DNA from: Bolinopsis microptera
Taxonomy: Eukaryota > Ctenophora > Tentaculata > Lobata > Bolinopsidae
DNA length: 60,000 bases
Direction of reading: 5' to 3'
NCBI RefSeq assembly: GCF_026151205.1
Contig: NC_087077.1
Coordinates: 5,420,483 to 5,480,482, forward strand
Part shown: one piece after another, positions 1-60,000 of the stretch
How positions within the stretch are numbered: the stretch's first letter is position 1
Layout: each line of letters opens with the position of its first letter
Translations under genes and position numbers: made by a program
Notes under the pieces: model-generated
Databases searched by the model: none
Seen by the model: the letters and a program-made list of their open reading frames with translations, nothing else
What the model was told of the DNA's origin: nothing

Positions 1-666
1 AGATAAAGGTATTCTAGAAGTCAGTTTATCCGCAAAACATGTTTTAACCTCCATATACTTACCATCGGATGCCATAGCATCTACTTCAGTACACACCAAC
101 AATCTTGTGTTGCCTATCTTTCCTTTCAAAATTTTGTAAGTGGCTTTGGTTCCAGTCTCTTTTTCCATCACAAATTCCCGAAATCTCTTGTCCCAATAAG
201 AATTTTTGAGGCCCCATGCATCTAACTTCTGTTCTACTTCATCTATTCTCCTAATGTACAACTTCCCTTTGAATTTGCAGGCTTCAAATTTCCAAGGGGT
301 TTTGTAAAAGTTGAGGTTGGTGTATCCAATATCCAATAGAACCCCTCTTTCTGTTATAACGTCAACATCAGACGTGGATTGGTAGCCGTCTTTGCTTCCA
401 TGAATCCATTTCAAGCATTTTTCCCATCGAGAAAAATAGGTTTTCCTGGAATCTACCAATAAATCTTTATTGTAACCGTCGTTCAGATTAAATGGTAGTT
501 TCAAGCTTTTCAGAGTCGACATATCTGCTTTGTTGCAATTAGTAAAGTCCCCATCCTCACCTATAGAAAATGCACCAACTTCGGCTGGTTGGTAGGTTCT
601 AAAATTCTGTAATCTCGAGTATTCTGACATCCCCTTGATGTCATACACTTTGGTATTTTCAGCCAT
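1..666 (-). CDS. DXO/RAI1-family decapping exoribonuclease paralogue, partial (N-terminal 222 codons)
   Basis: The reverse strand is open from an ATG at 666 to the window edge, so the C-terminal third is missing. The product begins MAENTKVYDI and aligns along its length with the intact copy on the other strand (2833-3867); both share a GDFxNCxKA stretch near residue 45. The DXO metal-binding motif appears as TEVDAM (E-x-D) and continues into MEVKTCF (E-x-K), the acidic and lysine residues of motifs III and IV in the DXO/Dom3Z/Rai1 family. Known members remove incomplete, non-canonical or NAD caps from RNA 5' ends and degrade the body; that function is inferred from the family. The gene is divergent to the second copy, with about 2.2 kb between starts. 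There is no internal stop, so it is probably functional. Confidence 0.85.
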   Translation of the reverse strand, partial: MAENTKVYDIKGMSEYSRLQNFRTYQPAEVGAFSIGEDGDFTNCNKADMSTLKSLKLPFNLNDGYNKDLLVDSRKTYFSRWEKCLKWIHGSKDGYQSTSDVDVITERGVLLDIGYTNLNFYKTPWKFEACKFKGKLYIRRIDEVEQKLDAWGLKNSYWDKRFREFVMEKETGTKATYKILKGKIGNTRLLVCTEVDAMASDGKYMEVKTCFADKLTSRIPLS

Positions 667-2832
667 ACCTTCTAAAGTTTATACTGTCAAGTTAGCTACA
701 TAGCATACATTACAAATGGCAGCAGTTGTGAACATTAGAAATAACAACATTATTCAAGCATGCAAAAGGAAAACTAAAAAGTTAGAAAGTTAAATTAAAG
801 ATTAGGATCATCGAATAGATTTGTTAAGCTTGATTTGATCGTCTCCCGCACAGATTTTATCGGGCGTCATTTGGATTTTATATTATTTAATTTGTGGAGG
901 ATCAACTCAAACTAATGTCGTGACTTGACGAACATGAATACCTCGTGTACTTTAGTATTACCATCGCAACGGAATTAAATGAAATCCGAATTGCAAATCC
1001 ACGCCTGTAGTTAAACAAATTAACTTTAACAATTTCAATCAATCGTCGCAAAAAAAGCTCGCACTATACAAAATACAACCGCTCAAATACTTGCCAAAGA
1101 ACATTTTCTAAAGGCTCTGGCAAATGATGAAGCAGCTTATTTGGCATAGTTGAAAGAAGTGCGTATGGTATAATTGCCCTTAGCAAAAAGTACATTGCTA
1201 CATTGGTAGATTGGTGAAATATCAAGCAAAATTCGCAGCGAAAGAATTGTTTGTTCGAACAGATATATAATGCTAATCGGACGTATCAGAGCTACTTCAG
1301 CTATTGAGTTATGTTCAATTGAAGGGTAATTAGACTGGATCTGGAGGAGTAACTATAAGGCTTACGAAATAATTTCTACCGGTATTTTGTCGAGCTGAAT
1401 ATCCTGCACCCTTTGAACATCTTTGATTTGCTTGAATCTCAAAAATGGCGAGCTGGAGGCCAGATTCACAGGTTTTAATCCGACAATTCAGAGCTAGTTC
1501 AGCTAGTGAGTTATGTCCGATTTAACTTTAGGCTAAGATTGGTCGACTGGATCTGGGTTCGAGACTCCATGTTTGCATCCTTGATACTTAACTCTAAGGA
1601 TCATAGCAATCGACGACCGCTCGAGCTTTTACCATATTTTATCGTAGTGCAATTCTAAGCCAATCCTTGCTGACCCGAGCAATAATTAATGTATCTCATT
1701 TAGCGATTCTATAATCGAGTCACAGTTAGCTTTAGAATGTATTCTTTTGATGACACTTTTGTACTTCATCATACAACTTGATAGCACATTTCTGTTACTA
1801 AGATTTCTGTTACTAAGCTTTCTGTTACTAACCTGTCATGAAACTAACAATATTATTGAAGTAAGGTTCTAAACAGGGGACAGTTAAAAACAACGCCCAA
1901 GTTGCAAGTTTGATCTCTCCCTAAACAAATATTTCTAAATGTCTAAACTTCGCTATAGTTTCTGCCAATACCTCTTGTCACTGACAGTATTAATAATTTA
2001 ATACTTTCAACACTACTATTATATACTACAAATAATTTGTGTTCTGATGAAGTGGCTGCGAAAGAGAAATGATTAACTAATTTTATCCTTCATTATTTCT
2101 GGCATATAATTTCGTTCAGCGAAGCAACTGCTAGAAGAAATATTTAACCTTCAACATGCACTACTAGAACTGTATGACTTCAATGGCTCAAACAGTTGCA
2201 ATAAGATCTAGGCTATTTCGGCTGCATTATGATAAATATAACATCGCATTATATGATATTAACATTGCATTATGATTAATATAACATTATGCCTGTTATT
2301 GTTAAGCCGTAGTACATACATATTACACTAGTCACTACGATGGAACTTACATTGCGATGAAAACTGCGATACAATGCCGCGCCTATAATTATATAATGAA
2401 TTTACTTGATGTGTGATATTTGATCCCACCGTAACTTTGGAGTCGTCTTTTATACGTGTTTTAAATGCATCCTCGGTGAAATCATCGTCATTCATATTCT
2501 GAAATCTGAATTATCTTGTATAGCAACTCGTAGCAGTCAAAAAGATCAAAGAAGTTACACTTTAATATATTTGGATGTTGAATTTGTTCATTAGTTTCAT
2601 GTGATATAATTCAATCTATGCTACACTGTAATCTATGCTACGCCTACATTGTTTGTTTTGTGTTATATGGAACAGTCATCTTCTTTATACATTTTGTCCT
2701 TCTTTCGTGATTATCACGTTGAACTTTACTCGCGTACAACAAGTACTTAGTCCATATAAAACGGAAGTTTTGAAACATTAAAGATTTACAATTTTATTCA
2801 GAGATCACAAGCTTAATCATTTCTAACACAGG
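667..2832. other. Intergenic region between the two divergent DXO-family genes
   Basis: I see no coding exon. It contains a 16-bp unit (TTTCTGTTACTAAG core) repeated three times at about 1792-1840, a diverged direct repeat (CAGAGCTA.TTCAGCTA.TGAGTTATGT) at about 1286-1320 and 1488-1522, and AT-rich short repeats (CATTATGAT-like) at 2223-2300. Both promoters must lie here. Confidence 0.6.
2755..2761 (+). promoter_or_regulatory. Candidate TATA box of the plus-strand DXO-family gene
   Basis: TATAAAA lies 72 bp upstream of the ATG at 2833, leaving room for a short 5' UTR. There is no experimental support; AT-rich DNA makes chance matches common. Confidence 0.35.
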
Positions 2833-3867
2833 ATGGCAACGACACCAGGTTACAATATTGGTGCATTTCACGAGTATTCCAAGATCCTCCATTACGCCAC
2901 CTACCAGCCTTCCGATGTTGGCTCCTTCACGGTCAACAATGAGGGCGACTTTGACAACTGTGACAAAGCTAACTTTCCAAGATTAAAGGATCTTAAATCA
3001 CCATTGAAGTTAAACCTGAATGAGGGTTTTGATCCTAAGATTATAGATAGTAAGATGCCAAGATTTCCGCACGCAGAAAAGCCCTTACGTTGGATTCGTG
3101 AAAGCAAGGATGGCTACCAGACGTTGGCTGATGTCGATGTTATCACTCAAAAGGGAGTATTCAAAACAATAGGGCACACAATAAGCAACCGGTACAAAAA
3201 CTCTTGGACGATCGAAGCTTGCAAGTATAAGGGGAAACTTTACTTGAGATTCCCTACTGAAGATAAATGGTATCGTGAAACGGAGTGGGGTATGAGGAAT
3301 TGTTACTGGGGTGTAAAATTTGAGGAACATGCCATTGAACCGGCTCCTCATGCTAAAGCGAGCTTCAAAATGCTGAAAGGCAAGATTGGTAACAAGAAAA
3401 TCTTATTGAGTGCCGAGGTGGACGCGATAAAGACGGACGGCACGCTGGTGGAGATTAAAACATGCTTTGAAGACAAGCTTACAGATCAAAAGATGTGCTT
3501 TGCGTGGCTGCAATCATACCTGGGAAATATTGATGTCCTGTACTATGGGTGGAAAAATAAGCAGGGTGTAGTTTCCAGAAAACCACAGGAGTTCAAGATG
3601 GAAAGTATACCAGGTTCTAAGCTTTTAAAAGAACCGGTGGCGAATGCAATGTTTGGCTTCATAGGTGATTTTATTGATTGGTTGTACAATGCCCTACCAG
3701 ATAGAGATGAAATCTGGTCGCTGGAATACACAGGAGGGAGACAAATATCATTTAAGTTTCACTCTGAAAAGTTTTTACCAAACTGGTACCTGCAGTTCAT
3801 TGACAGCGCAAGTGAGGATGAATTGGCTAAGCAAGTAAAGGCCCTTGATTTGAAATGTGCTCACTAG
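2833..3867 (+). CDS. DXO/RAI1-family decapping exoribonuclease
   Basis: This is an intact single-exon gene of 344 residues (vertebrate DXO is close to 400). The family removes faulty or NAD-type caps from RNA 5' ends and then degrades the RNA 5' to 3'. Visible catalytic motifs are the acidic motif II region (GVKFEEHAI, residues 160-168), E195-x-D197 in SAEVDAI, E207-x-K209 in VEIKTCF, and the following WLQSYL (Gln227), all in the family order and spacing. The ATG at 2833 is the first in frame, 72 bp after a TATA-like element. A second copy is head-to-head at 1-666. No signal peptide or membrane segment is visible, so the protein is probably nuclear or cytosolic. Family assignment is strong. 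Orthology to DXO rather than to a lineage-specific expansion is uncertain because there are at least two copies. Confidence 0.9.
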   Translation: MATTPGYNIGAFHEYSKILHYATYQPSDVGSFTVNNEGDFDNCDKANFPRLKDLKSPLKLNLNEGFDPKIIDSKMPRFPHAEKPLRWIRESKDGYQTLADVDVITQKGVFKTIGHTISNRYKNSWTIEACKYKGKLYLRFPTEDKWYRETEWGMRNCYWGVKFEEHAIEPAPHAKASFKMLKGKIGNKKILLSAEVDAIKTDGTLVEIKTCFEDKLTDQKMCFAWLQSYLGNIDVLYYGWKNKQGVVSRKPQEFKMESIPGSKLLKEPVANAMFGFIGDFIDWLYNALPDRDEIWSLEYTGGRQISFKFHSEKFLPNWYLQFIDSASEDELAKQVKALDLKCAH

Positions 3868-5239
3868 GTGACTAGGAGTCAGCCACTCTTGTGAAGATTC
3901 TGGCAAATGTGGTTTTCATTATCACATAGGTTTATGGTTAAACTAACCTGTTAAATTTGGGTAAGAAGGATGCCACTCATTAGGAGCGGATTGACAATTT
4001 AGGTGCAATAATCGTGCGTGCTAGTTGCTATTTTAACTGATGTTGTTTGATTAATTATATATATTGCAAATGTTTTAACGAAATATTTAGTCCACAAAAA
4101 TATTTGTTTAACTGAAATTTCCAAAATCAAATGTAATTGTGACTAAATCAAAAGATATTTTTCAAAACCCTCAAGTGAAACATTGTCACTTAAATTTTCG
4201 CAAGGGTACAACATTTTTTGTTACTTAGCATGTCTTATTGTCTACGGATAGTTTAAATTCATAGGACATTCAACTGGAAATTCCACGGCATACTGCAGAA
4301 GAGGTGCAAGGGTGCCCTAGTGAGTCGTATACTAGTCGCTGGTTGTGACACTTACTTACAAAATATGTGTTATATTGTTTCTAAGCAGTAGGAATACGTC
4401 CACACTACAGCGGTGAAACATCAAACTTTGGACATGGCGGCTGAAAGTTGCACTATGCATCATATTTGATATTTCTAGTCGAATTGTTCCGGGACAAACT
4501 TTGCCTCGTAATAGAAGAAAACAGACCCAGATTTCGAGATAAATAACACTCCGAGATACAATTCAAATATAGAATATTATAATAATGCACAATTATAAAT
4601 AATTGCAATTTCAAAACACTGACCGCTAACATAAAATAGCCATACTTGTAATTACTCCAACCGAAATTCAAAACAACCCGAATAAAGGCTCCAAGGAGCA
4701 TGCAACATTGAAACCTCGCGAACATTTCATCAAAGATTGGAGGACTATGCTCAGTATCGAACCAATCTTTCTAAGCCAAGAAACCACATTACAATATATT
4801 ATGCATCGCACCCCACAATTACCCTTCAAATAGTCGTGGCACAAATATCATTTCGTTTAACATACAACATTCATCGAGCTCCTTGTTGAGCTTTTTAATC
4901 TGTAATCAGTAACCACAAAAAAGCCATGCTTTTTAAGAATTTTAAATTGATCATCTCTTGTATTTCACCGGGTAGTACTATACTATTCATCGAATTCAAT
5001 CGAATAATGAAACCCATACCCGCCGCCCGCGTCAAAATTAAATCAAACAAGTTGTCACACAGTCTGGGGCTACAAATTTATTAAATTTGAATTTCGTTCG
5101 TTAATAATTTAAATTGGATGTCCAATGCAATCGAGACAGGAGGTACGTACGCGACGTACGTGCGCGGGTACAATAAAAGATTATAACCTCCGCGCGTTAC
5201 ATAAATATCGTGGCAAATTTTCAGGCACAGTTCACGCAG
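3868..5239. other. AT-rich intergenic region
   Basis: No convincing gene. A 90-codon reverse frame at 4453-4725 has no recognisable motif. A short palindromic GC-rich patch (GTACGTACGCGACGTACGTGCGC) spans about 5142-5165, just downstream of the TPRKB stop. Confidence 0.5.
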
Positions 5240-5761
5240 TTACACTTTTGTGGCGATCCTGGTTATGACAGAGTTTTCAAGCGAGTCCACGGAGAGTTCC
5301 TCCTTTGAGATACCATACACATCATAAACCTCGTAATCATCGTACTGAAACCCTCGACAATCATTCACTAAATCTGCTTTTACCTTCGATTTCAAATCCT
5401 GTGTTTTCTCTGATAACTCGCCAGTCGAATCAGCGATTGATAAAGAAATGACGTTATAACTATTAACATTGAGTCCAAAACGGGTTAGGCTCTGTGAAAT
5501 GTTGTTGTTGGGTGACAAACACAGGATTATCTCCGTGTTGATGCTTTTTGTTTTCATCGCTTTATTCTTCTCGTTATGAAGTGCTCTGTTAGCTGCCACT
5601 GCGAGATGTAAAGGTGAAACTATCATGTTCTCGCTGAGGATCACGGAGTTCATTTTACCGGACTTTAGTAAGGTTATCAGTTCGGCGATGTTGCGGACAT
5701 TTCTGAAGATCATGTAATCTATGACTTTCTCAGGGTGCTGTTCTAAATGTAATCGTGTCAT
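5240..5761 (-). CDS. TPRKB: TPRKB / CGI-121, KEOPS (EKC) complex subunit
   Basis: The 173-residue product matches the length of animal TPRKB. The most diagnostic segment, around residues 69-96, is MKTKSINTEIILCLSPNNNI followed by a SLTRFG motif, nearly as in vertebrate TPRKB (MKT..L.TEI...LSPNNNIS..L..FG). An N-terminal PLHLAVAANRAL helix is also family-like. In the KEOPS complex this subunit binds the kinase TP53RK (Bud32) and helps deliver tRNA for threonylcarbamoyl-adenosine (t6A37) formation; that role comes from the family. The gene is a single exon here, with the first in-frame ATG at 5761. No frameshift or missing segment is seen. Confidence 0.93.
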   Translation of the reverse strand: MTRLHLEQHPEKVIDYMIFRNVRNIAELITLLKSGKMNSVILSENMIVSPLHLAVAANRALHNEKNKAMKTKSINTEIILCLSPNNNISQSLTRFGLNVNSYNVISLSIADSTGELSEKTQDLKSKVKADLVNDCRGFQYDDYEVYDVYGISKEELSVDSLENSVITRIATKV

Positions 5762-6424
5762 CCTAGGAGATACATTTGTTAAAACTTGTCCCTAACTTCA
5801 AAATAGGGCAGAAATGGCATTTTTATAATATTATATGAATTAATAATTATACCAATTTTTGTTCATTCATTTGGATAAAAGCAAGTCAATCTTCTTGCTA
5901 TCATCTTAAATTCTGTGAATGAGACGAAATCAATTGGATATTATGAAATAATTTTGCCGTAAATTAAGAGACAAATTTGTCATATCAAATCATATCAAAT
6001 CAAAGAATCGATACAAAACTGAATTATATACATTGTTATAAAATTACACAAGCGTTTAGGAATTAAAGATTTTAATATTCAAAATAATTCCCATAATTTA
6101 AAAATAAAAACAACTCTTTTCCAATATCTGACGCAATTTATTAAAATTGAATTATAATTTAACGTTAATATAAAACATTCGCAACGACCACTTGCACATT
6201 TAACAGCACGGAATACGTTTCTAAGTGGAGACAATGTTGAAAGGAGCATTGTGCTTCAAAAAGGAAGCATTTTGCCCCAAAAATCATTATTTTTAAACGA
6301 CGATAATATATCCCAGTACACATAAGACGGAAATGGTACCAAACATCTTTCAGTAGCATTGAGCTCACGCCAAATTTTGAACCTATCTCTTTCAGTCTTT
6401 CACTACAGCTTTTGGTTTCTCGTT
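5762..6424. other. AT-rich intergenic region
   Basis: Very AT-rich, with no convincing coding frame. A 67-codon reverse frame at 6165-6368 shows no domain. Confidence 0.5.
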
Positions 6425-6533
6425 ATCACTTGTTTCCCTGATGCAGTGTCCAGAAAAGTAAGAAACGAATAACAAACCAGGGTGTCTTGAGACGAATTAA
6501 TTGATTAACTTCTGTTTCATTCTGGCCACCATA
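6425..6533 (-). pseudogene. 3' fragment of the F-box gene, duplicated
   Basis: About 100 bp (from GATGCAGTGT to CATTCTGGCC) repeats, with a few substitutions and small indels, the sequence at about 6733-6812 inside the neighbouring F-box gene. It corresponds to the segment that encodes the CLKCGQN...YFTEHCIQ region in the intact copy. It has no start and is out of context, so it is a partial duplication scar rather than a gene. Confidence 0.7.
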
Positions 6534-6561
6534 AGCAGTGATGGAGGTAGCACTCCTGCGG

Positions 6562-7275
6562 CTAAAGGAGGTGGTCTTTGCGGTTTTCTTGGCAGAATAG
6601 TGGGCACACCATCACCCGACCCGACTTCATCTCTATGCTGTTTCTGATATAATACATTCCTTTTAGTCCAGAATATCTACATGTTTCCATCATATTATGA
6701 TATTTACAATCCGTCGGCCTTGAGCTTATTTGGATGCAGTGTTCAGTAAAGTAAGAAACGAATGGCAAACCAGGGGTGTCTTGAGACGAATTAATTAATT
6801 TGACTGTTTCATTTTGGCCACACTTCAAACACTTAGTAACAGGTAACATTTTGGTACCGTGATCCAAATCAAATGGAGCAAAGAAAACGACCTCTTCCTC
6901 GTTACAGTTATCATTTTTAGATTCAACTCCAACGATTCCATCTTCCAACTTAACTTTAACTCTAATTTTGTCTCTGAACGAAGATTCACGACAAAATGAC
7001 AATCTCACCCATTCCCCCAAAACATTCTGATTTCTACGAATAGCCAGACAGTAAAACTTTTTCAAGTCTGAGATCTCCTCAAGGACATCTGAATGGAGAG
7101 GATCCAAACATTTAGGATATTTCAGTGACAACTGTTTAAGAGAAGCTTCCCAGATCTCTCTAGACAAATCCCTCAAATATCTGTTAACGGACAACAAGGC
7201 ACCCAAGTCATCTGGTTCAATAAAGGAAGCTATGTGGAATAATAACTCTGCTGGTAATGCAGTTAAGTGATCCAT
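6562..7275 (-). CDS. F-box protein, copy 1 (237 residues)
   Basis: The N-terminus (MDHLTALPAELLFHIASF, then a DDL..LLSVNR..R.L pattern, residues 1-40) is a classical F-box, which binds SKP1 in SCF ubiquitin ligases. The rest has no WD40, LRR or Kelch repeat. It carries a CxxC pair (KCLKCGQ, near residue 155) and more cysteines, which could form a small metal-binding or substrate-binding domain; this is inference. The start is the first in-frame ATG at 7275. A close paralogue lies at 11376-12110 on the same strand, and the two are separated by transposon-like DNA. The first roughly 88 residues are almost identical between copies, while the C-terminal parts barely align. Confidence 0.8.
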   Translation of the reverse strand: MDHLTALPAELLFHIASFIEPDDLGALLSVNRYLRDLSREIWEASLKQLSLKYPKCLDPLHSDVLEEISDLKKFYCLAIRRNQNVLGEWVRLSFCRESSFRDKIRVKVKLEDGIVGVESKNDNCNEEEVVFFAPFDLDHGTKMLPVTKCLKCGQNETVKLINSSQDTPGLPFVSYFTEHCIQISSRPTDCKYHNMMETCRYSGLKGMYYIRNSIEMKSGRVMVCPLFCQENRKDHLL

Positions 7276-7350
7276 GCGTTTCCTAAAATAAGTTTAATTT
7301 AAATTTAGCTATAATGAAAATTATCGTTTTAAAAAAGCATTTAGAGTTCA

Positions 7351-9575
7351 ATAGATGTGGATACTGGCGGGGAGGTGATAATTGTTTGTTTACATTAATA
7401 GTGAGCACATGTTAAGCAGGCTGAGGAGGTGATAATTGTTTGTTTACATTTTAGGTCGAGCACATGTTAAGCAGGCTGAGGAGGTGATACATATTTTGTA
7501 TTATAGAAGGTTTGTAACACTTGTAACGCCTTCTTGTTACCCCCCTTTGAGGACCCCGAATTATTTTCTGAACGAAAGCTCAAAAATAACCGAGAAATCG
7601 ACCTTCTTATTAACTCATTTTGATGACTGTTTCTGACCTAAAATTGCACGAAAAATCGATTTAGCTAGGTTTCAGAACCTATAAACACTTCCTTATCCCT
7701 CAAAATTGATGTTTTATAGTTAATACGACCAACAAGCAACATATATTTTGATCCTTCGGTTCTACTCATGACCTAGACAGTTAAGCTGAACCCTACAGAT
7801 TGAGGCAATCCTCACCTTAACTGATCAAACTGGTATTAACACAATTTTCAGATATAAATGTTCTTTGCGATACGTTTATTGCAGCTTTGCAACTTGAGTG
7901 AAGACCAGAGTACGAAAACACACAGCAGGTAAGCAACTCACTTTTGGTGACTGTTCCTCACGAACATTCTGATCCTGTAACATATGAACAGGGAGATCGT
8001 CTCCTTAACAAATCGAACAGGTACTATCACAATTTCCAGAGCACAGCATGATAACAAAGTCAAAAGAAACACAATGAAGGTAGGTTACCAACACCACAAT
8101 ATAACAATCATACTGACAACTGAATTAAATGTATTCTGACGACGGGCAGCCCTGAGGCCTGATGTGCTCCGTGGTCCTCAACGAGCGACCACTTGTAATA
8201 GAGCTTCCAGTTGGTGTAAACTTAAAGCACAGTTCATCATTTGGAATCTCACTCAGTTCATAATCGCGACCTCATATTAGAGTAAATGTTTTTAATAATA
8301 CTAATCTCCGCAATTGAACAATGAAACCGAAACATGCTATAACTAAAGAATGTTAATGTTCCGTTCATGACTGGACGGTTAGCATCACAGTCAGTTGGAG
8401 GAGCGACCAACACACTATCAAGATCGGTTGTTTATCTTAAACCCCATCTCCCGCCCCCACCCCCCCCCCCAACAGTTTGTAATGTACGTGGGCGATGGGC
8501 CCGCGGTTATATAAGTGTACAACAATCACACTATTTCAAGTTCATGACGTAATCATGGCGTGTTTACCGCGGTGCAGATATTGCACGCGGACCTTGCCGA
8601 GTCAAGATGTGGTAGAGATAACAATGTGAACAGAGGGTCAAATAAAGATAAGGAAAGTAAACACACGATATCGATCTGCTCACTTTTCCTGTTGGTGATT
8701 GGACGGATCGGTGTCACATGACATAACACCTCTATTACAAGTGGTCGCTCGTTGAGGACCACGGAGCACATCAGGGCTGCCCGTCGTCAGAATACATTTA
8801 ATTCAGTTGTCAGTATGATTGTTATATTGTGGTGTTGGTAACCTACCTTCATTGTGTTTCTTTTGACTTTGTTATCATGCTGTGCTCTGGAAATTGTGAT
8901 AGTACCTGTTCGATTTGTTAAGGAGACGATCTCCCTGTTCATATGTTACAGGATCAGAATGTTCGTGAGGAACAGTCACCAAAAGTGAGTTGCTTACCTG
9001 CTGTGTGTTTTCGTACTCTGGTCTTCACTCAAGTTGCAAAGCTGCAATAAACGTATCGCAAAGAACATTTATATCTGAAAATTGTGTTAATACCAGTTTG
9101 ATCAGTTAAGGTGAGGATTGCCTTAATCTGTAGGGTTCAGCTTAACTGTCTAGGTCATGAGTAGAACCGAAGGATCAAAATATATGTTGCTTGTTGGTCG
9201 TATTAACTATAAAACATCAATTTTGAGGGATAAGGAAGTGTTTATAGGTTCTGAAACCTAGCTAAATCGATTTTTCGTGCAATTTTAGGTCAGAAACAGT
9301 CATCAAAATGAGTTAATAAGAAGGTCGATTTCTCGGTTATTTTTGAGCTTTCGTTCAGAAAATAATTCGGGGTCCTCAAAGGGGGGTAACAAGAAGGCGT
9401 TACAAGTGTTACAAACCTTCTATAATACAAAATATGTATCACCTCCTCAGCCTGCTTAACATGTGCTCGACCTAAAATGTAAACAAACAATTATCACCTC
9501 CTCAGCCTGCTTAACATGTGCTCACTATTAATGTAAACAAACAATTATCACCTCCCCGCCAGTATCCACATCTAT
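7351..9575. mobile_element. 2.2-kb palindromic (fold-back) element with about 850-bp inverted arms
   Basis: The left arm (7351-8203) and right arm (8730-9575) are reverse complements with very few differences, for example a 7-bp GAGGCCT present only in the left arm near 8155. They enclose a unique 526-bp spacer. Outer ends read ATAGATGTGGATACTGG and its complement. TA dinucleotides at the termini fit a TA target-site duplication as in Tc1/mariner-type or fold-back elements. Each arm contains an internal tandem repeat of about 57 bp carrying GAGCACATGTTAAGCAGGCT. No transposase frame is visible. The mirrored 66-codon frames at 7436-7636 and 9290-9490 are products of the palindrome, not evidence of a gene. 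Confidence 0.85.
8204..8729. other. Unique spacer of the palindrome
   Basis: The 526-bp centre between the inverted arms contains a C-rich run (about 8449-8470) and no recognisable coding sequence. Arm similarity stops abruptly at both edges. Confidence 0.6.
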
Positions 9576-9667
9576 AAAAGCTTATATTAGTACAACTTAG
9601 AAAAACAGCAAACAAACCCCAGGTTTTTACATGATCCAATATAAAGAAAATTTTGAATCAAGTATTA

Positions 9668-11384
9668 CAGAGGCAATATATATATAAGTGCAGCGAAATT
9701 TTGCGAAAAGCGCGATCCAACGCTTGCCTAAAATAGCCTAATCTGCGGCAAATTTGGCGAATAGTGCGGCGAATATTTGCGAAATGTGCAGCAAGCGTGT
9801 GGAAAATTTTCTTCAATTATATAGCCCGATAGGTCTTTATTGGAAAGCTGCTCAAACATTACTGCATGGGGTAAGTTTAATAATTCTAGTAAATATTTTA
9901 AGACCCGTCCGAAATTTTAGAGCTTTAGTTAACCGGATTCTGATAAAGATCCAGTCTTCAGTAGTTTGCTGGTGATGCGACCTAGGAAGAAGGCTTTGGT
10001 GATGTAAGTATACAAGTACGAATTAAATCCTAGGCTCTGAATGCTGCAGAAATATCACCTTGTTTGGAGGAAACTTTATAGGCTTTTTAGGAGCCGGCAA
10101 ACTAGTGGTGCACTATGAACAAATTAGACTACTGATCCTCTCTCTCTACAGAGCCACAGGACCTTAATCACTGACTCGATCAGTGATTAGCTGGAGATAA
10201 AAATATATTTCGATTTCTAAAGTTGTAAAATACAAATGTTGATAAAAACAACAACACCTATAACATAAAAACAACAACACCTATAAATCCAAATAGAAGT
10301 GTTGTGACAAATAAAAGTAACAGCGTGGTTTAAAAACCAGTCACTAACTGACTGCCAGTTTGAATGTAAGCGCTCCTCCAAATAATGATAGGGTTTATAA
10401 ACGCACAACAATTATTACATCATGAGACGAAAGTTATCAGCTTTTGAGTTTTGGGAGTTATTTGAAAAATTTCGGTCCCCGATAAATTGCAATTTTTAAT
10501 GATACCAATACAATAGCTGGTGATCATGGTCTGCAGTATATTATGTGTTCCTTAGAGCCAAGTATTATTTCTATCTGATATGCGGACTAATCTATAATAT
10601 TTATAATAACTGATTGAATTTATTCTGCTCAACATTAGCACGATGACGACAGACTAACGAAATTGTAAGCTGATCTTCATTGGTGGCAACTTTATAATTA
10701 CGGTGCAGGCCTCCTTATAACAAACAGAATTCAAAAGTCGAAATAGCCCATTCTGGTTTTGACTCACCGAGTAGGCGAGTAACAACAAACATAAAATCCT
10801 CTCCATTTCAGCTACCCCGACACGACCACGATCTACTCACTTACTGAGTCAAAATAATATTACAGTTTACAAGAGACAGTGGGAAAGAGTGAATTTGTGA
10901 CGGATATCGGAATATGTACGGTCGGCATAATATATGTTCCAGCTTGGGTATCGTCTTGGGGCTTCATCTAGTCCATTTCCAAGTCAATGAAATTTCATCC
11001 ATGGATCACATCACCAATTAATACGATGGGACCCCGGGGGTATAGGTCTTGATTACAGTTGATTGCGGAGGGGAAAGGGTATAAATTGCCAAAAATAGAT
11101 TATGTAGTTATGTAGGTAATATGCGAACTAAATTCCTGAGCTCTTAATGCAGCCAAAATATCTCTTGTTAAGTGGAAACTGTTTTTGACATTTTATGAGC
11201 CAGGAAACTACTGCCAGGATCGGATGGTGTCCGTGCAGACCTCGGCCAACTTTTTAACTGAACTCTACCCAATTTTTCGATAGAAGTTCCAAATTGCGCG
11301 AAAAGTGCGGAATACCACTGTTATTGCGAATATGTGCCGCTAATAGAGCGAATGCGCACCCGCCGCACTTATATGTTACCTCTG
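9668..11384. mobile_element. Non-autonomous hAT-like element (CAGAGG termini)
   Basis: The left end reads CAGAGGCAATATATATATAA then GTGCAGCG; the reverse complement of the right end reads CAGAGGTAACATATAAGTGC then GGCG. These are imperfect terminal inverted repeats starting with CAGAGG, a hAT-type terminus. Subterminal regions on both sides are rich in short GCGAA/TGCGAA motifs, typical of hAT transposase-binding clusters. The body has no transposase, so it would depend on a helper. An internal diverged direct repeat (about 10005-10110 and 11100-11215) is present. A clean 8-bp target duplication is not visible (left flank AAGTATTA, right flank ATTGAGTA), which lowers confidence. The right end overlaps the 3' end of F-box copy 2. 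Confidence 0.55.
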
Positions 11385-12110
11385 ATTGAGTATTGTTTGA
11401 AAACTTTTAGATAGGGTAGATAGTAACACTTTATGACAAACCTCACCTAGGACACAATTGCATGATTTCCTACAACTACATCTGACATAAACAACACCTG
11501 GCCTGTAAGTCCGAGGTGATCGCCAGAAAGACGGACCATTCACCGGGTTATCAAAGTGATTCAAATAAGTGCAGCTAACATATAGTCCTAGTTTCATCTT
11601 GAATTGTACAGCACACGTGTGGCCATTACCACATTTAGTACAGTCTGCTTTTTTCAGATCACTATTGCATGCTTCCAGGTCGATTGGTGCAAAGAATTCC
11701 ATAGCATTCACATCTTTCTCATTAGGCGTATTGCAGTCATAATTTACAAATCCAATTATTCCACCTAACTCCAAATTGACTCGAATACTAAGAGTTCCTC
11801 TATCTTTTTGGGCACTTCCTCTATCACTTTGGGCACTTTGCACCCAATCCCCCAAAACTTGCTTGTTTTTACGGATAACCAGGCAGTAAAACTTTTTCAA
11901 ATCTGAAATCTCCTCAAGGACATCTGAATCGAGAGGATCCAAACATTTAGGATATTTCAGTGACAACTGTTTAAGAGAAGCTTCCCAGATCTCTCTAGAC
12001 AAATCCCTCAAAGATATGTTAACGGACAACAAGGCAACCAAGTCATCTGGTTCAATAAAGGAAGCTATGTGGAATAATAACTCTGCTGGTAAAGCAGTTA
12101 AGTGATCCAT
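11376..12110 (-). CDS. F-box protein, copy 2 (244 residues)
   Basis: The F-box at residues 1-40 and the following helical region to about residue 88 nearly duplicate copy 1 (6562-7275). After about residue 90 the proteins diverge; this copy has ADCTKCGNGHTC (CxxC) and a cysteine-rich C-terminus (VRCSCRKSCNC). It is a likely substrate-recognition subunit of an SCF ligase; the target is unknown. The stop codon and last few codons lie in, or directly against, the right end of the hAT-like element (9668-11384), so the native C-terminus may have been altered by that insertion. The start ATG at 12110 matches that of copy 1. Confidence 0.8.
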   Translation of the reverse strand: MDHLTALPAELLFHIASFIEPDDLVALLSVNISLRDLSREIWEASLKQLSLKYPKCLDPLDSDVLEEISDLKKFYCLVIRKNKQVLGDWVQSAQSDRGSAQKDRGTLSIRVNLELGGIIGFVNYDCNTPNEKDVNAMEFFAPIDLEACNSDLKKADCTKCGNGHTCAVQFKMKLGLYVSCTYLNHFDNPVNGPSFWRSPRTYRPGVVYVRCSCRKSCNCVLGEVCHKVLLSTLSKSFQTILNQR

Positions 12111-12491
12111 ACTCCAGTCCTCCAGCGTTTAAACCATAGATTAATTTCCACTTTCTGTAAAAGTCAGGGTTATAATAGTGAACTGAAGCTTCGTGTGTGA
12201 ACAACATTTGAGAACAACATTTGAGAACAATATTTCACACAGCCAGTAGTACTTATAATCAAGACAAGGTAATTTCTTCGTTTAGAAATTATATAATAAA
12301 TAGGGACAGCAATTAATCTATAAATACACATTAAGTCGGAAAACCTGTACTGAAAAAAGGAAAAAAGAGTGCCAATCTTAAGAAAATCTCACCATATTCA
12401 ATAAAATGCAAAAATATTATTCACGTCAACTCTAAAAAATATTCTACTCTGAAATAAAACAACAAAATTATACAGATTCGAATTTTGTACC

Positions 12492-15311
12492 TCAAAAATC
12501 CGAATCTGAATCCTCACTACACACAAACTTTGTCTTTTTTGCCTTTGATTTTCCCGAGTTTTTAGGAGCAGGTTTCCGTTTCCTAGTTTTTGGTTTAGGA
12601 CGTCCACCTCTAATTCCACCAACGGCATTCTGAACTCTCTTGCCAATGGGGGCTTTTGGTTGTGATAAACCGAAAAAATTGGTGATTGATTTTTGTTTGG
12701 TTTTGCTGCTCAAAGATTCCAGCACCGGTTTTAACGTTTCATCTACTTTAGTGCCTCTCCAGCCTAGCTTTTTGAACAGAAAATCTTTTATCAGACAAAC
12801 GTCAATTTCGTCCCAGCTAAACTTCTCGTTTGAGCTGTTCACCTTTGGGTGAAGGTAAGCATCAACAGCTGCAACATTGGGAATACTCGACAAATCGAAC
12901 TTCTTGAACTTGTTCTCGACCTCCAGCTCCGGTAACTCCACAAATTCTTCCAGTGTTTGATACTTGGAAATTATCTCTAAAGCCAGGACACACCCGATAC
13001 CCCGCACTCCAGTACAGTAGTCACTTCCAACGAACTGGGCTATGTCGATTAGTGCCCGTCTGTTGAGACCTAGGCCTTCCTTTACTTCATCGGATGTGAA
13101 ACAACGCATGTCACGGTCTTTCTTGAACACGTCCTTGTACACGCGAACATTTCCAAACAAGAAAATATCAGAATCGTCAGTGATGACTCCGTCACAGATT
13201 CCCAGGTTACACAATTCCGCACACTGGGCCTCAGCCTCGCCTGGAGCATCCAGGAATGGAATTCCAAATATTTTGAGAAGTTCTTTAACATCTGTAACAA
13301 TACCCTTGTTGACGGTATCACCGACTGACATAGCTTTCCGATGTTTTGCTTTGACTGCTTCTAGCTCTTCGTTTATGTCATCCTGTAATGTTTCCAAGTC
13401 CACGACTTCATGATCACCATTCCTACTCTTGTTTATATCATGGATATTTGGTAAGTTATCAGTGTCATTGACAGACTTCAGAGGAACACTTTCATCAGAA
13501 ACACTGTCTCCTGTTTTATCTTGCAAGAAGGTATGGGTCTCTGGGATACTGATTTGGTCAGGAACATCAATTATTTTAGTTGGAGCATTCACAACTTGAG
13601 CTGTAATACTTTGCTGAATGTTATCAATTGATTCTTTAATCTGAGGTAGTGGTGGGTTAGTTTTCAACCCCACAACTGAATCTATAGTTCCCTCGAGAGG
13701 ATTATAATCCGAGGCTATCAAATTCTGATCTCCGATAGCATCTGCTTTCGGGGTTTTAGTCGGAAGATCAACAACATCATCTGCATCAATAACATAAACT
13801 TGATCGATGGCTAACGATGGAGCATCTTCCACTGTGCTGTCTCCATTTAAATCTGATTTGCTTCCGGGCTTTTCCAATTCTTGAACCTCCTCAAATTCTG
13901 ACTCTGAACTGGAAGACACATCACAGTAGTCAGCGTTACCCATCTTAAGCTGAAGACCGCTACTTTCCACGGTAGTCTTTTTCATCTTGTTCGCGTATGG
14001 GTTCCGGAAAGTACCTGGATGCCCTCGACTCAAACCCAGCACATTCTTCACTTCTCTATCATCATCAGATTCAGATTCAGGTTCTTCTTCCTCAACTTTA
14101 TCATCCTCGGAATCTGATCCAAAGAACAAATTTTTCAATTCATCAGATTTCTGTGGTTCTGGCTCTTCTATCACAGGTTCCGGAATATCAACTTTTTTCA
14201 CGATCACTTCTTTCTTCACCCTCCTCTGACGTCTCGTATCTACAATATCATAATCAGTATTATTGATTTGCTTGGTAAACACAATTTCAGAATTCTGACC
14301 AGTTTTAAAAACTTGGACGGTGTGGCCATTTTCCTCCTGTGACCCACTGTTTTCTTTCAGTAACTTTCTCAACTCAACGAGCCTTGTGTTGAGTGTGTTC
14401 TTTGCCACTACATTTTCAATTTGGCTTTGAGAGAAGCTATCAGATGATGTGTTTTGATCATATGACAGCACTTTTGCTCTCTCTTTTATATAGTCGATGT
14501 GCTCTATCAAGAGTTCGTGTTGAATATGTGCAGGCAAGGATTGGAATTCTTTAGAAAACGGATCAATTTTCTTGGATTGATAATTTAGATGAGAGGCTGG
14601 CTTAGAGGGACCTGCTGGAGCTCGTCGAGTTCACTATCAAACTTCTGAAACAAGTTGTCAGTTTTCTGAGGGTCCAAATAAAACATATCATTTTTGTCCG
14701 CTGTGCTCCTGTTTTCTATCGGCTGTGGGAGCTCCACTTCCTTCCCCATGACATGAGCTACAGCTAGCTTCTGTAGACTAAGCTTGACTTTCTCGTCCTT
14801 CTGTGACATAGCCACCTCAGTGGCGCGGTTCTTGAGTGCTTTACGCTTAGCGCACGTGCGTCGCTTGATATCTGGCACCATTCCGTCGAAGACAATGATT
14901 GGTTTGACGTGATAGAAAAGGAGTTTACAGATCCGGTGATAAACTGCTATAATGTGGGCGTTTGCAAGCCTATTACCTGAAAATATAGAAGTTAACTAAC
15001 TTGCATGACTTGGCTAAAAGAGGGAAACTTTGTACCGATTGAAGTTATTAATCATGTTATTTCATAATGATATGCTTTATTTAATATTTAAATTAATCCG
15101 CCAGGAAATGGTTTTTAATAAATATTGAAATAAACTATAGGAATATCAATGGTACATATCATAGTATTATACCTTCAGCATCACGCATCGCCTTGATGAT
15201 CTGATTGAGCCAAATGCTGATATCCACAGCAAGTATCCTGTGAGACATCGACTCCAGAGGTACTGTCTGACCCGTACTTTCTAGCAACTTCCATAGCCCT
15301 TGAACTCCCAT
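12492..15311 (-). CDS. ERCC5: XPG/ERCC5 (Rad2) structure-specific endonuclease, two exons with an apparent frameshift
   Basis: Exon 1 (15311-15173) encodes the XPG N-domain start [14 protein letters not shown]...[10 protein letters not shown]. It splices GAAG|GTATAA to the acceptor before 14976 and continues into NRLANAHI...[15 protein letters not shown]. The I-domain, in the last 270 residues, has [32 protein letters not shown] and [16 protein letters not shown], with the acidic catalytic residues intact. A PCNA-binding PIP box (QKSITNFF) and a basic KPKTRKRKP tail follow. The linker is acidic and low-complexity, as in other XPGs. Predicted length is about 870 residues (human about 1,190). 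XPG cuts 3' of lesions in nucleotide-excision repair. The frame breaks between about 14585 and 14615: the upstream frame stops after LSQPLI, and the homologous continuation ([10 protein letters not shown]...) is in another frame. The family match is certain; the break is either an indel error or a mutation. Confidence 0.92.
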
Positions 15312-15887
15312 TGCTAGGAATTTAGATGTTGTCAAGATGCTATTCCTTGTTAATTTATAATTAAACAAACATCTGAGGAAAAGTTACCGCGCATTTCGAG
15401 GAGTTGTGCGGTATCTGAGATTGTTGAGTCTTATGTTATTGCGTATTTGCTTGAAATTTATAATGTGAAACTCAAAACAAATAATAATTTGAAACAAGGC
15501 AAGTAAAACAAACAGCTGAGGAAGTTATGATAAAGTACCGTTCCTGAGTTTGAAATCTGGTTTCATATTATAACTGAATTTCCTTTAAATAAATAAAAAG
15601 GGAAGCGATGGTCATGGTCTGATATTTGGTTCTATTTAAAAAGCCATGTTCACAAAACGTTATCAGTTTGGTAAAGTTAAAAATATGATACTGAGATAAT
15701 ATTATAAATCTTGTTCCGGCCTAGAAGCTTATCTCTCGAAACGTCGTTCATAGAGCAGAAATTTGAAACAACTGATCAATCGTATTATATTAGATTATAG
15801 TACTTCATAGCCGTTTAATAATATCTCATATAGTTAAAAATATCAAAACAAATAAATTAACCCATCACACTTAAAAGATGTAACCCT
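15312..15887. other. Intergenic region between XPG and WDR43
   Basis: AT-rich, no coding frame seen. It should contain the XPG promoter and the WDR43 3' UTR, since both genes are on the reverse strand. Confidence 0.5.
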
Positions 15888-17207
15888 CTAGTCCGACATA
15901 TCATCAGAATCATCAGAGTCAATAACATCCTCCTCTTCTTCTTCTTTTAAAGATACCGGCGATAAAGGAGCTGTTACCTCCTCGTCGCTCTTTTTCTCTT
16001 GGAGGAGCAGCTCTAGTTTACCCTGCGGTTTTGTAACAGGTTAGTAGGGTCATTACTCGTTATTATTTATAGTAGGCTCATTATTAGATATTGTATAATA
16101 TTGTAATAATATTAGTATTATTACAGTGCCAAACTCTGAAACTCACACATAAAAGCACATACAGGGACAAGAGCTCAGCTAACATGTACAGTCCTAATAA
16201 TTACAGGGACAAGAGCTCAGCTAACAGCTCGGGGGACCTTAGTATAGTAATTACAAAATATATAATTTCAAATGCGAATTTTGACAATTTTAAAACATCC
16301 CAGGACCCCAGGACCCGACTGGCACTGACCTGTAATTTGGTAAGTTTAGGATAGTTATTTAACTGCATATCAATGAGTTTGTAAAGTGGTTGTAACTTGG
16401 CCGCTACATCTGGACTGGAAATAAGGTAGGATCTGTGAGTTACAAACAGCTGTCGGAGCCAGATGTTCAGCTCTCCTCCTCTGCTCGGCTTAGATTCTAT
16501 CTTTTCTGTGGGAGTGAGGTGCGTTAAGATAAGAAGATAAGAATATGAGAAGCAGGTTCGGAAAGGTTTACAGATTTTTGTTTTTCAAGGTCAGGTTTGA
16601 GGTTTGTGGCGTCGGGTTTAGGTATAATCTATAAACTATCCAGTATTCATGCTCATAACAAATAAGATGGATTCCCCGTAATATAGACTATCTCTTTAGA
16701 GTTTAGTTGTACTTTGATTTATTACAATTTCATTATATTAAAAATCTCAAAACTTGCAGAATCGTGAAACTACCGGATTATAACTAGTTACTTGCCTGTA
16801 ATAGCTAGAATAAGAGGTATAACATGGGATAAGGGTAACCTGCCGAGTGTTTTCTCGACTGTCACTGATTTCTTGTAATGCAAAACCTGAAATTTGTAAT
16901 GTTCAGTCAAACGCTTTCGACTTAAAATGTGGAATAAAAGAAAGGTTCTGAAGTCAGCAGTTTTAAAAGTTGACAACAAATTAAGCTTGATTTTCTAAGG
17001 TGAACATTGAACAATGTTTAAAGCAACAAAAACTGTTTTTAACAGCACCACACAAACACGAACCTCCTCGAGCAGAGCATGATCTTGGGCGGTCAGGGCC
17101 TGCACTAACATCTGGGCCAGGGAGTCTGGGGCTGGTACCACCGTGCTGCTACTTACTGACAACATTCCTAGCTTCATTTGAGTTGGGTTAGATACTAGTT
17201 CCCCTTT
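15888..17207 (-). CDS. WDR43: WDR43/UTP5, 3' exons (Utp12 domain and acidic tail)
   Basis: Four exons join in phase: 17207-17064, 16886-16797, 16505-16330 and 16022-15888. They give ...PDSLAQMLVQALTAQDHALL..., KTLGRLPLSHVIPLI, GELNIWLRQLFVTHRSYLIS, LQPLYKLIDMQLNNYPKL and an acidic end EEEEEDVIDSDDSDDMSD. This is the Utp12-type C-terminal domain of WDR43/Utp5, a t-UTP component of the small-subunit processome needed for rDNA transcription and pre-18S processing. The second intron must use a GC donor (ACAG|GCAAGT); the nearby GT at +5 would break the frame. The N-terminal WD40 exons are not found within the next 2 kb or elsewhere in the window, so the 5' part is missing or lies beyond the galectin cluster. 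Confidence 0.85.
16151..16226. repeat. 24-bp direct repeat in a WDR43 intron
   Basis: The unit ACAGGGACAAGAGCTCAGCT (plus AACA) occurs twice, at about 16161 and 16204, separated by about 20 bp. It lies in the last WDR43 intron. Confidence 0.75.
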
Positions 17208-17717
17208 CTACACATTTCCTCTTTCTATATATTTCAACAAATATGCAGTCTAAAATATGAATTTTTGACCTGCTAGAAATAACAGTCTGTCAGAATTTGT
17301 TATTATCATTTGTTATTTATAATAATTCCTTTAGGAATTTAAACTTCGTTTTCCATAAGTTATGGAAATTAAAGTTACAGTCATGGACTTTAAAGTGAGG
17401 AGCCAGAAAGGTCGAACTTCCAAATTATTCTAGGATATTAATTATTAATGAGGTCCCGGGTCAGTCTAGCTCTCTAAAGCTCTAAGGACAATACTCAGTA
17501 AACCTACTGCAGTACAGAGGATAATTACAGCTTACAGAGGACCTTATCATAAAGAACTTAGGTGTGAGGACCTTATTATAACTTATAAAGAACCCAATGT
17601 AATTCTCATTAACTTAATGTTAGCCACTTAGCCCTAGTCCTTACAGGTGCCAAAATCCTGTTAAATATTCAAACTATTCCCCAAAGAGAGGCCTAACCAC
17701 TCTAAGCATCATTTCGT
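17208..17717. other. Intergenic gap between WDR43 exons and galectin-like copy 1
   Basis: AT-rich. No WD40-encoding exon for the truncated WDR43 model was found here on the reverse strand. Confidence 0.5.
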
Positions 17718-18360
17718 GTGCGAGTAAAGGGGATATGTCCGGCTCCTTCGACAGCAATGTTACTAACATTGCTTACATTTGTTGACCTTGGTTGTACAAA
17801 GACCTTTCTAGAAATCCCGTTGAAGGTTGAGCAAGTTAAACAACCATTATTCCCTGTCACTGTAGGCTCAAGTTTTGAGTTAACTGGAGTTTACAAGACT
17901 GAGCCCTCAAGTAACAGCAAGGCAAAAGTTCTCCTATACGATGATGACGGAAACCGACTATTGATATTGCAACTACGGATGAACTACGCAGCGGAACCTT
18001 TGGGGGGCAACTTTAACTACGTTTTAGTCACCAGCAATGAGCAAGTATGGAAGTATACACGCCGGAACATACAGTAAGCGGTTTGATTTACCGATGGACC
18101 TGGAAGATGGACTAGAGATTGAGATCCTGCTTGAAGTTACACAAGATACCTATGAGGTCACTATAAACGGAGTAAAGTCAACAGAGTCCATGATAAATAG
18201 CAGGGAAAATGTGGAATACTTCAAGATAAAGACATTGACGGCAATAAGTTCTCCCAGCTTCACCTTCAAGAATGTTATACAGATGGCTGAGATGGCTATT
18301 ATAGGTGAGGCAAGATTACACTTAAATGAATACTATACTACAAACATTAGCGAATTCTAA
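17718..18360 (+). pseudogene. Secreted galectin-like protein, copy 1, frameshifted
   Basis: Two overlapping frames (17718-18077 and 18037-18360) together cover the same protein as the intact copy at 31782-32360. The shift falls between about 18030 and 18075, right after the NYVLVTS segment, where this copy is also about 5 bp shorter than copy 3. The second frame resumes at KRFDLPMDLEDGLEIEILLE and runs to a stop at 18360. The N-terminus has a hydrophobic leader (MLLTLLTFVDLGC). The region may be a pseudogene, or the shift may be a base-calling error. A conserved hairpin follows the stop. Confidence 0.7.
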
Positions 18361-18364
18361 GATT

Positions 18365-18419
18365 GCTACTTATATGGTGTTGATAAAATGGGAACTTTTT
18401 CAACACTCATATAAGTTGC
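18365..18419 (+). other. Conserved hairpin downstream of galectin-like copy 1
   Basis: Left arm GCTACTTATATGGTGTTGA pairs with right arm TCAACACTCATATAAGTTGC (one mismatch and one bulged base) around a 16-nt loop containing TGGGAA. Related hairpins follow the other two copies (31271-31330 and 32411-32466). It is 3' UTR if the frame ends as drawn, or intronic if the GTGAG before the stop is a splice donor. Confidence 0.75.
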
Positions 18420-18471
18420 AATCTATATGACGTGATAATAATACTTTAATGATATTTTAACATTTTCAACA

Positions 18472-18512
18472 CAACTACAGGGGGGGGGGGGGGGGGGCCG
18501 GGGGCAACTACA
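18472..18512. repeat. G-run flanked by 8-bp direct repeats
   Basis: The direct repeat CAACTACA (18472-18479 and 18505-18512) brackets a core of G18-CC-G5. This resembles a small insertion or an excision scar with a target-site duplication, and recalls the G29 end of the 6.7-kb insertion at 24422. Confidence 0.6.
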
Positions 18513-18962
18513 ACTTCAATAATTTTTATTCACTACAACAAGATACATAATGTTTTATACAATCCAGGCTGATTTGCCAGATTTAAGAGCAGACTTTACC
18601 TGTTTTCCCAAAATTTAAACATTGAACATGCACTGTACATTACTAATATAATTGGACTCTAAAAATAGAGTTCGCTAAATGTCCTTGCTTTAATAAATAA
18701 TAATAATAAAATTTGGTAGCTTAAACACAAACTCTAAGCCCAGTGGATAAACCACAAAACTTATGCTCTATTGTGTGAAACAAAGATACTAGATCAAGAT
18801 AACTATCCAGGAGTGTATGCATAGGACATAAAAAGTTTTGGAAAGAAGATGATATGCTTATGAAGCGAGCTAACAGTCTAATTGCTAATAAGTTCAAAAA
18901 GATCATGACATTAGGTTGCATCCTAAACAGTTTAAGCAAATAACATAAAGTTATATTGTCAA

Positions 18963-19613
18963 TTAATCGCTCAAGCCATAACTTTTCTTAAACAGGTGAG
19001 TTTTTAATAATGTTTTGAACAGATCAACATCAGAACAAGTCTTAATTTCAATTGGTAGTTGGTTCCAGATTTTCGGAGCAACAGTCTGAAACGCTCTTGG
19101 GTGCGATCTTGTAGATCCGACAGGTAGGTGTAAGGAGGAAGTTCTTCTGCTACTCGAACTAACAAATGTTACTAGATCACACAGATATGCAGGAGCAACA
19201 CCATTGACTGCTTTGAAAATCAGTAAACATAGCTTAAACTCAATCCTTTCCTTCACCTTGAGCCAATGAAGGGATTTGAGCCTCTCCTCGACTGAGTCTC
19301 TCTTCTTTAATCCAAAAACCAGACGGCATGCTCGGTTCTGAATGTTCTGCAGCTGCGTAATTGAGGCTTGACTACAACCATAGTAAAGCGCATTGCAGTA
19401 GTCAAGCGATGAGATTACAATTGCTTGAGTCAGTGTTCCCATCTGTTTGGTTGTGAGGAATGTTTTCATCTTAGCAAGGTCTCTTAGTTTCAGAAAACAC
19501 GATGTTTTAAGTTGCTTGATTTGCTCACCAAAGTTTAGTTGAGAGTCGAGACGAAATCCGAGGTTCTTTGCAACAGGTGACAGCCTGACACACGTCTCAG
19601 AGTTAACAAACAC
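18963..19613 (-). CDS. C-terminal part of a LINE reverse transcriptase (216 residues)
   Basis: An open frame with the post-catalytic region of CR1/L2-type RTs: NLGFRLDSQLNFGEQI, SSLDYCNALYYG and QNIQNRACRLVFGL, ending in the WNQLPIEI...F...LK.HLF motif seen at the C-terminus of such proteins. The catalytic YADD segment would lie upstream, in the corrupted stretch. It belongs to the element annotated at 18690-23250. Confidence 0.85.
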   Translation of the reverse strand: MFVNSETCVRLSPVAKNLGFRLDSQLNFGEQIKQLKTSCFLKLRDLAKMKTFLTTKQMGTLTQAIVISSLDYCNALYYGCSQASITQLQNIQNRACRLVFGLKKRDSVEERLKSLHWLKVKERIEFKLCLLIFKAVNGVAPAYLCDLVTFVSSSSRRTSSLHLPVGSTRSHPRAFQTVAPKIWNQLPIEIKTCSDVDLFKTLLKTHLFKKSYGLSD

Positions 19614-19619
19614 GCCCCC

Positions 19620-21430
19620 CTATAGACAGCTGCTGGAGAACAAGCGGTGTCCCAAAAACAAGAATCTCAGTTTTTCCTGCATTGAGCTGTAGATAATGTT
19701 TTTTCATCCAGTCATTAATTTCTTGGAACATTTGGGAACATCGTTGATAAGGACGGTGGGCTCCTCGTTTGGCTTGAAACTTTTATACAGCTGATGATCG
19801 GTCGGCGTACCCCTGGATGGAGAAAGTTCAAATCCAAAGTGCAGCAGAGTACCAAGAGCCGAATGAAGATGTAGAAACGGACCGGACCCCCGCCACAGAG
19901 CCCTGTAGGGACCTCCAAACTTAATCACTACCTCATAAGATTCACATTTCCAACTTTAAGTTTAATCTACCGTGGGGGCGTAAACCTTTTCCCCGCTGCC
20001 CGTATTCCCCCCCATTTTAGGAGTTCAGGGGTTGCATGGTAAATTATCAAAAGTGCGCGAGATCTGAAAGAAAAACAGTTCCTTTGTTTGAGATGAAGAG
20101 CAACGTTAAACCCCAAAACCCAAGCCGGGTTCCGGGGTTTTATTGGAATCCAAAAATGCGGGGATTTTTTTTGTTTTCAAATTTTCATTTACGCCTGAGC
20201 ACACTCTTTTTAAATTTGGAAAAAAACAAAGGTTTTAGAATTTTGAAATCTTGGTTATCACTTTTAAAACCCCTGGCCCTTGATCAAGGGTTGTAACTAG
20301 TTTAGCGCCATAAATACGCCAAAAGAAAATGGTTTTTTCATGTCCTAGCAGGAGTAAACCCTCCGGTTTTTCTTTAATTTTTTGCGGTAGGGGGTAAATT
20401 AAAGAAGACTTGCTCAATCCTTGATTATTCCTCATTTTTAGATAGGGGAAAGAACTAAATTTTTTTTTTCTCCGCAGAAAAGGGGGGCTTTAAACTCAAC
20501 CCCATGAAAAAGTTATTCTATTCCCTTTATTTTTCCTAAAATACGTTAAATTTTTTTCGACTGGCCCTTGAGACCCCGGGGACAACAAACAATGTTTACC
20601 CGACAAAAAAGGTGTCCCAAATCAAAAAACCTTTTAGAAAATGGGAATTTTTGATTGGGGGGGGGTTTTTTGAAAAAATCATGTTTTTTCCTTTTGAGAG
20701 TTTCTGTGCATGCTTCTGATTGATCTGTGTTTTGTCAGTTAAAGAGGAATTTTCCCTTTGTTGGGTTTTTTTCTTTTGGCTTCAAATGCTTAATTTCCCA
20801 AAACCCAAGGGCAGACTTACGTTTTTGACCTTTGTGAGGAAGGACGGTTTATTTCAGCACATTTGGGATTAGAGTTGTATAGGCTGATGGGGGCTTTCAA
20901 ATGACGGATTTCACTTGTGATAACCCCTCGGGGACCATTACTCCCCCAATTCCCTCACCCTTTTCCCCCAAAACTTTTTTGTCAATTTTTTGACATTTTG
21001 GTAAAAACCCTTTTTTTTTGGGTTTTGAAATTGCTTGCAATTTTTTGTGAGGCTAAAAGAAAAGGGGGAAAGGTACTTTTTGGGGAACTTTTTCCGAGGG
21101 TGCGGTTACTGGGGGAATCTTTGGATTGACATTGATGGGAGGAGATTCAACATCCAGAATATTCCCTTTGGTGGTTTGGTCTCTCAGTTTTGATGCATCC
21201 ATAGGGGCCAATACTTCAGTCTTTTGGCTTTTTTCTTGATTTATTTTTACCAAAAAAATATTAAATCCCCCCAATTAAAAATTTCTTTTTATTTCATAAA
21301 TATTTTCCCCCAAAAAATTCCAAATTTAAAAAAAATAATCAGTCAATGACCTGGTGGGGAAAACACAAACACAGGGAAAGTATCACCCGAGGGGTCCCGA
21401 AATTTTTGCCCTAAAAACTGCTTCAAACTA
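19620..21430. other. Homopolymer-inflated, low-quality stretch inside the LINE
   Basis: Runs such as TTTTTTTTGGG, GGGGGGG, CCCCC and AAAAAAA occur far above their frequency elsewhere, and recognisable LINE motifs appear in shifting frames every few codons. The pattern fits unpolished long-read consensus rather than natural decay. Frames called here should not be trusted. Confidence 0.7.
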
Positions 21431-22153
21431 TCTCCACCTTAAAAAACACAAGTAAGGTTCAAATCACTAGATTGTAACATAATTCCAACTCCTCCGCCTC
21501 TGCATTTAGCGGAGTCTTTCCTGATGTAGTGAATCAAGTTATAGCCATAAGATTGATGGTTAGCAGTAACATCATCTTCATGCTGGTGAGCCAAGTCTCA
21601 GTGACAAAAGGACAGAGATTCTTTGGTCGATTATAGATTCCATGATTGGTTGAATCTTATTATGTGAGAGATACTCACATTCCCAGCAACCGCCAAGAAT
21701 CTCTGTTGGAGAGGAATTTCAGACCACTGCTTACAAGGTTTTTTTGAACTGTAGTAATTGATAGTTTTTGCGGAGATGCTGCTGTTCAGAACATAAGCAG
21801 GGACATGTCCTATCAAATGCCGTGTGTGTGTCTCTTTCATCCCGATACTTGCCCTTAGAGCAGTTAATGCAACATGGGATAAGACTATTAGTTTTCTTTT
21901 TCTGGACAATCTTCTGACGTATGATTCTTGGAACAATAACCACACAATAGCTTTTTCTGATTCACACTCCGACCTGTAGGTCCAAAAACCTTGGCATTTG
22001 TTGCATCGTTTTATATGAAATTGATCATAAACTTTGCAACTAAACGAACTGATGTATAGCCCGATCTCCCTGTTGTCTATGATTTTCCTAATATTGTTAC
22101 TAACTCGTATAGTAGCTTGATGCTTGCTGCTGTTTTGATCTGAGGTTTAACTT

Positions 22154-23073
22154 TTAGTACGGAAAATGTTTCACCCTGGGATTTTTAAATGCCTTAATGT
22201 TGGGGTGAGCTTGAAGGAGCAGGTCTTCTAGATCTTCTTCAGAATAATTATCAGCAAGGTTAGCAACAGAGATTGTGGGCAAACTTTCTGGTGGCTGGTG
22301 CGTTTTTATTTCTGGAAGTTGCTGGGATACCTTCTTGACAAGATTTTCCCTGTCAGCCGTTGTCGGACACACAACCACAATTTCCCCTTTCTTGTTGACA
22401 TACCGTTTGTCAGCATGAATGGCGTTGTCTTTGATGATTATGTCAACATCTTTGCGATCTTGATCTTGATTTTCTGGTGTTTTGCTGGACATGATTAATA
22501 CAGAGCGATATGAAGGGGCAAACTGGTGCTGGAGATGAAGGAGAAGAAATTTCAGTTATGTCTGGAGATGTTTTCATATTCACCAACTTTCATAAGTAAA
22601 CCCTTCATGTCCTCCATAGATTGGGTCAGATTATCTACTCGCCTGTCAATCAGGTCGACTTTACTTTCGGCACTGACTGCGGAGTTCTGTTCAGAGTGTG
22701 TCTTGCAGACATTACACACAAACGTAAAAGTCCAAATCTGGAAACTGTTAACACCCGTGGTTGCGTTTCTGTCGGAATATGCTTTGAAGAAAGTGCGAGG
22801 ACAGATTACATCAGTATTAATCCTATCTTTATCAGCATCTCGACAAACAGCATGAAATGACGATTTACACAAAAAGCAGGTAAGAGCAGTGTTATTAGCT
22901 TGAGCATCATTACAGGTGTTACAAGTGCCGTCTTTGATGTAGGCAAACTGGTATTGAAGAGTGTTACCTTGTCGCTGATGAGTACTTTCAGAGGATGTGG
23001 ATGAGTTCAGGAAAGGTGCGAAACGTTGCGGGGATAACATATCTTCGCTAACATTCCCGTCATTCTTTGGCAT
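22154..23073 (-). CDS. LINE ORF1 fragments with PHD-like zinc finger
   Basis: The frame 23073-22552 (173 residues) starts MPKNDGNVSE and contains a Cys/His cluster (CNTCN, CFLC, FHAVC, then CNVC) like the PHD/ESCRT-type finger found in CR1-family ORF1 proteins. The frame 22492-22154 (112 residues) continues with an RRM-like stretch (IVVVCPTTADRENLVKKV). A stop or frameshift separates the two. It is a nucleic-acid-binding chaperone by family; inactive here. Confidence 0.65.
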
Positions 23074-23306
23074 AACATCCTGTAACGAGATTGAGGACTT
23101 TAATTCTATACAGGTGCCATACTTAATGGAAATGATTATAGATCAGCCAGTCCAGAAACTAATGTTAATTGTGGAGGCTCACATAATTATACCAGTAGAC
23201 CGTCATCAAATAAGATAATTAACACAGACAGTCCCTCCCTCCCCACAGACAGTTCGTTAGAACTAGCTCCTTAGAATTGTGAGACCGAGGTAGTACCGCT
23301 GTACTA

Positions 23307-23815
23307 CCTTACAAGACATATTTATAACGAACGAAATGTGGCGGTTTTCCGAAAATTTCGCCATATTTTCGGACCGCCAAAATTTCGGTCGTCGTAATAG
23401 AATCCGTCGCATTATCTTTTAGCTTATTTCAATGACTGTGCCTTTACTGCTTTATTTTGTTTCTAAAAAGTAATATCAAGTAAAATAAATAAATAAATTC
23501 TGGCATCTTGGGACAAATTATTACCACACCAATGACAAATTGAATGTCAAGCAATACAGTTTAAATTTGCATTAAAATACATGTACTATGTGCTAACATG
23601 AAAGTCTTACAGTCTTAATACAGACTAAGTTTGAACATGATTTTACCGAATTTCAGAAATTTCCTTACTGCTTACTGTCACAAAAAATGATTAACAATAC
23701 CCTTATTTTCTGTGACGTCCGAAATTTGACGGTTTTTGTTCAATTTCGCCATATTTTCGGACCGCCAAAATTTCGGTCGTCGCAAATTGGTCCGCCACAA
23801 AAAAGTCTTGTAAGG
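23307..23815. mobile_element. 509-bp MITE with CCTTACAAGAC termini and TA duplication
   Basis: The ends are perfect inverted repeats (CCTTACAAGAC ... GTCTTGTAAGG) flanked by TA on both sides (23305-23306 and 23816-23817), as for Tc1/mariner-type MITEs. Inside, a segment of about 45 bp (TTTCGCCATATTTTCGGACC and onward) occurs twice in direct orientation, near each end. No coding sequence. It sits about 100 bp upstream of the galectin-like copy 2 start. Confidence 0.8.
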
Positions 23816-23828
23816 TATATAATATAAA
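23815..23828 (+). promoter_or_regulatory. Candidate TATA element of galectin-like copy 2
   Basis: GTATATAATATAAA begins at the exact right edge of the MITE and lies about 92 bp before the ATG at 23920. If used, the MITE directly abuts the core promoter. Confidence 0.3.
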
Positions 23829-23919
23829 GAACTACTCCTTAACTAACCACTTGAAAGTTTCATTCTGGCCCGGTGGTTTTAGTTTCTGTCAGTGTCCTTG
23901 GAAGGAATCAGTTCTATAA

Positions 23920-24421
23920 ATGTTGCTAGCACTTGCATTATTAACATTTGTTGGTCTTGTTAAATCTTTGAACTTTCTGGAGGTCCCACTGAAGGTTGAT
24001 AATATAGAAGAGCCTATTTTCTCTGTTGGTGTGGGCACAAGATTCGTGTTCTACGGAGTTTATGAGAGCGAACCTTCGAGTGAACATTTAGCCTCGGTTA
24101 GGTTATATGACAGTGCAAGTAATAAAGTGTTCGTATTGCAACTGAGGTTTAACTACAGAGAAGCACCTTATGGAAGCGAGTTTGATTACGTCCTAGTCAG
24201 CAGTTGGTATAATGGTACCTGGGCAGTAAAGCTCAAGAAAAGATATAGCTTTCCGATGGACCTGGAAGATGGACTAGAGATTGAGATCCTGCTTGAAGTA
24301 ACACAGGATACGTATGAGGTCATTATAAACGGAGTAAAGTCAACAGAGTCCATGATAAATAGCAGGGAAAATGTGGAGTACTTTAAGAGCAAGAAAATAG
24401 CAGTAAAAAGTTCTCCCAACT
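23920..24421 (+). pseudogene. Galectin-like copy 2, 5' part, interrupted by a 6.7-kb insertion
   Basis: The frame starts with a strong leader (MLLALALLTFVGLVKS) and follows copies 1 and 3 through FLEVPLKV, LQLRFNY and FPMDLEDGLEIEILLEVTQD to KSSPN. At 24421 the coding sequence meets 29 consecutive G residues; the frame continues as polyglycine into non-homologous DNA and stops at 24543. The missing C-terminal codons (NFTFKTAIQMTKIGE) are found at 31162-31210. The gene is split by an insertion, with CCCAACT duplicated on both sides. The N-terminal half differs from copies 1 and 3 more than the C-terminal half does, which suggests an older duplication followed by gene conversion. Confidence 0.8.
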
Positions 24422-24559
24422 GGGGGGGGGGGGGGGGGGGGGGGGGGGGGTCCAACCCGATCATTCCGATCATTCCGATCCCGATTTTGGCCTCATCAAC
24501 CCTCATATCGGAAAAATCGGGAAAATTTAAATCTTCCCTCTGAGGTTTCTAGGCGATAT

Positions 24560-25110
24560 AGGTAGCTATTTCTGTACTTAAATATGACAAGAAATCGATT
24601 GGTGGTGGTCCCAGAATCCCAAAATGGTTTCTTGTTCCAAACAAGAATTGTTTCGTCCGAAAATCAACACATTGTCGTATCAACTCTTGTTTGACAGAAA
24701 CATCCACCCCGGTCCACAATTGAAACTTTGAAAGAGGTACGGTTGGTAATTACAATCGTAACAAATAGCGAACACTTTAGTAACTTTTGATTTAAATTGT
24801 CTCCACAATTTGTAACAGGCTATCTGCAGAAATGGGTAGCACGGTTAATGACCATGGTCCTTTCTCAAACTTCCAATCCTCAGTTAGATACAAAGAATAG
24901 TCTACACAATTTTTAATAACATTAAAAGGGATGAAAATCACTTTATTTGTCAAAATCTTTATTTATCATGTACCAACTTTTCCATAGTACTGGAGAGTAA
25001 GACTCTGTTAAACAACAAAATTCTCGAGCACATTTTGAGTCAGTAACAGTAACATGTCAATATGTTACAGACTCAAATGCGTTTAAAAACATTTTAGTAA
25101 CAATAAATTG
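24560..25110. other. Non-coding left part of the insertion
   Basis: Unique-looking AT-rich sequence between the terminal repeats and the purine satellite. No coding frame was recognised. Confidence 0.4.
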
Positions 25111-25114
25111 TGTA

Positions 25115-28100
25115 AACTGATGAAGAGGAGGAGGAGGATTGAAGAGGAGGAGGACTGAGGAGGAGGAGGAGAAGGAGGAAGACTGAGGAGGAGGAGGACT
25201 GGGGAGGACTGAGGAGGAGGAGAAGGACCGAGGAGGACCGAAGAGGAGGAGGACTGAAGAGGAGAGGGAGGACTGATGAAGAGGAGCAGGATTGGTGAGG
25301 AGGAGGAGGAGGAGGAGAAGGAGGAGAAGGAGGAGAAGGAGGAGGACTGAGGACGGGGAGGAGGAGGACGACGACTAAGAGGACGCGAAGACTAAGGACG
25401 AGGAGGAAGACGAGAGCGAGGACGAGGAGGAGGACTGAGGAGGAGGACTGATAAGAATGAGAAGGAGGAGAAGGATGAGGACTGAGGATGAGGAGAAAGA
25501 GGTCTGGAGGAGGACTGATGAGGAGGAAGACTGGGGGAGGACTGAGGAGGAGGAAGATGACTAAGAAGGAGGATGAGGAGGAGGACTGAGGATGAAGAGA
25601 AGGAGGACGAGGACGAGGAGGAGGACTGAGGATGAGGAGAAAGTCAGAAAGAGGACTGGAGGAGGACTGATGAGGAGGAAGACTGGGGGAGGACTGAGGA
25701 GGAGGAATAGGACTGAGGAGGAGGAGAAGGAGGAGGACTGAGGAGGAGGACTAAGAATGAGAAGAAGGAGGAGGAGGATGAGGAGGAGGACTGAGGATGA
25801 GGAGGAGGAGAAAGTCAGAAAGAGGACTGGAGGAGGACTGATGAGGAGGAAGACTGGGGGAGGACTGAGGAGGAGAAGGAGGAGGACTGAGGAGGAGGAG
25901 GAGGAGGACTAAGGAGGAGGACTTAGGAGTAAGAGGAGAAGGAGGGGAAGGAAAAAGAGGACTGAGGAAGAGGAGGAGGAGGACTGAGGAGGACGAGAAA
26001 AACTGAGGAGGAGGAGGAGGAGGAGGATGAGGAGGAGGACTTACGAGTAGGAGGAGGACTGGGGACTGGGGAGGAGGAGAACTGAGGAAGAGGACTGAGG
26101 AGGATGAGGACTGAGGAGGAGGAGAAGGAGGAGGACTGGGGAGGACTGAGGAGGACTGAGGAGGAGGATGAAGAGGAGGAGACTGAGGAGGAGGAGGATG
26201 ATGAGGAGGAGGACTGACGAGTAGGAGGAGCACTCAGGAGGACTCAGGAGGAGGCCTGAGGAGGTGGAGGAGGAGGAGTCAAGAGGAGGACTGAAGAGGA
26301 GTAGGAGGACTGATGAGGAGGACTCAGGAGGAGGAGGAGGAGGAGGAGGAGGAGGAGGACTAAGGACGAAAAGGAGGACGAGGACGACTATGTGGAGGAC
26401 TGAGGATGAGGACTGATGAGGAGGACTCAGGAGGAGGAGGAGGAGGAGGAGGAGGACTAAGGACGAAAAGGAGGACGAGGACGACTGAAGAGGAGGACTG
26501 ATTAGGAGAAGGAAGAGGAGAAGGAGGAGGAGGACTGGGGGAGGACTGGGGGAGGACTGAGGAGGAGGAGGAGGACTAAGGAGGAGGATAAGGAGGACGC
26601 AGGAGGAGGATGACTCAGGAGGTGCAAGAGGATGAAGAGGAGGACTCAGGAGGAGGACTGATGAGGAGGAGGAGGAGGAGGACTCCAGAGGAGGAGGACT
26701 AAGGACGAAAAGGAGGACGAGGACGACTATGAGGAGGACTGAGGATGAGGACTGAGGATGAGGACTGATGAGGAGGAAAAGGAGGAGGAGACTGGGGAGG
26801 ATCAGAAGGAGGACTGTTGAGGAGGGGGAGGAGGATGATGAGGAGGACGAGGACGAGGACGAGGAGGATGAGGACGAGGAGGATGAGGACGAGGAGGATG
26901 AGGACGAGGAGGATGAGGACGAGGAGGATGAGGACAAAAACTAAGGACGAAGAGGAGGAGGACGACTGAGGAGGAGGACTGATTAGAAGGAGAAGGAAGA
27001 GGAGAAGGAGGAGGAGGATGAGGAGGAGGACTGAGGAGGAGGAGGAGAAGGAGGAGAATGAGGAGAGTGAGGAGGAGGAGGAGGAGGAGGACTGGGGGAG
27101 GACTGATGAGGAGGAGGAGGACTCAGGACGAGGATGGAGAGGACTCAGGAAGAGGATGACTCAGGAGGAATCAGAAGGTGGAGGAGGATTCAGAGGAGAA
27201 TTTAAAGGAGGAGGACTCAGGAGGAGGCCTGGAGAGGAGGAAGACTGAGGAGGACGAGGACTAAGGACGAGGACGACTGAGGAGGACTGATAAGTAGGAG
27301 AAGATTAGAGGAGGATGAGGACTGAGGAGGAGGAGAAGGGGGAGAATGAGGAGGAGGAGGAGGACTGGGGGAGGACTCAGGAGGAGGAGGGGGACTCAGG
27401 AGGAGGATAGAGAGGACTCAAGAGGAGGATGACTCAGGAGGACTCAGGAGGTGGAGGAGGATCAGGAGGAGGACTGGAGAGGAGGAAGAGGACTGATGAG
27501 GAGGACTAAGGACGAGGATCAGGAGGAGGACGAGGACGACTATGAGGAGGACTGAGGATGAGGACTGATGAGGAGGAGAAGGAGGAGGAGGATAAGGAGG
27601 AGGAGGACTCAGGAGGATGAATCAGGAGGAGGAGAAATCAGGAGGAGGACTCAGGAGGTGGAGGAGGATGAGGAAGATGACTCAGGAGGAGGACTGATGA
27701 GGAATAGGATGAGGAGGACTCCAGAGGAGGACTGAGGAGGAGAAGGACGAGGAGGACTAAGGACGAGGACGACTGAGGAGGAGGACTGATTGGGAGAAGG
27801 AGGAGGATGGGGAGGAGGAATGAGGAGGAGAAGGAGGACTGGGAGTAGGACTGAGTAGGACTGAGGAGGAGGAGGGGGACTGAGGAGGAGGGTGAGGAGA
27901 ACTCAGGAGAAGGAGGAGGACTCAGGATGAAGGCTTAGGAGGAGGAGGAGGACTGATGAGAAGGAGGAGGACTCAGGAGGACTCAGGAGGAGGCCTCAGG
28001 AGGTGGAGGAGGAGGAGTCAAGAGGAGGACTGAAGAGGAGTAGGAGGACTGATGAGGAGGACTCAGGAGGAGGAGGAGGAGGAGGAGGAGGAGGACTAAG

Positions 28101-28590
28101 GACGAAAAGGAGGACGAGGACGACTATGTGGAGGACTGAGGATGAGGACTGATGAGGAGGAGAAGGAGGAGGAGGAGGAGGACTGGGGGAGGACTCAAGA
28201 GGAGGAGGAGGACTCAGGAGGTGGAGGAGGAGGAGTCAAGAGGAGGACTGAAGAGGAGTAGGAGGACTGATGAGGAGGACTCAGGAGGAGGAGGAGGAGG
28301 AGGAGGAGGAGGACTAAGGACGAAAAGGAGGACGAGGACGACTATGAGGAGGACTGAGGATGAGGACTGACGAGGAGGAGAAGGAGGAAGAGGAGGACTG
28401 GGGGAGGACGACTATCAGGGGAGGAGGACTGATGGGGAGAAGGAGGAGGAGGATGGGGAGGAGGAATGAGGAGGAGGGGGACTGAGGAGGAGGGTGAGGA
28501 GGACTGAGGGGAAGGAGGAGGACTCAGGAGGAGGAGTAGTCAGGAGGAGGACTGAAGAGGAGGAGGAAGACTGAGGAGGACATCTAAATG
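25115..28590. repeat. 3.5-kb (GGA)n-type homopurine satellite
   Basis: The plus strand is overwhelmingly A and G in GAGGAG/GAGGACTGA units. Higher-order blocks of about 200 bp recur almost verbatim: around 26243-26420, 27970-28160 and 28205-28370 each run GGTGGAGGAGGAGGAGTCAA, GAAGAGGAGTAGGAGGACTG, GACTAAGGACGAAAAGGAGG and GACGAGGACGACTATG in order. An 18-bp tandem (GAGGATGAGGACGAGGAG) lies at about 26840-26935. Long reverse frames here encode Ser/Pro/Leu-rich repeats and are artefacts of composition. Confidence 0.95.
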
Positions 28591-29189
28591 TTTTGTCTGT
28601 TTTTGTCCGTTTTTGTCCGCCCTACGTTTTGTCCGTTTTGAAAATATAGGGCATAGTACCCAACGGACACAAAACATGATCCCCCAGCCAAACATGTGTT
28701 ACGATACAAATGTACTTGACTATACATTTAAGGTGCAGTGTACTAGTGATAGTATGGTATGTTTAAAGACCAGACCACAAAATATAACCCGGTACCTAGT
28801 GTTGTACTAATACATAATAACAAGTAACAGGGATAAAATTAATGAGCCGAAACAATCGATCTCACGTCAAGAGGCCAAAGCACTCGGGTCTGGGAGTACA
28901 TGACAACTCCAACTAGTAATGAGCATACTAGCCCCTGCAGTGGAAAACACTCTCTCTCTCTCTCTCTGTTTTGGTCAACGGTTTCTGGCCTCCTAGTGAA
29001 GAGGGAGGCCTTCTCGCCGTGCCCACAGAGTGTGACTCCTGCTAGCCACACTCCAGGACTCCCTAAGTATATACAAAAACATAGAATAATAGATATCAAC
29101 GCAACAGACCTCTGGAGTCTCGAAGCTGTTACTACCTTGCTCAGAGCAAACCCACTTCAGATGTTCTTCTTTAGCGGGCAGGCGAGGGA

Positions 29190-29960
29190 CTTCCGAGCAT
29201 GGTCCACACCTGAATATGTATCACTATCTGAGATAGTCCTGTGTGGGTCTAGTGTATGATTGTTTATGAACCTTGGTGTATGTCCTAGATGCTTATCCAA
29301 ATAGATCGTCTCTGTCAAACCTTGTTGACTGTTCCACGAATTTGATAATGTGGTCGAGTTTACTATTGATGGGTTCCTCAATTGTTAGGATGGGTTTACC
29401 AAATATCCTCATTCTAGTTGTCATCAGCTGGATGCATTCACATAGGAAGTGTTGTGATGTTTCTGCTTCCCCTGGGCACTGTTCACAGTCTTGTGTTTCG
29501 AAATTGGAGTTGTTTGCTAACGTCTGGAAGTATGCTAGTGGGCTGTGTCCTGATAGTAGCCATGTTAGCCATCTGATGTGAGTGCCTAGCCTGTGATGTT
29601 AATTTTCTTGTACCTGTTTTTGTTGAGGAAAAATGTTAGTGGGGGTTTTCCTTTATCACTGAGTGCCACCTGTTTAAACTTCTTGATAAGGAGATTGAAG
29701 AGATAATCTTTTATTTGGGTGTTGATTATAGTTCTTTACCGTATACTCCTTCATGTCCTGGAACAAAGTTCTACTCGATGAGAAAACCTAGCGAGTTGAG
29801 TTGGTCTGAGATGTTCAGAACGAACCTGGAGTTAAAATTGGTGCTGTTAAGCGCTTTAAATGCAGCCTGGGAATCTGAGAGGAATTTATGATTGATTGAG
29901 ATCCTAAGTTATATCATTAGTCCAGATACTTGCCATGTATAACGCAAATAGCGGGTACGA
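29190..29960 (-). pseudogene. Non-LTR retrotransposon RNase H / C-terminal remnant
   Basis: Reverse-strand translation gives FLSDSQAAFKALNS (RNase H motif with the catalytic Asp), FVPGHEGVYG (the WVPGHxGIxGNE motif), then HIRWLTWLLSGHSPLAYF and a CEQCPGEAETSQHFLCEC finger, ending FVEQSTRFDRDDLFG and a stop at about 29290. This is the C-terminal order of RNase-H-bearing LINEs of the I/Jockey/R1 type. At least one frameshift (near 29600) and an in-frame stop disable it. It is nested in the 6.7-kb insertion. Confidence 0.75.
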
Positions 29961-29969
29961 TTTCCTCAA

Positions 29970-31030
29970 TGAACCTGAAGAAGGAATATCTGTCCTGAAT
30001 TGATAACATGTAACGTCGAGCTTAAAAATGAATCAAAAGTTCGAGTAAATCGTTAAACGTTGTATGTCCTATTTGCATCCCCTAAGCATTGCATTGATGT
30101 TTATTCCTGGTCCGGTTAGCTTTGCGTCTCAGAACTAAAGAGGTCCACTATGCTTTAATGAGCTAAGCTGTCCACCAGGGTACTGTAGATCTAAGGGTTC
30201 CCCGTGTAATGGGGCAGGCTGTGATAAAGCATCTCTGTAGGATGTCCAAGATGAACTGATTCGAGTGTTGAGAACTTCCGCTGTAGAAACTGAATAGAAC
30301 CAGAAAGGATGTCAGTCAAACTCTGCTGCTACTAGATGATTGTAGAGCGTCCAGTCAAACTTCAATAAAGAGTGTGGCAAAGCTAACCCGGTCCCCTGAA
30401 AAGTGATTACTGGAGGAAGAAGTGCCAGGAATTCTCGTTATCAGTGTGTCCTCGTAGTCAGAGTTGAAATCCCTAATTCTGTCTTATCACGAGCCTGTGT
30501 CTAGCGTGTGTCAGCCCTTACGCATTAGCTGTCTTAACTGAAAAGACCTGAAAAGTGGTTACTGGAGAGAGAAGTGTCAAGACTACTCATTATCAGTGTG
30601 TCCTTGTAGTCAGGATGAGCGAATTGGAATCCCTAGCTCTGTGGTGGGTGACTTCGATGGGACCTGAAAGCTGAAAGAGAATTTCCTGGTGATTTAATAG
30701 CTCTTAGAGCTAGGTATCTGTGTCTAACGTATCGTCATTTGTGTGTGTACTATCTTGTAACCTGATAACTGAAAGAGAAATTTCCTGGTGCTTGGTAGCT
30801 GTTATTGTTGACTTCCTGGTTCCCATGGGAACTTTGAGTTGGCAAGTCCCAACCTTAGTACTCAACAAGAGAGCACACCACCCGTTAGTGCCAACCAGGC
30901 CACACCACGTGGAGGTTCGGAGAGGATTTCGTGACCCCAGTGGAAAACACATTAAACATACTATTGGAATGTCCAATTGGTTCGTTTTCTCATAACAATA
31001 TAGCATATGTAGGGGTTCTGGTTGAATTAT
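29970..31030. repeat. Right interior of the insertion with a diverged tandem duplication
   Basis: A segment of about 100 bp (TGAAAAGTG.TTACTGGAG, then TTATCAGTGTGTCCT.GTAGT) occurs at about 30398-30480 and again at 30549-30640. A second pair (CTGAAAGAGAA.TTTCCTGGTG) is at about 30670 and 30768. No coding frame was recognised. Confidence 0.6.
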
Positions 31031-31161
31031 ATCACTTCTGAGAGGTCTTAGAGATCGATTCTGTTAAATTTCTCAATTTTCCGATTTTTCCGATTTTTCC
31101 GATTCCGATTTTGGCCTCATCAACCCTCATATCGGACATCGGGTTGGACCCCCCCCCCCCC

Positions 31162-31210
31162 AACTTCACCTTCAAGACTGCCATACAGATGACTAAGATA
31201 GGTGAGTCAA
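31162..31210 (+). pseudogene. Galectin-like copy 2, displaced 3' end
   Basis: Immediately after the C-run the sequence encodes NFTFKTAIQMTKIGESI and a stop, colinear with the C-terminus of copies 1 and 3 and continuing from the SSPN at 24420. It is the remainder of the gene split by the insertion. The conserved downstream hairpin follows at 31271. Confidence 0.8.
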
Positions 31211-31270
31211 TTTGATTTAAATGATTTCTGATAAACACTTAAATAGTAAATTAAGAGTGATTTCATAATA

Positions 31271-31330
31271 CACTTATATATTATGGAGCTGATAAATTGG
31301 GAAATTTGTCAGCACACAATATATAAGTTG
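31271..31330 (+). other. Conserved hairpin downstream of galectin-like copy 2
   Basis: ACTTATATATTATGGAGCTG, followed by ATAAAT, pairs with a right arm ATTTGTCAGCACACAATATA then TAAGT. The stem is longer than in copy 1, and its inner part (GCTGA/TCAGC) replaces the GTTGA/TCAAC of copy 1 with pairing kept. The loop again holds TGGGAA. Confidence 0.75.
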
Positions 31331-31387
31331 TAATTAATCATATATTTGTTTTTAAAAAGTTGTAAAAAAATAGGGCTTGTCTCTTAG

Positions 31388-31412
31388 CCCCCACCCCCCC
31401 CCCCCCCCCCCT
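31388..31412. repeat. C-run
   Basis: CCCCCACC followed by C to give 19 consecutive C at 31394-31412, between galectin-like copies 2 and 3. No clear direct repeat flanks it, unlike the run at 18480. Confidence 0.8.
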
Positions 31413-31781
31413 CTGCCTTAAAACTCTCCATTAAACACATGGTCCCGTTAACGCCCTTGTATTCCACCTCACTAGCTCTTTTAACAACATTGCAAGACTA
31501 AGAACTCCTACGTGTGGTTTCTGAACCATCACAGCATTAAGCATGTAAAGGCTACCTAGTACTCACATTGGTTAGACTGTACTAATGTTATTGATAAAGA
31601 TAAAAATACCTCGTGTCAGGAAGTAAAGCAGTATTGTCACGAGGGTACTGATCTGTAATAGCATTGTTCAACCACACGTACACTGAGCTCAGTAACGCAC
31701 CCTTCGTCAGAGAGCAGATAGATTCGTTTACTTTTACTTTTCGTCTGCTTCTTTTCTAGCAATTGGAAACTGGAGGACGCT

Positions 31782-32360
31782 ATGCTACTACTACTACTTG
31801 CATTATGTGCATGTCTTGGTCTTGGAAGATCACAGATCTTTCTAGAGATCCCGTTGAAGATTGAACAAGTTAAACAACCAGTATTCCCTGTCACTGTAGG
31901 CTCAAGATTTGAGTTTACTGGAGTTTACAAGATTGAGCCCTCAAGTAACAGCAATGCACAAGTTCTCCTATACGATGATGACAGAAACCAACCATTGATA
32001 TTACAACTACGGATGAACTACACAGCGGAACCTTTGGGGGGCAACTTGAATTACTTTTTAGTCTCCAGCATGTATGGAAACAAATACGCCTCCGCATCAG
32101 ATTTAGACTTCGAGAAGCGGTTTGACTTTCCGATGGACCTGGAAGATGGACTAGAGATTGAGATCCTGCTTGAAGTTACACAGGATACCTATGAGGTCAC
32201 TATAAACGGAGTAGAGTCAACAGAGTTCATGATAAATAGCAGGGAAAATGTGGAGTACTTCAAGATAAAGACATTGACGGCAATAAGTTCTCCCAACTTC
32301 ACCTTCAAGACTGCTATACAGATGGCTGAGATGGCTATAGGTGAGGCAAGATTACAATAA
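31782..32360 (+). CDS. Secreted galectin-like protein, copy 3 (intact, 192 residues)
   Basis: The product begins with a clear signal peptide (MLLLLLALCACLGLGRS). The rest is one beta-rich domain with galectin-like pattern: VTVGSRFEFTGV (strand after the N-terminal segment), LQLRMNY where galectins have the LHFNPRF strand, and FPMDLEDGLEIEILLEVTQD then YEVTINGV, corresponding to the galectin FPF..G..FEI.I....D.F.V.VNG core. The His, Asn and Arg residues that contact galactose in classical galectins are not obvious, so sugar binding is uncertain. GGNLNY and SSPNFT offer possible N-glycosylation. The sequence just before the stop (ATAG|GTGAGG) looks like a splice donor in all three copies, so the true C-terminus might be in a further exon. 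Confidence 0.6.
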   Translation: MLLLLLALCACLGLGRSQIFLEIPLKIEQVKQPVFPVTVGSRFEFTGVYKIEPSSNSNAQVLLYDDDRNQPLILQLRMNYTAEPLGGNLNYFLVSSMYGNKYASASDLDFEKRFDFPMDLEDGLEIEILLEVTQDTYEVTINGVESTEFMINSRENVEYFKIKTLTAISSPNFTFKTAIQMAEMAIGEARLQ

Positions 32361-32410
32361 ATTGCACAACAAAATCCTTAATAATTACTTAAAAATTGTA
32401 ATTCTGAAAT

Positions 32411-32466
32411 TGCAACTTATATGTTGTCGATACATTGGGAATTTTGTCATCACTCATATAAGTTGT
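32411..32466 (+). other. Conserved hairpin downstream of galectin-like copy 3
   Basis: A perfect 11-bp inverted repeat CAACTTATATG (32413-32423) and CATATAAGTTG (32455-32465) brackets a 31-nt loop containing TGGGAA. The inner stem seen in copies 1 and 2 is weaker here. It starts about 50 bp after the stop. Confidence 0.75.
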
Positions 32467-33540
32467 TATGTTCAAACCTTAATTACAGACTAGTATCATG
32501 ACTCGACTTAATATCTTAAACGTACCTTCTTAGTTACCAGGGTTGAATATTATTGTGTATTTCAAATAAATTTAACAAATAACAAATATTTTTCGATCGA
32601 CAATATCGTACACATCACCCCCCTAGGTCAGTAATTACAACATTCACCAGAACTAACCCCTTCATTAGGCCCACACTTCCGTCGGATCACTCTATCCAAT
32701 CATACGGACTGAGAAAAAATACTCCATTGTATTTCCAGTAATAGACAACATCCCCAGGCCATAATATGACTATCCAGGGTCAGGAAGAGCCTAAAGACCT
32801 GCTCTTAAAATAAACCATTAGAACGCTCTACTACCTCTTTATCTTTATATCTTTAAAATTTTCGTTTCATTGAAAACTAAATCGTTAGTGTACAAGTAAA
32901 CAGGATGAAGCTCTGTCTACAAGACGTGTACGTGTTGCCGTTATCAACTCACGAGCATAACAACTCTACAAGACTAAAGATTATTAGACCATCTAGAGCA
33001 CTAGTGACCAGTGCGTAAAAAGAACTGACGTTATTTTGGAGTATTATCTAAATCTTGCTTTTGCTCTACGCCCTTAAAACGCATCATTTTTGATAAACCT
33101 GGAAGATGAACTGAAGATTGACATCCTACTAGTTAAAGTTCTCAGTTGAAGATCATGATGAGAGACCAATGGTAAGCCGAATGAAATTAGAACAGTTTGT
33201 GATACATATAAATGGCTGACAATTTTTGCGGATCGTTCAAGATATGATGGTGAATATTTCCTGGTGGTTAGTTAGCCAAGCTATTGCCACCAATTACTCA
33301 GAACGCAACTTTGCAATGACTAAAATTAGTGAGCCGTCATTATAAACCTATCATTGATTTAGAAATGAACAACATAACAGTCAACAGATGAACGTTAATT
33401 ATAAACTTGATTAATATTAATTATAAATATTAAAGTTGCAGTTATCTTTATTTACGAATAGCCCCCTTATTTAAGTATTTAATAGCTAGGCCCATGAAAA
33501 ATAATTAGAAAATACGTTCATCATTCATATTATATATAAT
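32467..33540. other. Intergenic region with a decayed galectin-like relic
   Basis: Mostly non-coding. At about 33098-33150 the sequence ACCTGGAAGATGAACTGAAG plus ATTGACATCCTACT matches the GACCTGGAAGATGGACTAGA region shared by the three galectin-like copies. This is a fourth, badly decayed copy or fragment. Confidence 0.55.
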
Positions 33541-33581
33541 ATTTTATTATACAATGTCAAAAACTCGCGATCATATTAAAA

Positions 33582-36500
33582 TCATTTTAAAAAGTACAAA
33601 ATAACAGTGGAAACTGCGACAAAAACACTGTAAAGATAAACAGTTGATTTCTTTTCGGTCACCAGGGCCCCAGGGTAACCAACAAGTTCATTAGAAGAGT
33701 CAAACTTATCAAAAGCAGGGTCAGATGATGTTACTTTTAAATCTGACATAATTTCTTCAATGGTATCTTTAATAGGAACGTTGATATCCGGGTCAGAAAA
33801 ATCATCTTCCGGTGGTTGGGTAGGTTCTATCGTTTCTGGTAACTTTATGGAAGTATCAACGTCGCTTGTACTTGGCAGATGCAATTGCTGAATCTGTATA
33901 GGAATGTGAACTTTCTTCCTTACTTTCAGATTCAACTGCAGATTCATCAGCGCCATCAAGGGGTTCTACAGTTTCTTCCAACTGAGAGCTAGAACTAAAA
34001 GTCTTCACCATGTCTATTACAGAATCCCCAACAACTGCATCAGTGGAAGCACTAGATTGGTCCTCAACTCCAGTTGAAATAGTTTCATTCTCTCCCTCTG
34101 TAAGCGATGGTGGAAAGTTGGAATCATCAAGAATCTCTTCGGGAAAACCTACGAACCCAGACGCAATCTCAACATCTTGAGGTTCCGGTTCTGACGTTGA
34201 GATTGTTGAGTAAATAACTGTGGGAGGTACTTTTGATATTTCGTCTATCTTCTCTAGTAAAACTTCGTGACGGTTCTGGTATTCGCTGATGATATTTTCT
34301 TCAAACTTCTGAAGAGTCTTGTCCAGATTATCTGATATAACCTTTTCGACATCCTCCACACTTTGAGCCTCTGTTTCTACAGCAGATTCAATGGTATTAT
34401 AGGTAATTGTCGAAGGTTGTATGGTTATTTCGTCTATTTTTTCCATTAAAGCATCACAACGGCTCTGATATTGGCTAAGAATACTTTCCTCGAATTTTTG
34501 TAGAGTTTTGTCAAGGCTATTTGATATAATCGTTTCAACGCCGTCTAGTTTTTCACAGCTAGCATCAGTTGATGTGACCAATAAACTCCTCATTTCAGCT
34601 AATGCAGCAGTCACTTGATCTACCTTGTCGATTACAGAATCAACCGAATTATCAGCTTCAATTTCACAAACTACCCCACTTATTGCATTTAGAAGATTAC
34701 CAATATCTGAAACATAGCTATCCTGCGAGTTAAACCCATTAACTAAAGAATCATTGATTTGATCTAAATTACTCGACTGCATATCAAGATCCTGCCTAAC
34801 ACCATCTATCTGTTTGCTCAAATCACCGTGGATATTCGTCATTTCTGAAGACTGTTTGTTCAAACCGTTCATGTTATACGTTTCAATGGTGTCCATACTA
34901 GATTTCACGTCTTCAAGAGATTTGACAATGTCATTGACTATCTTGGAATGCTCCAAGTTCCCAACGTAAAGTTCTGAATTGTTCGATATCTTCATAGATA
35001 AGCTCTCAATATTTGATACAACAGAATTCAAAGTGCTCCCCAAACTTGTCCGGGAGTCTTGAAGCAGGTCTGAAACTGAGAGCAGAAGCTTCCTGACCAT
35101 CTGTTGGTCAGCTTGAAGCATGGAGATGATCTCGTCATCGGACGAGTTCACAGAAACCTCTATTTTACCGGACTCGTGAAGTTCTTGAGATGTGATCAGA
35201 AGCTGCTTCAAGTTGTCTTGTTTCTCTTCGATTGTCTTCAGAGATCCCATCAAAGATTTAAACTCAGGTAGATTAGCATAGTCTATTTCCTGTGGTATTA
35301 GCCTCTCGATTATCTTCTCAACCACAATTCTCTCAACAGGCATGCTTGTTGTAACTTGTGAGCCAGTTTCCTTGGTTTGGGGTTTGGTCTCTACCACTGC
35401 CTTTTTCTCTTGAACCTTTTTAGATTTTTCAGCCACAACCTCAGCTATTGCCACATTATTCTCAGTATTTTCTTTGAGGTTTTGTAATAAGTCGGACGAA
35501 GAACTAACAGCAACGTTGTAAGACTCTATCAATAACGATTGCATCATATTAAAGATGCCAAATATCCTCGAGACAAGGCCCTCCTTCTCTGAGTCAGACA
35601 TTACCTCTGGCTCTAAATCATGAATCTCCCTGATGGCATTGAGGGTTGTGAAACTGAGGAGCTCAAGCTTCCTGTTGATAATATCCTCCATTCTTCTGAA
35701 GCGATTAGCATTGAGCCGCGCACTGAACATGTATCCAATGAAGGGACCTATTATTGCACCTGGAAGAACAAAATAGTGAGTAATCAAATAATATCATAAA
35801 ATTAAAACATATAATTTTTAATTTTAAAAATAGCTAAAAACGAAGGGACACTTAGATGTCAAATAAAGTAACAATGCAGTAATTACCGATGAGTGATAGC
35901 ATTTTAATCCTCTGATTATAGTTCCGCTCAGTCTCATGGCTCTCCCTCACAGCGTTCATTAACCAGGTAAACGTCTCACGTTCTGAAAATTCTGTTTTTT
36001 GTACCAGTTTACTCAGTTTCATCTCCTCCTGCAAGTAAAGTCAGAGTCACAGGAAGACACATGTTATAAAGCTAAATTATATTTTCTATTCCAGGCTAAA
36101 TAAGGTTACAAAGTTGTCACATTTTCCGATAAACATTAAACAAGGTACCTGAATGGTATCGTACTCGAGCTGCCTCAGATGAAGATGTTTGGGATCTCCA
36201 CGTCTAGCATTCTCCAGCTCCACTGCAATACCTCTCAGACGCTCATTCACATTGTCCATCTGTTCACGTGCTTCTAACATGTTCTTACGCTTCATGTTCA
36301 GTTTACTTTCTAATTCACGGGCCTGTCACAAATAACGTTACTTGTCAGATTGGACACCTATTATATAATATTAATGGTGAAAAAATGTGTAAAATGGTGA
36401 AAAATGATGAATGATTTTTATGGTGAATTGAGTGTACAAAATGTAAAATTTCACCATTTTTCACCATTAAAAACCCCCGGAACGGACACCTATTATATCA

Positions 36501-37085
36501 TGTTATAATGAATGTGAGTTTAGAAGGATAAGGGCCTACAGCTGTGCGTCTACCGTACTCAAAGAATATACGATCACTTTCAGCGATCAACCTCAGATTA
36601 TCATGTTAATAAAACAAAGCGATTCAATTAACATCAATTAACAATTTGCAAAGTTGGCGGACACATTTGAAAATTCCAATAAATCAGTTCTCAGAGAGTA
36701 ATAAAAGTAAACTCACCCTATCCTGAACCTCCGTAACCTCTGTTCCAGCCACCTTATGGTACGCTTCATCACATTTCATCTTAACATGCTCTATATTCTC
36801 AGGTGACACCAGGTGCTGAAACTGAGAAAAAACATTTTGAGAAAAGACAATCTTACTATTTATTACCAATCAACAAACACAATCAACCATTAAATTAATA
36901 TTCGAATAGATTTTAGCGCTAAATGGTAGCATTTACTTAAACGTTTAATTGTTACGAGCTAACCTGGTTGTTCAGAGTGAAGATGATAGGTTTGGAGAGG
37001 AAGTTGTTCCGTTTTGTGAGGGCATAGTTCTGGAGGTTGTGGGATGCTAGCAGGGTCGACTTCTTGATACTTTCTTTGATCAGAC
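33582..37085 (-). CDS. CCDC51: CCDC51-like mitochondrial coiled-coil membrane protein (MITOK family), 5' incomplete, apparent frameshift
   Basis: Five exons join in phase: 37085-36964, 36821-36717, 36322-36149, 36028-35887 and 35759-33582. Shared with CCDC51 are the FTWLMNAVRESHETER segment, the following hydrophobic span MLSLIGGAIIGPFIGYMFSA (first membrane segment), flanking coiled coils, and a C-terminal hydrophobic anchor TVYLYSVFVAVSTVILYFLK at the very end. CCDC51 is an inner-membrane subunit of the mitochondrial ATP-sensitive potassium channel; this role is known for mammals. The region between membrane segments is about 600 residues here, much longer than the whole human protein (about 410). 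It has two related coiled-coil blocks (TLQKFEESILSQYQSR and TLQKFEENIISEYQNR). The frame holding the C-terminal anchor is shifted by one base relative to the long frame between about 33860 and 33955. The N-terminal targeting exon was not found; an RTE element starts nearby. Confidence 0.8.
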
Positions 37086-37424
37086 CTGAATAATGTGGAA
37101 CGTTAACAATTTAACGTGTAAAGTGTTTCTTAAGATCATGATAATTTAAAACAGTGAATTAAGTCACATTCGCAAAGGAAAAGTATTAACTTAGTTCTGA
37201 GAAAAAAAAAAACTATGACAACTGAGTCCGAAGTCTTGCATATCACACGAGAAAATACCCACGCGATACATCAATTAATATACGACAGACATAATATCTA
37301 CATAGCTGTACAAATCATGAAATTGTACGCATACCACAGTATATATAATATACTTGACATGATATCTGATTAAGATGGTAAGAGATTATTGGTGGTAAGA
37401 GATTATTTTTAATCTCAGGGAATA
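37086..37424. other. Gap between CCDC51 exons and the RTE element
   Basis: AT-rich. It includes a short direct repeat (GGTAAGAGATTATT at about 37378 and 37395). No N-terminal CCDC51 exon was recognised. Confidence 0.5.
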
Positions 37425-40400
37425 GTGATCGTGTCACCTATAACCTCTCCTATTCCAATGACCATAGTGCGTGATGAAGAATCACATCCTTTTCGAGGTG
37501 CTACTATTAAGCATTGTAATCTGTCCTGGGTGACCCCAGTTCAAACAGATGACGTGCAACTAAACACTATGGATCTAGACAGGCAAAGGTCGATAAAAAA
37601 CCGGGTGCGAGATGCTGGCAACTTCTCCTCTCTAAACATTTGCTGCAGAAACATCACAAAGTAACAACAAGAAACGGTGTGTGGCTCCCTCTGCAAGGAC
37701 GGATGATACCAGTATGAAGGTGGCGGGGCAAAGCCTAATGGACCCCCGTGGCCAGATGAGTGTTGGGAGAACACGTCATTGTAGCAGATTTATTTCTCCG
37801 CAGATCACCCATGTGGACTCCGATTCTAATAAGAAACAGCCAGCGAATTATTCTAAAACAGGTCTTACATTTGGGACATGGAATGTATTATCTCTGACCA
37901 GCAGCTCAAGTCAGTTGTTTCAGCTATCAGAGAATATCTCTGAGTATAAGTTGGACTTGCTGGGTATAATTGAGACCCATATGCCTGGTACAGGATCAGA
38001 GCTACTGGATAATGGCTCCTTACTTATTTATTCAGGGAGGACAGACGGTATAAGAAGGCGAGGTGTTGGTCTTTCCCTTTCAAAGAGGATTAAAAATTCA
38101 TTAATTTCCTATCTACCAATATCTGACCGTTTGTTGAGTGCAAGGCTGCATAGTCAACACCCGAACATCTCTGTTGTTGTGGCATATGCGCCAACTGAGG
38201 GGGCTTCAGATAATGATAAGGATGAATTCTACCAGCAGTTGTCAAGTGCATTCGATGAGCTACCCCGACATGATTTAAAATTACTGCTCGGTGATCTTAA
38301 TGCTAAGATCACATCGGACTGTAGTTCTATGTCAGGTGTCATTGGTGGACACTTGCTTCACAGCTCATCAAATGACAATGGTACCCGATTGTTGGACTTT
38401 TGCATCGCCCACCAACTTACCATCGGTGGCACTATGTTTCAGCAAAAGGATATACATAAAGGTACGTGGAGATCACCTAATGGTCGTACTGTAAACCAAA
38501 TAGACCACATCTGTATCAGTAAGAAGTTTGGAGGCTCTTTGCTAAATGTAAAAGTTTGTAGAGGGGCTGACATTGGGTCTGATCACTATTTGGTAAGAGC
38601 ACGACTAAGAATGAAGCTTATGTCAGTGAAAAAGAAGCAAGAACATAAGCTCGAGATTCCTGCTATTGAGCACTTGCGTGATCATTCACTTATTTCCGAA
38701 TACAACATTGTTCTGAGAAACAAATTTGACTGTTTGGAACCTGAGGCTGACCTGGAATCAATGTGGGACAACTTCAAAACAACTGTCACACAAGTGTCCA
38801 TGGAAGTCCTTGGGCAAAGGCCTCGAAAAAAGAAGGACAGGCACCAATCTCAGAAGACAAAAGAATTATTGAAGAACCGTAAGAAATTTAAGCGTAAAGA
38901 CCCTAATTCGAACGCTAACAGGTCAGAGTATTCTAGATTGAATAAGCTCTTTAAAAAAAGTAGCAAGGTGGACGATAACAACTGGGCACTTAGAATGGCC
39001 GATGACTTAGAAGAAGCTGCGAGAAAAGGCCAGCAACGTGAGGTATGGCAGAAGATCAATGTCATATCTGGAAAGAAGAAGAAGCAGTCAACTGCAGTTA
39101 GAGACGTATCTGGCCAGTTGATTGCCGACCCACATGCCCAGAAAGAAAGGTGGAAAGAGCACTTTTCTAGGCTATTGAACCCTCCCCCACAAGAGGCCAA
39201 TATGTCTGACCTAGACAACATCCCTCCGCAACCCAGTTTTGACGACCTTTCCGATTCGGATGAGGCTCCTACTAGAAACGAGATTGTTGATGCCCTTAAA
39301 AAACTCAAGAATCACAAAAGTCCAGGAGTGGATGGTATCACCAACGAGCAACTTAAGTATGGACAGGATGGGTTGGTTGATCAACTAGTTGTGTTGTTCA
39401 AGAAAGTGTGGGAAGATGAGAAGATTCCTGAGGATTGGTCCAAAGGTGTTATTATCATCGTTGGAAAGAAGGGTGACACCTCTCATTGCGCTAACAACAG
39501 AGGCATAACATTAAGATCCACAGCCTCGAAGCTCCTTCAGATGATACTCCTGCGGAGACTTAGCATTGGCATGGAGAAATTTCTCCGGGAGAATCAAAGT
39601 GGTTTTAGACAGAATCGCTCATGTATTGACCAGGTTTATTCACTCCGCTGTATTATACACCAATGTATTGAGTATAATATCCCTCTGTATATTAATTTTG
39701 TTGATTTCAAAGCAGCTTTTGATTCGATTGACAGGCAGTTCATTTGGAGAAGTATGCAGCACTACGGCCTGCCTGACAAGTACATTAGAATCATGAAGGC
39801 GTTCTTTACTCACACAGTTAGTGCTGTTAGGGTCAATGGAGAGGTAACAGGTTGGTTTGATGTCAACTCGGGAAGTGGGCAAGGTGATATACAGGGACCA
39901 CCAGTCTTCAACTTTTGTTTGAATTTTTCAGCATACCTTATGGAACTAAACAAGGTCATTAGTAAGGGGGCTTTATTACAGCTGCCAGCCCCCGGGGTAG
40001 AAGAGAAACATCTCTTGGACACTGATTACGCTGATGACATGGCCATGTTAGATAACTCAAAAGAAGGGCTGCAGGAAACCACTGACCTTCTCTGCAAATA
40101 CAGTGCCTATGCGGGTTTGAAGATTAATGCTGGCAAAACACAGAGCATGGTTGTCAGTAAAAGTGCTTCGCAGAGGCCGTATTCTAAAGACGACACTATG
40201 GACATCAGTGTGGAAGGTCTCCCAATACAGCAGGTCAGCAGTTTCACTTACTTGGGTGCTATCATCAGTGGGAATGGAACAATTGACAAAGAATTATCAG
40301 CTCGAATTCAAAAAGCCTCTGGGGCATTCTATCAGCTTAGCAGTATATGGTACAGTCGCAGTTCATCAAGACACCAACTAAAATCAGGATATACAAAGCG

Positions 40401-41100
40401 GCTGTCCTCACTATACTGCTATATGGAAGTGAGGTATGGAATACCACTCAGACGCAGATAAAAAGATTCGAGGTGTTCCATCATAGATGTCTGAGAAGAA
40501 TCCTGAAAATCAAATGGTTTTATCACGTATCTAATGCTGACGTACTAAAGCGGGCTAACATCGCCCCTGTTGATACTTTCGTACGAGCAGCTAGGCTCCG
40601 ATGGTTTGGCCATGTGGTGAGGATGCCAGAAGAAAGAATACCCAAATATCTTCTGCACTGGATCCCAAAGCATGGTAAAAGATCAAGAGGCAGACCTCGG
40701 AAAAACTGGTTGTCATGCGTCCGGGAGGATGCAGCAATCTTCACAGGTGTCGATAACATCACAATAGAAGATGCAGAACAACAAGCTACAGACAGGGTTC
40801 ACTGGAGAGGTCTAATATACCGGAGAAAGGAGTTACTATGTGGTGCAGGCCACTCCAACGACTAGGAGGAGACCTTTTCAAGTACAAGTAGTAAGATATC
40901 TGATCAACTGTCTGTCAGGACAGCTGGCGAAATGCCAACCATCTAATATTTTCTACATACCAAGTTTAGTAGATCTAATATTTTCTACATACCAAGTTTA
41001 GTAGATTGGCTCATCTCCCAAAACTACACGTCATGGCCCATACTGTTCTGCTCAGTGGATCTTGTAAGACTATCCTGTAAGACTCTCTCTTCCTCTTGGT
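37425..41100 (+). mobile_element. RTE-type LINE, nearly complete
   Basis: The element encodes endonuclease and reverse transcriptase in one long frame (37681-40461), then a continuation in the next frame to 40865 after a single frameshift. An upstream small frame (37425-37664) may be 5' UTR or a remnant. A 33-bp tandem duplication (ATCTAATATTTTCTACATAC core, about 40942-41007) lies in the 3' region. Exact ends and target duplication were not found. It is young compared with the other LINEs here: there is only one frame break over about 1,060 codons. Confidence 0.8.
37681..40865 (+). CDS. RTE-type endonuclease/reverse transcriptase polyprotein with one frameshift
   Basis: Endonuclease (about residues 60-310): TFGTWNVLS, IETH, LLLGDLNAKI and the final SDHYLV, the APE-type active-site order. 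RT (about residues 540-860): KSPGVDGITNEQLK, NNRGITL, FVDFKAAFDSID and DYADDMAML with the catalytic aspartates. The frame 37681-40461 ends with an unrelated tail, while 40347-40865 continues the homologous C-terminus (LLYGSEVW, RRILKIKW, RLRWFGHVVRMPEERIPKYL, GRPRKNW). The shift lies near 40350-40370. The listed start at 37681 is GTG; the first ATG in frame is a few codons later (MKVAGQ). Activity would need the frameshift to be a sequence error. Confidence 0.85.
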
Positions 41101-41220
41101 TCTATCTTTTACATCCTATAACCTAATAAATTGAAAGGATTAGAGAACAATTATGTTAAAAATAACAAGATCAAGAATAGTTTAAATCGTTAATAATTGT
41201 TTCTGTGACATTTATTTATT

Positions 41221-42942
41221 TATAGTGATGTTAAACTGGTAAAGCTGCCGTAGTTGCTAAGTACCTTGAGCAACAACTTACTCGTGATGAAGCACCTTTA
41301 GAACCTTTTGTAGGACCTCCTCGCCCACTAGTTAAGCCATTCACTAGTGAAGAAATCGGATCAGCTGCTAGAAGTCTCAAAAATGGTCGAGCGCAGCTAA
41401 CGGCCCAGATGGGATTCCTAATGAGCTTCTCAAGTATTCTACTGGATCAGTACACAGACGTTTTGCAGACATTATCAATAGAAGCTTCGAGACCAATTCC
41501 TACCTTGACCCCATTGGACAGGCAAACATTACCCCCTTACAGAAGCCAAATAAGCCCATTGGTCCAGTGAAGAATCTACGACCCCTCACTCTCTCAAATG
41601 CTGTTAGAAAGATTCTTTCAATGGCAACCTTGAAGAGAATTGAGAATAAAGTCAATGCCTTCACTGGTCCATGGCAATGTGCTTACAAGCAGGGTAGATC
41701 ATGTGCTGACATTGTATGGTGCCAGCGTGTGATGTTATCAGTTGTCCAGAGGAAGAGGTGGGAATACCATCGTATGGGGATCGACATGTCTAGTGCCTTT
41801 GACACTATACGACAATCTACCATCCTCGATCTTCTTGTTGAGTGTGGCTGTGATGATGACGAAGTCCGTTTAGTAAGACTTTTGCTTTCCAACACCAAGC
41901 TCAAAGTCAATATCAACGGTACACTGTCTGCTGAATTCCAGAGTGACTGTCTGTCTGGATGCTTGTTCACACTTGTCTTAGCGGGTGCCTTGCGTGACCT
42001 CCGTAACAGGCTTGAAACTGCAACGAATAGGCCTAACCCACCTATCACCGATATTGGTCTTCCACTTGACAGTGAGTATGCTGATGATATCGACTTCAAT
42101 GATGAAGATGAAGACAATTTGAGGGAGCTGTTGCCTATTGCAACAGAAGTCCTTAAAGATTGGAATCTCTTCGTTAACGAAGACAAAACTGATTTCACTC
42201 ATGTGTACTTAGCTGAAAAGGGAGCTAAAGACGATCAGGGTAAGCCAATTGCAGGGAACGAGCTCTGGAGAAAGAGTATCACGCTTGGCTCCATGCTTTG
42301 TAGCAAGGAGGACATCTCTAGAAGGATATGTCTGGGATATGCCGCGTTTAACAAATACAAGAAAGCTTGGAACCATAAGATCCCTCTGAGCAAGAGGCTT
42401 CTGTTGTATGAGGCTCTGGTAGTATCCGTTTTAATGTACAATTCATCTTGCTGGGCTGCCCCTAAATCAGTATTGGAAAAACTAGATATTGCTCACAGAC
42501 GTCATCTGCGATCAATTTTGAATTACAAATACCCTCACATCATCTCCAACAAGAACTTGTATAAACGCTGCAATAGCGAACCATTGTCAGCTAAAGTGGC
42601 TCGTAGTCGGTGGAGGATGCTCGGACATGTACTGCGTGGGCCTACAGATGGCCCAGCCTATTCGTCGCTTGTTTTTGCTGTCAACACCTTACAGCTTCAA
42701 GGGCGGCGTGGAAGACCGCAGTCAAACCTTTTCTCACTGATTCTACACGACCTTAGTGTCCGAAAATTATCGTTAAATAATTTATGTGATTTGGACTATT
42801 TAACGTTAATTGCTCAGAATAGAGTTAAATGGAGAAGTATGCAAATTGCATGACTTTTGTTTGAGAAAGATTAGGGGACAGAAATGTTTACTTTGTTTAC
42901 TATCTGTTTCTTAGAGCTTTTGTTTATATATATAGTGATGTT
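41221..42942 (+). mobile_element. 5'-truncated LINE with 12-bp target-site duplication
   Basis: TATAGTGATGTT occurs at 41221-41232 and again at 42931-42942, bracketing a LINE fragment. The insert begins mid-protein (LTRDEAPLEPFVGPPRP), as expected for 5' truncation during target-primed reverse transcription. A frameshift near 41395 separates the first piece (SLKNGRA) from GPDGIPNELLKYSTGS. The 3' end is TGTTTATATA. Confidence 0.85.
41567..42853 (+). CDS. LINE reverse transcriptase, C-terminal 428 residues
   Basis: The open frame covers RT motifs: NLRPLTLSNAVRKIL (the position of NYRGI in other LINEs), GIDMSSAFDTIRQ (motif A Asp), SEYADDIDF (motif C, catalytic YADD), then a C-terminal region with RRHLRSILNYKYP, RSRWRMLGHVLRGP and GRRGRPQSNLF. 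The clade is unclear: the palm motifs differ from the RTE element just upstream. A second copy of the C-terminal part is at 53530-53899. The N-terminal RT and endonuclease are absent. Confidence 0.85.
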   Translation: MKNLRPLTLSNAVRKILSMATLKRIENKVNAFTGPWQCAYKQGRSCADIVWCQRVMLSVVQRKRWEYHRMGIDMSSAFDTIRQSTILDLLVECGCDDDEVRLVRLLLSNTKLKVNINGTLSAEFQSDCLSGCLFTLVLAGALRDLRNRLETATNRPNPPITDIGLPLDSEYADDIDFNDEDEDNLRELLPIATEVLKDWNLFVNEDKTDFTHVYLAEKGAKDDQGKPIAGNELWRKSITLGSMLCSKEDISRRICLGYAAFNKYKKAWNHKIPLSKRLLLYEALVVSVLMYNSSCWAAPKSVLEKLDIAHRRHLRSILNYKYPHIISNKNLYKRCNSEPLSAKVARSRWRMLGHVLRGPTDGPAYSSLVFAVNTLQLQGRRGRPQSNLFSLILHDLSVRKLSLNNLCDLDYLTLIAQNRVKWRSMQIA

Positions 42943-44110
42943 TGTGATCATTAGATCATATTCTTCAATATTTGGTCACATATTTGGTCACAGTTCTAAC
43001 ATTAACACGTGATACAATATCAGCCAAGTTCTGGTCACTTAGATCCCCCTCGACCCTTCTACGTTGAATAATTGTAAATTGGTCTGCTATTAGTTGTCAG
43101 CCGCCAGGTGTTCAGATAGTTCACTGCTCACTTTAAGCATTGTGCCTACAATTCACCCTGTTTGGTATATGCACTGCTCAATATCATGACAGCTGAAATA
43201 ACTGACTCAACAAATGATCTCGCAAACGATCTCAGATACACCAATACATACATCTACAAGGCTATGGTATGTTCGAATTCGTATTATGTTAATAGATGAT
43301 ACGGATGTATAATATATAATATTATATACATTTCATTCATGCAGTCAGGGTCAGTTAGCCTAATGCAGCTTGGAGCTTGGTGTGTTTGCACGTCGGGCAA
43401 TGTTAAACAGGAATCAGAAATCGCTCCGTACGAACGCTTCACGATTGCTATAATATATGTACCAATAAATATTGGAATTTATTATTCCAATACGTTAGGG
43501 TACAGAACTATTATATGTATAAATATATAAAGAATAAAGATCAGTACTCTATAAAACATAAGTTTTGCACTAAGATTTGATCCAGCAGTAATCGATTCAG
43601 GCAGAGCGATTGGGCGGATGAATAGTCGGACAGCTGCTCACAAACTTAATCCCAACCTCTAGATGACCAGATTACAAGGGGTCATGTGACATTTACAAGG
43701 GGTCACGTGACAGCAATTATCAGCTTGAGGTCAGGGACATGATGTTTTATTTGACATCTGAACAGGTGCCCGGGCTGATTTCTTCGCTGCCATGGCAACC
43801 GCTGATTAGCCGTAAGCTCAGAATTTATGTGGACTTTTTCTTTTTTGAATTGTCACGTAGCAGATACTTTAAGGAAAGAAGGCCGTAGAGTTGTGAATGA
43901 AAACACTCAGCTGCTTTATAATCACTCTCATATTAAGACATTACGAGCTGGAGAAGGGGAGTAATTTACCGAGTTCTGCTGTAATTGTGAGACAGGAGGG
44001 AGCTGCAGTACCCAGGTGTTTGTTTGACGAAACAGCTCCTTCTCTTTCTCTCTCTCTCTCTCTCTCTCTAGCTGGCTGGTGCATGTTCTTCAGTTTGATA
44101 GTTAAGCATT
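42943..44110. other. Intergenic region before the adhesion GPCR
   Basis: No coding frame supported. A (CT)n microsatellite is at about 44040-44069, just upstream of the putative first exon, and a duplicated ACAAGGGGTCA.GTGACA motif is at about 43672-43711. Confidence 0.5.
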
Positions 44111-47100
44111 ATGTTTTTGTTGGTCTTTTGGTCCGCTCTACTTTACGAGGTGGCTTGTCAGTCGGGTGAGTATTTTTATTTTAGCAGGGTTACTGTTTCT
44201 AAATTTGTGTCCAACGAATTGAACAATGCTTGGATAATGGATAGGTTATAAATAACCTTCATACCCACAGTTTAATATTAAATCTCACTGTACCATATTC
44301 ATTAACTTATAGCTTATGACATAATATATGTTTTGATTCTATGTCCCTAGAAGGGTATTCTTCTAACAGTTTCTGACTGACTTGAATGTCCTACATTGCA
44401 GTTTGAAGCTTCTTTAGATTATCTTTATTCTTATTGTATTGCTGTGTAAATTTAATTCTAATTCTAATTCTACGTTAACAAGATTTATGAAAGTAACAAT
44501 GGATATTTCATGAAATATAACTCCACTTATAACCACAATCAACGCAAAGTTGGCATCTGAATAGTGACTACACTTATAAGTTATATAACTATAGTAAGAC
44601 TGATTCCGAACAAAATTCGATGATTATTACCCAGGGTTCCAAGTGTGTACGTTAACAACAGAAAATGGTGATTGTACTGATAACATCCCTGATATCGTCA
44701 AACAGTATATCAACGAAGAGAGGATTCCTATTCATTGTTAGTGGTTTGAAAGTGGTTTCTGGACCCAACAGCAGTTTAAATTAGCAGCAAGTGAAATGTT
44801 TTTGAAATTTCTAACGATAATTTAGCGGACAGAAATGACCACAAATAATGTTATACCGACTTTTTTGCCTTAAGCTTGTCTAAGGATCAATCATGGTATC
44901 ACATACAATTTTATTAATTTCAGCTGTATTAGTTAGCGTTGCAAAGGATGCAAACAGCAACGACGATATAGCATGCTTACATGACGAAAATTTTAAAGAA
45001 CCCTGCAAATGCAATACCGGACTGAATGGACCATCTTATTTACTAAAAATTGATCTTGCTACCGAACCGTTGGAAAAAGATAAACTTCCACTTTTTGTGT
45101 CAAAAATTAGACTTCACGCACCCAATGATGAACACCCCCAGGTAAACTAGACCTATTAATGTTACTCTTAGCATTTTAGCTACGGTAATTGCATTTTACC
45201 TGGATAACAACGTAATATTAGCCAAACAACATTAACTTTATATAATCACTTTTTTCAGGGTGCAATAAAGAATTACTTTATTCACTGGAAATGGGAAGAT
45301 TACACAGAGAAAGTGGAACCAAGCGGGGAAAGGTACTGGTTATTTGATCCTCCAAAGCTGCTGAACGACTTCTTCATAACAATCCAACTGAAAGAGGGTA
45401 GGAAACTGGAACAAGTCTTATCCGAGATAGAGGTTTTAAAACCATGTGAGTCTCTTTATAGAATTAAAATATTTCAATTATTTCAATTATTTCAGTGCGA
45501 GGAAAATAATTATTTAAGTACGGGTGTGTTTAGTACATGGTAAAATGGAAATTTTATACTCTAGCATGGATCTCATGCCATCTTATATTGTGGACTCTAA
45601 AATCAATATAAAGACAGAGTAGGCTTGTAGTTTCTAGGGTGCTTACAATAGAATTTACAGCTCCATATGGGAAGCGTGTAGAGTTACCCAAAGTAAGCAA
45701 AAAGAACGTATCACAAGACAAAGCAATCAAGATGTGTAGGAAACAAAACGCATCCCTTTCTGTAAATTTGCCCCCTGAAGATAAAGCCACGATGGCCTGG
45801 ATTGGCCTACTGAAGGGAAGTGACGGCCCAAAGATAGACGATGGTGCTTACAATACAATTTCACGGTATGCCGATTATTCTTTATGCTTTTATGTCTTTC
45901 TACATTATTTATGTAAAGTCATGTTATCTTTATGAAAAGAAATGCCTATAATACTGGCAGCAGTAAAACCCTGATTTACCGGTTTGGGTAATAGAAACAG
46001 GCGTCACGCGGTAAATTGGGCTTTACAGTAAAGGACGGTTTTACTTGGTAAATCGAGGTTTTACTGTACCAAATCAACGAAACAACTGAATTCGATTTCA
46101 GCAAAAGCTTAGAAGGCTACACCAACATTTGTCATGGTTACAATATAGTGGGACGAAATTGTTGGAACACTGCATGCTCTGTTACCGAAGGTTAGAAACA
46201 TTTTGTTTTGAACACAGGAAAACCTATCATCATAAATTGTGATATTCCTCTTATTTTCCATTACTATTTGTTCGATTAAGTTTAATAATTGTAACTAACA
46301 AGGAATGTGTTATTTTCAGTGGAGTACTACGTACGTGAGAACGCAAGCAGTGGCAATTTGAAAGTTGTATGCCAGAAAGACCGTGGAGTACCAGTATCAC
46401 CCAGCTCTGAGGTTGAGATCAGACTGGTTCAAGTGCAATTCCCACACCAGAACTTAATCGTAGCTGCTTGTGATACATCCGGGAAAAACTACCAAGTTGA
46501 GCCGGTCAGTGATCTTGATTAAAGTCGATCTTACACTTATGATCCGTTTAAACAGTACCAGTGGATGCCAGTTATTCTCATAAATGAACATTTAAAAAGT
46601 TAAAAGGAGCTCTTTACTTGATCCCGACCTATACCATGTATATTATTCATGTCTACTCGTTAAAAACAATCTTGGATATTTTTAATCAACACGATCAGCT
46701 GCAAGACGGATTAAATATTTTCAGACAATTACAAAGAGAGATAATGACACATTCCAATGTACCCCAAATTCAACGCCAGTAGTTCTCAGTACAGACGGTA
46801 ATCTGGAGAATTTTAACCATCGCAAGCATAATACCGCACTGGTAGTTTGTAAGCGTCTATCAGGTAGGCTAATCACATGACTAATGATGAAAATGATATT
46901 CCATTTTGTACAGCAAATTCAAATGAACTTATATCAATATTATACTATAATATATTATAGAGTTATAAAACAAATATAAAAATAGACATGGAAGCCACCT
47001 AAAATTGTAAGCTTTTAAGTGGTTATAAATTATCGTATATCCGTGTTCTTTAGCGGACAGTTACTGTTTTTTAGCGGACAGTTACACACAGTTACACACA

Positions 47101-50100
47101 GTTACACACAGTTACACACAGTTACACACAGTTACACACAGTTACACACAGTTACACACAGTTACACACAGTTACACACCTAATACACCTCCCTCTGCAG
47201 AACACCTGAAGCTAAAATATACAAATGACAATTGGGACAGCACAGTTAAGTCGGGCACAAAAGGTTTAGAACAGAGCTCTTCAGTGACTTTAAATAACGA
47301 AACTGGGATTCTCTTTGATGATGACCTCGAAAATCCCTTCCAATCCGACAAGTTAGGATCCCACTTCCTCCATATCAGCCTTAGTTCTGTAAGTCAATAT
47401 AACATCTACCTGGTACAGTACAACTCCGATTTACCACGGTAAATCGGGGTTCACAGTAAATGGGGTTTTGTTTGTTCAAATTACAGGATTTTACATTACA
47501 GGATTTTAAAAGTTCGAAATCAGATTAATTATATAATAGATCATAGATCTGCAGCGTGCAGATCGAACTCTTGTTCTACTTCGACACACACACACACACA
47601 GGGGCAGCATGTTCGGGAAGTAAGAATGTTTACAAAGTACGACAATACATATGAAAATGGATATGCAGTGATAAAGAAAACAGTCACTTGTCCTGGGACC
47701 GCAGAGGTAGGTATCTGAAATACAGCACATCATAGTTTACCATAATGCTCTTAATGATAATTTCGGAAAACTCATCAAGTTATCATATCAGTGTATAATA
47801 TTAGATTTGTTTACAACATTCTAAGAAAATTATAAAATCAAAACGTAACTAGTGCATCACAATTCACAGGTTGAGATCCAAGACGAAGTAATAAGCCTGT
47901 CCAAACAAGAAAGTGGCAAATTTCATCAACTTGACGGCATCAACTGTGAAGATCCGACCAAACTGTCTGGACTAAAGATCGAATGGCCAAAGCAAGTTCA
48001 AGTCACGGAGTTTCAACTGATAAAAGACATCCTGGAGCTGAATTTAAGAGTTGCAAACAATGCTGTTCTTAAATCTAATCGAAGTATTGAAATCTTATGC
48101 ACTGCCATAAATGTGTCCTACGTAAACCTGACTTGGCATTCCGCCAATGACCTGTTAGAGACAAAATCTTTCCTGACTGAGAAAGGGTGGACAACAGCAC
48201 TAACGGTAGACCATCCTGGAATGTACACGTGCAAATCCGACAAGGTATCAGACACAAAGAATGTTGAGTGGGCACAGACTTGTGATCCGGCTGATCTGCA
48301 GGGAATGAATAACGGTAGAGTAGACGGAAACAAAATTAGGGTAAAGCACATATTTTGTATTTCACTGACTTTTTTGTTCAGTGTATATTATCATCAATAC
48401 GAAAACCACGTCATGATATTGATAACAGTTCATTGATATCTTTTATAAACATGTGGTACAGTCACATGGAAGTCACTAAAAACCCAAAACTTGTAATTCC
48501 TAAATGTATTAGTTAAAAACATTTTCAGGTGGGGCAATATGTTGACATAATATGTGACGAGGGATTCTCACTCGTTGAGAAAGTCAAATGTATTGAACGA
48601 GGAGACTTTGAGCCAAACAATGATAATTATTGCGCCAGCATAATGGATGGACAGTTAAAAGATATTGGTAATCAAGTCAAAGAGGGACATGTGGAGCCAC
48701 AGAAAATGTCAGAGGACATGCTTGTCATCGTCAAAGAAAATAATTTCATGTTTGCGTCAGAAATCGATTATGCAGTGAGTATTCTGAAGGGAATCGCTGA
48801 ACAATCGTACAGTGACAACAAGGCATTAGCCAACATATTTGAAGCAACCAACACAGTATCTAAGAAAAGAATTAGAGGAGTAAAAAATGTGACTCAGACT
48901 CAAGCATGCTTAGATATAGTAGATCTTATTGGGGAAAATGTGAATGTGGAAAGATCGTCTACTTTTAAATTGGCAGGCGATGGATTGGGATTAACAGCTG
49001 TAGATATCGAACAAAAGTAAGTAAAATATAATCATTTTGTAAACAATTCCTATTCTATAACCAAAATTCTATAATTAATTAATTAAATCTTGAAGGTAAT
49101 TTAGGTCTTCTATAGCACTAAAACTAGGAGATCACTATAGAGATTCTTTGCATAATACATTAATATAATATGAATAAAGATTACAAACTTCAGGGACAAC
49201 GACGTCACTTTCGTTGTTTACAATGAAACCACAATCGATAATATGCAGTACTTTGATTGGTATGTTGAATTGGATGACACAGCAAATTCTATATCCATAC
49301 CAATTTCTCATGCCATGGGACGCATGTGGTTTACAGTTTATGACAGTAGCGTGTAAGTTGTAATTACGGTTTTAGATTTGAATTGATTGAAACCAAAGTT
49401 GATGGGTAAAATTAAGCATCAGTATATTTTGCTTTCTTTGGCCTATTTTATAAGCTTACAGAAAGGAAATAAAAAGAGATGATGTATTTACTGTAATACT
49501 AATTTCTTAGTCGAACTAATTCATTGCAGATACACATCGACCAACGTTGCAAGCTATATAATTGGTGCTAGCTTTAGTAAAGAACAAACCAACATAGATC
49601 TGTCCGGCTTTGTTGCTAACATAACCCTGAATAAACTCTTCTACGGACCTAACAACGCAGACTGCATGTACTGGGACACTTCAACACAGAGCTGGTCAAC
49701 ATCTGGCACGAAAAAGATAAAGGAAACTGATGAATACGTGGTCTGCCAGACAACCCATCTAACTAGTTTCAGTGTACTGATGACAAGAGACGATAGCTTT
49801 ATCCCACAGACCCACAAAACAGTTCTTGATATCATCAGTGTTGCTGGCTGTGGGGTGTCTGTTATCTGCCTTATCGCCACTGTAGTGGGGTTGGTCAGGT
49901 TCCCCCACATAAGGAGGTTGACTGATTCTATCATACATATCAACTTTTCTGCTTCCCTTTTTGGAGCTCTGCTCGTCTTCCTTATCTTCATTGACCTTAC
50001 TAGTTATGGAACCTTGTGCAAAGCTGGTTTGTTTAAAAACTACAATTACAGTCACAGGCCACAGCATATTGCACTCAAATATTAAATGATATTGTTCAAA

Positions 50101-52041
50101 ATAAACGATAAGGTGCAGAACACATTATCCTTAATATTTTATGATCGCAATTTGGATATTTCACCTCGTTAAACTATAAATTTTAATGAATACTCTCACT
50201 CTCAGCTGCAATGATCCTTCACTACTTTCTCCTGGCTTCTGTGTGTTGGATGTTCTGTGAAGCTGTACACTTGTATATGAGCGTCCAATCAATCTTCACC
50301 AACAACAAGCATGTTCTCCTCATGGCAGCAGTTGCTTGGGGTAAGCTGAGAAAATAGTGATAGGAAATAGGAATAAAGATTAAAGAAACTGATTAACTTG
50401 AAATCATTTCATGTTACATTTTTAAGATTTCTGTAATTTATAACGACATTTCATTGGCAGGCTGCCCTATGTTAATGGTGGCATTTACAGTGCTAACTGA
50501 CTTTAGCTTGTCAAACTACACCAATCCCAAATATTGTTGGCTGAGCGAAGATGCAATTATTTATTGGTTTGCAGCACCAGTCATTCTGCTAGGTAAGTAT
50601 ATAGTAGAACAATAACAAAACAATTTTATTTAATCATAACTAAATATTAAAATAAACATTGACCGACTAAGCCTAATATGCGGTACTGGTCACCACAAAT
50701 ACTCTTCATAGTTGGCTATTTTTTATACCTTGGACTCTTATTAAGTTATTATACCTTGTTATAATACCTTGGACCATATTAATGCAGATGTGATAATCAA
50801 ACTGACATAAATATAAATAGGTAGTTTGAATGAGGCAGCAGGCTACATTTGTCAGTTACATTATTGTATTATTTAAACTAATAGCTAAGCATTCACCTTG
50901 CAGCTATAGTGAACACAGTGCTCTATGTAATGGTCCTGAGGTACATTGCTAAAAATGCAAGGTAAAACTATCATAGCAAATTGATTATAAAGGTTATTGT
51001 ATAAATAGTCACTATCCTTTCTCCAAGTAATGTATTCGTGTAAATTATTCTGCTATTTACACTTTACAGTGTAGCTCAGTTAACAAGGCATTTTCGCTTT
51101 ACCCCAAAAAACTGTACAAATTCAGAGAGAAATGTTAAACATAGCCTCTTCCCACAGAACAAGAAAGATAAACTGTATATCTGATCTACGAAGTTGCTTT
51201 CTATTACTGATTGTTTTGGGATGCACCTGGATGTTTGGATTCTTCACAATTCTCACAACAAAAGTTGTCTTCCAGTATCTGTTTGCCATCAGTAACTCTC
51301 TACAAGGATTCTGTGTATTTTACTGCTATTGTGGTACGTGGTTGTCATCTTTCTTTGAAATCATGCATATTATGATTAAGTTAGAACTTGGCATAATTGG
51401 TAGACATAATTATAATTTCTTATATGAGATTAAAACAATAATTCCTTCGTGGAATAGCAATCCACTATGAAATAACTGTGTGTTAATGCAGTTTAATTGA
51501 ATATTAAATCAGCTCCAAGAACCAATTTGTTCATAATTCTGCATTTTTTCAGGATCTAAACAATTCATAATTGCTGCATGGAAATCTTCCAAAGAGCCAC
51601 AGCCACTGGAGGAAAAGGTAGCTTAATAACTTACATATAATATATATTATATAATATAGCTTATAACATAGCAACTTATATATTGTTTGAAACTGGGTGG
51701 TAGCTGTGTGGTTAGCATAAATTCAGTTTCATCTAAAGGGCCAGTCCGAGTTATGTCTTTTGGGTTTAGTTTTACCCTCCTATTGGGTAAGACAGCTTAG
51801 AATTCTGCGATTCTTGCAGTGATAAAACTTAGAAAGCTTCATTATGAAATCCTTTTACTTGCAGGAGATAACGATGGAAAGTAAAATCATACCAAACAGA
51901 GATGATCAACAAGTGGAGAGGGTGCCATCCCCAGCTCAATCAGCCAGTCCTTCACCATATGCTACACCATACGCATCAACAAGCATTATGCGAGTTCCTG
52001 CAATAAACAGTAACTGGTACATGAATGATGACCATTTTTAA
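44111..52041 (+). CDS. Adhesion G-protein-coupled receptor, 20 exons, about 1,286 residues
   Basis: Exons: 44111-44165, 44635-44736, 44924-45141, 45259-45445, 45631-45865, 46102-46190, 46320-46504, 46725-46863, 47201-47388, 47602-47706, 47870-48340, 48529-49016, 49194-49352, 49530-50026, 50206-50340, 50461-50592, 50904-50961, 51158-51333, 51553-51617, 51865-52041. All junctions are GT-AG and keep frame. Order: signal peptide (MFLLVFWSALLYEVACQS); C-type-lectin-like region (MAWIGLLKG..., CWNTAC; exons 5-6); Ig-like (CTAINVSYVNLTW...GMYTCKSD) and sushi (CDPADL...YVDIICDEGF) in exons 11-12; GAIN; GPS with HLTSFSVLM; seven helices (exons 14-18) with CEAVHLYM and WMFGFF; and a cytosolic tail. Cleavage at HL|T and the tethered agonist TSFSVLM look possible. 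Two of the four GPS cysteines are Thr. A start at 44893 (MVSHTILLISAVLVSVAKDA) is an alternative. Ligand unknown. Confidence 0.88.
47081..47180. repeat. 10-bp tandem repeat (GTTACACACA)x10 in a GPCR intron
   Basis: Ten consecutive units lie in the intron before exon 9, ending 20 bp upstream of the acceptor. A longer related motif TTTAGCGGACAGTTAC precedes it twice. Confidence 0.95.
47584..47601. repeat. (CA)n microsatellite forming a splice acceptor
   Basis: ACACACACACACACAC runs directly into CAG|GGGCAG at exon 10 of the adhesion GPCR; the repeat replaces the usual polypyrimidine tract. Confidence 0.8.
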
Positions 52042-53500
52042 GGCCCAGTGAGATCTAGGGCAAACTGAAAACATTTACCATGTCACATAAATTTCAGTGT
52101 AAATGCCTTGCTGAGGGCCATTCCAATGACTTATAGTTTCGTATTTCTTGGCTTATTTATTATAGATCCTTACTTAATCATTACAATAAATATAAATTAT
52201 AAATTGATGGCACAAAGAATAGACAATTGTTTTGTCAGTGACAAAAATTGAACAGATTTTGAAAAACTTCAGTTTTTTATCTTATCTATAAAACAATAAA
52301 ACATAATTATATATATATTATTGCAAATGGGGCAGAATTATAGTAATAACTATGGTAGTTTCATAGTATTCTGTACAAATAATGTAAAAATACTAATTGT
52401 TGCAATCATTTAAACCATCTTAATCAGTTAAGTGTTTAAGTTGAGATATGATTTGTGTGCATCAAAAATACCACAATCCACATCGTAATTCCAAATATCT
52501 TGAAAATTGAATTGTTTTACCCTAATTTTATTGTAACAAATGGCATGAAATTGAAATTTTGTTTTAACTGAAATTTTGTTTCGTTTCGATAATCTTCAGT
52601 GTTTTTATGATTTCATTTCATTTCATTTGGCTGTACATCTGAGTTGGTAAACAGGAGTTCAAAAAGTGGCAAGGAAATAATACACATATTGTACATTCAA
52701 TCATATCAGTGTAGTACACTTTCTTAAAAGTCAATACACATACGTTCACTCTTAGAACATAACCACATTTCATATTTGAGACCTGTAACTTCGCAGAAAG
52801 TATATATACTGTAACTACTCGTTCGAGTTGTCAAATTTGAAAATTCGATTTTTAGGGGCCTCATCCAATCAACATTGAATCGCTTATACACGTGTTTAAT
52901 GTTTATGAACATGTTAGAAACTCTATTGTTATGTATATTGCTATATACTCTATTGTAGAGTATATTGCTATAGGTCACGAAATTAGGATTATGATCAGAC
53001 ATCACCTCTTTAAAACTGCCGATAATTGGCTACACAATTCTGTGTAATTTTGCTGATATTTCAATTGTCAATACCTCATAATAAATTGTTTTGAAACGAA
53101 AGACTGAAAGAGTCGTGGAGATTTCTGGAATCTATGAACAAATATCTATTCTACACAGTCACAATAGCATAAAATGAGGAATGTTTACAAATACCAGTGT
53201 ATTCGGTAAACACCAAGATATGTGGTAGGCCACAAACACGCCTACTCGCTTGCACTTCAAAGCATAACTAAAGTCAGGATAGGCACAAATTTTGAATAAA
53301 ATTCTTTTTCACAACAATCTTAAAAAAGCTGTTTGCGAATATAATATTTAAACTCACTCATCGATTGTCTACACTCTACAGTACAGGGGAAACTTTACTT
53401 TATTACATGCTTCGACATTAAAATATACCCAACAAAGATGTACATTTAAGTCATTCAAGCGAGACTTAGTGTGGAAATGTCAGGATTATGCACTTCTTTA
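52042..53500. other. GPCR 3' UTR and intergenic region
   Basis: AT-rich with no coding frame supported. A polyadenylation signal for the GPCR may be among the AATAAA-like sites near 52190 and 52295 (TACAATAAATATAA, AACAATAAAACAT). Confidence 0.4.
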
Positions 53501-53529
53501 TTACTTTATTAGTTCAAAATATTCCTTGA

Positions 53530-53899
53530 AAAACTAGATGTTGTTCACCGCAGACATCTTCGCACTATTTTGAATATAAAGTACCCAGGAGTCATCTCCA
53601 ACAAAAACTTGTATAAACGCTGCAATGCTGAACCATTGTCAGAAAAAGTGGCCCGTAGTCGGTGGAGAATGTTAGGACATGTTTTGCGGGGTCCTATTGA
53701 CGGACCAGCGTTTTCTTCCCTCATTTTTGCCATCAATACACTGGACTTACCAGGGAGAAGAGGGAGACCCCAAAGCAATCTATTCTCGCTGATTGTGCAT
53801 GATTTATGTAAAAGAAATCTTTATTTGAATAATATCTTTGACCTGCATTATCTCCGTAATTTGAGTTATGACAAGAGATATTGGCGGAAATTGCAATGA
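53530..53899 (+). pseudogene. LINE RT C-terminal fragment, second copy of the 41.2-kb family
   Basis: The sequence encodes GVISNKNLYKRCNAEPLSEK, RSRWRMLGHVLRGPIDGPAF and GRRGRPQSNLFSLIVHDL to a stop at 53899. It is very close to residues 300-428 of the frame at 41567-42853. Homology begins abruptly near 53525, so it is strongly 5' truncated. The substitutions leave the protein intact, consistent with a fairly recent insertion. Confidence 0.85.
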
Positions 53900-54060
53900 A
53901 GTTTTTATTTTTTAATTTTGTTTTAGGGAAAGATTAGACTTGGGCGTTGTTTTTTAAACTATCCCTTGTTTAGAACTTTGATTTAATATTTTAATAATTA
54001 TGGACAAATATTGGTATAAAATTACCAAAATTATGCACTTTCATATAATCAATTCAGACA

Positions 54061-54300
54061 TTATTGACAAATATTAGGAATATTATCAAAAGCTAGGTGG
54101 AAATAAAATGTCTTTAGGGCATTTAAAAAACATTCTACAGATGATAATGATCTCACTGAGTAGGGTAGTTCACTCCAAAGTTTTGTTCCACAAAACATAA
54201 ATGCAGCATCTGTTCGTCTGAAATGAGGAGCAGGAGGAATTTTCAACAAATAAAAGTCATCATCTAGTCTAGAACTTCGTCTTCGCACTTCTCTTAGATT
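54061..54300 (-). pseudogene. LINE RT C-terminal fragment
   Basis: Reverse translation RRRSSRLDDDFYLLKIPPAP followed by FCGTKLWSELPYSVRSLSSV and FLNALKTFYFH matches the terminal motif (R.T..R...LW..LP...R...S...FK..L..) of CR1/L2/Jockey-type reverse transcriptases. Only about 75 codons remain, directly downstream of the sulfotransferase-like gene on the same strand. Confidence 0.7.
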
Positions 54301-54373
54301 GATGTGTCCTTGTAAGTACTGAGGGCTGAGGGGCTATGTTATTAAGACACTTAATTAATCTGCAACAAGAATT

Positions 54374-55648
54374 CTAAGAATTCCAAAGATTTGGCATGTT
54401 GGAAACCTCACAATCACTCCCTTTAAGCTCTATCCCAAACTCATCTTTGGCCACTCTCCGAGCCCACTTACAAGCTTCTATAGAAATAAAGCCAGTATTT
54501 CTTCCAGTTATGCGTTTACTGAAAACAGAATTTTCTTGAGAATCTTTCTCCATGGCAGTAAGAGCAGCAGCAACATAATCCTGTTTAATTCCTATCTCAT
54601 GTAGCAGACTTTTACAAAATCCTTCCCTATCATGTATAAGTGACTCATAGCTATATGACTTAATGCTTTTCCTTTCTTGAGATTCAAGATAAAATGGATG
54701 CATTTGACAAAGTAGGACAAAAAACCATGTTTCGATAGCATTTGACATAGTAGCACCAATCTTATCAAAAATATGTTTATATTTAATCGAAATACATTCT
54801 TTTGTTCCCAAAGGCACTGTTTGCATGAAAACCTTTCCAAACATTCGATGCCATGACGAGAGTGTCGGCTTTAACGACCTGTACAGAAACAATTCTTTTA
54901 CTCCTGGAAGAATCCTGTGAACTAAGTGAACAAGATTTCCTGTGTAAACTCCAGTTGGCTTGATGAAGTAGATTTTGTTTGGATCCTTGCAAAGAAGAAG
55001 CAAAATTGCTTTTAGAAGATTTAGATTCTCTTCACAGTCTAGAGGACGGTCCTTTGATGCACTATTTGCATTAGTTAGGATCGAAAATTCTAATAACGGA
55101 TACGGTTCTGCTAGCACTTGGCACTGTTTGGTCTTGTAAACCATAGATGAAACCAAAGTTGAGCCACACCTGCCAATATTGTGTAGTATAGTGATGTTGC
55201 TGCCATTCGTTTCTGGTTTTTTCATCAGATACCTGTATACTGATTCACGAGGTATGATTATCACCTGTGCTGCATGATCATGGGAACTAAAAAAAGTGAA
55301 AGGATATTTATCAATATCATAGAGATCAACTCCAGGCATCATTCTCACAAAAACAAATTCTTCAAAACAGTCAGAGACAGTATACAAGTGAACATTTTCC
55401 TGCTCAATCACACTTATGTCAACTTTTCTGTTAAACTTTAGGAGGAACCAGTGAAGTCCGTTGTACCACAAGACATTTAATCTGAGGTTCATGAAAACAT
55501 CATAACAATCAGCCAGATCATTACCATGACATTTCTTCCAGGGTCCAAATGTCAAGTTTAAAGCGTATTGAAGGGTAGGCTGTATGCAGTAGCGAACAAG
55601 AGGATTCAGCAATACTAACATCGCATCTTTAAAAACTTTCAACATCAT
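54374..55648 (-). CDS. Sulfotransferase-like protein (P-loop, 424 residues)
   Basis: This is an intact single-exon gene. The segment ITILHNIGRCGSTLVSSMVY (about residue 153) fits the 5'-phosphosulfate-binding loop of PAPS-dependent sulfotransferases (RSGST-like, here GRCGST). ELFLYRSLKPTLSSWHRMF (about residue 250) fits the 3'-phosphate-binding strand and helix (R..D...S pattern). A hydrophobic N-terminal stretch (AMLVLLNPLVRYCI) may anchor it. About 150 residues precede the P-loop and have no recognised domain. Substrate cannot be told from sequence. It resembles uncharacterised P-loop sulfotransferase-like proteins of marine invertebrates more than carbohydrate or cytosolic SULT enzymes. 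The first in-frame ATG pair is at 55648. Confidence 0.75.
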   Translation of the reverse strand: MMLKVFKDAMLVLLNPLVRYCIQPTLQYALNLTFGPWKKCHGNDLADCYDVFMNLRLNVLWYNGLHWFLLKFNRKVDISVIEQENVHLYTVSDCFEEFVFVRMMPGVDLYDIDKYPFTFFSSHDHAAQVIIIPRESVYRYLMKKPETNGSNITILHNIGRCGSTLVSSMVYKTKQCQVLAEPYPLLEFSILTNANSASKDRPLDCEENLNLLKAILLLLCKDPNKIYFIKPTGVYTGNLVHLVHRILPGVKELFLYRSLKPTLSSWHRMFGKVFMQTVPLGTKECISIKYKHIFDKIGATMSNAIETWFFVLLCQMHPFYLESQERKSIKSYSYESLIHDREGFCKSLLHEIGIKQDYVAAALTAMEKDSQENSVFSKRITGRNTGFISIEACKWARRVAKDEFGIELKGSDCEVSNMPNLWNS

Positions 55649-56380
55649 TCCACATTCGTATTTCTTCTCCTTTGTGTCCCGCTGTGGATAAATAATCGGT
55701 GTTTTGCTTGTTGGCTGGATATCAATATTACAAAGATGCGTGGTTTTAGATAGAAATTAGCTGGTCAAAAGTGTGGTTGACAAATTTATCAGAGGTAATT
55801 ACAGTCAAATTTTAATGATATGAAAACACCATTGCATCAAACAAACTAAGAAATACAAAAGATCTATCATCTTGTAAGGGATCCTTGAATACATACAAAT
55901 AATAGACTCAGAATCAGCTCTCCACCTTTACGATGATGTACAAGAAAAGGTACCAAATCTGTCATACCTTTTCGGAATGATCAGCGAGTTTCGCCTAGGT
56001 GCCATATTTGATGATGCGCGGCTTTTGGAGCAAAATTAGGTGTAAAAGTTGCGTAATTATACGAAATTCGTTGATTTTTGTTGTATTATTCTGTCATCCC
56101 AGAAACCCTTACTGGATGGGGCCTAACTTTGAAAGTAAAAGAGTTAGAGACTTCCGGTTTTTTGTAACATGTTCGAAGTTCGTCTTGTAAATGTAACGTT
56201 ACCTCGGCCTCCCCAGGAGGAAAATTTAAGACAACGTAGTTTTTCAAGAGTTATCTCAAAATCTCCAGAAAATTCCCATTTTGGGCCGATCAAAAGTTTG
56301 CAACTTTAACTTTGCGGATTCCTGTACTTTGATTGGCTGAATTGTGTCACGTGCTAGCTGCTTGAACATTGGAATGTGCC
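55649..56380. other. Intergenic region upstream of the sulfotransferase-like gene
   Basis: No coding sequence supported; a 63-codon forward frame at 55999-56190 shows no domain. Confidence 0.45.
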
Positions 56381-56389
56381 ACGCGTGCA

Positions 56390-56675
56390 AATTTCACCTA
56401 ACCATGTGCTTTCGCGCCACTGCGGGCGCGCTTGTTTCACAAGTCAAGGCGGGGGCGCGCTATTGCAAACGCAAGGGCTCTGGATAGAGCAACGTGCAAA
56501 TCATGCTTAATGTCGCGCGCGAGGTCAAGCCGTCTGTTTAAATTAAACCAACTCTAGTACCACCACTTCACATAGCCATGTGCCTACGCGTACTGCGTGA
56601 CGCACTTGTTTCCGGCGGTCGCGCGCTACTGCAAGCGAAAGGGCTCTGGTTAGAGCAATACCACCACCAGCCAGT
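56390..56675 (+). repeat. Two diverged copies of a GC-rich, SINE-like repeat
   Basis: Copy A (about 56398-56500) and copy B (about 56570-56672) share CCATGTGC..CGCG, a GCGCGCTTGTTTC/GACGCACTTGTTTC block, CGCGCTA.TGCAA.CG and AAGGGCTCTGG.TAGAGCAA. The last block resembles a tRNA D-arm (GGTTAGAGC), hinting at a tRNA-derived SINE; this is inference. A third, inverted copy is at about 59640-59760. Confidence 0.6.
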
Positions 56676-56919
56676 AACTTTTGCTGGGAATATCTTCGGT
56701 TGCTGAACACGAATCATGCTGAAAAATTTGTCAGAACCTTCCAATCATACTTAACTACCGAACCTAAATTAGTTGGGAGAAATTGGCCTTGACTAAGAGG
56801 TCTAAAAATGACAAAATAAGTATGAATTCGTTGATAACTCAAATAATTCTGACCACCGAAATTGCTCAAACTAATTTAAGCGTGAAAGCACATGGTTAAG
56901 TAAACGTGTTGGGTGGTGG

Positions 56920-57210
56920 TCTCAACTGCGTTTTGTTGTGATGCTGTGTGCGCGTCGGGCTCTGTATATGGTTGAATTTTAAATTTGAATTTATTTATGA
57001 ATAACATGATATGTATTGACATTTGAGTAATTAATAAATGTGACCTGTAATTGTAAAATAACAATTGAAAAGACCCTGTGCCCGGCGCTGACATTTGCAC
57101 TTATAATGATTTCTCACCAATGTGTGGCTGTGTGCGCGGCGGGCTGTGTATATGACTGAATTTCAAATTTTAATTTATTTATGAATATAACTTTATCTGT
57201 ATTGATTGCT
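56920..57210. repeat. Diverged tandem duplication, about 185-bp period
   Basis: GCTGTGTGCGCG.CGGGCT, TGTATATG and TGAATTT.AAATTT.AATTTATTTATGAATA occur at about 56942-57020 and again at 57126-57210. Non-coding. Confidence 0.7.
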
Positions 57211-57884
57211 TTGTGGTAGATAAAAAATTTTTGTTTTTCTTACAAATTTTGTTTTTCTTTGTGATCATGTGAATTTGCGGATTTAGTTTTTTACTTGACC
57301 ATTCATATAATATTACAAAGGGTATTATTTTTTACCTCAGTTTTTAAAATTTGTACCATTTTTATAGTATTTAATCTATTGTATTAGTTTATTCATTTTT
57401 CGAGGGTGATTGTCCATGTGGCGAGACAATTACCATTGCTGAACTTATCTGTATACTGTTCGAAGCATTTAATTTTATCTGTTATTTTTTTTAATTAAAT
57501 ACTTTTCAAATTTTACAGAGTACAGCAATAGATGAATATAAAATAGGATCGTTCAAAATATCGCCCCCATCTGTAAAATATGATGGGCACCCAAACACGG
57601 TAAACACATAGTGAACTATGTCCGCAGTAACTTGGACCCATTACATCGAATTAATCTAAATCCAAAAATTTATGAAAAACTATTTAATAACAAACAAATC
57701 CATTTAATAACAAACAAATCCATGGTGAATAACTGTGGATATAGAGTCAAAATTTGTATTTCAATACGTCAAATTCCAGATACATTAGATACAGGTCTGA
57801 AATGGTCATTAATGTGTGAAAAGGTGTGCGGGTGAAGTGTGATATGATGTTGAAAGTATAGGAAGGTAGATACAAAAATTAATA

Positions 57885-58885
57885 AAACAAAAATAATAAT
57901 AATATGGGGAGCAAAGAGACTAGGCTAGACTGTTGTTTCACTATCCAATAAACATTTCCATAGATGCTTAGTGACCTCAGCTTTGAAAAGACTAGTAGAC
58001 ACAATCTGTCTTACCTGTAAAGGGAGTCCATTCCACAGTATATGGGTTCTGTAGAAAAATGATTTTGCCAGTGGGCTATTTGAGGTACATGTGGTGTGTG
58101 AATTCTGACTTAACTTAGGTAAAATTGATGACACAATAGACAGACTGTCGAGGTGGCAACGTCTTAGTCGAGAAGTGCCCTGATATAAAGAGAGATAGTG
58201 AGGCAGCGATACAGGAATTAAATTGTTAAGAACTTTGTGGAAAAAAATAAGATCATTCAAGTCAAACTTTTGAGCCAAAGGGAGAATGTCGACAAGCTTG
58301 CACTTTTTGACATATTGCTCAGGTGGATAACTGCGGCCCTCTTCAGACAGAATCCATTTAATAGCTCTCTTTTGGAGACTTTCTAATTTATCACTAAGTG
58401 ATTTATTACAAGGGCGCCAGATTATGGAACAATTTTCGAATTGGCTACGAACCAGGGAGAGATAAAGCGCCCGGCGACGTTTCTGATCAATGACTATATG
58501 GCCATCTCTTCTGACCATACCAAGTTGTTGGCAGGCCTTAGTATAAATTCTGTCGCACTGACTATTCCAACTTAGCTTAGGAGTAACATCGACTCCAAGA
58601 TCTTTTTCTAACTCTACATACACAAGAGGAGAGCCATCAAGATTATATGCAAATGGAGGAGATAAAGATGGTTTTCCTGAAACAATAAGCACTTTACATT
58701 TTGCTGGATGGAATCGCATTTTGTTTCTTAGTGCCCAGTCAGAGAGATAGTCTATATCCATTTGTAAATTAGTATTATCAGAAGATGAATGTATTTTACG
58801 CCAGATTTTTGTATCATCGGCATACAAAACAATATCAGTATTATCCGAAAGGCCAAGAGGAATATCATTGATAAACAATACAATA
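57885..58885 (-). mobile_element. 5'-truncated LINE (RT C-terminal half)
   Basis: The frame 58878-57925 (317 residues) starts right at the end of RT domain 4: FINDIPLGLSDNTDIVLYAD with the catalytic YADD. It continues with DLGVDVTPKLSWNSQ and ends LWNGLPLQVRQI...FK.....LW. The 5' break is at about 58885. The 3' end is an ATT-type short repeat at 57885-57905, typical of CR1/L2/Jockey elements. The open frame suggests a fairly recent insertion. Confidence 0.85.
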
Positions 58886-59640
58886 ATAAAAAATTAAATA
58901 CATTAATTGAGTACTATGTATTGTGCATGGAAATATTTTAAGCGGGTAATATCCTGTCCAAACCCAGGATACATAACATGAAGACTTTGTTGTAACTTGT
59001 ATGAAAAACATTAATACACGCTAACCTCGATATACCGTACCCTGATTAACTGCAAATCCGGATTAACAGTACTTTTTCCCTTTCCCACAAATTGTTTAGA
59101 TAATCTACATTTTTAGTCATAGATTCATCAAAAACCAATACAATAAAACATCTTGATCAATAAATGCTTAGCAGCACCAGACAGCGGCCGTGTACCTCTT
59201 TTGACTCCACGGATCGGAGTCCCTGATGGACTTTTGTTTAATTTTGTTAGTAATTGGACCAACCTTTCTTTCTCGAGACATGTATCCTACTGTACTTCAT
59301 TATAGTATTATGATAAAGCAAATGTGACTAGATATTACTACGAAATAGATTTATACCAAATTGTTTATGATATTTACTAACCGTGTTGATGGTTTTAGAT
59401 TTTGTATGTTGTGAGTATTTTAATGTGAAGCGTTTACTTTTCCCCTTGTAGCGCGATGCACTACTGGGCCGCGCCGCGCATCTTCTCGCAACCTTATGCA
59501 GATCGGCAAGATGCGAAGGATTGACATCGTGAATCAACTCTTCCCCCTCGGCAAGACAGTTAGATTAATGATAATAATTGTCAAATGACGTAGTACATAA
59601 TATATTATAAAACAGTTATAATATATTGTATATGGATTTA
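58886..59640. other. Intergenic region
   Basis: AT-rich. A 69-codon reverse frame (59328-59537) includes a basic stretch (RRCAARPSSASRYKGKSKRF) but no recognised domain. Confidence 0.4.
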
Positions 59641-59760
59641 AATGTTCAATGTTGTAGAGCGATTTCAGAAGTAGCGGTCTTGCTGTATCCAAAGCCCTCT
59701 CACTTGCAATAGCATGCGACCGCAGTACGTGTAGACACATGGCTATGTGAAGCTAAGTAG
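59640..59760 (-). repeat. Third copy of the GC-rich SINE-like repeat, inverted
   Basis: The reverse complement reads CTTCACATAGCCATGTGTCT, ACACGTACTGCGGTCGC, TGCTATTGCAAGTGAGAGGG and CTTTGGATACAGCAA, matching the copies at 56390-56675. The same CACTTCACATAGCCATGTG start is seen at about 56565. Confidence 0.6.
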
Positions 59761-60000
59761 CGGTCCACAGGGGTCCGAAAAAGCCGTACAGACACTTGGG
59801 TCCTTATCCTTGTCACTAGTCTCAATTGGATTCAGTTTACACAAAACATGAACATTTACAATTTGGACGTACACATTGACACAATATTTATTAGAAAACA
59901 AAAAGTATAAAATAATATGTGCGTGCGCGGCTTGAGCCGAGCCGCATAAGAATTGATGCGTGTAGGGGCTGGAGTACGCTTGTTTATAGATTAATGAAAT

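Follow-up and report, generated by a model that had tools for sequence, protein, structure and literature searches.

The window, by which we mean the whole stretch of 60,000 nucleotides analysed, carries three galectin-like copies, each followed by a donor-like site and then by a hairpin (Table 1). Copy 1 is matched by the copy 3 protein in two frames, the second piece containing one TAG; copy 2 is a single exon interrupted by a 6.7 kb insert, a split that the first-pass annotation had not mentioned; and the frame of copy 3 continues past its donor-like site to a stop at 32358-32360. The cut-off for PF00337 is exceeded by copies 2 and 3 and by C1, a copy elsewhere in the genome, which places the host genes in the galectin family. 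Among solved galectin structures, no significant match to the host was found, the best being Galectin-10 (E 0.57).

Table 1. Galectin-like copies, donor-like sites and hairpins in the window; the limits of the three hairpins are those of the hairpin model.
Feature	Positions	Strand	Evidence
Coding remnant of galectin-like copy 1, ending at donor-like site, frame broken	17757..18304	+	Copy 3 protein match
Donor-like GTGAGG, copy 1	18305..18310	+	Sequence
Hairpin, copy 1	18358..18427	+	87 bits, copy itself in model build; fold -30.1 kcal/mol, z -8.5
Galectin-like copy 2, exon first part	23921..24421	+	BLAST to copies 1 and 3; protein match
Insert dividing copy 2	24422..31160	+	G-run/C-run ends, inverted GTCCAACCCGAT, CAACT each side
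Galectin-like copy 2, exon end	31161..31201	+	Sequence, BLAST
Donor-like GTGAGT, copy 2	31202..31207	+	Sequence
Hairpin, copy 2	31267..31339	+	60.1 bits, copy itself in model build; z -7.1
Galectin-like copy 3, open frame to donor-like site	31782..32340	+	PF00337 23.9 bits, cut-off 22.1
Donor-like GTGAGG, copy 3	32341..32346	+	Sequence
Hairpin, copy 3	32405..32474	+	77.9 bits, copy itself in model build; z -3.1

The genome searched for the hairpin (264.65 Mb, 232 contigs) yielded five further copies beyond the window (C1, C5, C6b, C6c and C8), for a total of eight, counts that are lower bounds. All eight adjoin a galectin-like gene (PF00337) or a remnant of one, and four of these hosts look broken, the hairpin being kept nonetheless. 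The most distant copy is C1 (50% protein identity), whose hairpin lay outside the model build and scored 46.2 bits (E 8e-08), while copy 1, copy 3, C6b and C5 sit on short branches of the tree (0.056-0.16), and the hairpins of copy 3 and C6b are partly decayed. None of the 28 other galectin-domain loci tested has the hairpin within the DNA examined, so that, among the loci tested, it is restricted to one subfamily. Elsewhere in the genome no hairpin was found at up to two mismatches, and a 3-mismatch search returned four other places, scoring 15.1-18.0 bits versus 46.2-87 for the family. The genome has 35 galectin stretches, all on contigs numbered 13 or lower. In viral contigs, 14 stretches fit a 17-letter pattern, 13 of them matching the model weakly (at most 21.2 bits, E 0.05), and these we took as chance.

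The first-pass annotation had described, after each of the three window copies, a stem-loop with TGGGAA in the loop, a stem extended by GTTGA/TCAAC in copy 1 and GCTGA/TCAGC in copy 2, and extra TATATATT/AATATATA arms in copy 2, and all of this is borne out on the sequence. By eye, the copy 2 hairpin has a paired 3-nt ATT/AAT extension, one on each arm. The window contains five occurrences of ACTTATATG, where shuffles predict 0.70, and four of the five form the arms of the hairpins of copies 1 and 3. Across the family, the conserved apex consists of GTGNTGATAAA, a loop containing GGGA, and then TTTNTCANCAC, a near-perfect palindrome (TGATAAA...TTTATCA) with GATAA/TTATC arms; the loop is TGGGAA in seven of the eight hairpins and TGGGCA in C1, where an extra base faces the usual 3' bulge (by eye). 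Fold energies of the eight lie 3.1 to 8.5 standard deviations below shuffles (1000 mononucleotide shuffles each), window copy 3 and C6b being the weakest (z -3.1 each), and in seven of the eight, copies that are not independent of one another, folding favours the sense strand over the reverse complement.

Conservation was assessed over the 28 pairs among the eight copies, with identity set against the best of 40 shuffles. Hairpin identity (69-90%) exceeds all shuffles in every pair, and 23-27 of 30 apex positions are identical per pair, versus flanks that beat the shuffles in 6 of 28 pairs upstream (two ties) and in 1 of 28 downstream (two ties); for copy 2, C1 and C8, none of the flank comparisons rises above shuffles, and for C6c the comparison with C6b is the sole one to do so. 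In 9 of the 10 in-frame pairs, divergence is also lower in the hairpin than across the whole coding part, whether all sites of the latter or its four-fold sites are taken. The last 210-column exon block points the other way: it is more alike than the hairpin in 14 of 21 pairs, and in 13 of 21 its four-fold sites have diverged less than the hairpin. Homogenisation between copies may have affected this block, and since the whole coding part points in the opposite direction, we left our estimate of the preferred reading unchanged. Two closest pairs also speak against slow hairpin evolution, namely copies 1 and 3 (exon block 97% vs hairpin 82%) and C6b and C5 (upstream flank 82% vs hairpin 77%). 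C8 has lost most of its coding sequence, and its flanks are at shuffle level against the other copies; its 11-pair apical stem is entirely Watson-Crick, and its hairpin retains 83-87% identity to copy 1, copy 3, C6b, C6c and C5 and 74-75% to the remaining two.

Paired base changes, from which structural selection had originally been argued, are too few to prove a working element. Across the eight copies, 2 of 23 stem pairs show two Watson-Crick types differing on both sides, and of these, one (p4) is unpaired in two of eight copies and the other (o9) in one of seven. Covariation across the eight is weak: this count of double changes was reached in 14% of null simulations on the tree (P=0.14), while pairing was retained beyond independent change (P=0.03). 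When the columns of the first alignment, of seven rows, were shuffled, 244 of 500 trials had at least as many doubly changed pairs as observed, and partners slid by 3 columns gave five such pairs versus three. G-U cells numbered 13 versus 12.9 in the null, and the strand test of G-U against A-C cells showed no excess above it. Covariation alone is not significant; the better case for selection comes from conservation relative to flanks and whole-coding four-fold sites. The hairpin does look constrained, as originally argued, but the covariation argument is not supported in the form given.

In all eight copies, the apex GATA lies 72-89 nt downstream of a donor-like G|GTRAG, and the hairpin starts approximately 51-67 nt into the segment that this conserved site opens. 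A conserved GGTGAG, unremarked in the first-pass annotation, precedes each window hairpin (GT at 18305, 31202 and 32341), and in C1 the site reads GTAAGT rather than GTGAGG or GTGAGT, the donor being kept while the codon changed. The hairpin had been proposed as either a 3' UTR element or an intronic structure, and the donor-like site before all eight makes an intronic position somewhat more likely than one in a plain 3' UTR. No conserved exon was found downstream of the hairpin, where BLAST homology between most copies stops, and acceptor-like AGs there do not align by eye, even between copy 3 and C6b. The I-G-E/K codons conserved at the donor-like site, near the end of the galectin domain, could be coding.

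Taken together, the hairpin is probably a functional regulatory element, judging from its near-fixed spacing and its recognisability amid scrambled neighbouring DNA. We tentatively propose, as a reading that may well be correct, that it acts in cis as a structured RNA element within one galectin-like subfamily, governing how the segment is processed. Under this proposal, the segment, which opens with the conserved donor-like site and contains the hairpin, would be an intron, selection would act on RNA rather than DNA, and the conserved GGGA-loop apex would probably be read by an RNA-binding protein or act on the donor, with the controlled outcome being that the segment is either spliced out or retained as a 3' end. 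If the hairpin is indeed a working RNA element, it would represent a lineage-specific processing signal that the scattered members of a gene family share, in an animal that is probably a ctenophore and apparently lacks the microRNA route. Eight copies, four of them beside broken-looking genes, constitute a natural test of whether it is the hairpin or the protein that is kept. No description of the hairpin appeared among the literature matches listed for ctenophore galectins and conserved intronic hairpins.

The four broken hosts that keep the hairpin fit poorly with a role serving the protein alone. They would be accounted for if the palindrome acted as DNA, as a symmetrical transcription-factor or enhancer site in which RNA pairing plays no role, an explanation favored by the GATAA/TTATC arms of the near-perfect palindromic apex and by sequence being conserved more than pairing. 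We nevertheless regard it as unlikely, given that copy 2 has a paired extension and C1 a filled bulge (both by eye), that the sense strand is the better folder in seven of eight copies, and that the element sits downstream of a donor-like site. C8, with its paired stem and 74-87% identity despite mostly lost coding sequence, could point to an intron-hosted small structured RNA having its own role apart from the galectin protein, in a lineage without the Drosha pathway, which strikes us as rather doubtful. A similarly slim chance attaches to mutational maintenance, whereby replication template switching, a mechanism described by Monttinen and Loytynoja (2022, PMC8794818), re-copies arm from arm without structural selection; it yields double changes of the kind seen at one or two pairs but leaves unexplained apex letters that are alike between copies when most flanks are no more alike than shuffles. 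Shared ancestry alone, with an ancestral palindrome incompletely decayed in duplicates, draws on the short branches of four copies, the partial decay of the copy 3 and C6b hairpins, and the hairpin divergence beyond last-exon-block four-fold sites; it seems improbable when the flanks of copy 2, C1, C8 and (C6b aside) C6c do not exceed shuffles and the hairpin stays below whole-coding four-fold divergence in nearly all in-frame pairs.

A hairpin of approximately 60 nt in a presumed intron, in a genome with a Dicer-like frame, might also be a small-RNA precursor (a microRNA, a mirtron or another hairpin RNA made by Dicer). This is very unlikely, as conservation extends to the loop, stem positions vary in both arms, the hairpin does not end at the donor, the window has no Rfam (release 15) match at or above the gathering score, and no Drosha was seen. 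A search with PF00636, which could miss intron-split domains, found no more than two RNase III stretches, and a single 1626-aa Dicer-like frame on C2 holds them both; together with the conserved loop, this makes a canonical microRNA unlikely. PMC3563456 reports neither Drosha nor functional mirtrons for Mnemiopsis, a ctenophore. The small hairpin transposon named by the first-pass annotation as the alternative, here a MITE carried along by chance, would suit a palindromic element of approximately 63 nt in dispersed places, but is extremely improbable: all eight hairpins are found beside galectin-like sequence, at similar distances, the mismatch searches gave only the low-scoring places noted above, and a free MITE is unsupported because no copy was found away from the subfamily. 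A box C/D snoRNA was rejected by eye, since GTGATGA, which we take to resemble the box C motif, is present in C6b and C8 only and lacking from the other six; SECIS and spliced-leader RNA were likewise dropped by eye.

Relative to known systems, template-switch hairpins (PMC8794818) resemble ours in that the arms change together, but leave the conserved loop and spacing of ours unaccounted for. The host genes match the galectin family (PF00337), but their N-terminus looks secreted (by eye), and the hairpin is limited to one subfamily among the loci tested. Stem-loops conserved in introns or UTRs, where they control splicing or stability, form a known general class, and although the window has no Rfam match, the structured RNA element that we propose shares with this class a short stem-loop near a donor-like site and a conserved apex and loop.

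Genome searches (264,652,675 searchable bases, 232 contigs) added five hairpins, named here by contig, to the window's three, giving eight. The three in the window were confirmed in sequence, with arms and loop as the first-pass annotation described; ACTTATATG occurs there five times against 0.70 expected, four of these being the arms of copies 1 and 3. Fold energies of the eight lie 3.1 to 8.5 sd below shuffles. A degenerate form of the apex gave at least 13 genomic matches with up to three mismatches (all genome pattern counts are lower bounds): those with zero to two were exactly the eight hairpins (8 matches), and the five with three were C1 on the opposite strand and four other places, of which three belong to one repeat. 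A covariance model trained on seven of the eight hairpins scored the eight at 46.2-87 bits, the sole independent score being that of C1 (46.2), versus 15.1-18.0 for the four other three-mismatch places. When CTTATATG and CATATAAG were required exactly, 28-40 bases apart, at least copies 1, 3, C6c and two unrelated near-perfect palindromes were returned, and the reversed-pattern control gave at least two matches per strand. These two palindromes, at C10:3793634-3793677 and C11:6269443-6269489, have the CTTATATG ends in common with the hairpins, and not the apex.

Positions of the hairpins and of a Dicer-like open frame (window coordinates count within 5,420,483-5,480,482 of contig C6)
Feature	Position	Strand	Basis
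Hairpin copy 1	window 18358-18427		covariance-model limits
Hairpin copy 2	window 31267-31339		covariance-model limits
Hairpin copy 3	window 32405-32474		covariance-model limits
Hairpin C6b	C6:11325893		genome search
Hairpin C6c	C6:8454782	minus	genome search
Hairpin C5	C5:8341244		genome search
Hairpin C8	C8:5282363	minus	genome search
Hairpin C1	C1:8915180		genome search
Dicer-like open frame, 1626 aa, two RNase III stretches	C2:9738852-9740081		genome search

The eight hairpins coincide with eight loci of one galectin-like subfamily, since the copy 3 protein (23.9 bits against PF00337, galectin; cut-off 22.1) matches nine stretches at seven loci (the window's three, C6b, C6c, C5 and C1) and C8 is a remnant, in which 75 nt of N-terminal coding part precede a donor-like site and the remaining coding part is absent. 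Of the 35 stretches that a galectin family search found in the genome, this subfamily accounts for three (copies 2, 3 and C1); 28 of the other 32 had loci cut out separately, with only about 1.5 kb each side, and in these 28 the covariance model found no hairpin at E up to 10. The rival reading as a MITE, raised by the first-pass annotation, would call for hairpins away from galectin-like genes, and every one of the eight found sits at a subfamily locus. Some hosts look broken: the copy 2 exon is interrupted by an insert (24422-31160), and the protein matches of copies 1 and C5 are spread over two frames, with stops, which may be assembly error. Hairpins persist in these hosts and in C8 (fold z -8.5 in copy 1, -7.1 in copy 2, -6.8 in C5 and -6.3 in C8). 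The breaks would then be recent, unless the hairpin is maintained for its own sake.

Long runs of G and of C form the ends of the copy 2 insert, which also has inverted GTCCAACCCGAT, CAACT on both sides and, at about 25120-28575, a GAGGA-type minisatellite. Downstream of hairpin copy 1, window 18472-18512 reads G18-CC-G5 with CAACTACA on each side; it resembles a very small insertion flanked by a target duplication and may be what is left of a G-run element of the copy 2 kind. Window 32-679 and 3091-3845 match positions 3205-2561 (74%) and 2832-3583 (67%) of L005, the locus cut out around C6b, beside that copy on the same contig, and the gene neighbourhood seems, from these alignments, to have been duplicated along with the galectin copy. 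By eye, window 20000-21400, rich in homopolymer runs, resembles poorly polished assembly, and behind the C1 galectin copy (2968-3500 of L020, its cut-out locus) lies a frame with repeated cysteine-rich units, ShK-domain-like.

Constraint on the hairpin is clear in distant pairs of copies and not in the closest. We compared the segment before the hairpin, the hairpin and the 60 nt behind it in each of the 28 pairs with 40 shuffles: hairpin identity (69-90%) exceeded the best shuffle in all 28, the segment before in six (two ties at printed precision) and the 60 nt behind in one (two ties). Across the ten pairs of the in-frame set (copy 3, C6b, C6c, C1 and, for copy 2, its first part), the hairpin diverged less than the coding part and its four-fold sites in nine, the exception being copy 3 and C6b (hairpin 22%, coding 15%, four-fold 7 of 55). 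Against the last 210-column exon block, hairpin identity was lower in 14 of 21 pairs, and 13 of the 21 showed more divergence in the hairpin than at the four-fold sites of that block; the block may have been homogenised between copies (copies 2 and 3 differ by 9% there versus 39% in the first two thirds). Identity to copy 1 is 90% in the later stretch of the copy 2 exon (24250-24421) and 66% in the earlier one (BLAST), with differences from copy 3 of 9% and 39%; the later stretch looks like a gene-conversion tract ending before the hairpin. The close pairs limit the case for constraint: copies 1 and 3 are 97% alike in their exon blocks and 82% in their hairpins, and C6b and C5 are 82% alike before the hairpin and 77% within it.

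An intronic location is suggested by the apex GATA lying 72-89 nt downstream of the nearest preceding GGTRAG in all eight copies. The donor-like site reads AG|GTGAGG or AG|GTGAGT in six; in C1 (CG|GTAAGT) the codon is changed and the donor retained, and in C8 (GG|GTGAGT), downstream of a large deletion, it may be a chance match. Against an intron, no conserved exon was found 3' of the hairpin, where BLAST matches among most copies stop, those of copy 1 with C5 and copy 3 with C6b clearly extending past it. Further, the donor lies close to the end of the galectin domain, so that its letters may instead be coding; the 3' UTR element proposed earlier is likewise possible.

The first-pass annotation also took paired base changes as a sign of structural selection, which is suggestive at best. 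In a first alignment of seven copies, in which copy 2 and C6b had their outer arms misplaced, 244 of 500 shuffles reached the observed number of double-change pairs, 73 of 500 the score and 82 of 500 the cells paired; slid controls were far lower in cells paired and score, and one had 5 double-change pairs versus 3 observed. In a hand alignment of eight copies and 23 pairs, with changes re-dealt on a tree (two unresolved forks, C8 placed by hand) as the null, 163 of 177 cells were paired versus 154.9 expected (P=0.031), with 150 Watson-Crick cells versus 142.0 (P=0.051), 13 G-U cells versus 12.9 and two double-change pairs versus 0.7 (P=0.139). The paired extension of copy 2 and filled bulge of C1, noted by eye outside this test, point in the same direction as pairing retention.

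Judging from sequence, we give slightly less than an even chance to a cis-acting RNA stem-loop, which would act on the processing of the segment holding it. Rivals are a palindrome that serves as a factor-binding site in the DNA, maintenance of the stem by template switching (PMC8794818), ancestry alone, a small-RNA precursor and a MITE. Against a small-RNA precursor stands the finding of only two RNase III stretches in the genome, both within the one Dicer-like frame, with no second RNase III enzyme seen beyond it. This content fits Dicer without Drosha, the pattern reported for the ctenophore Mnemiopsis (PMC3563456).
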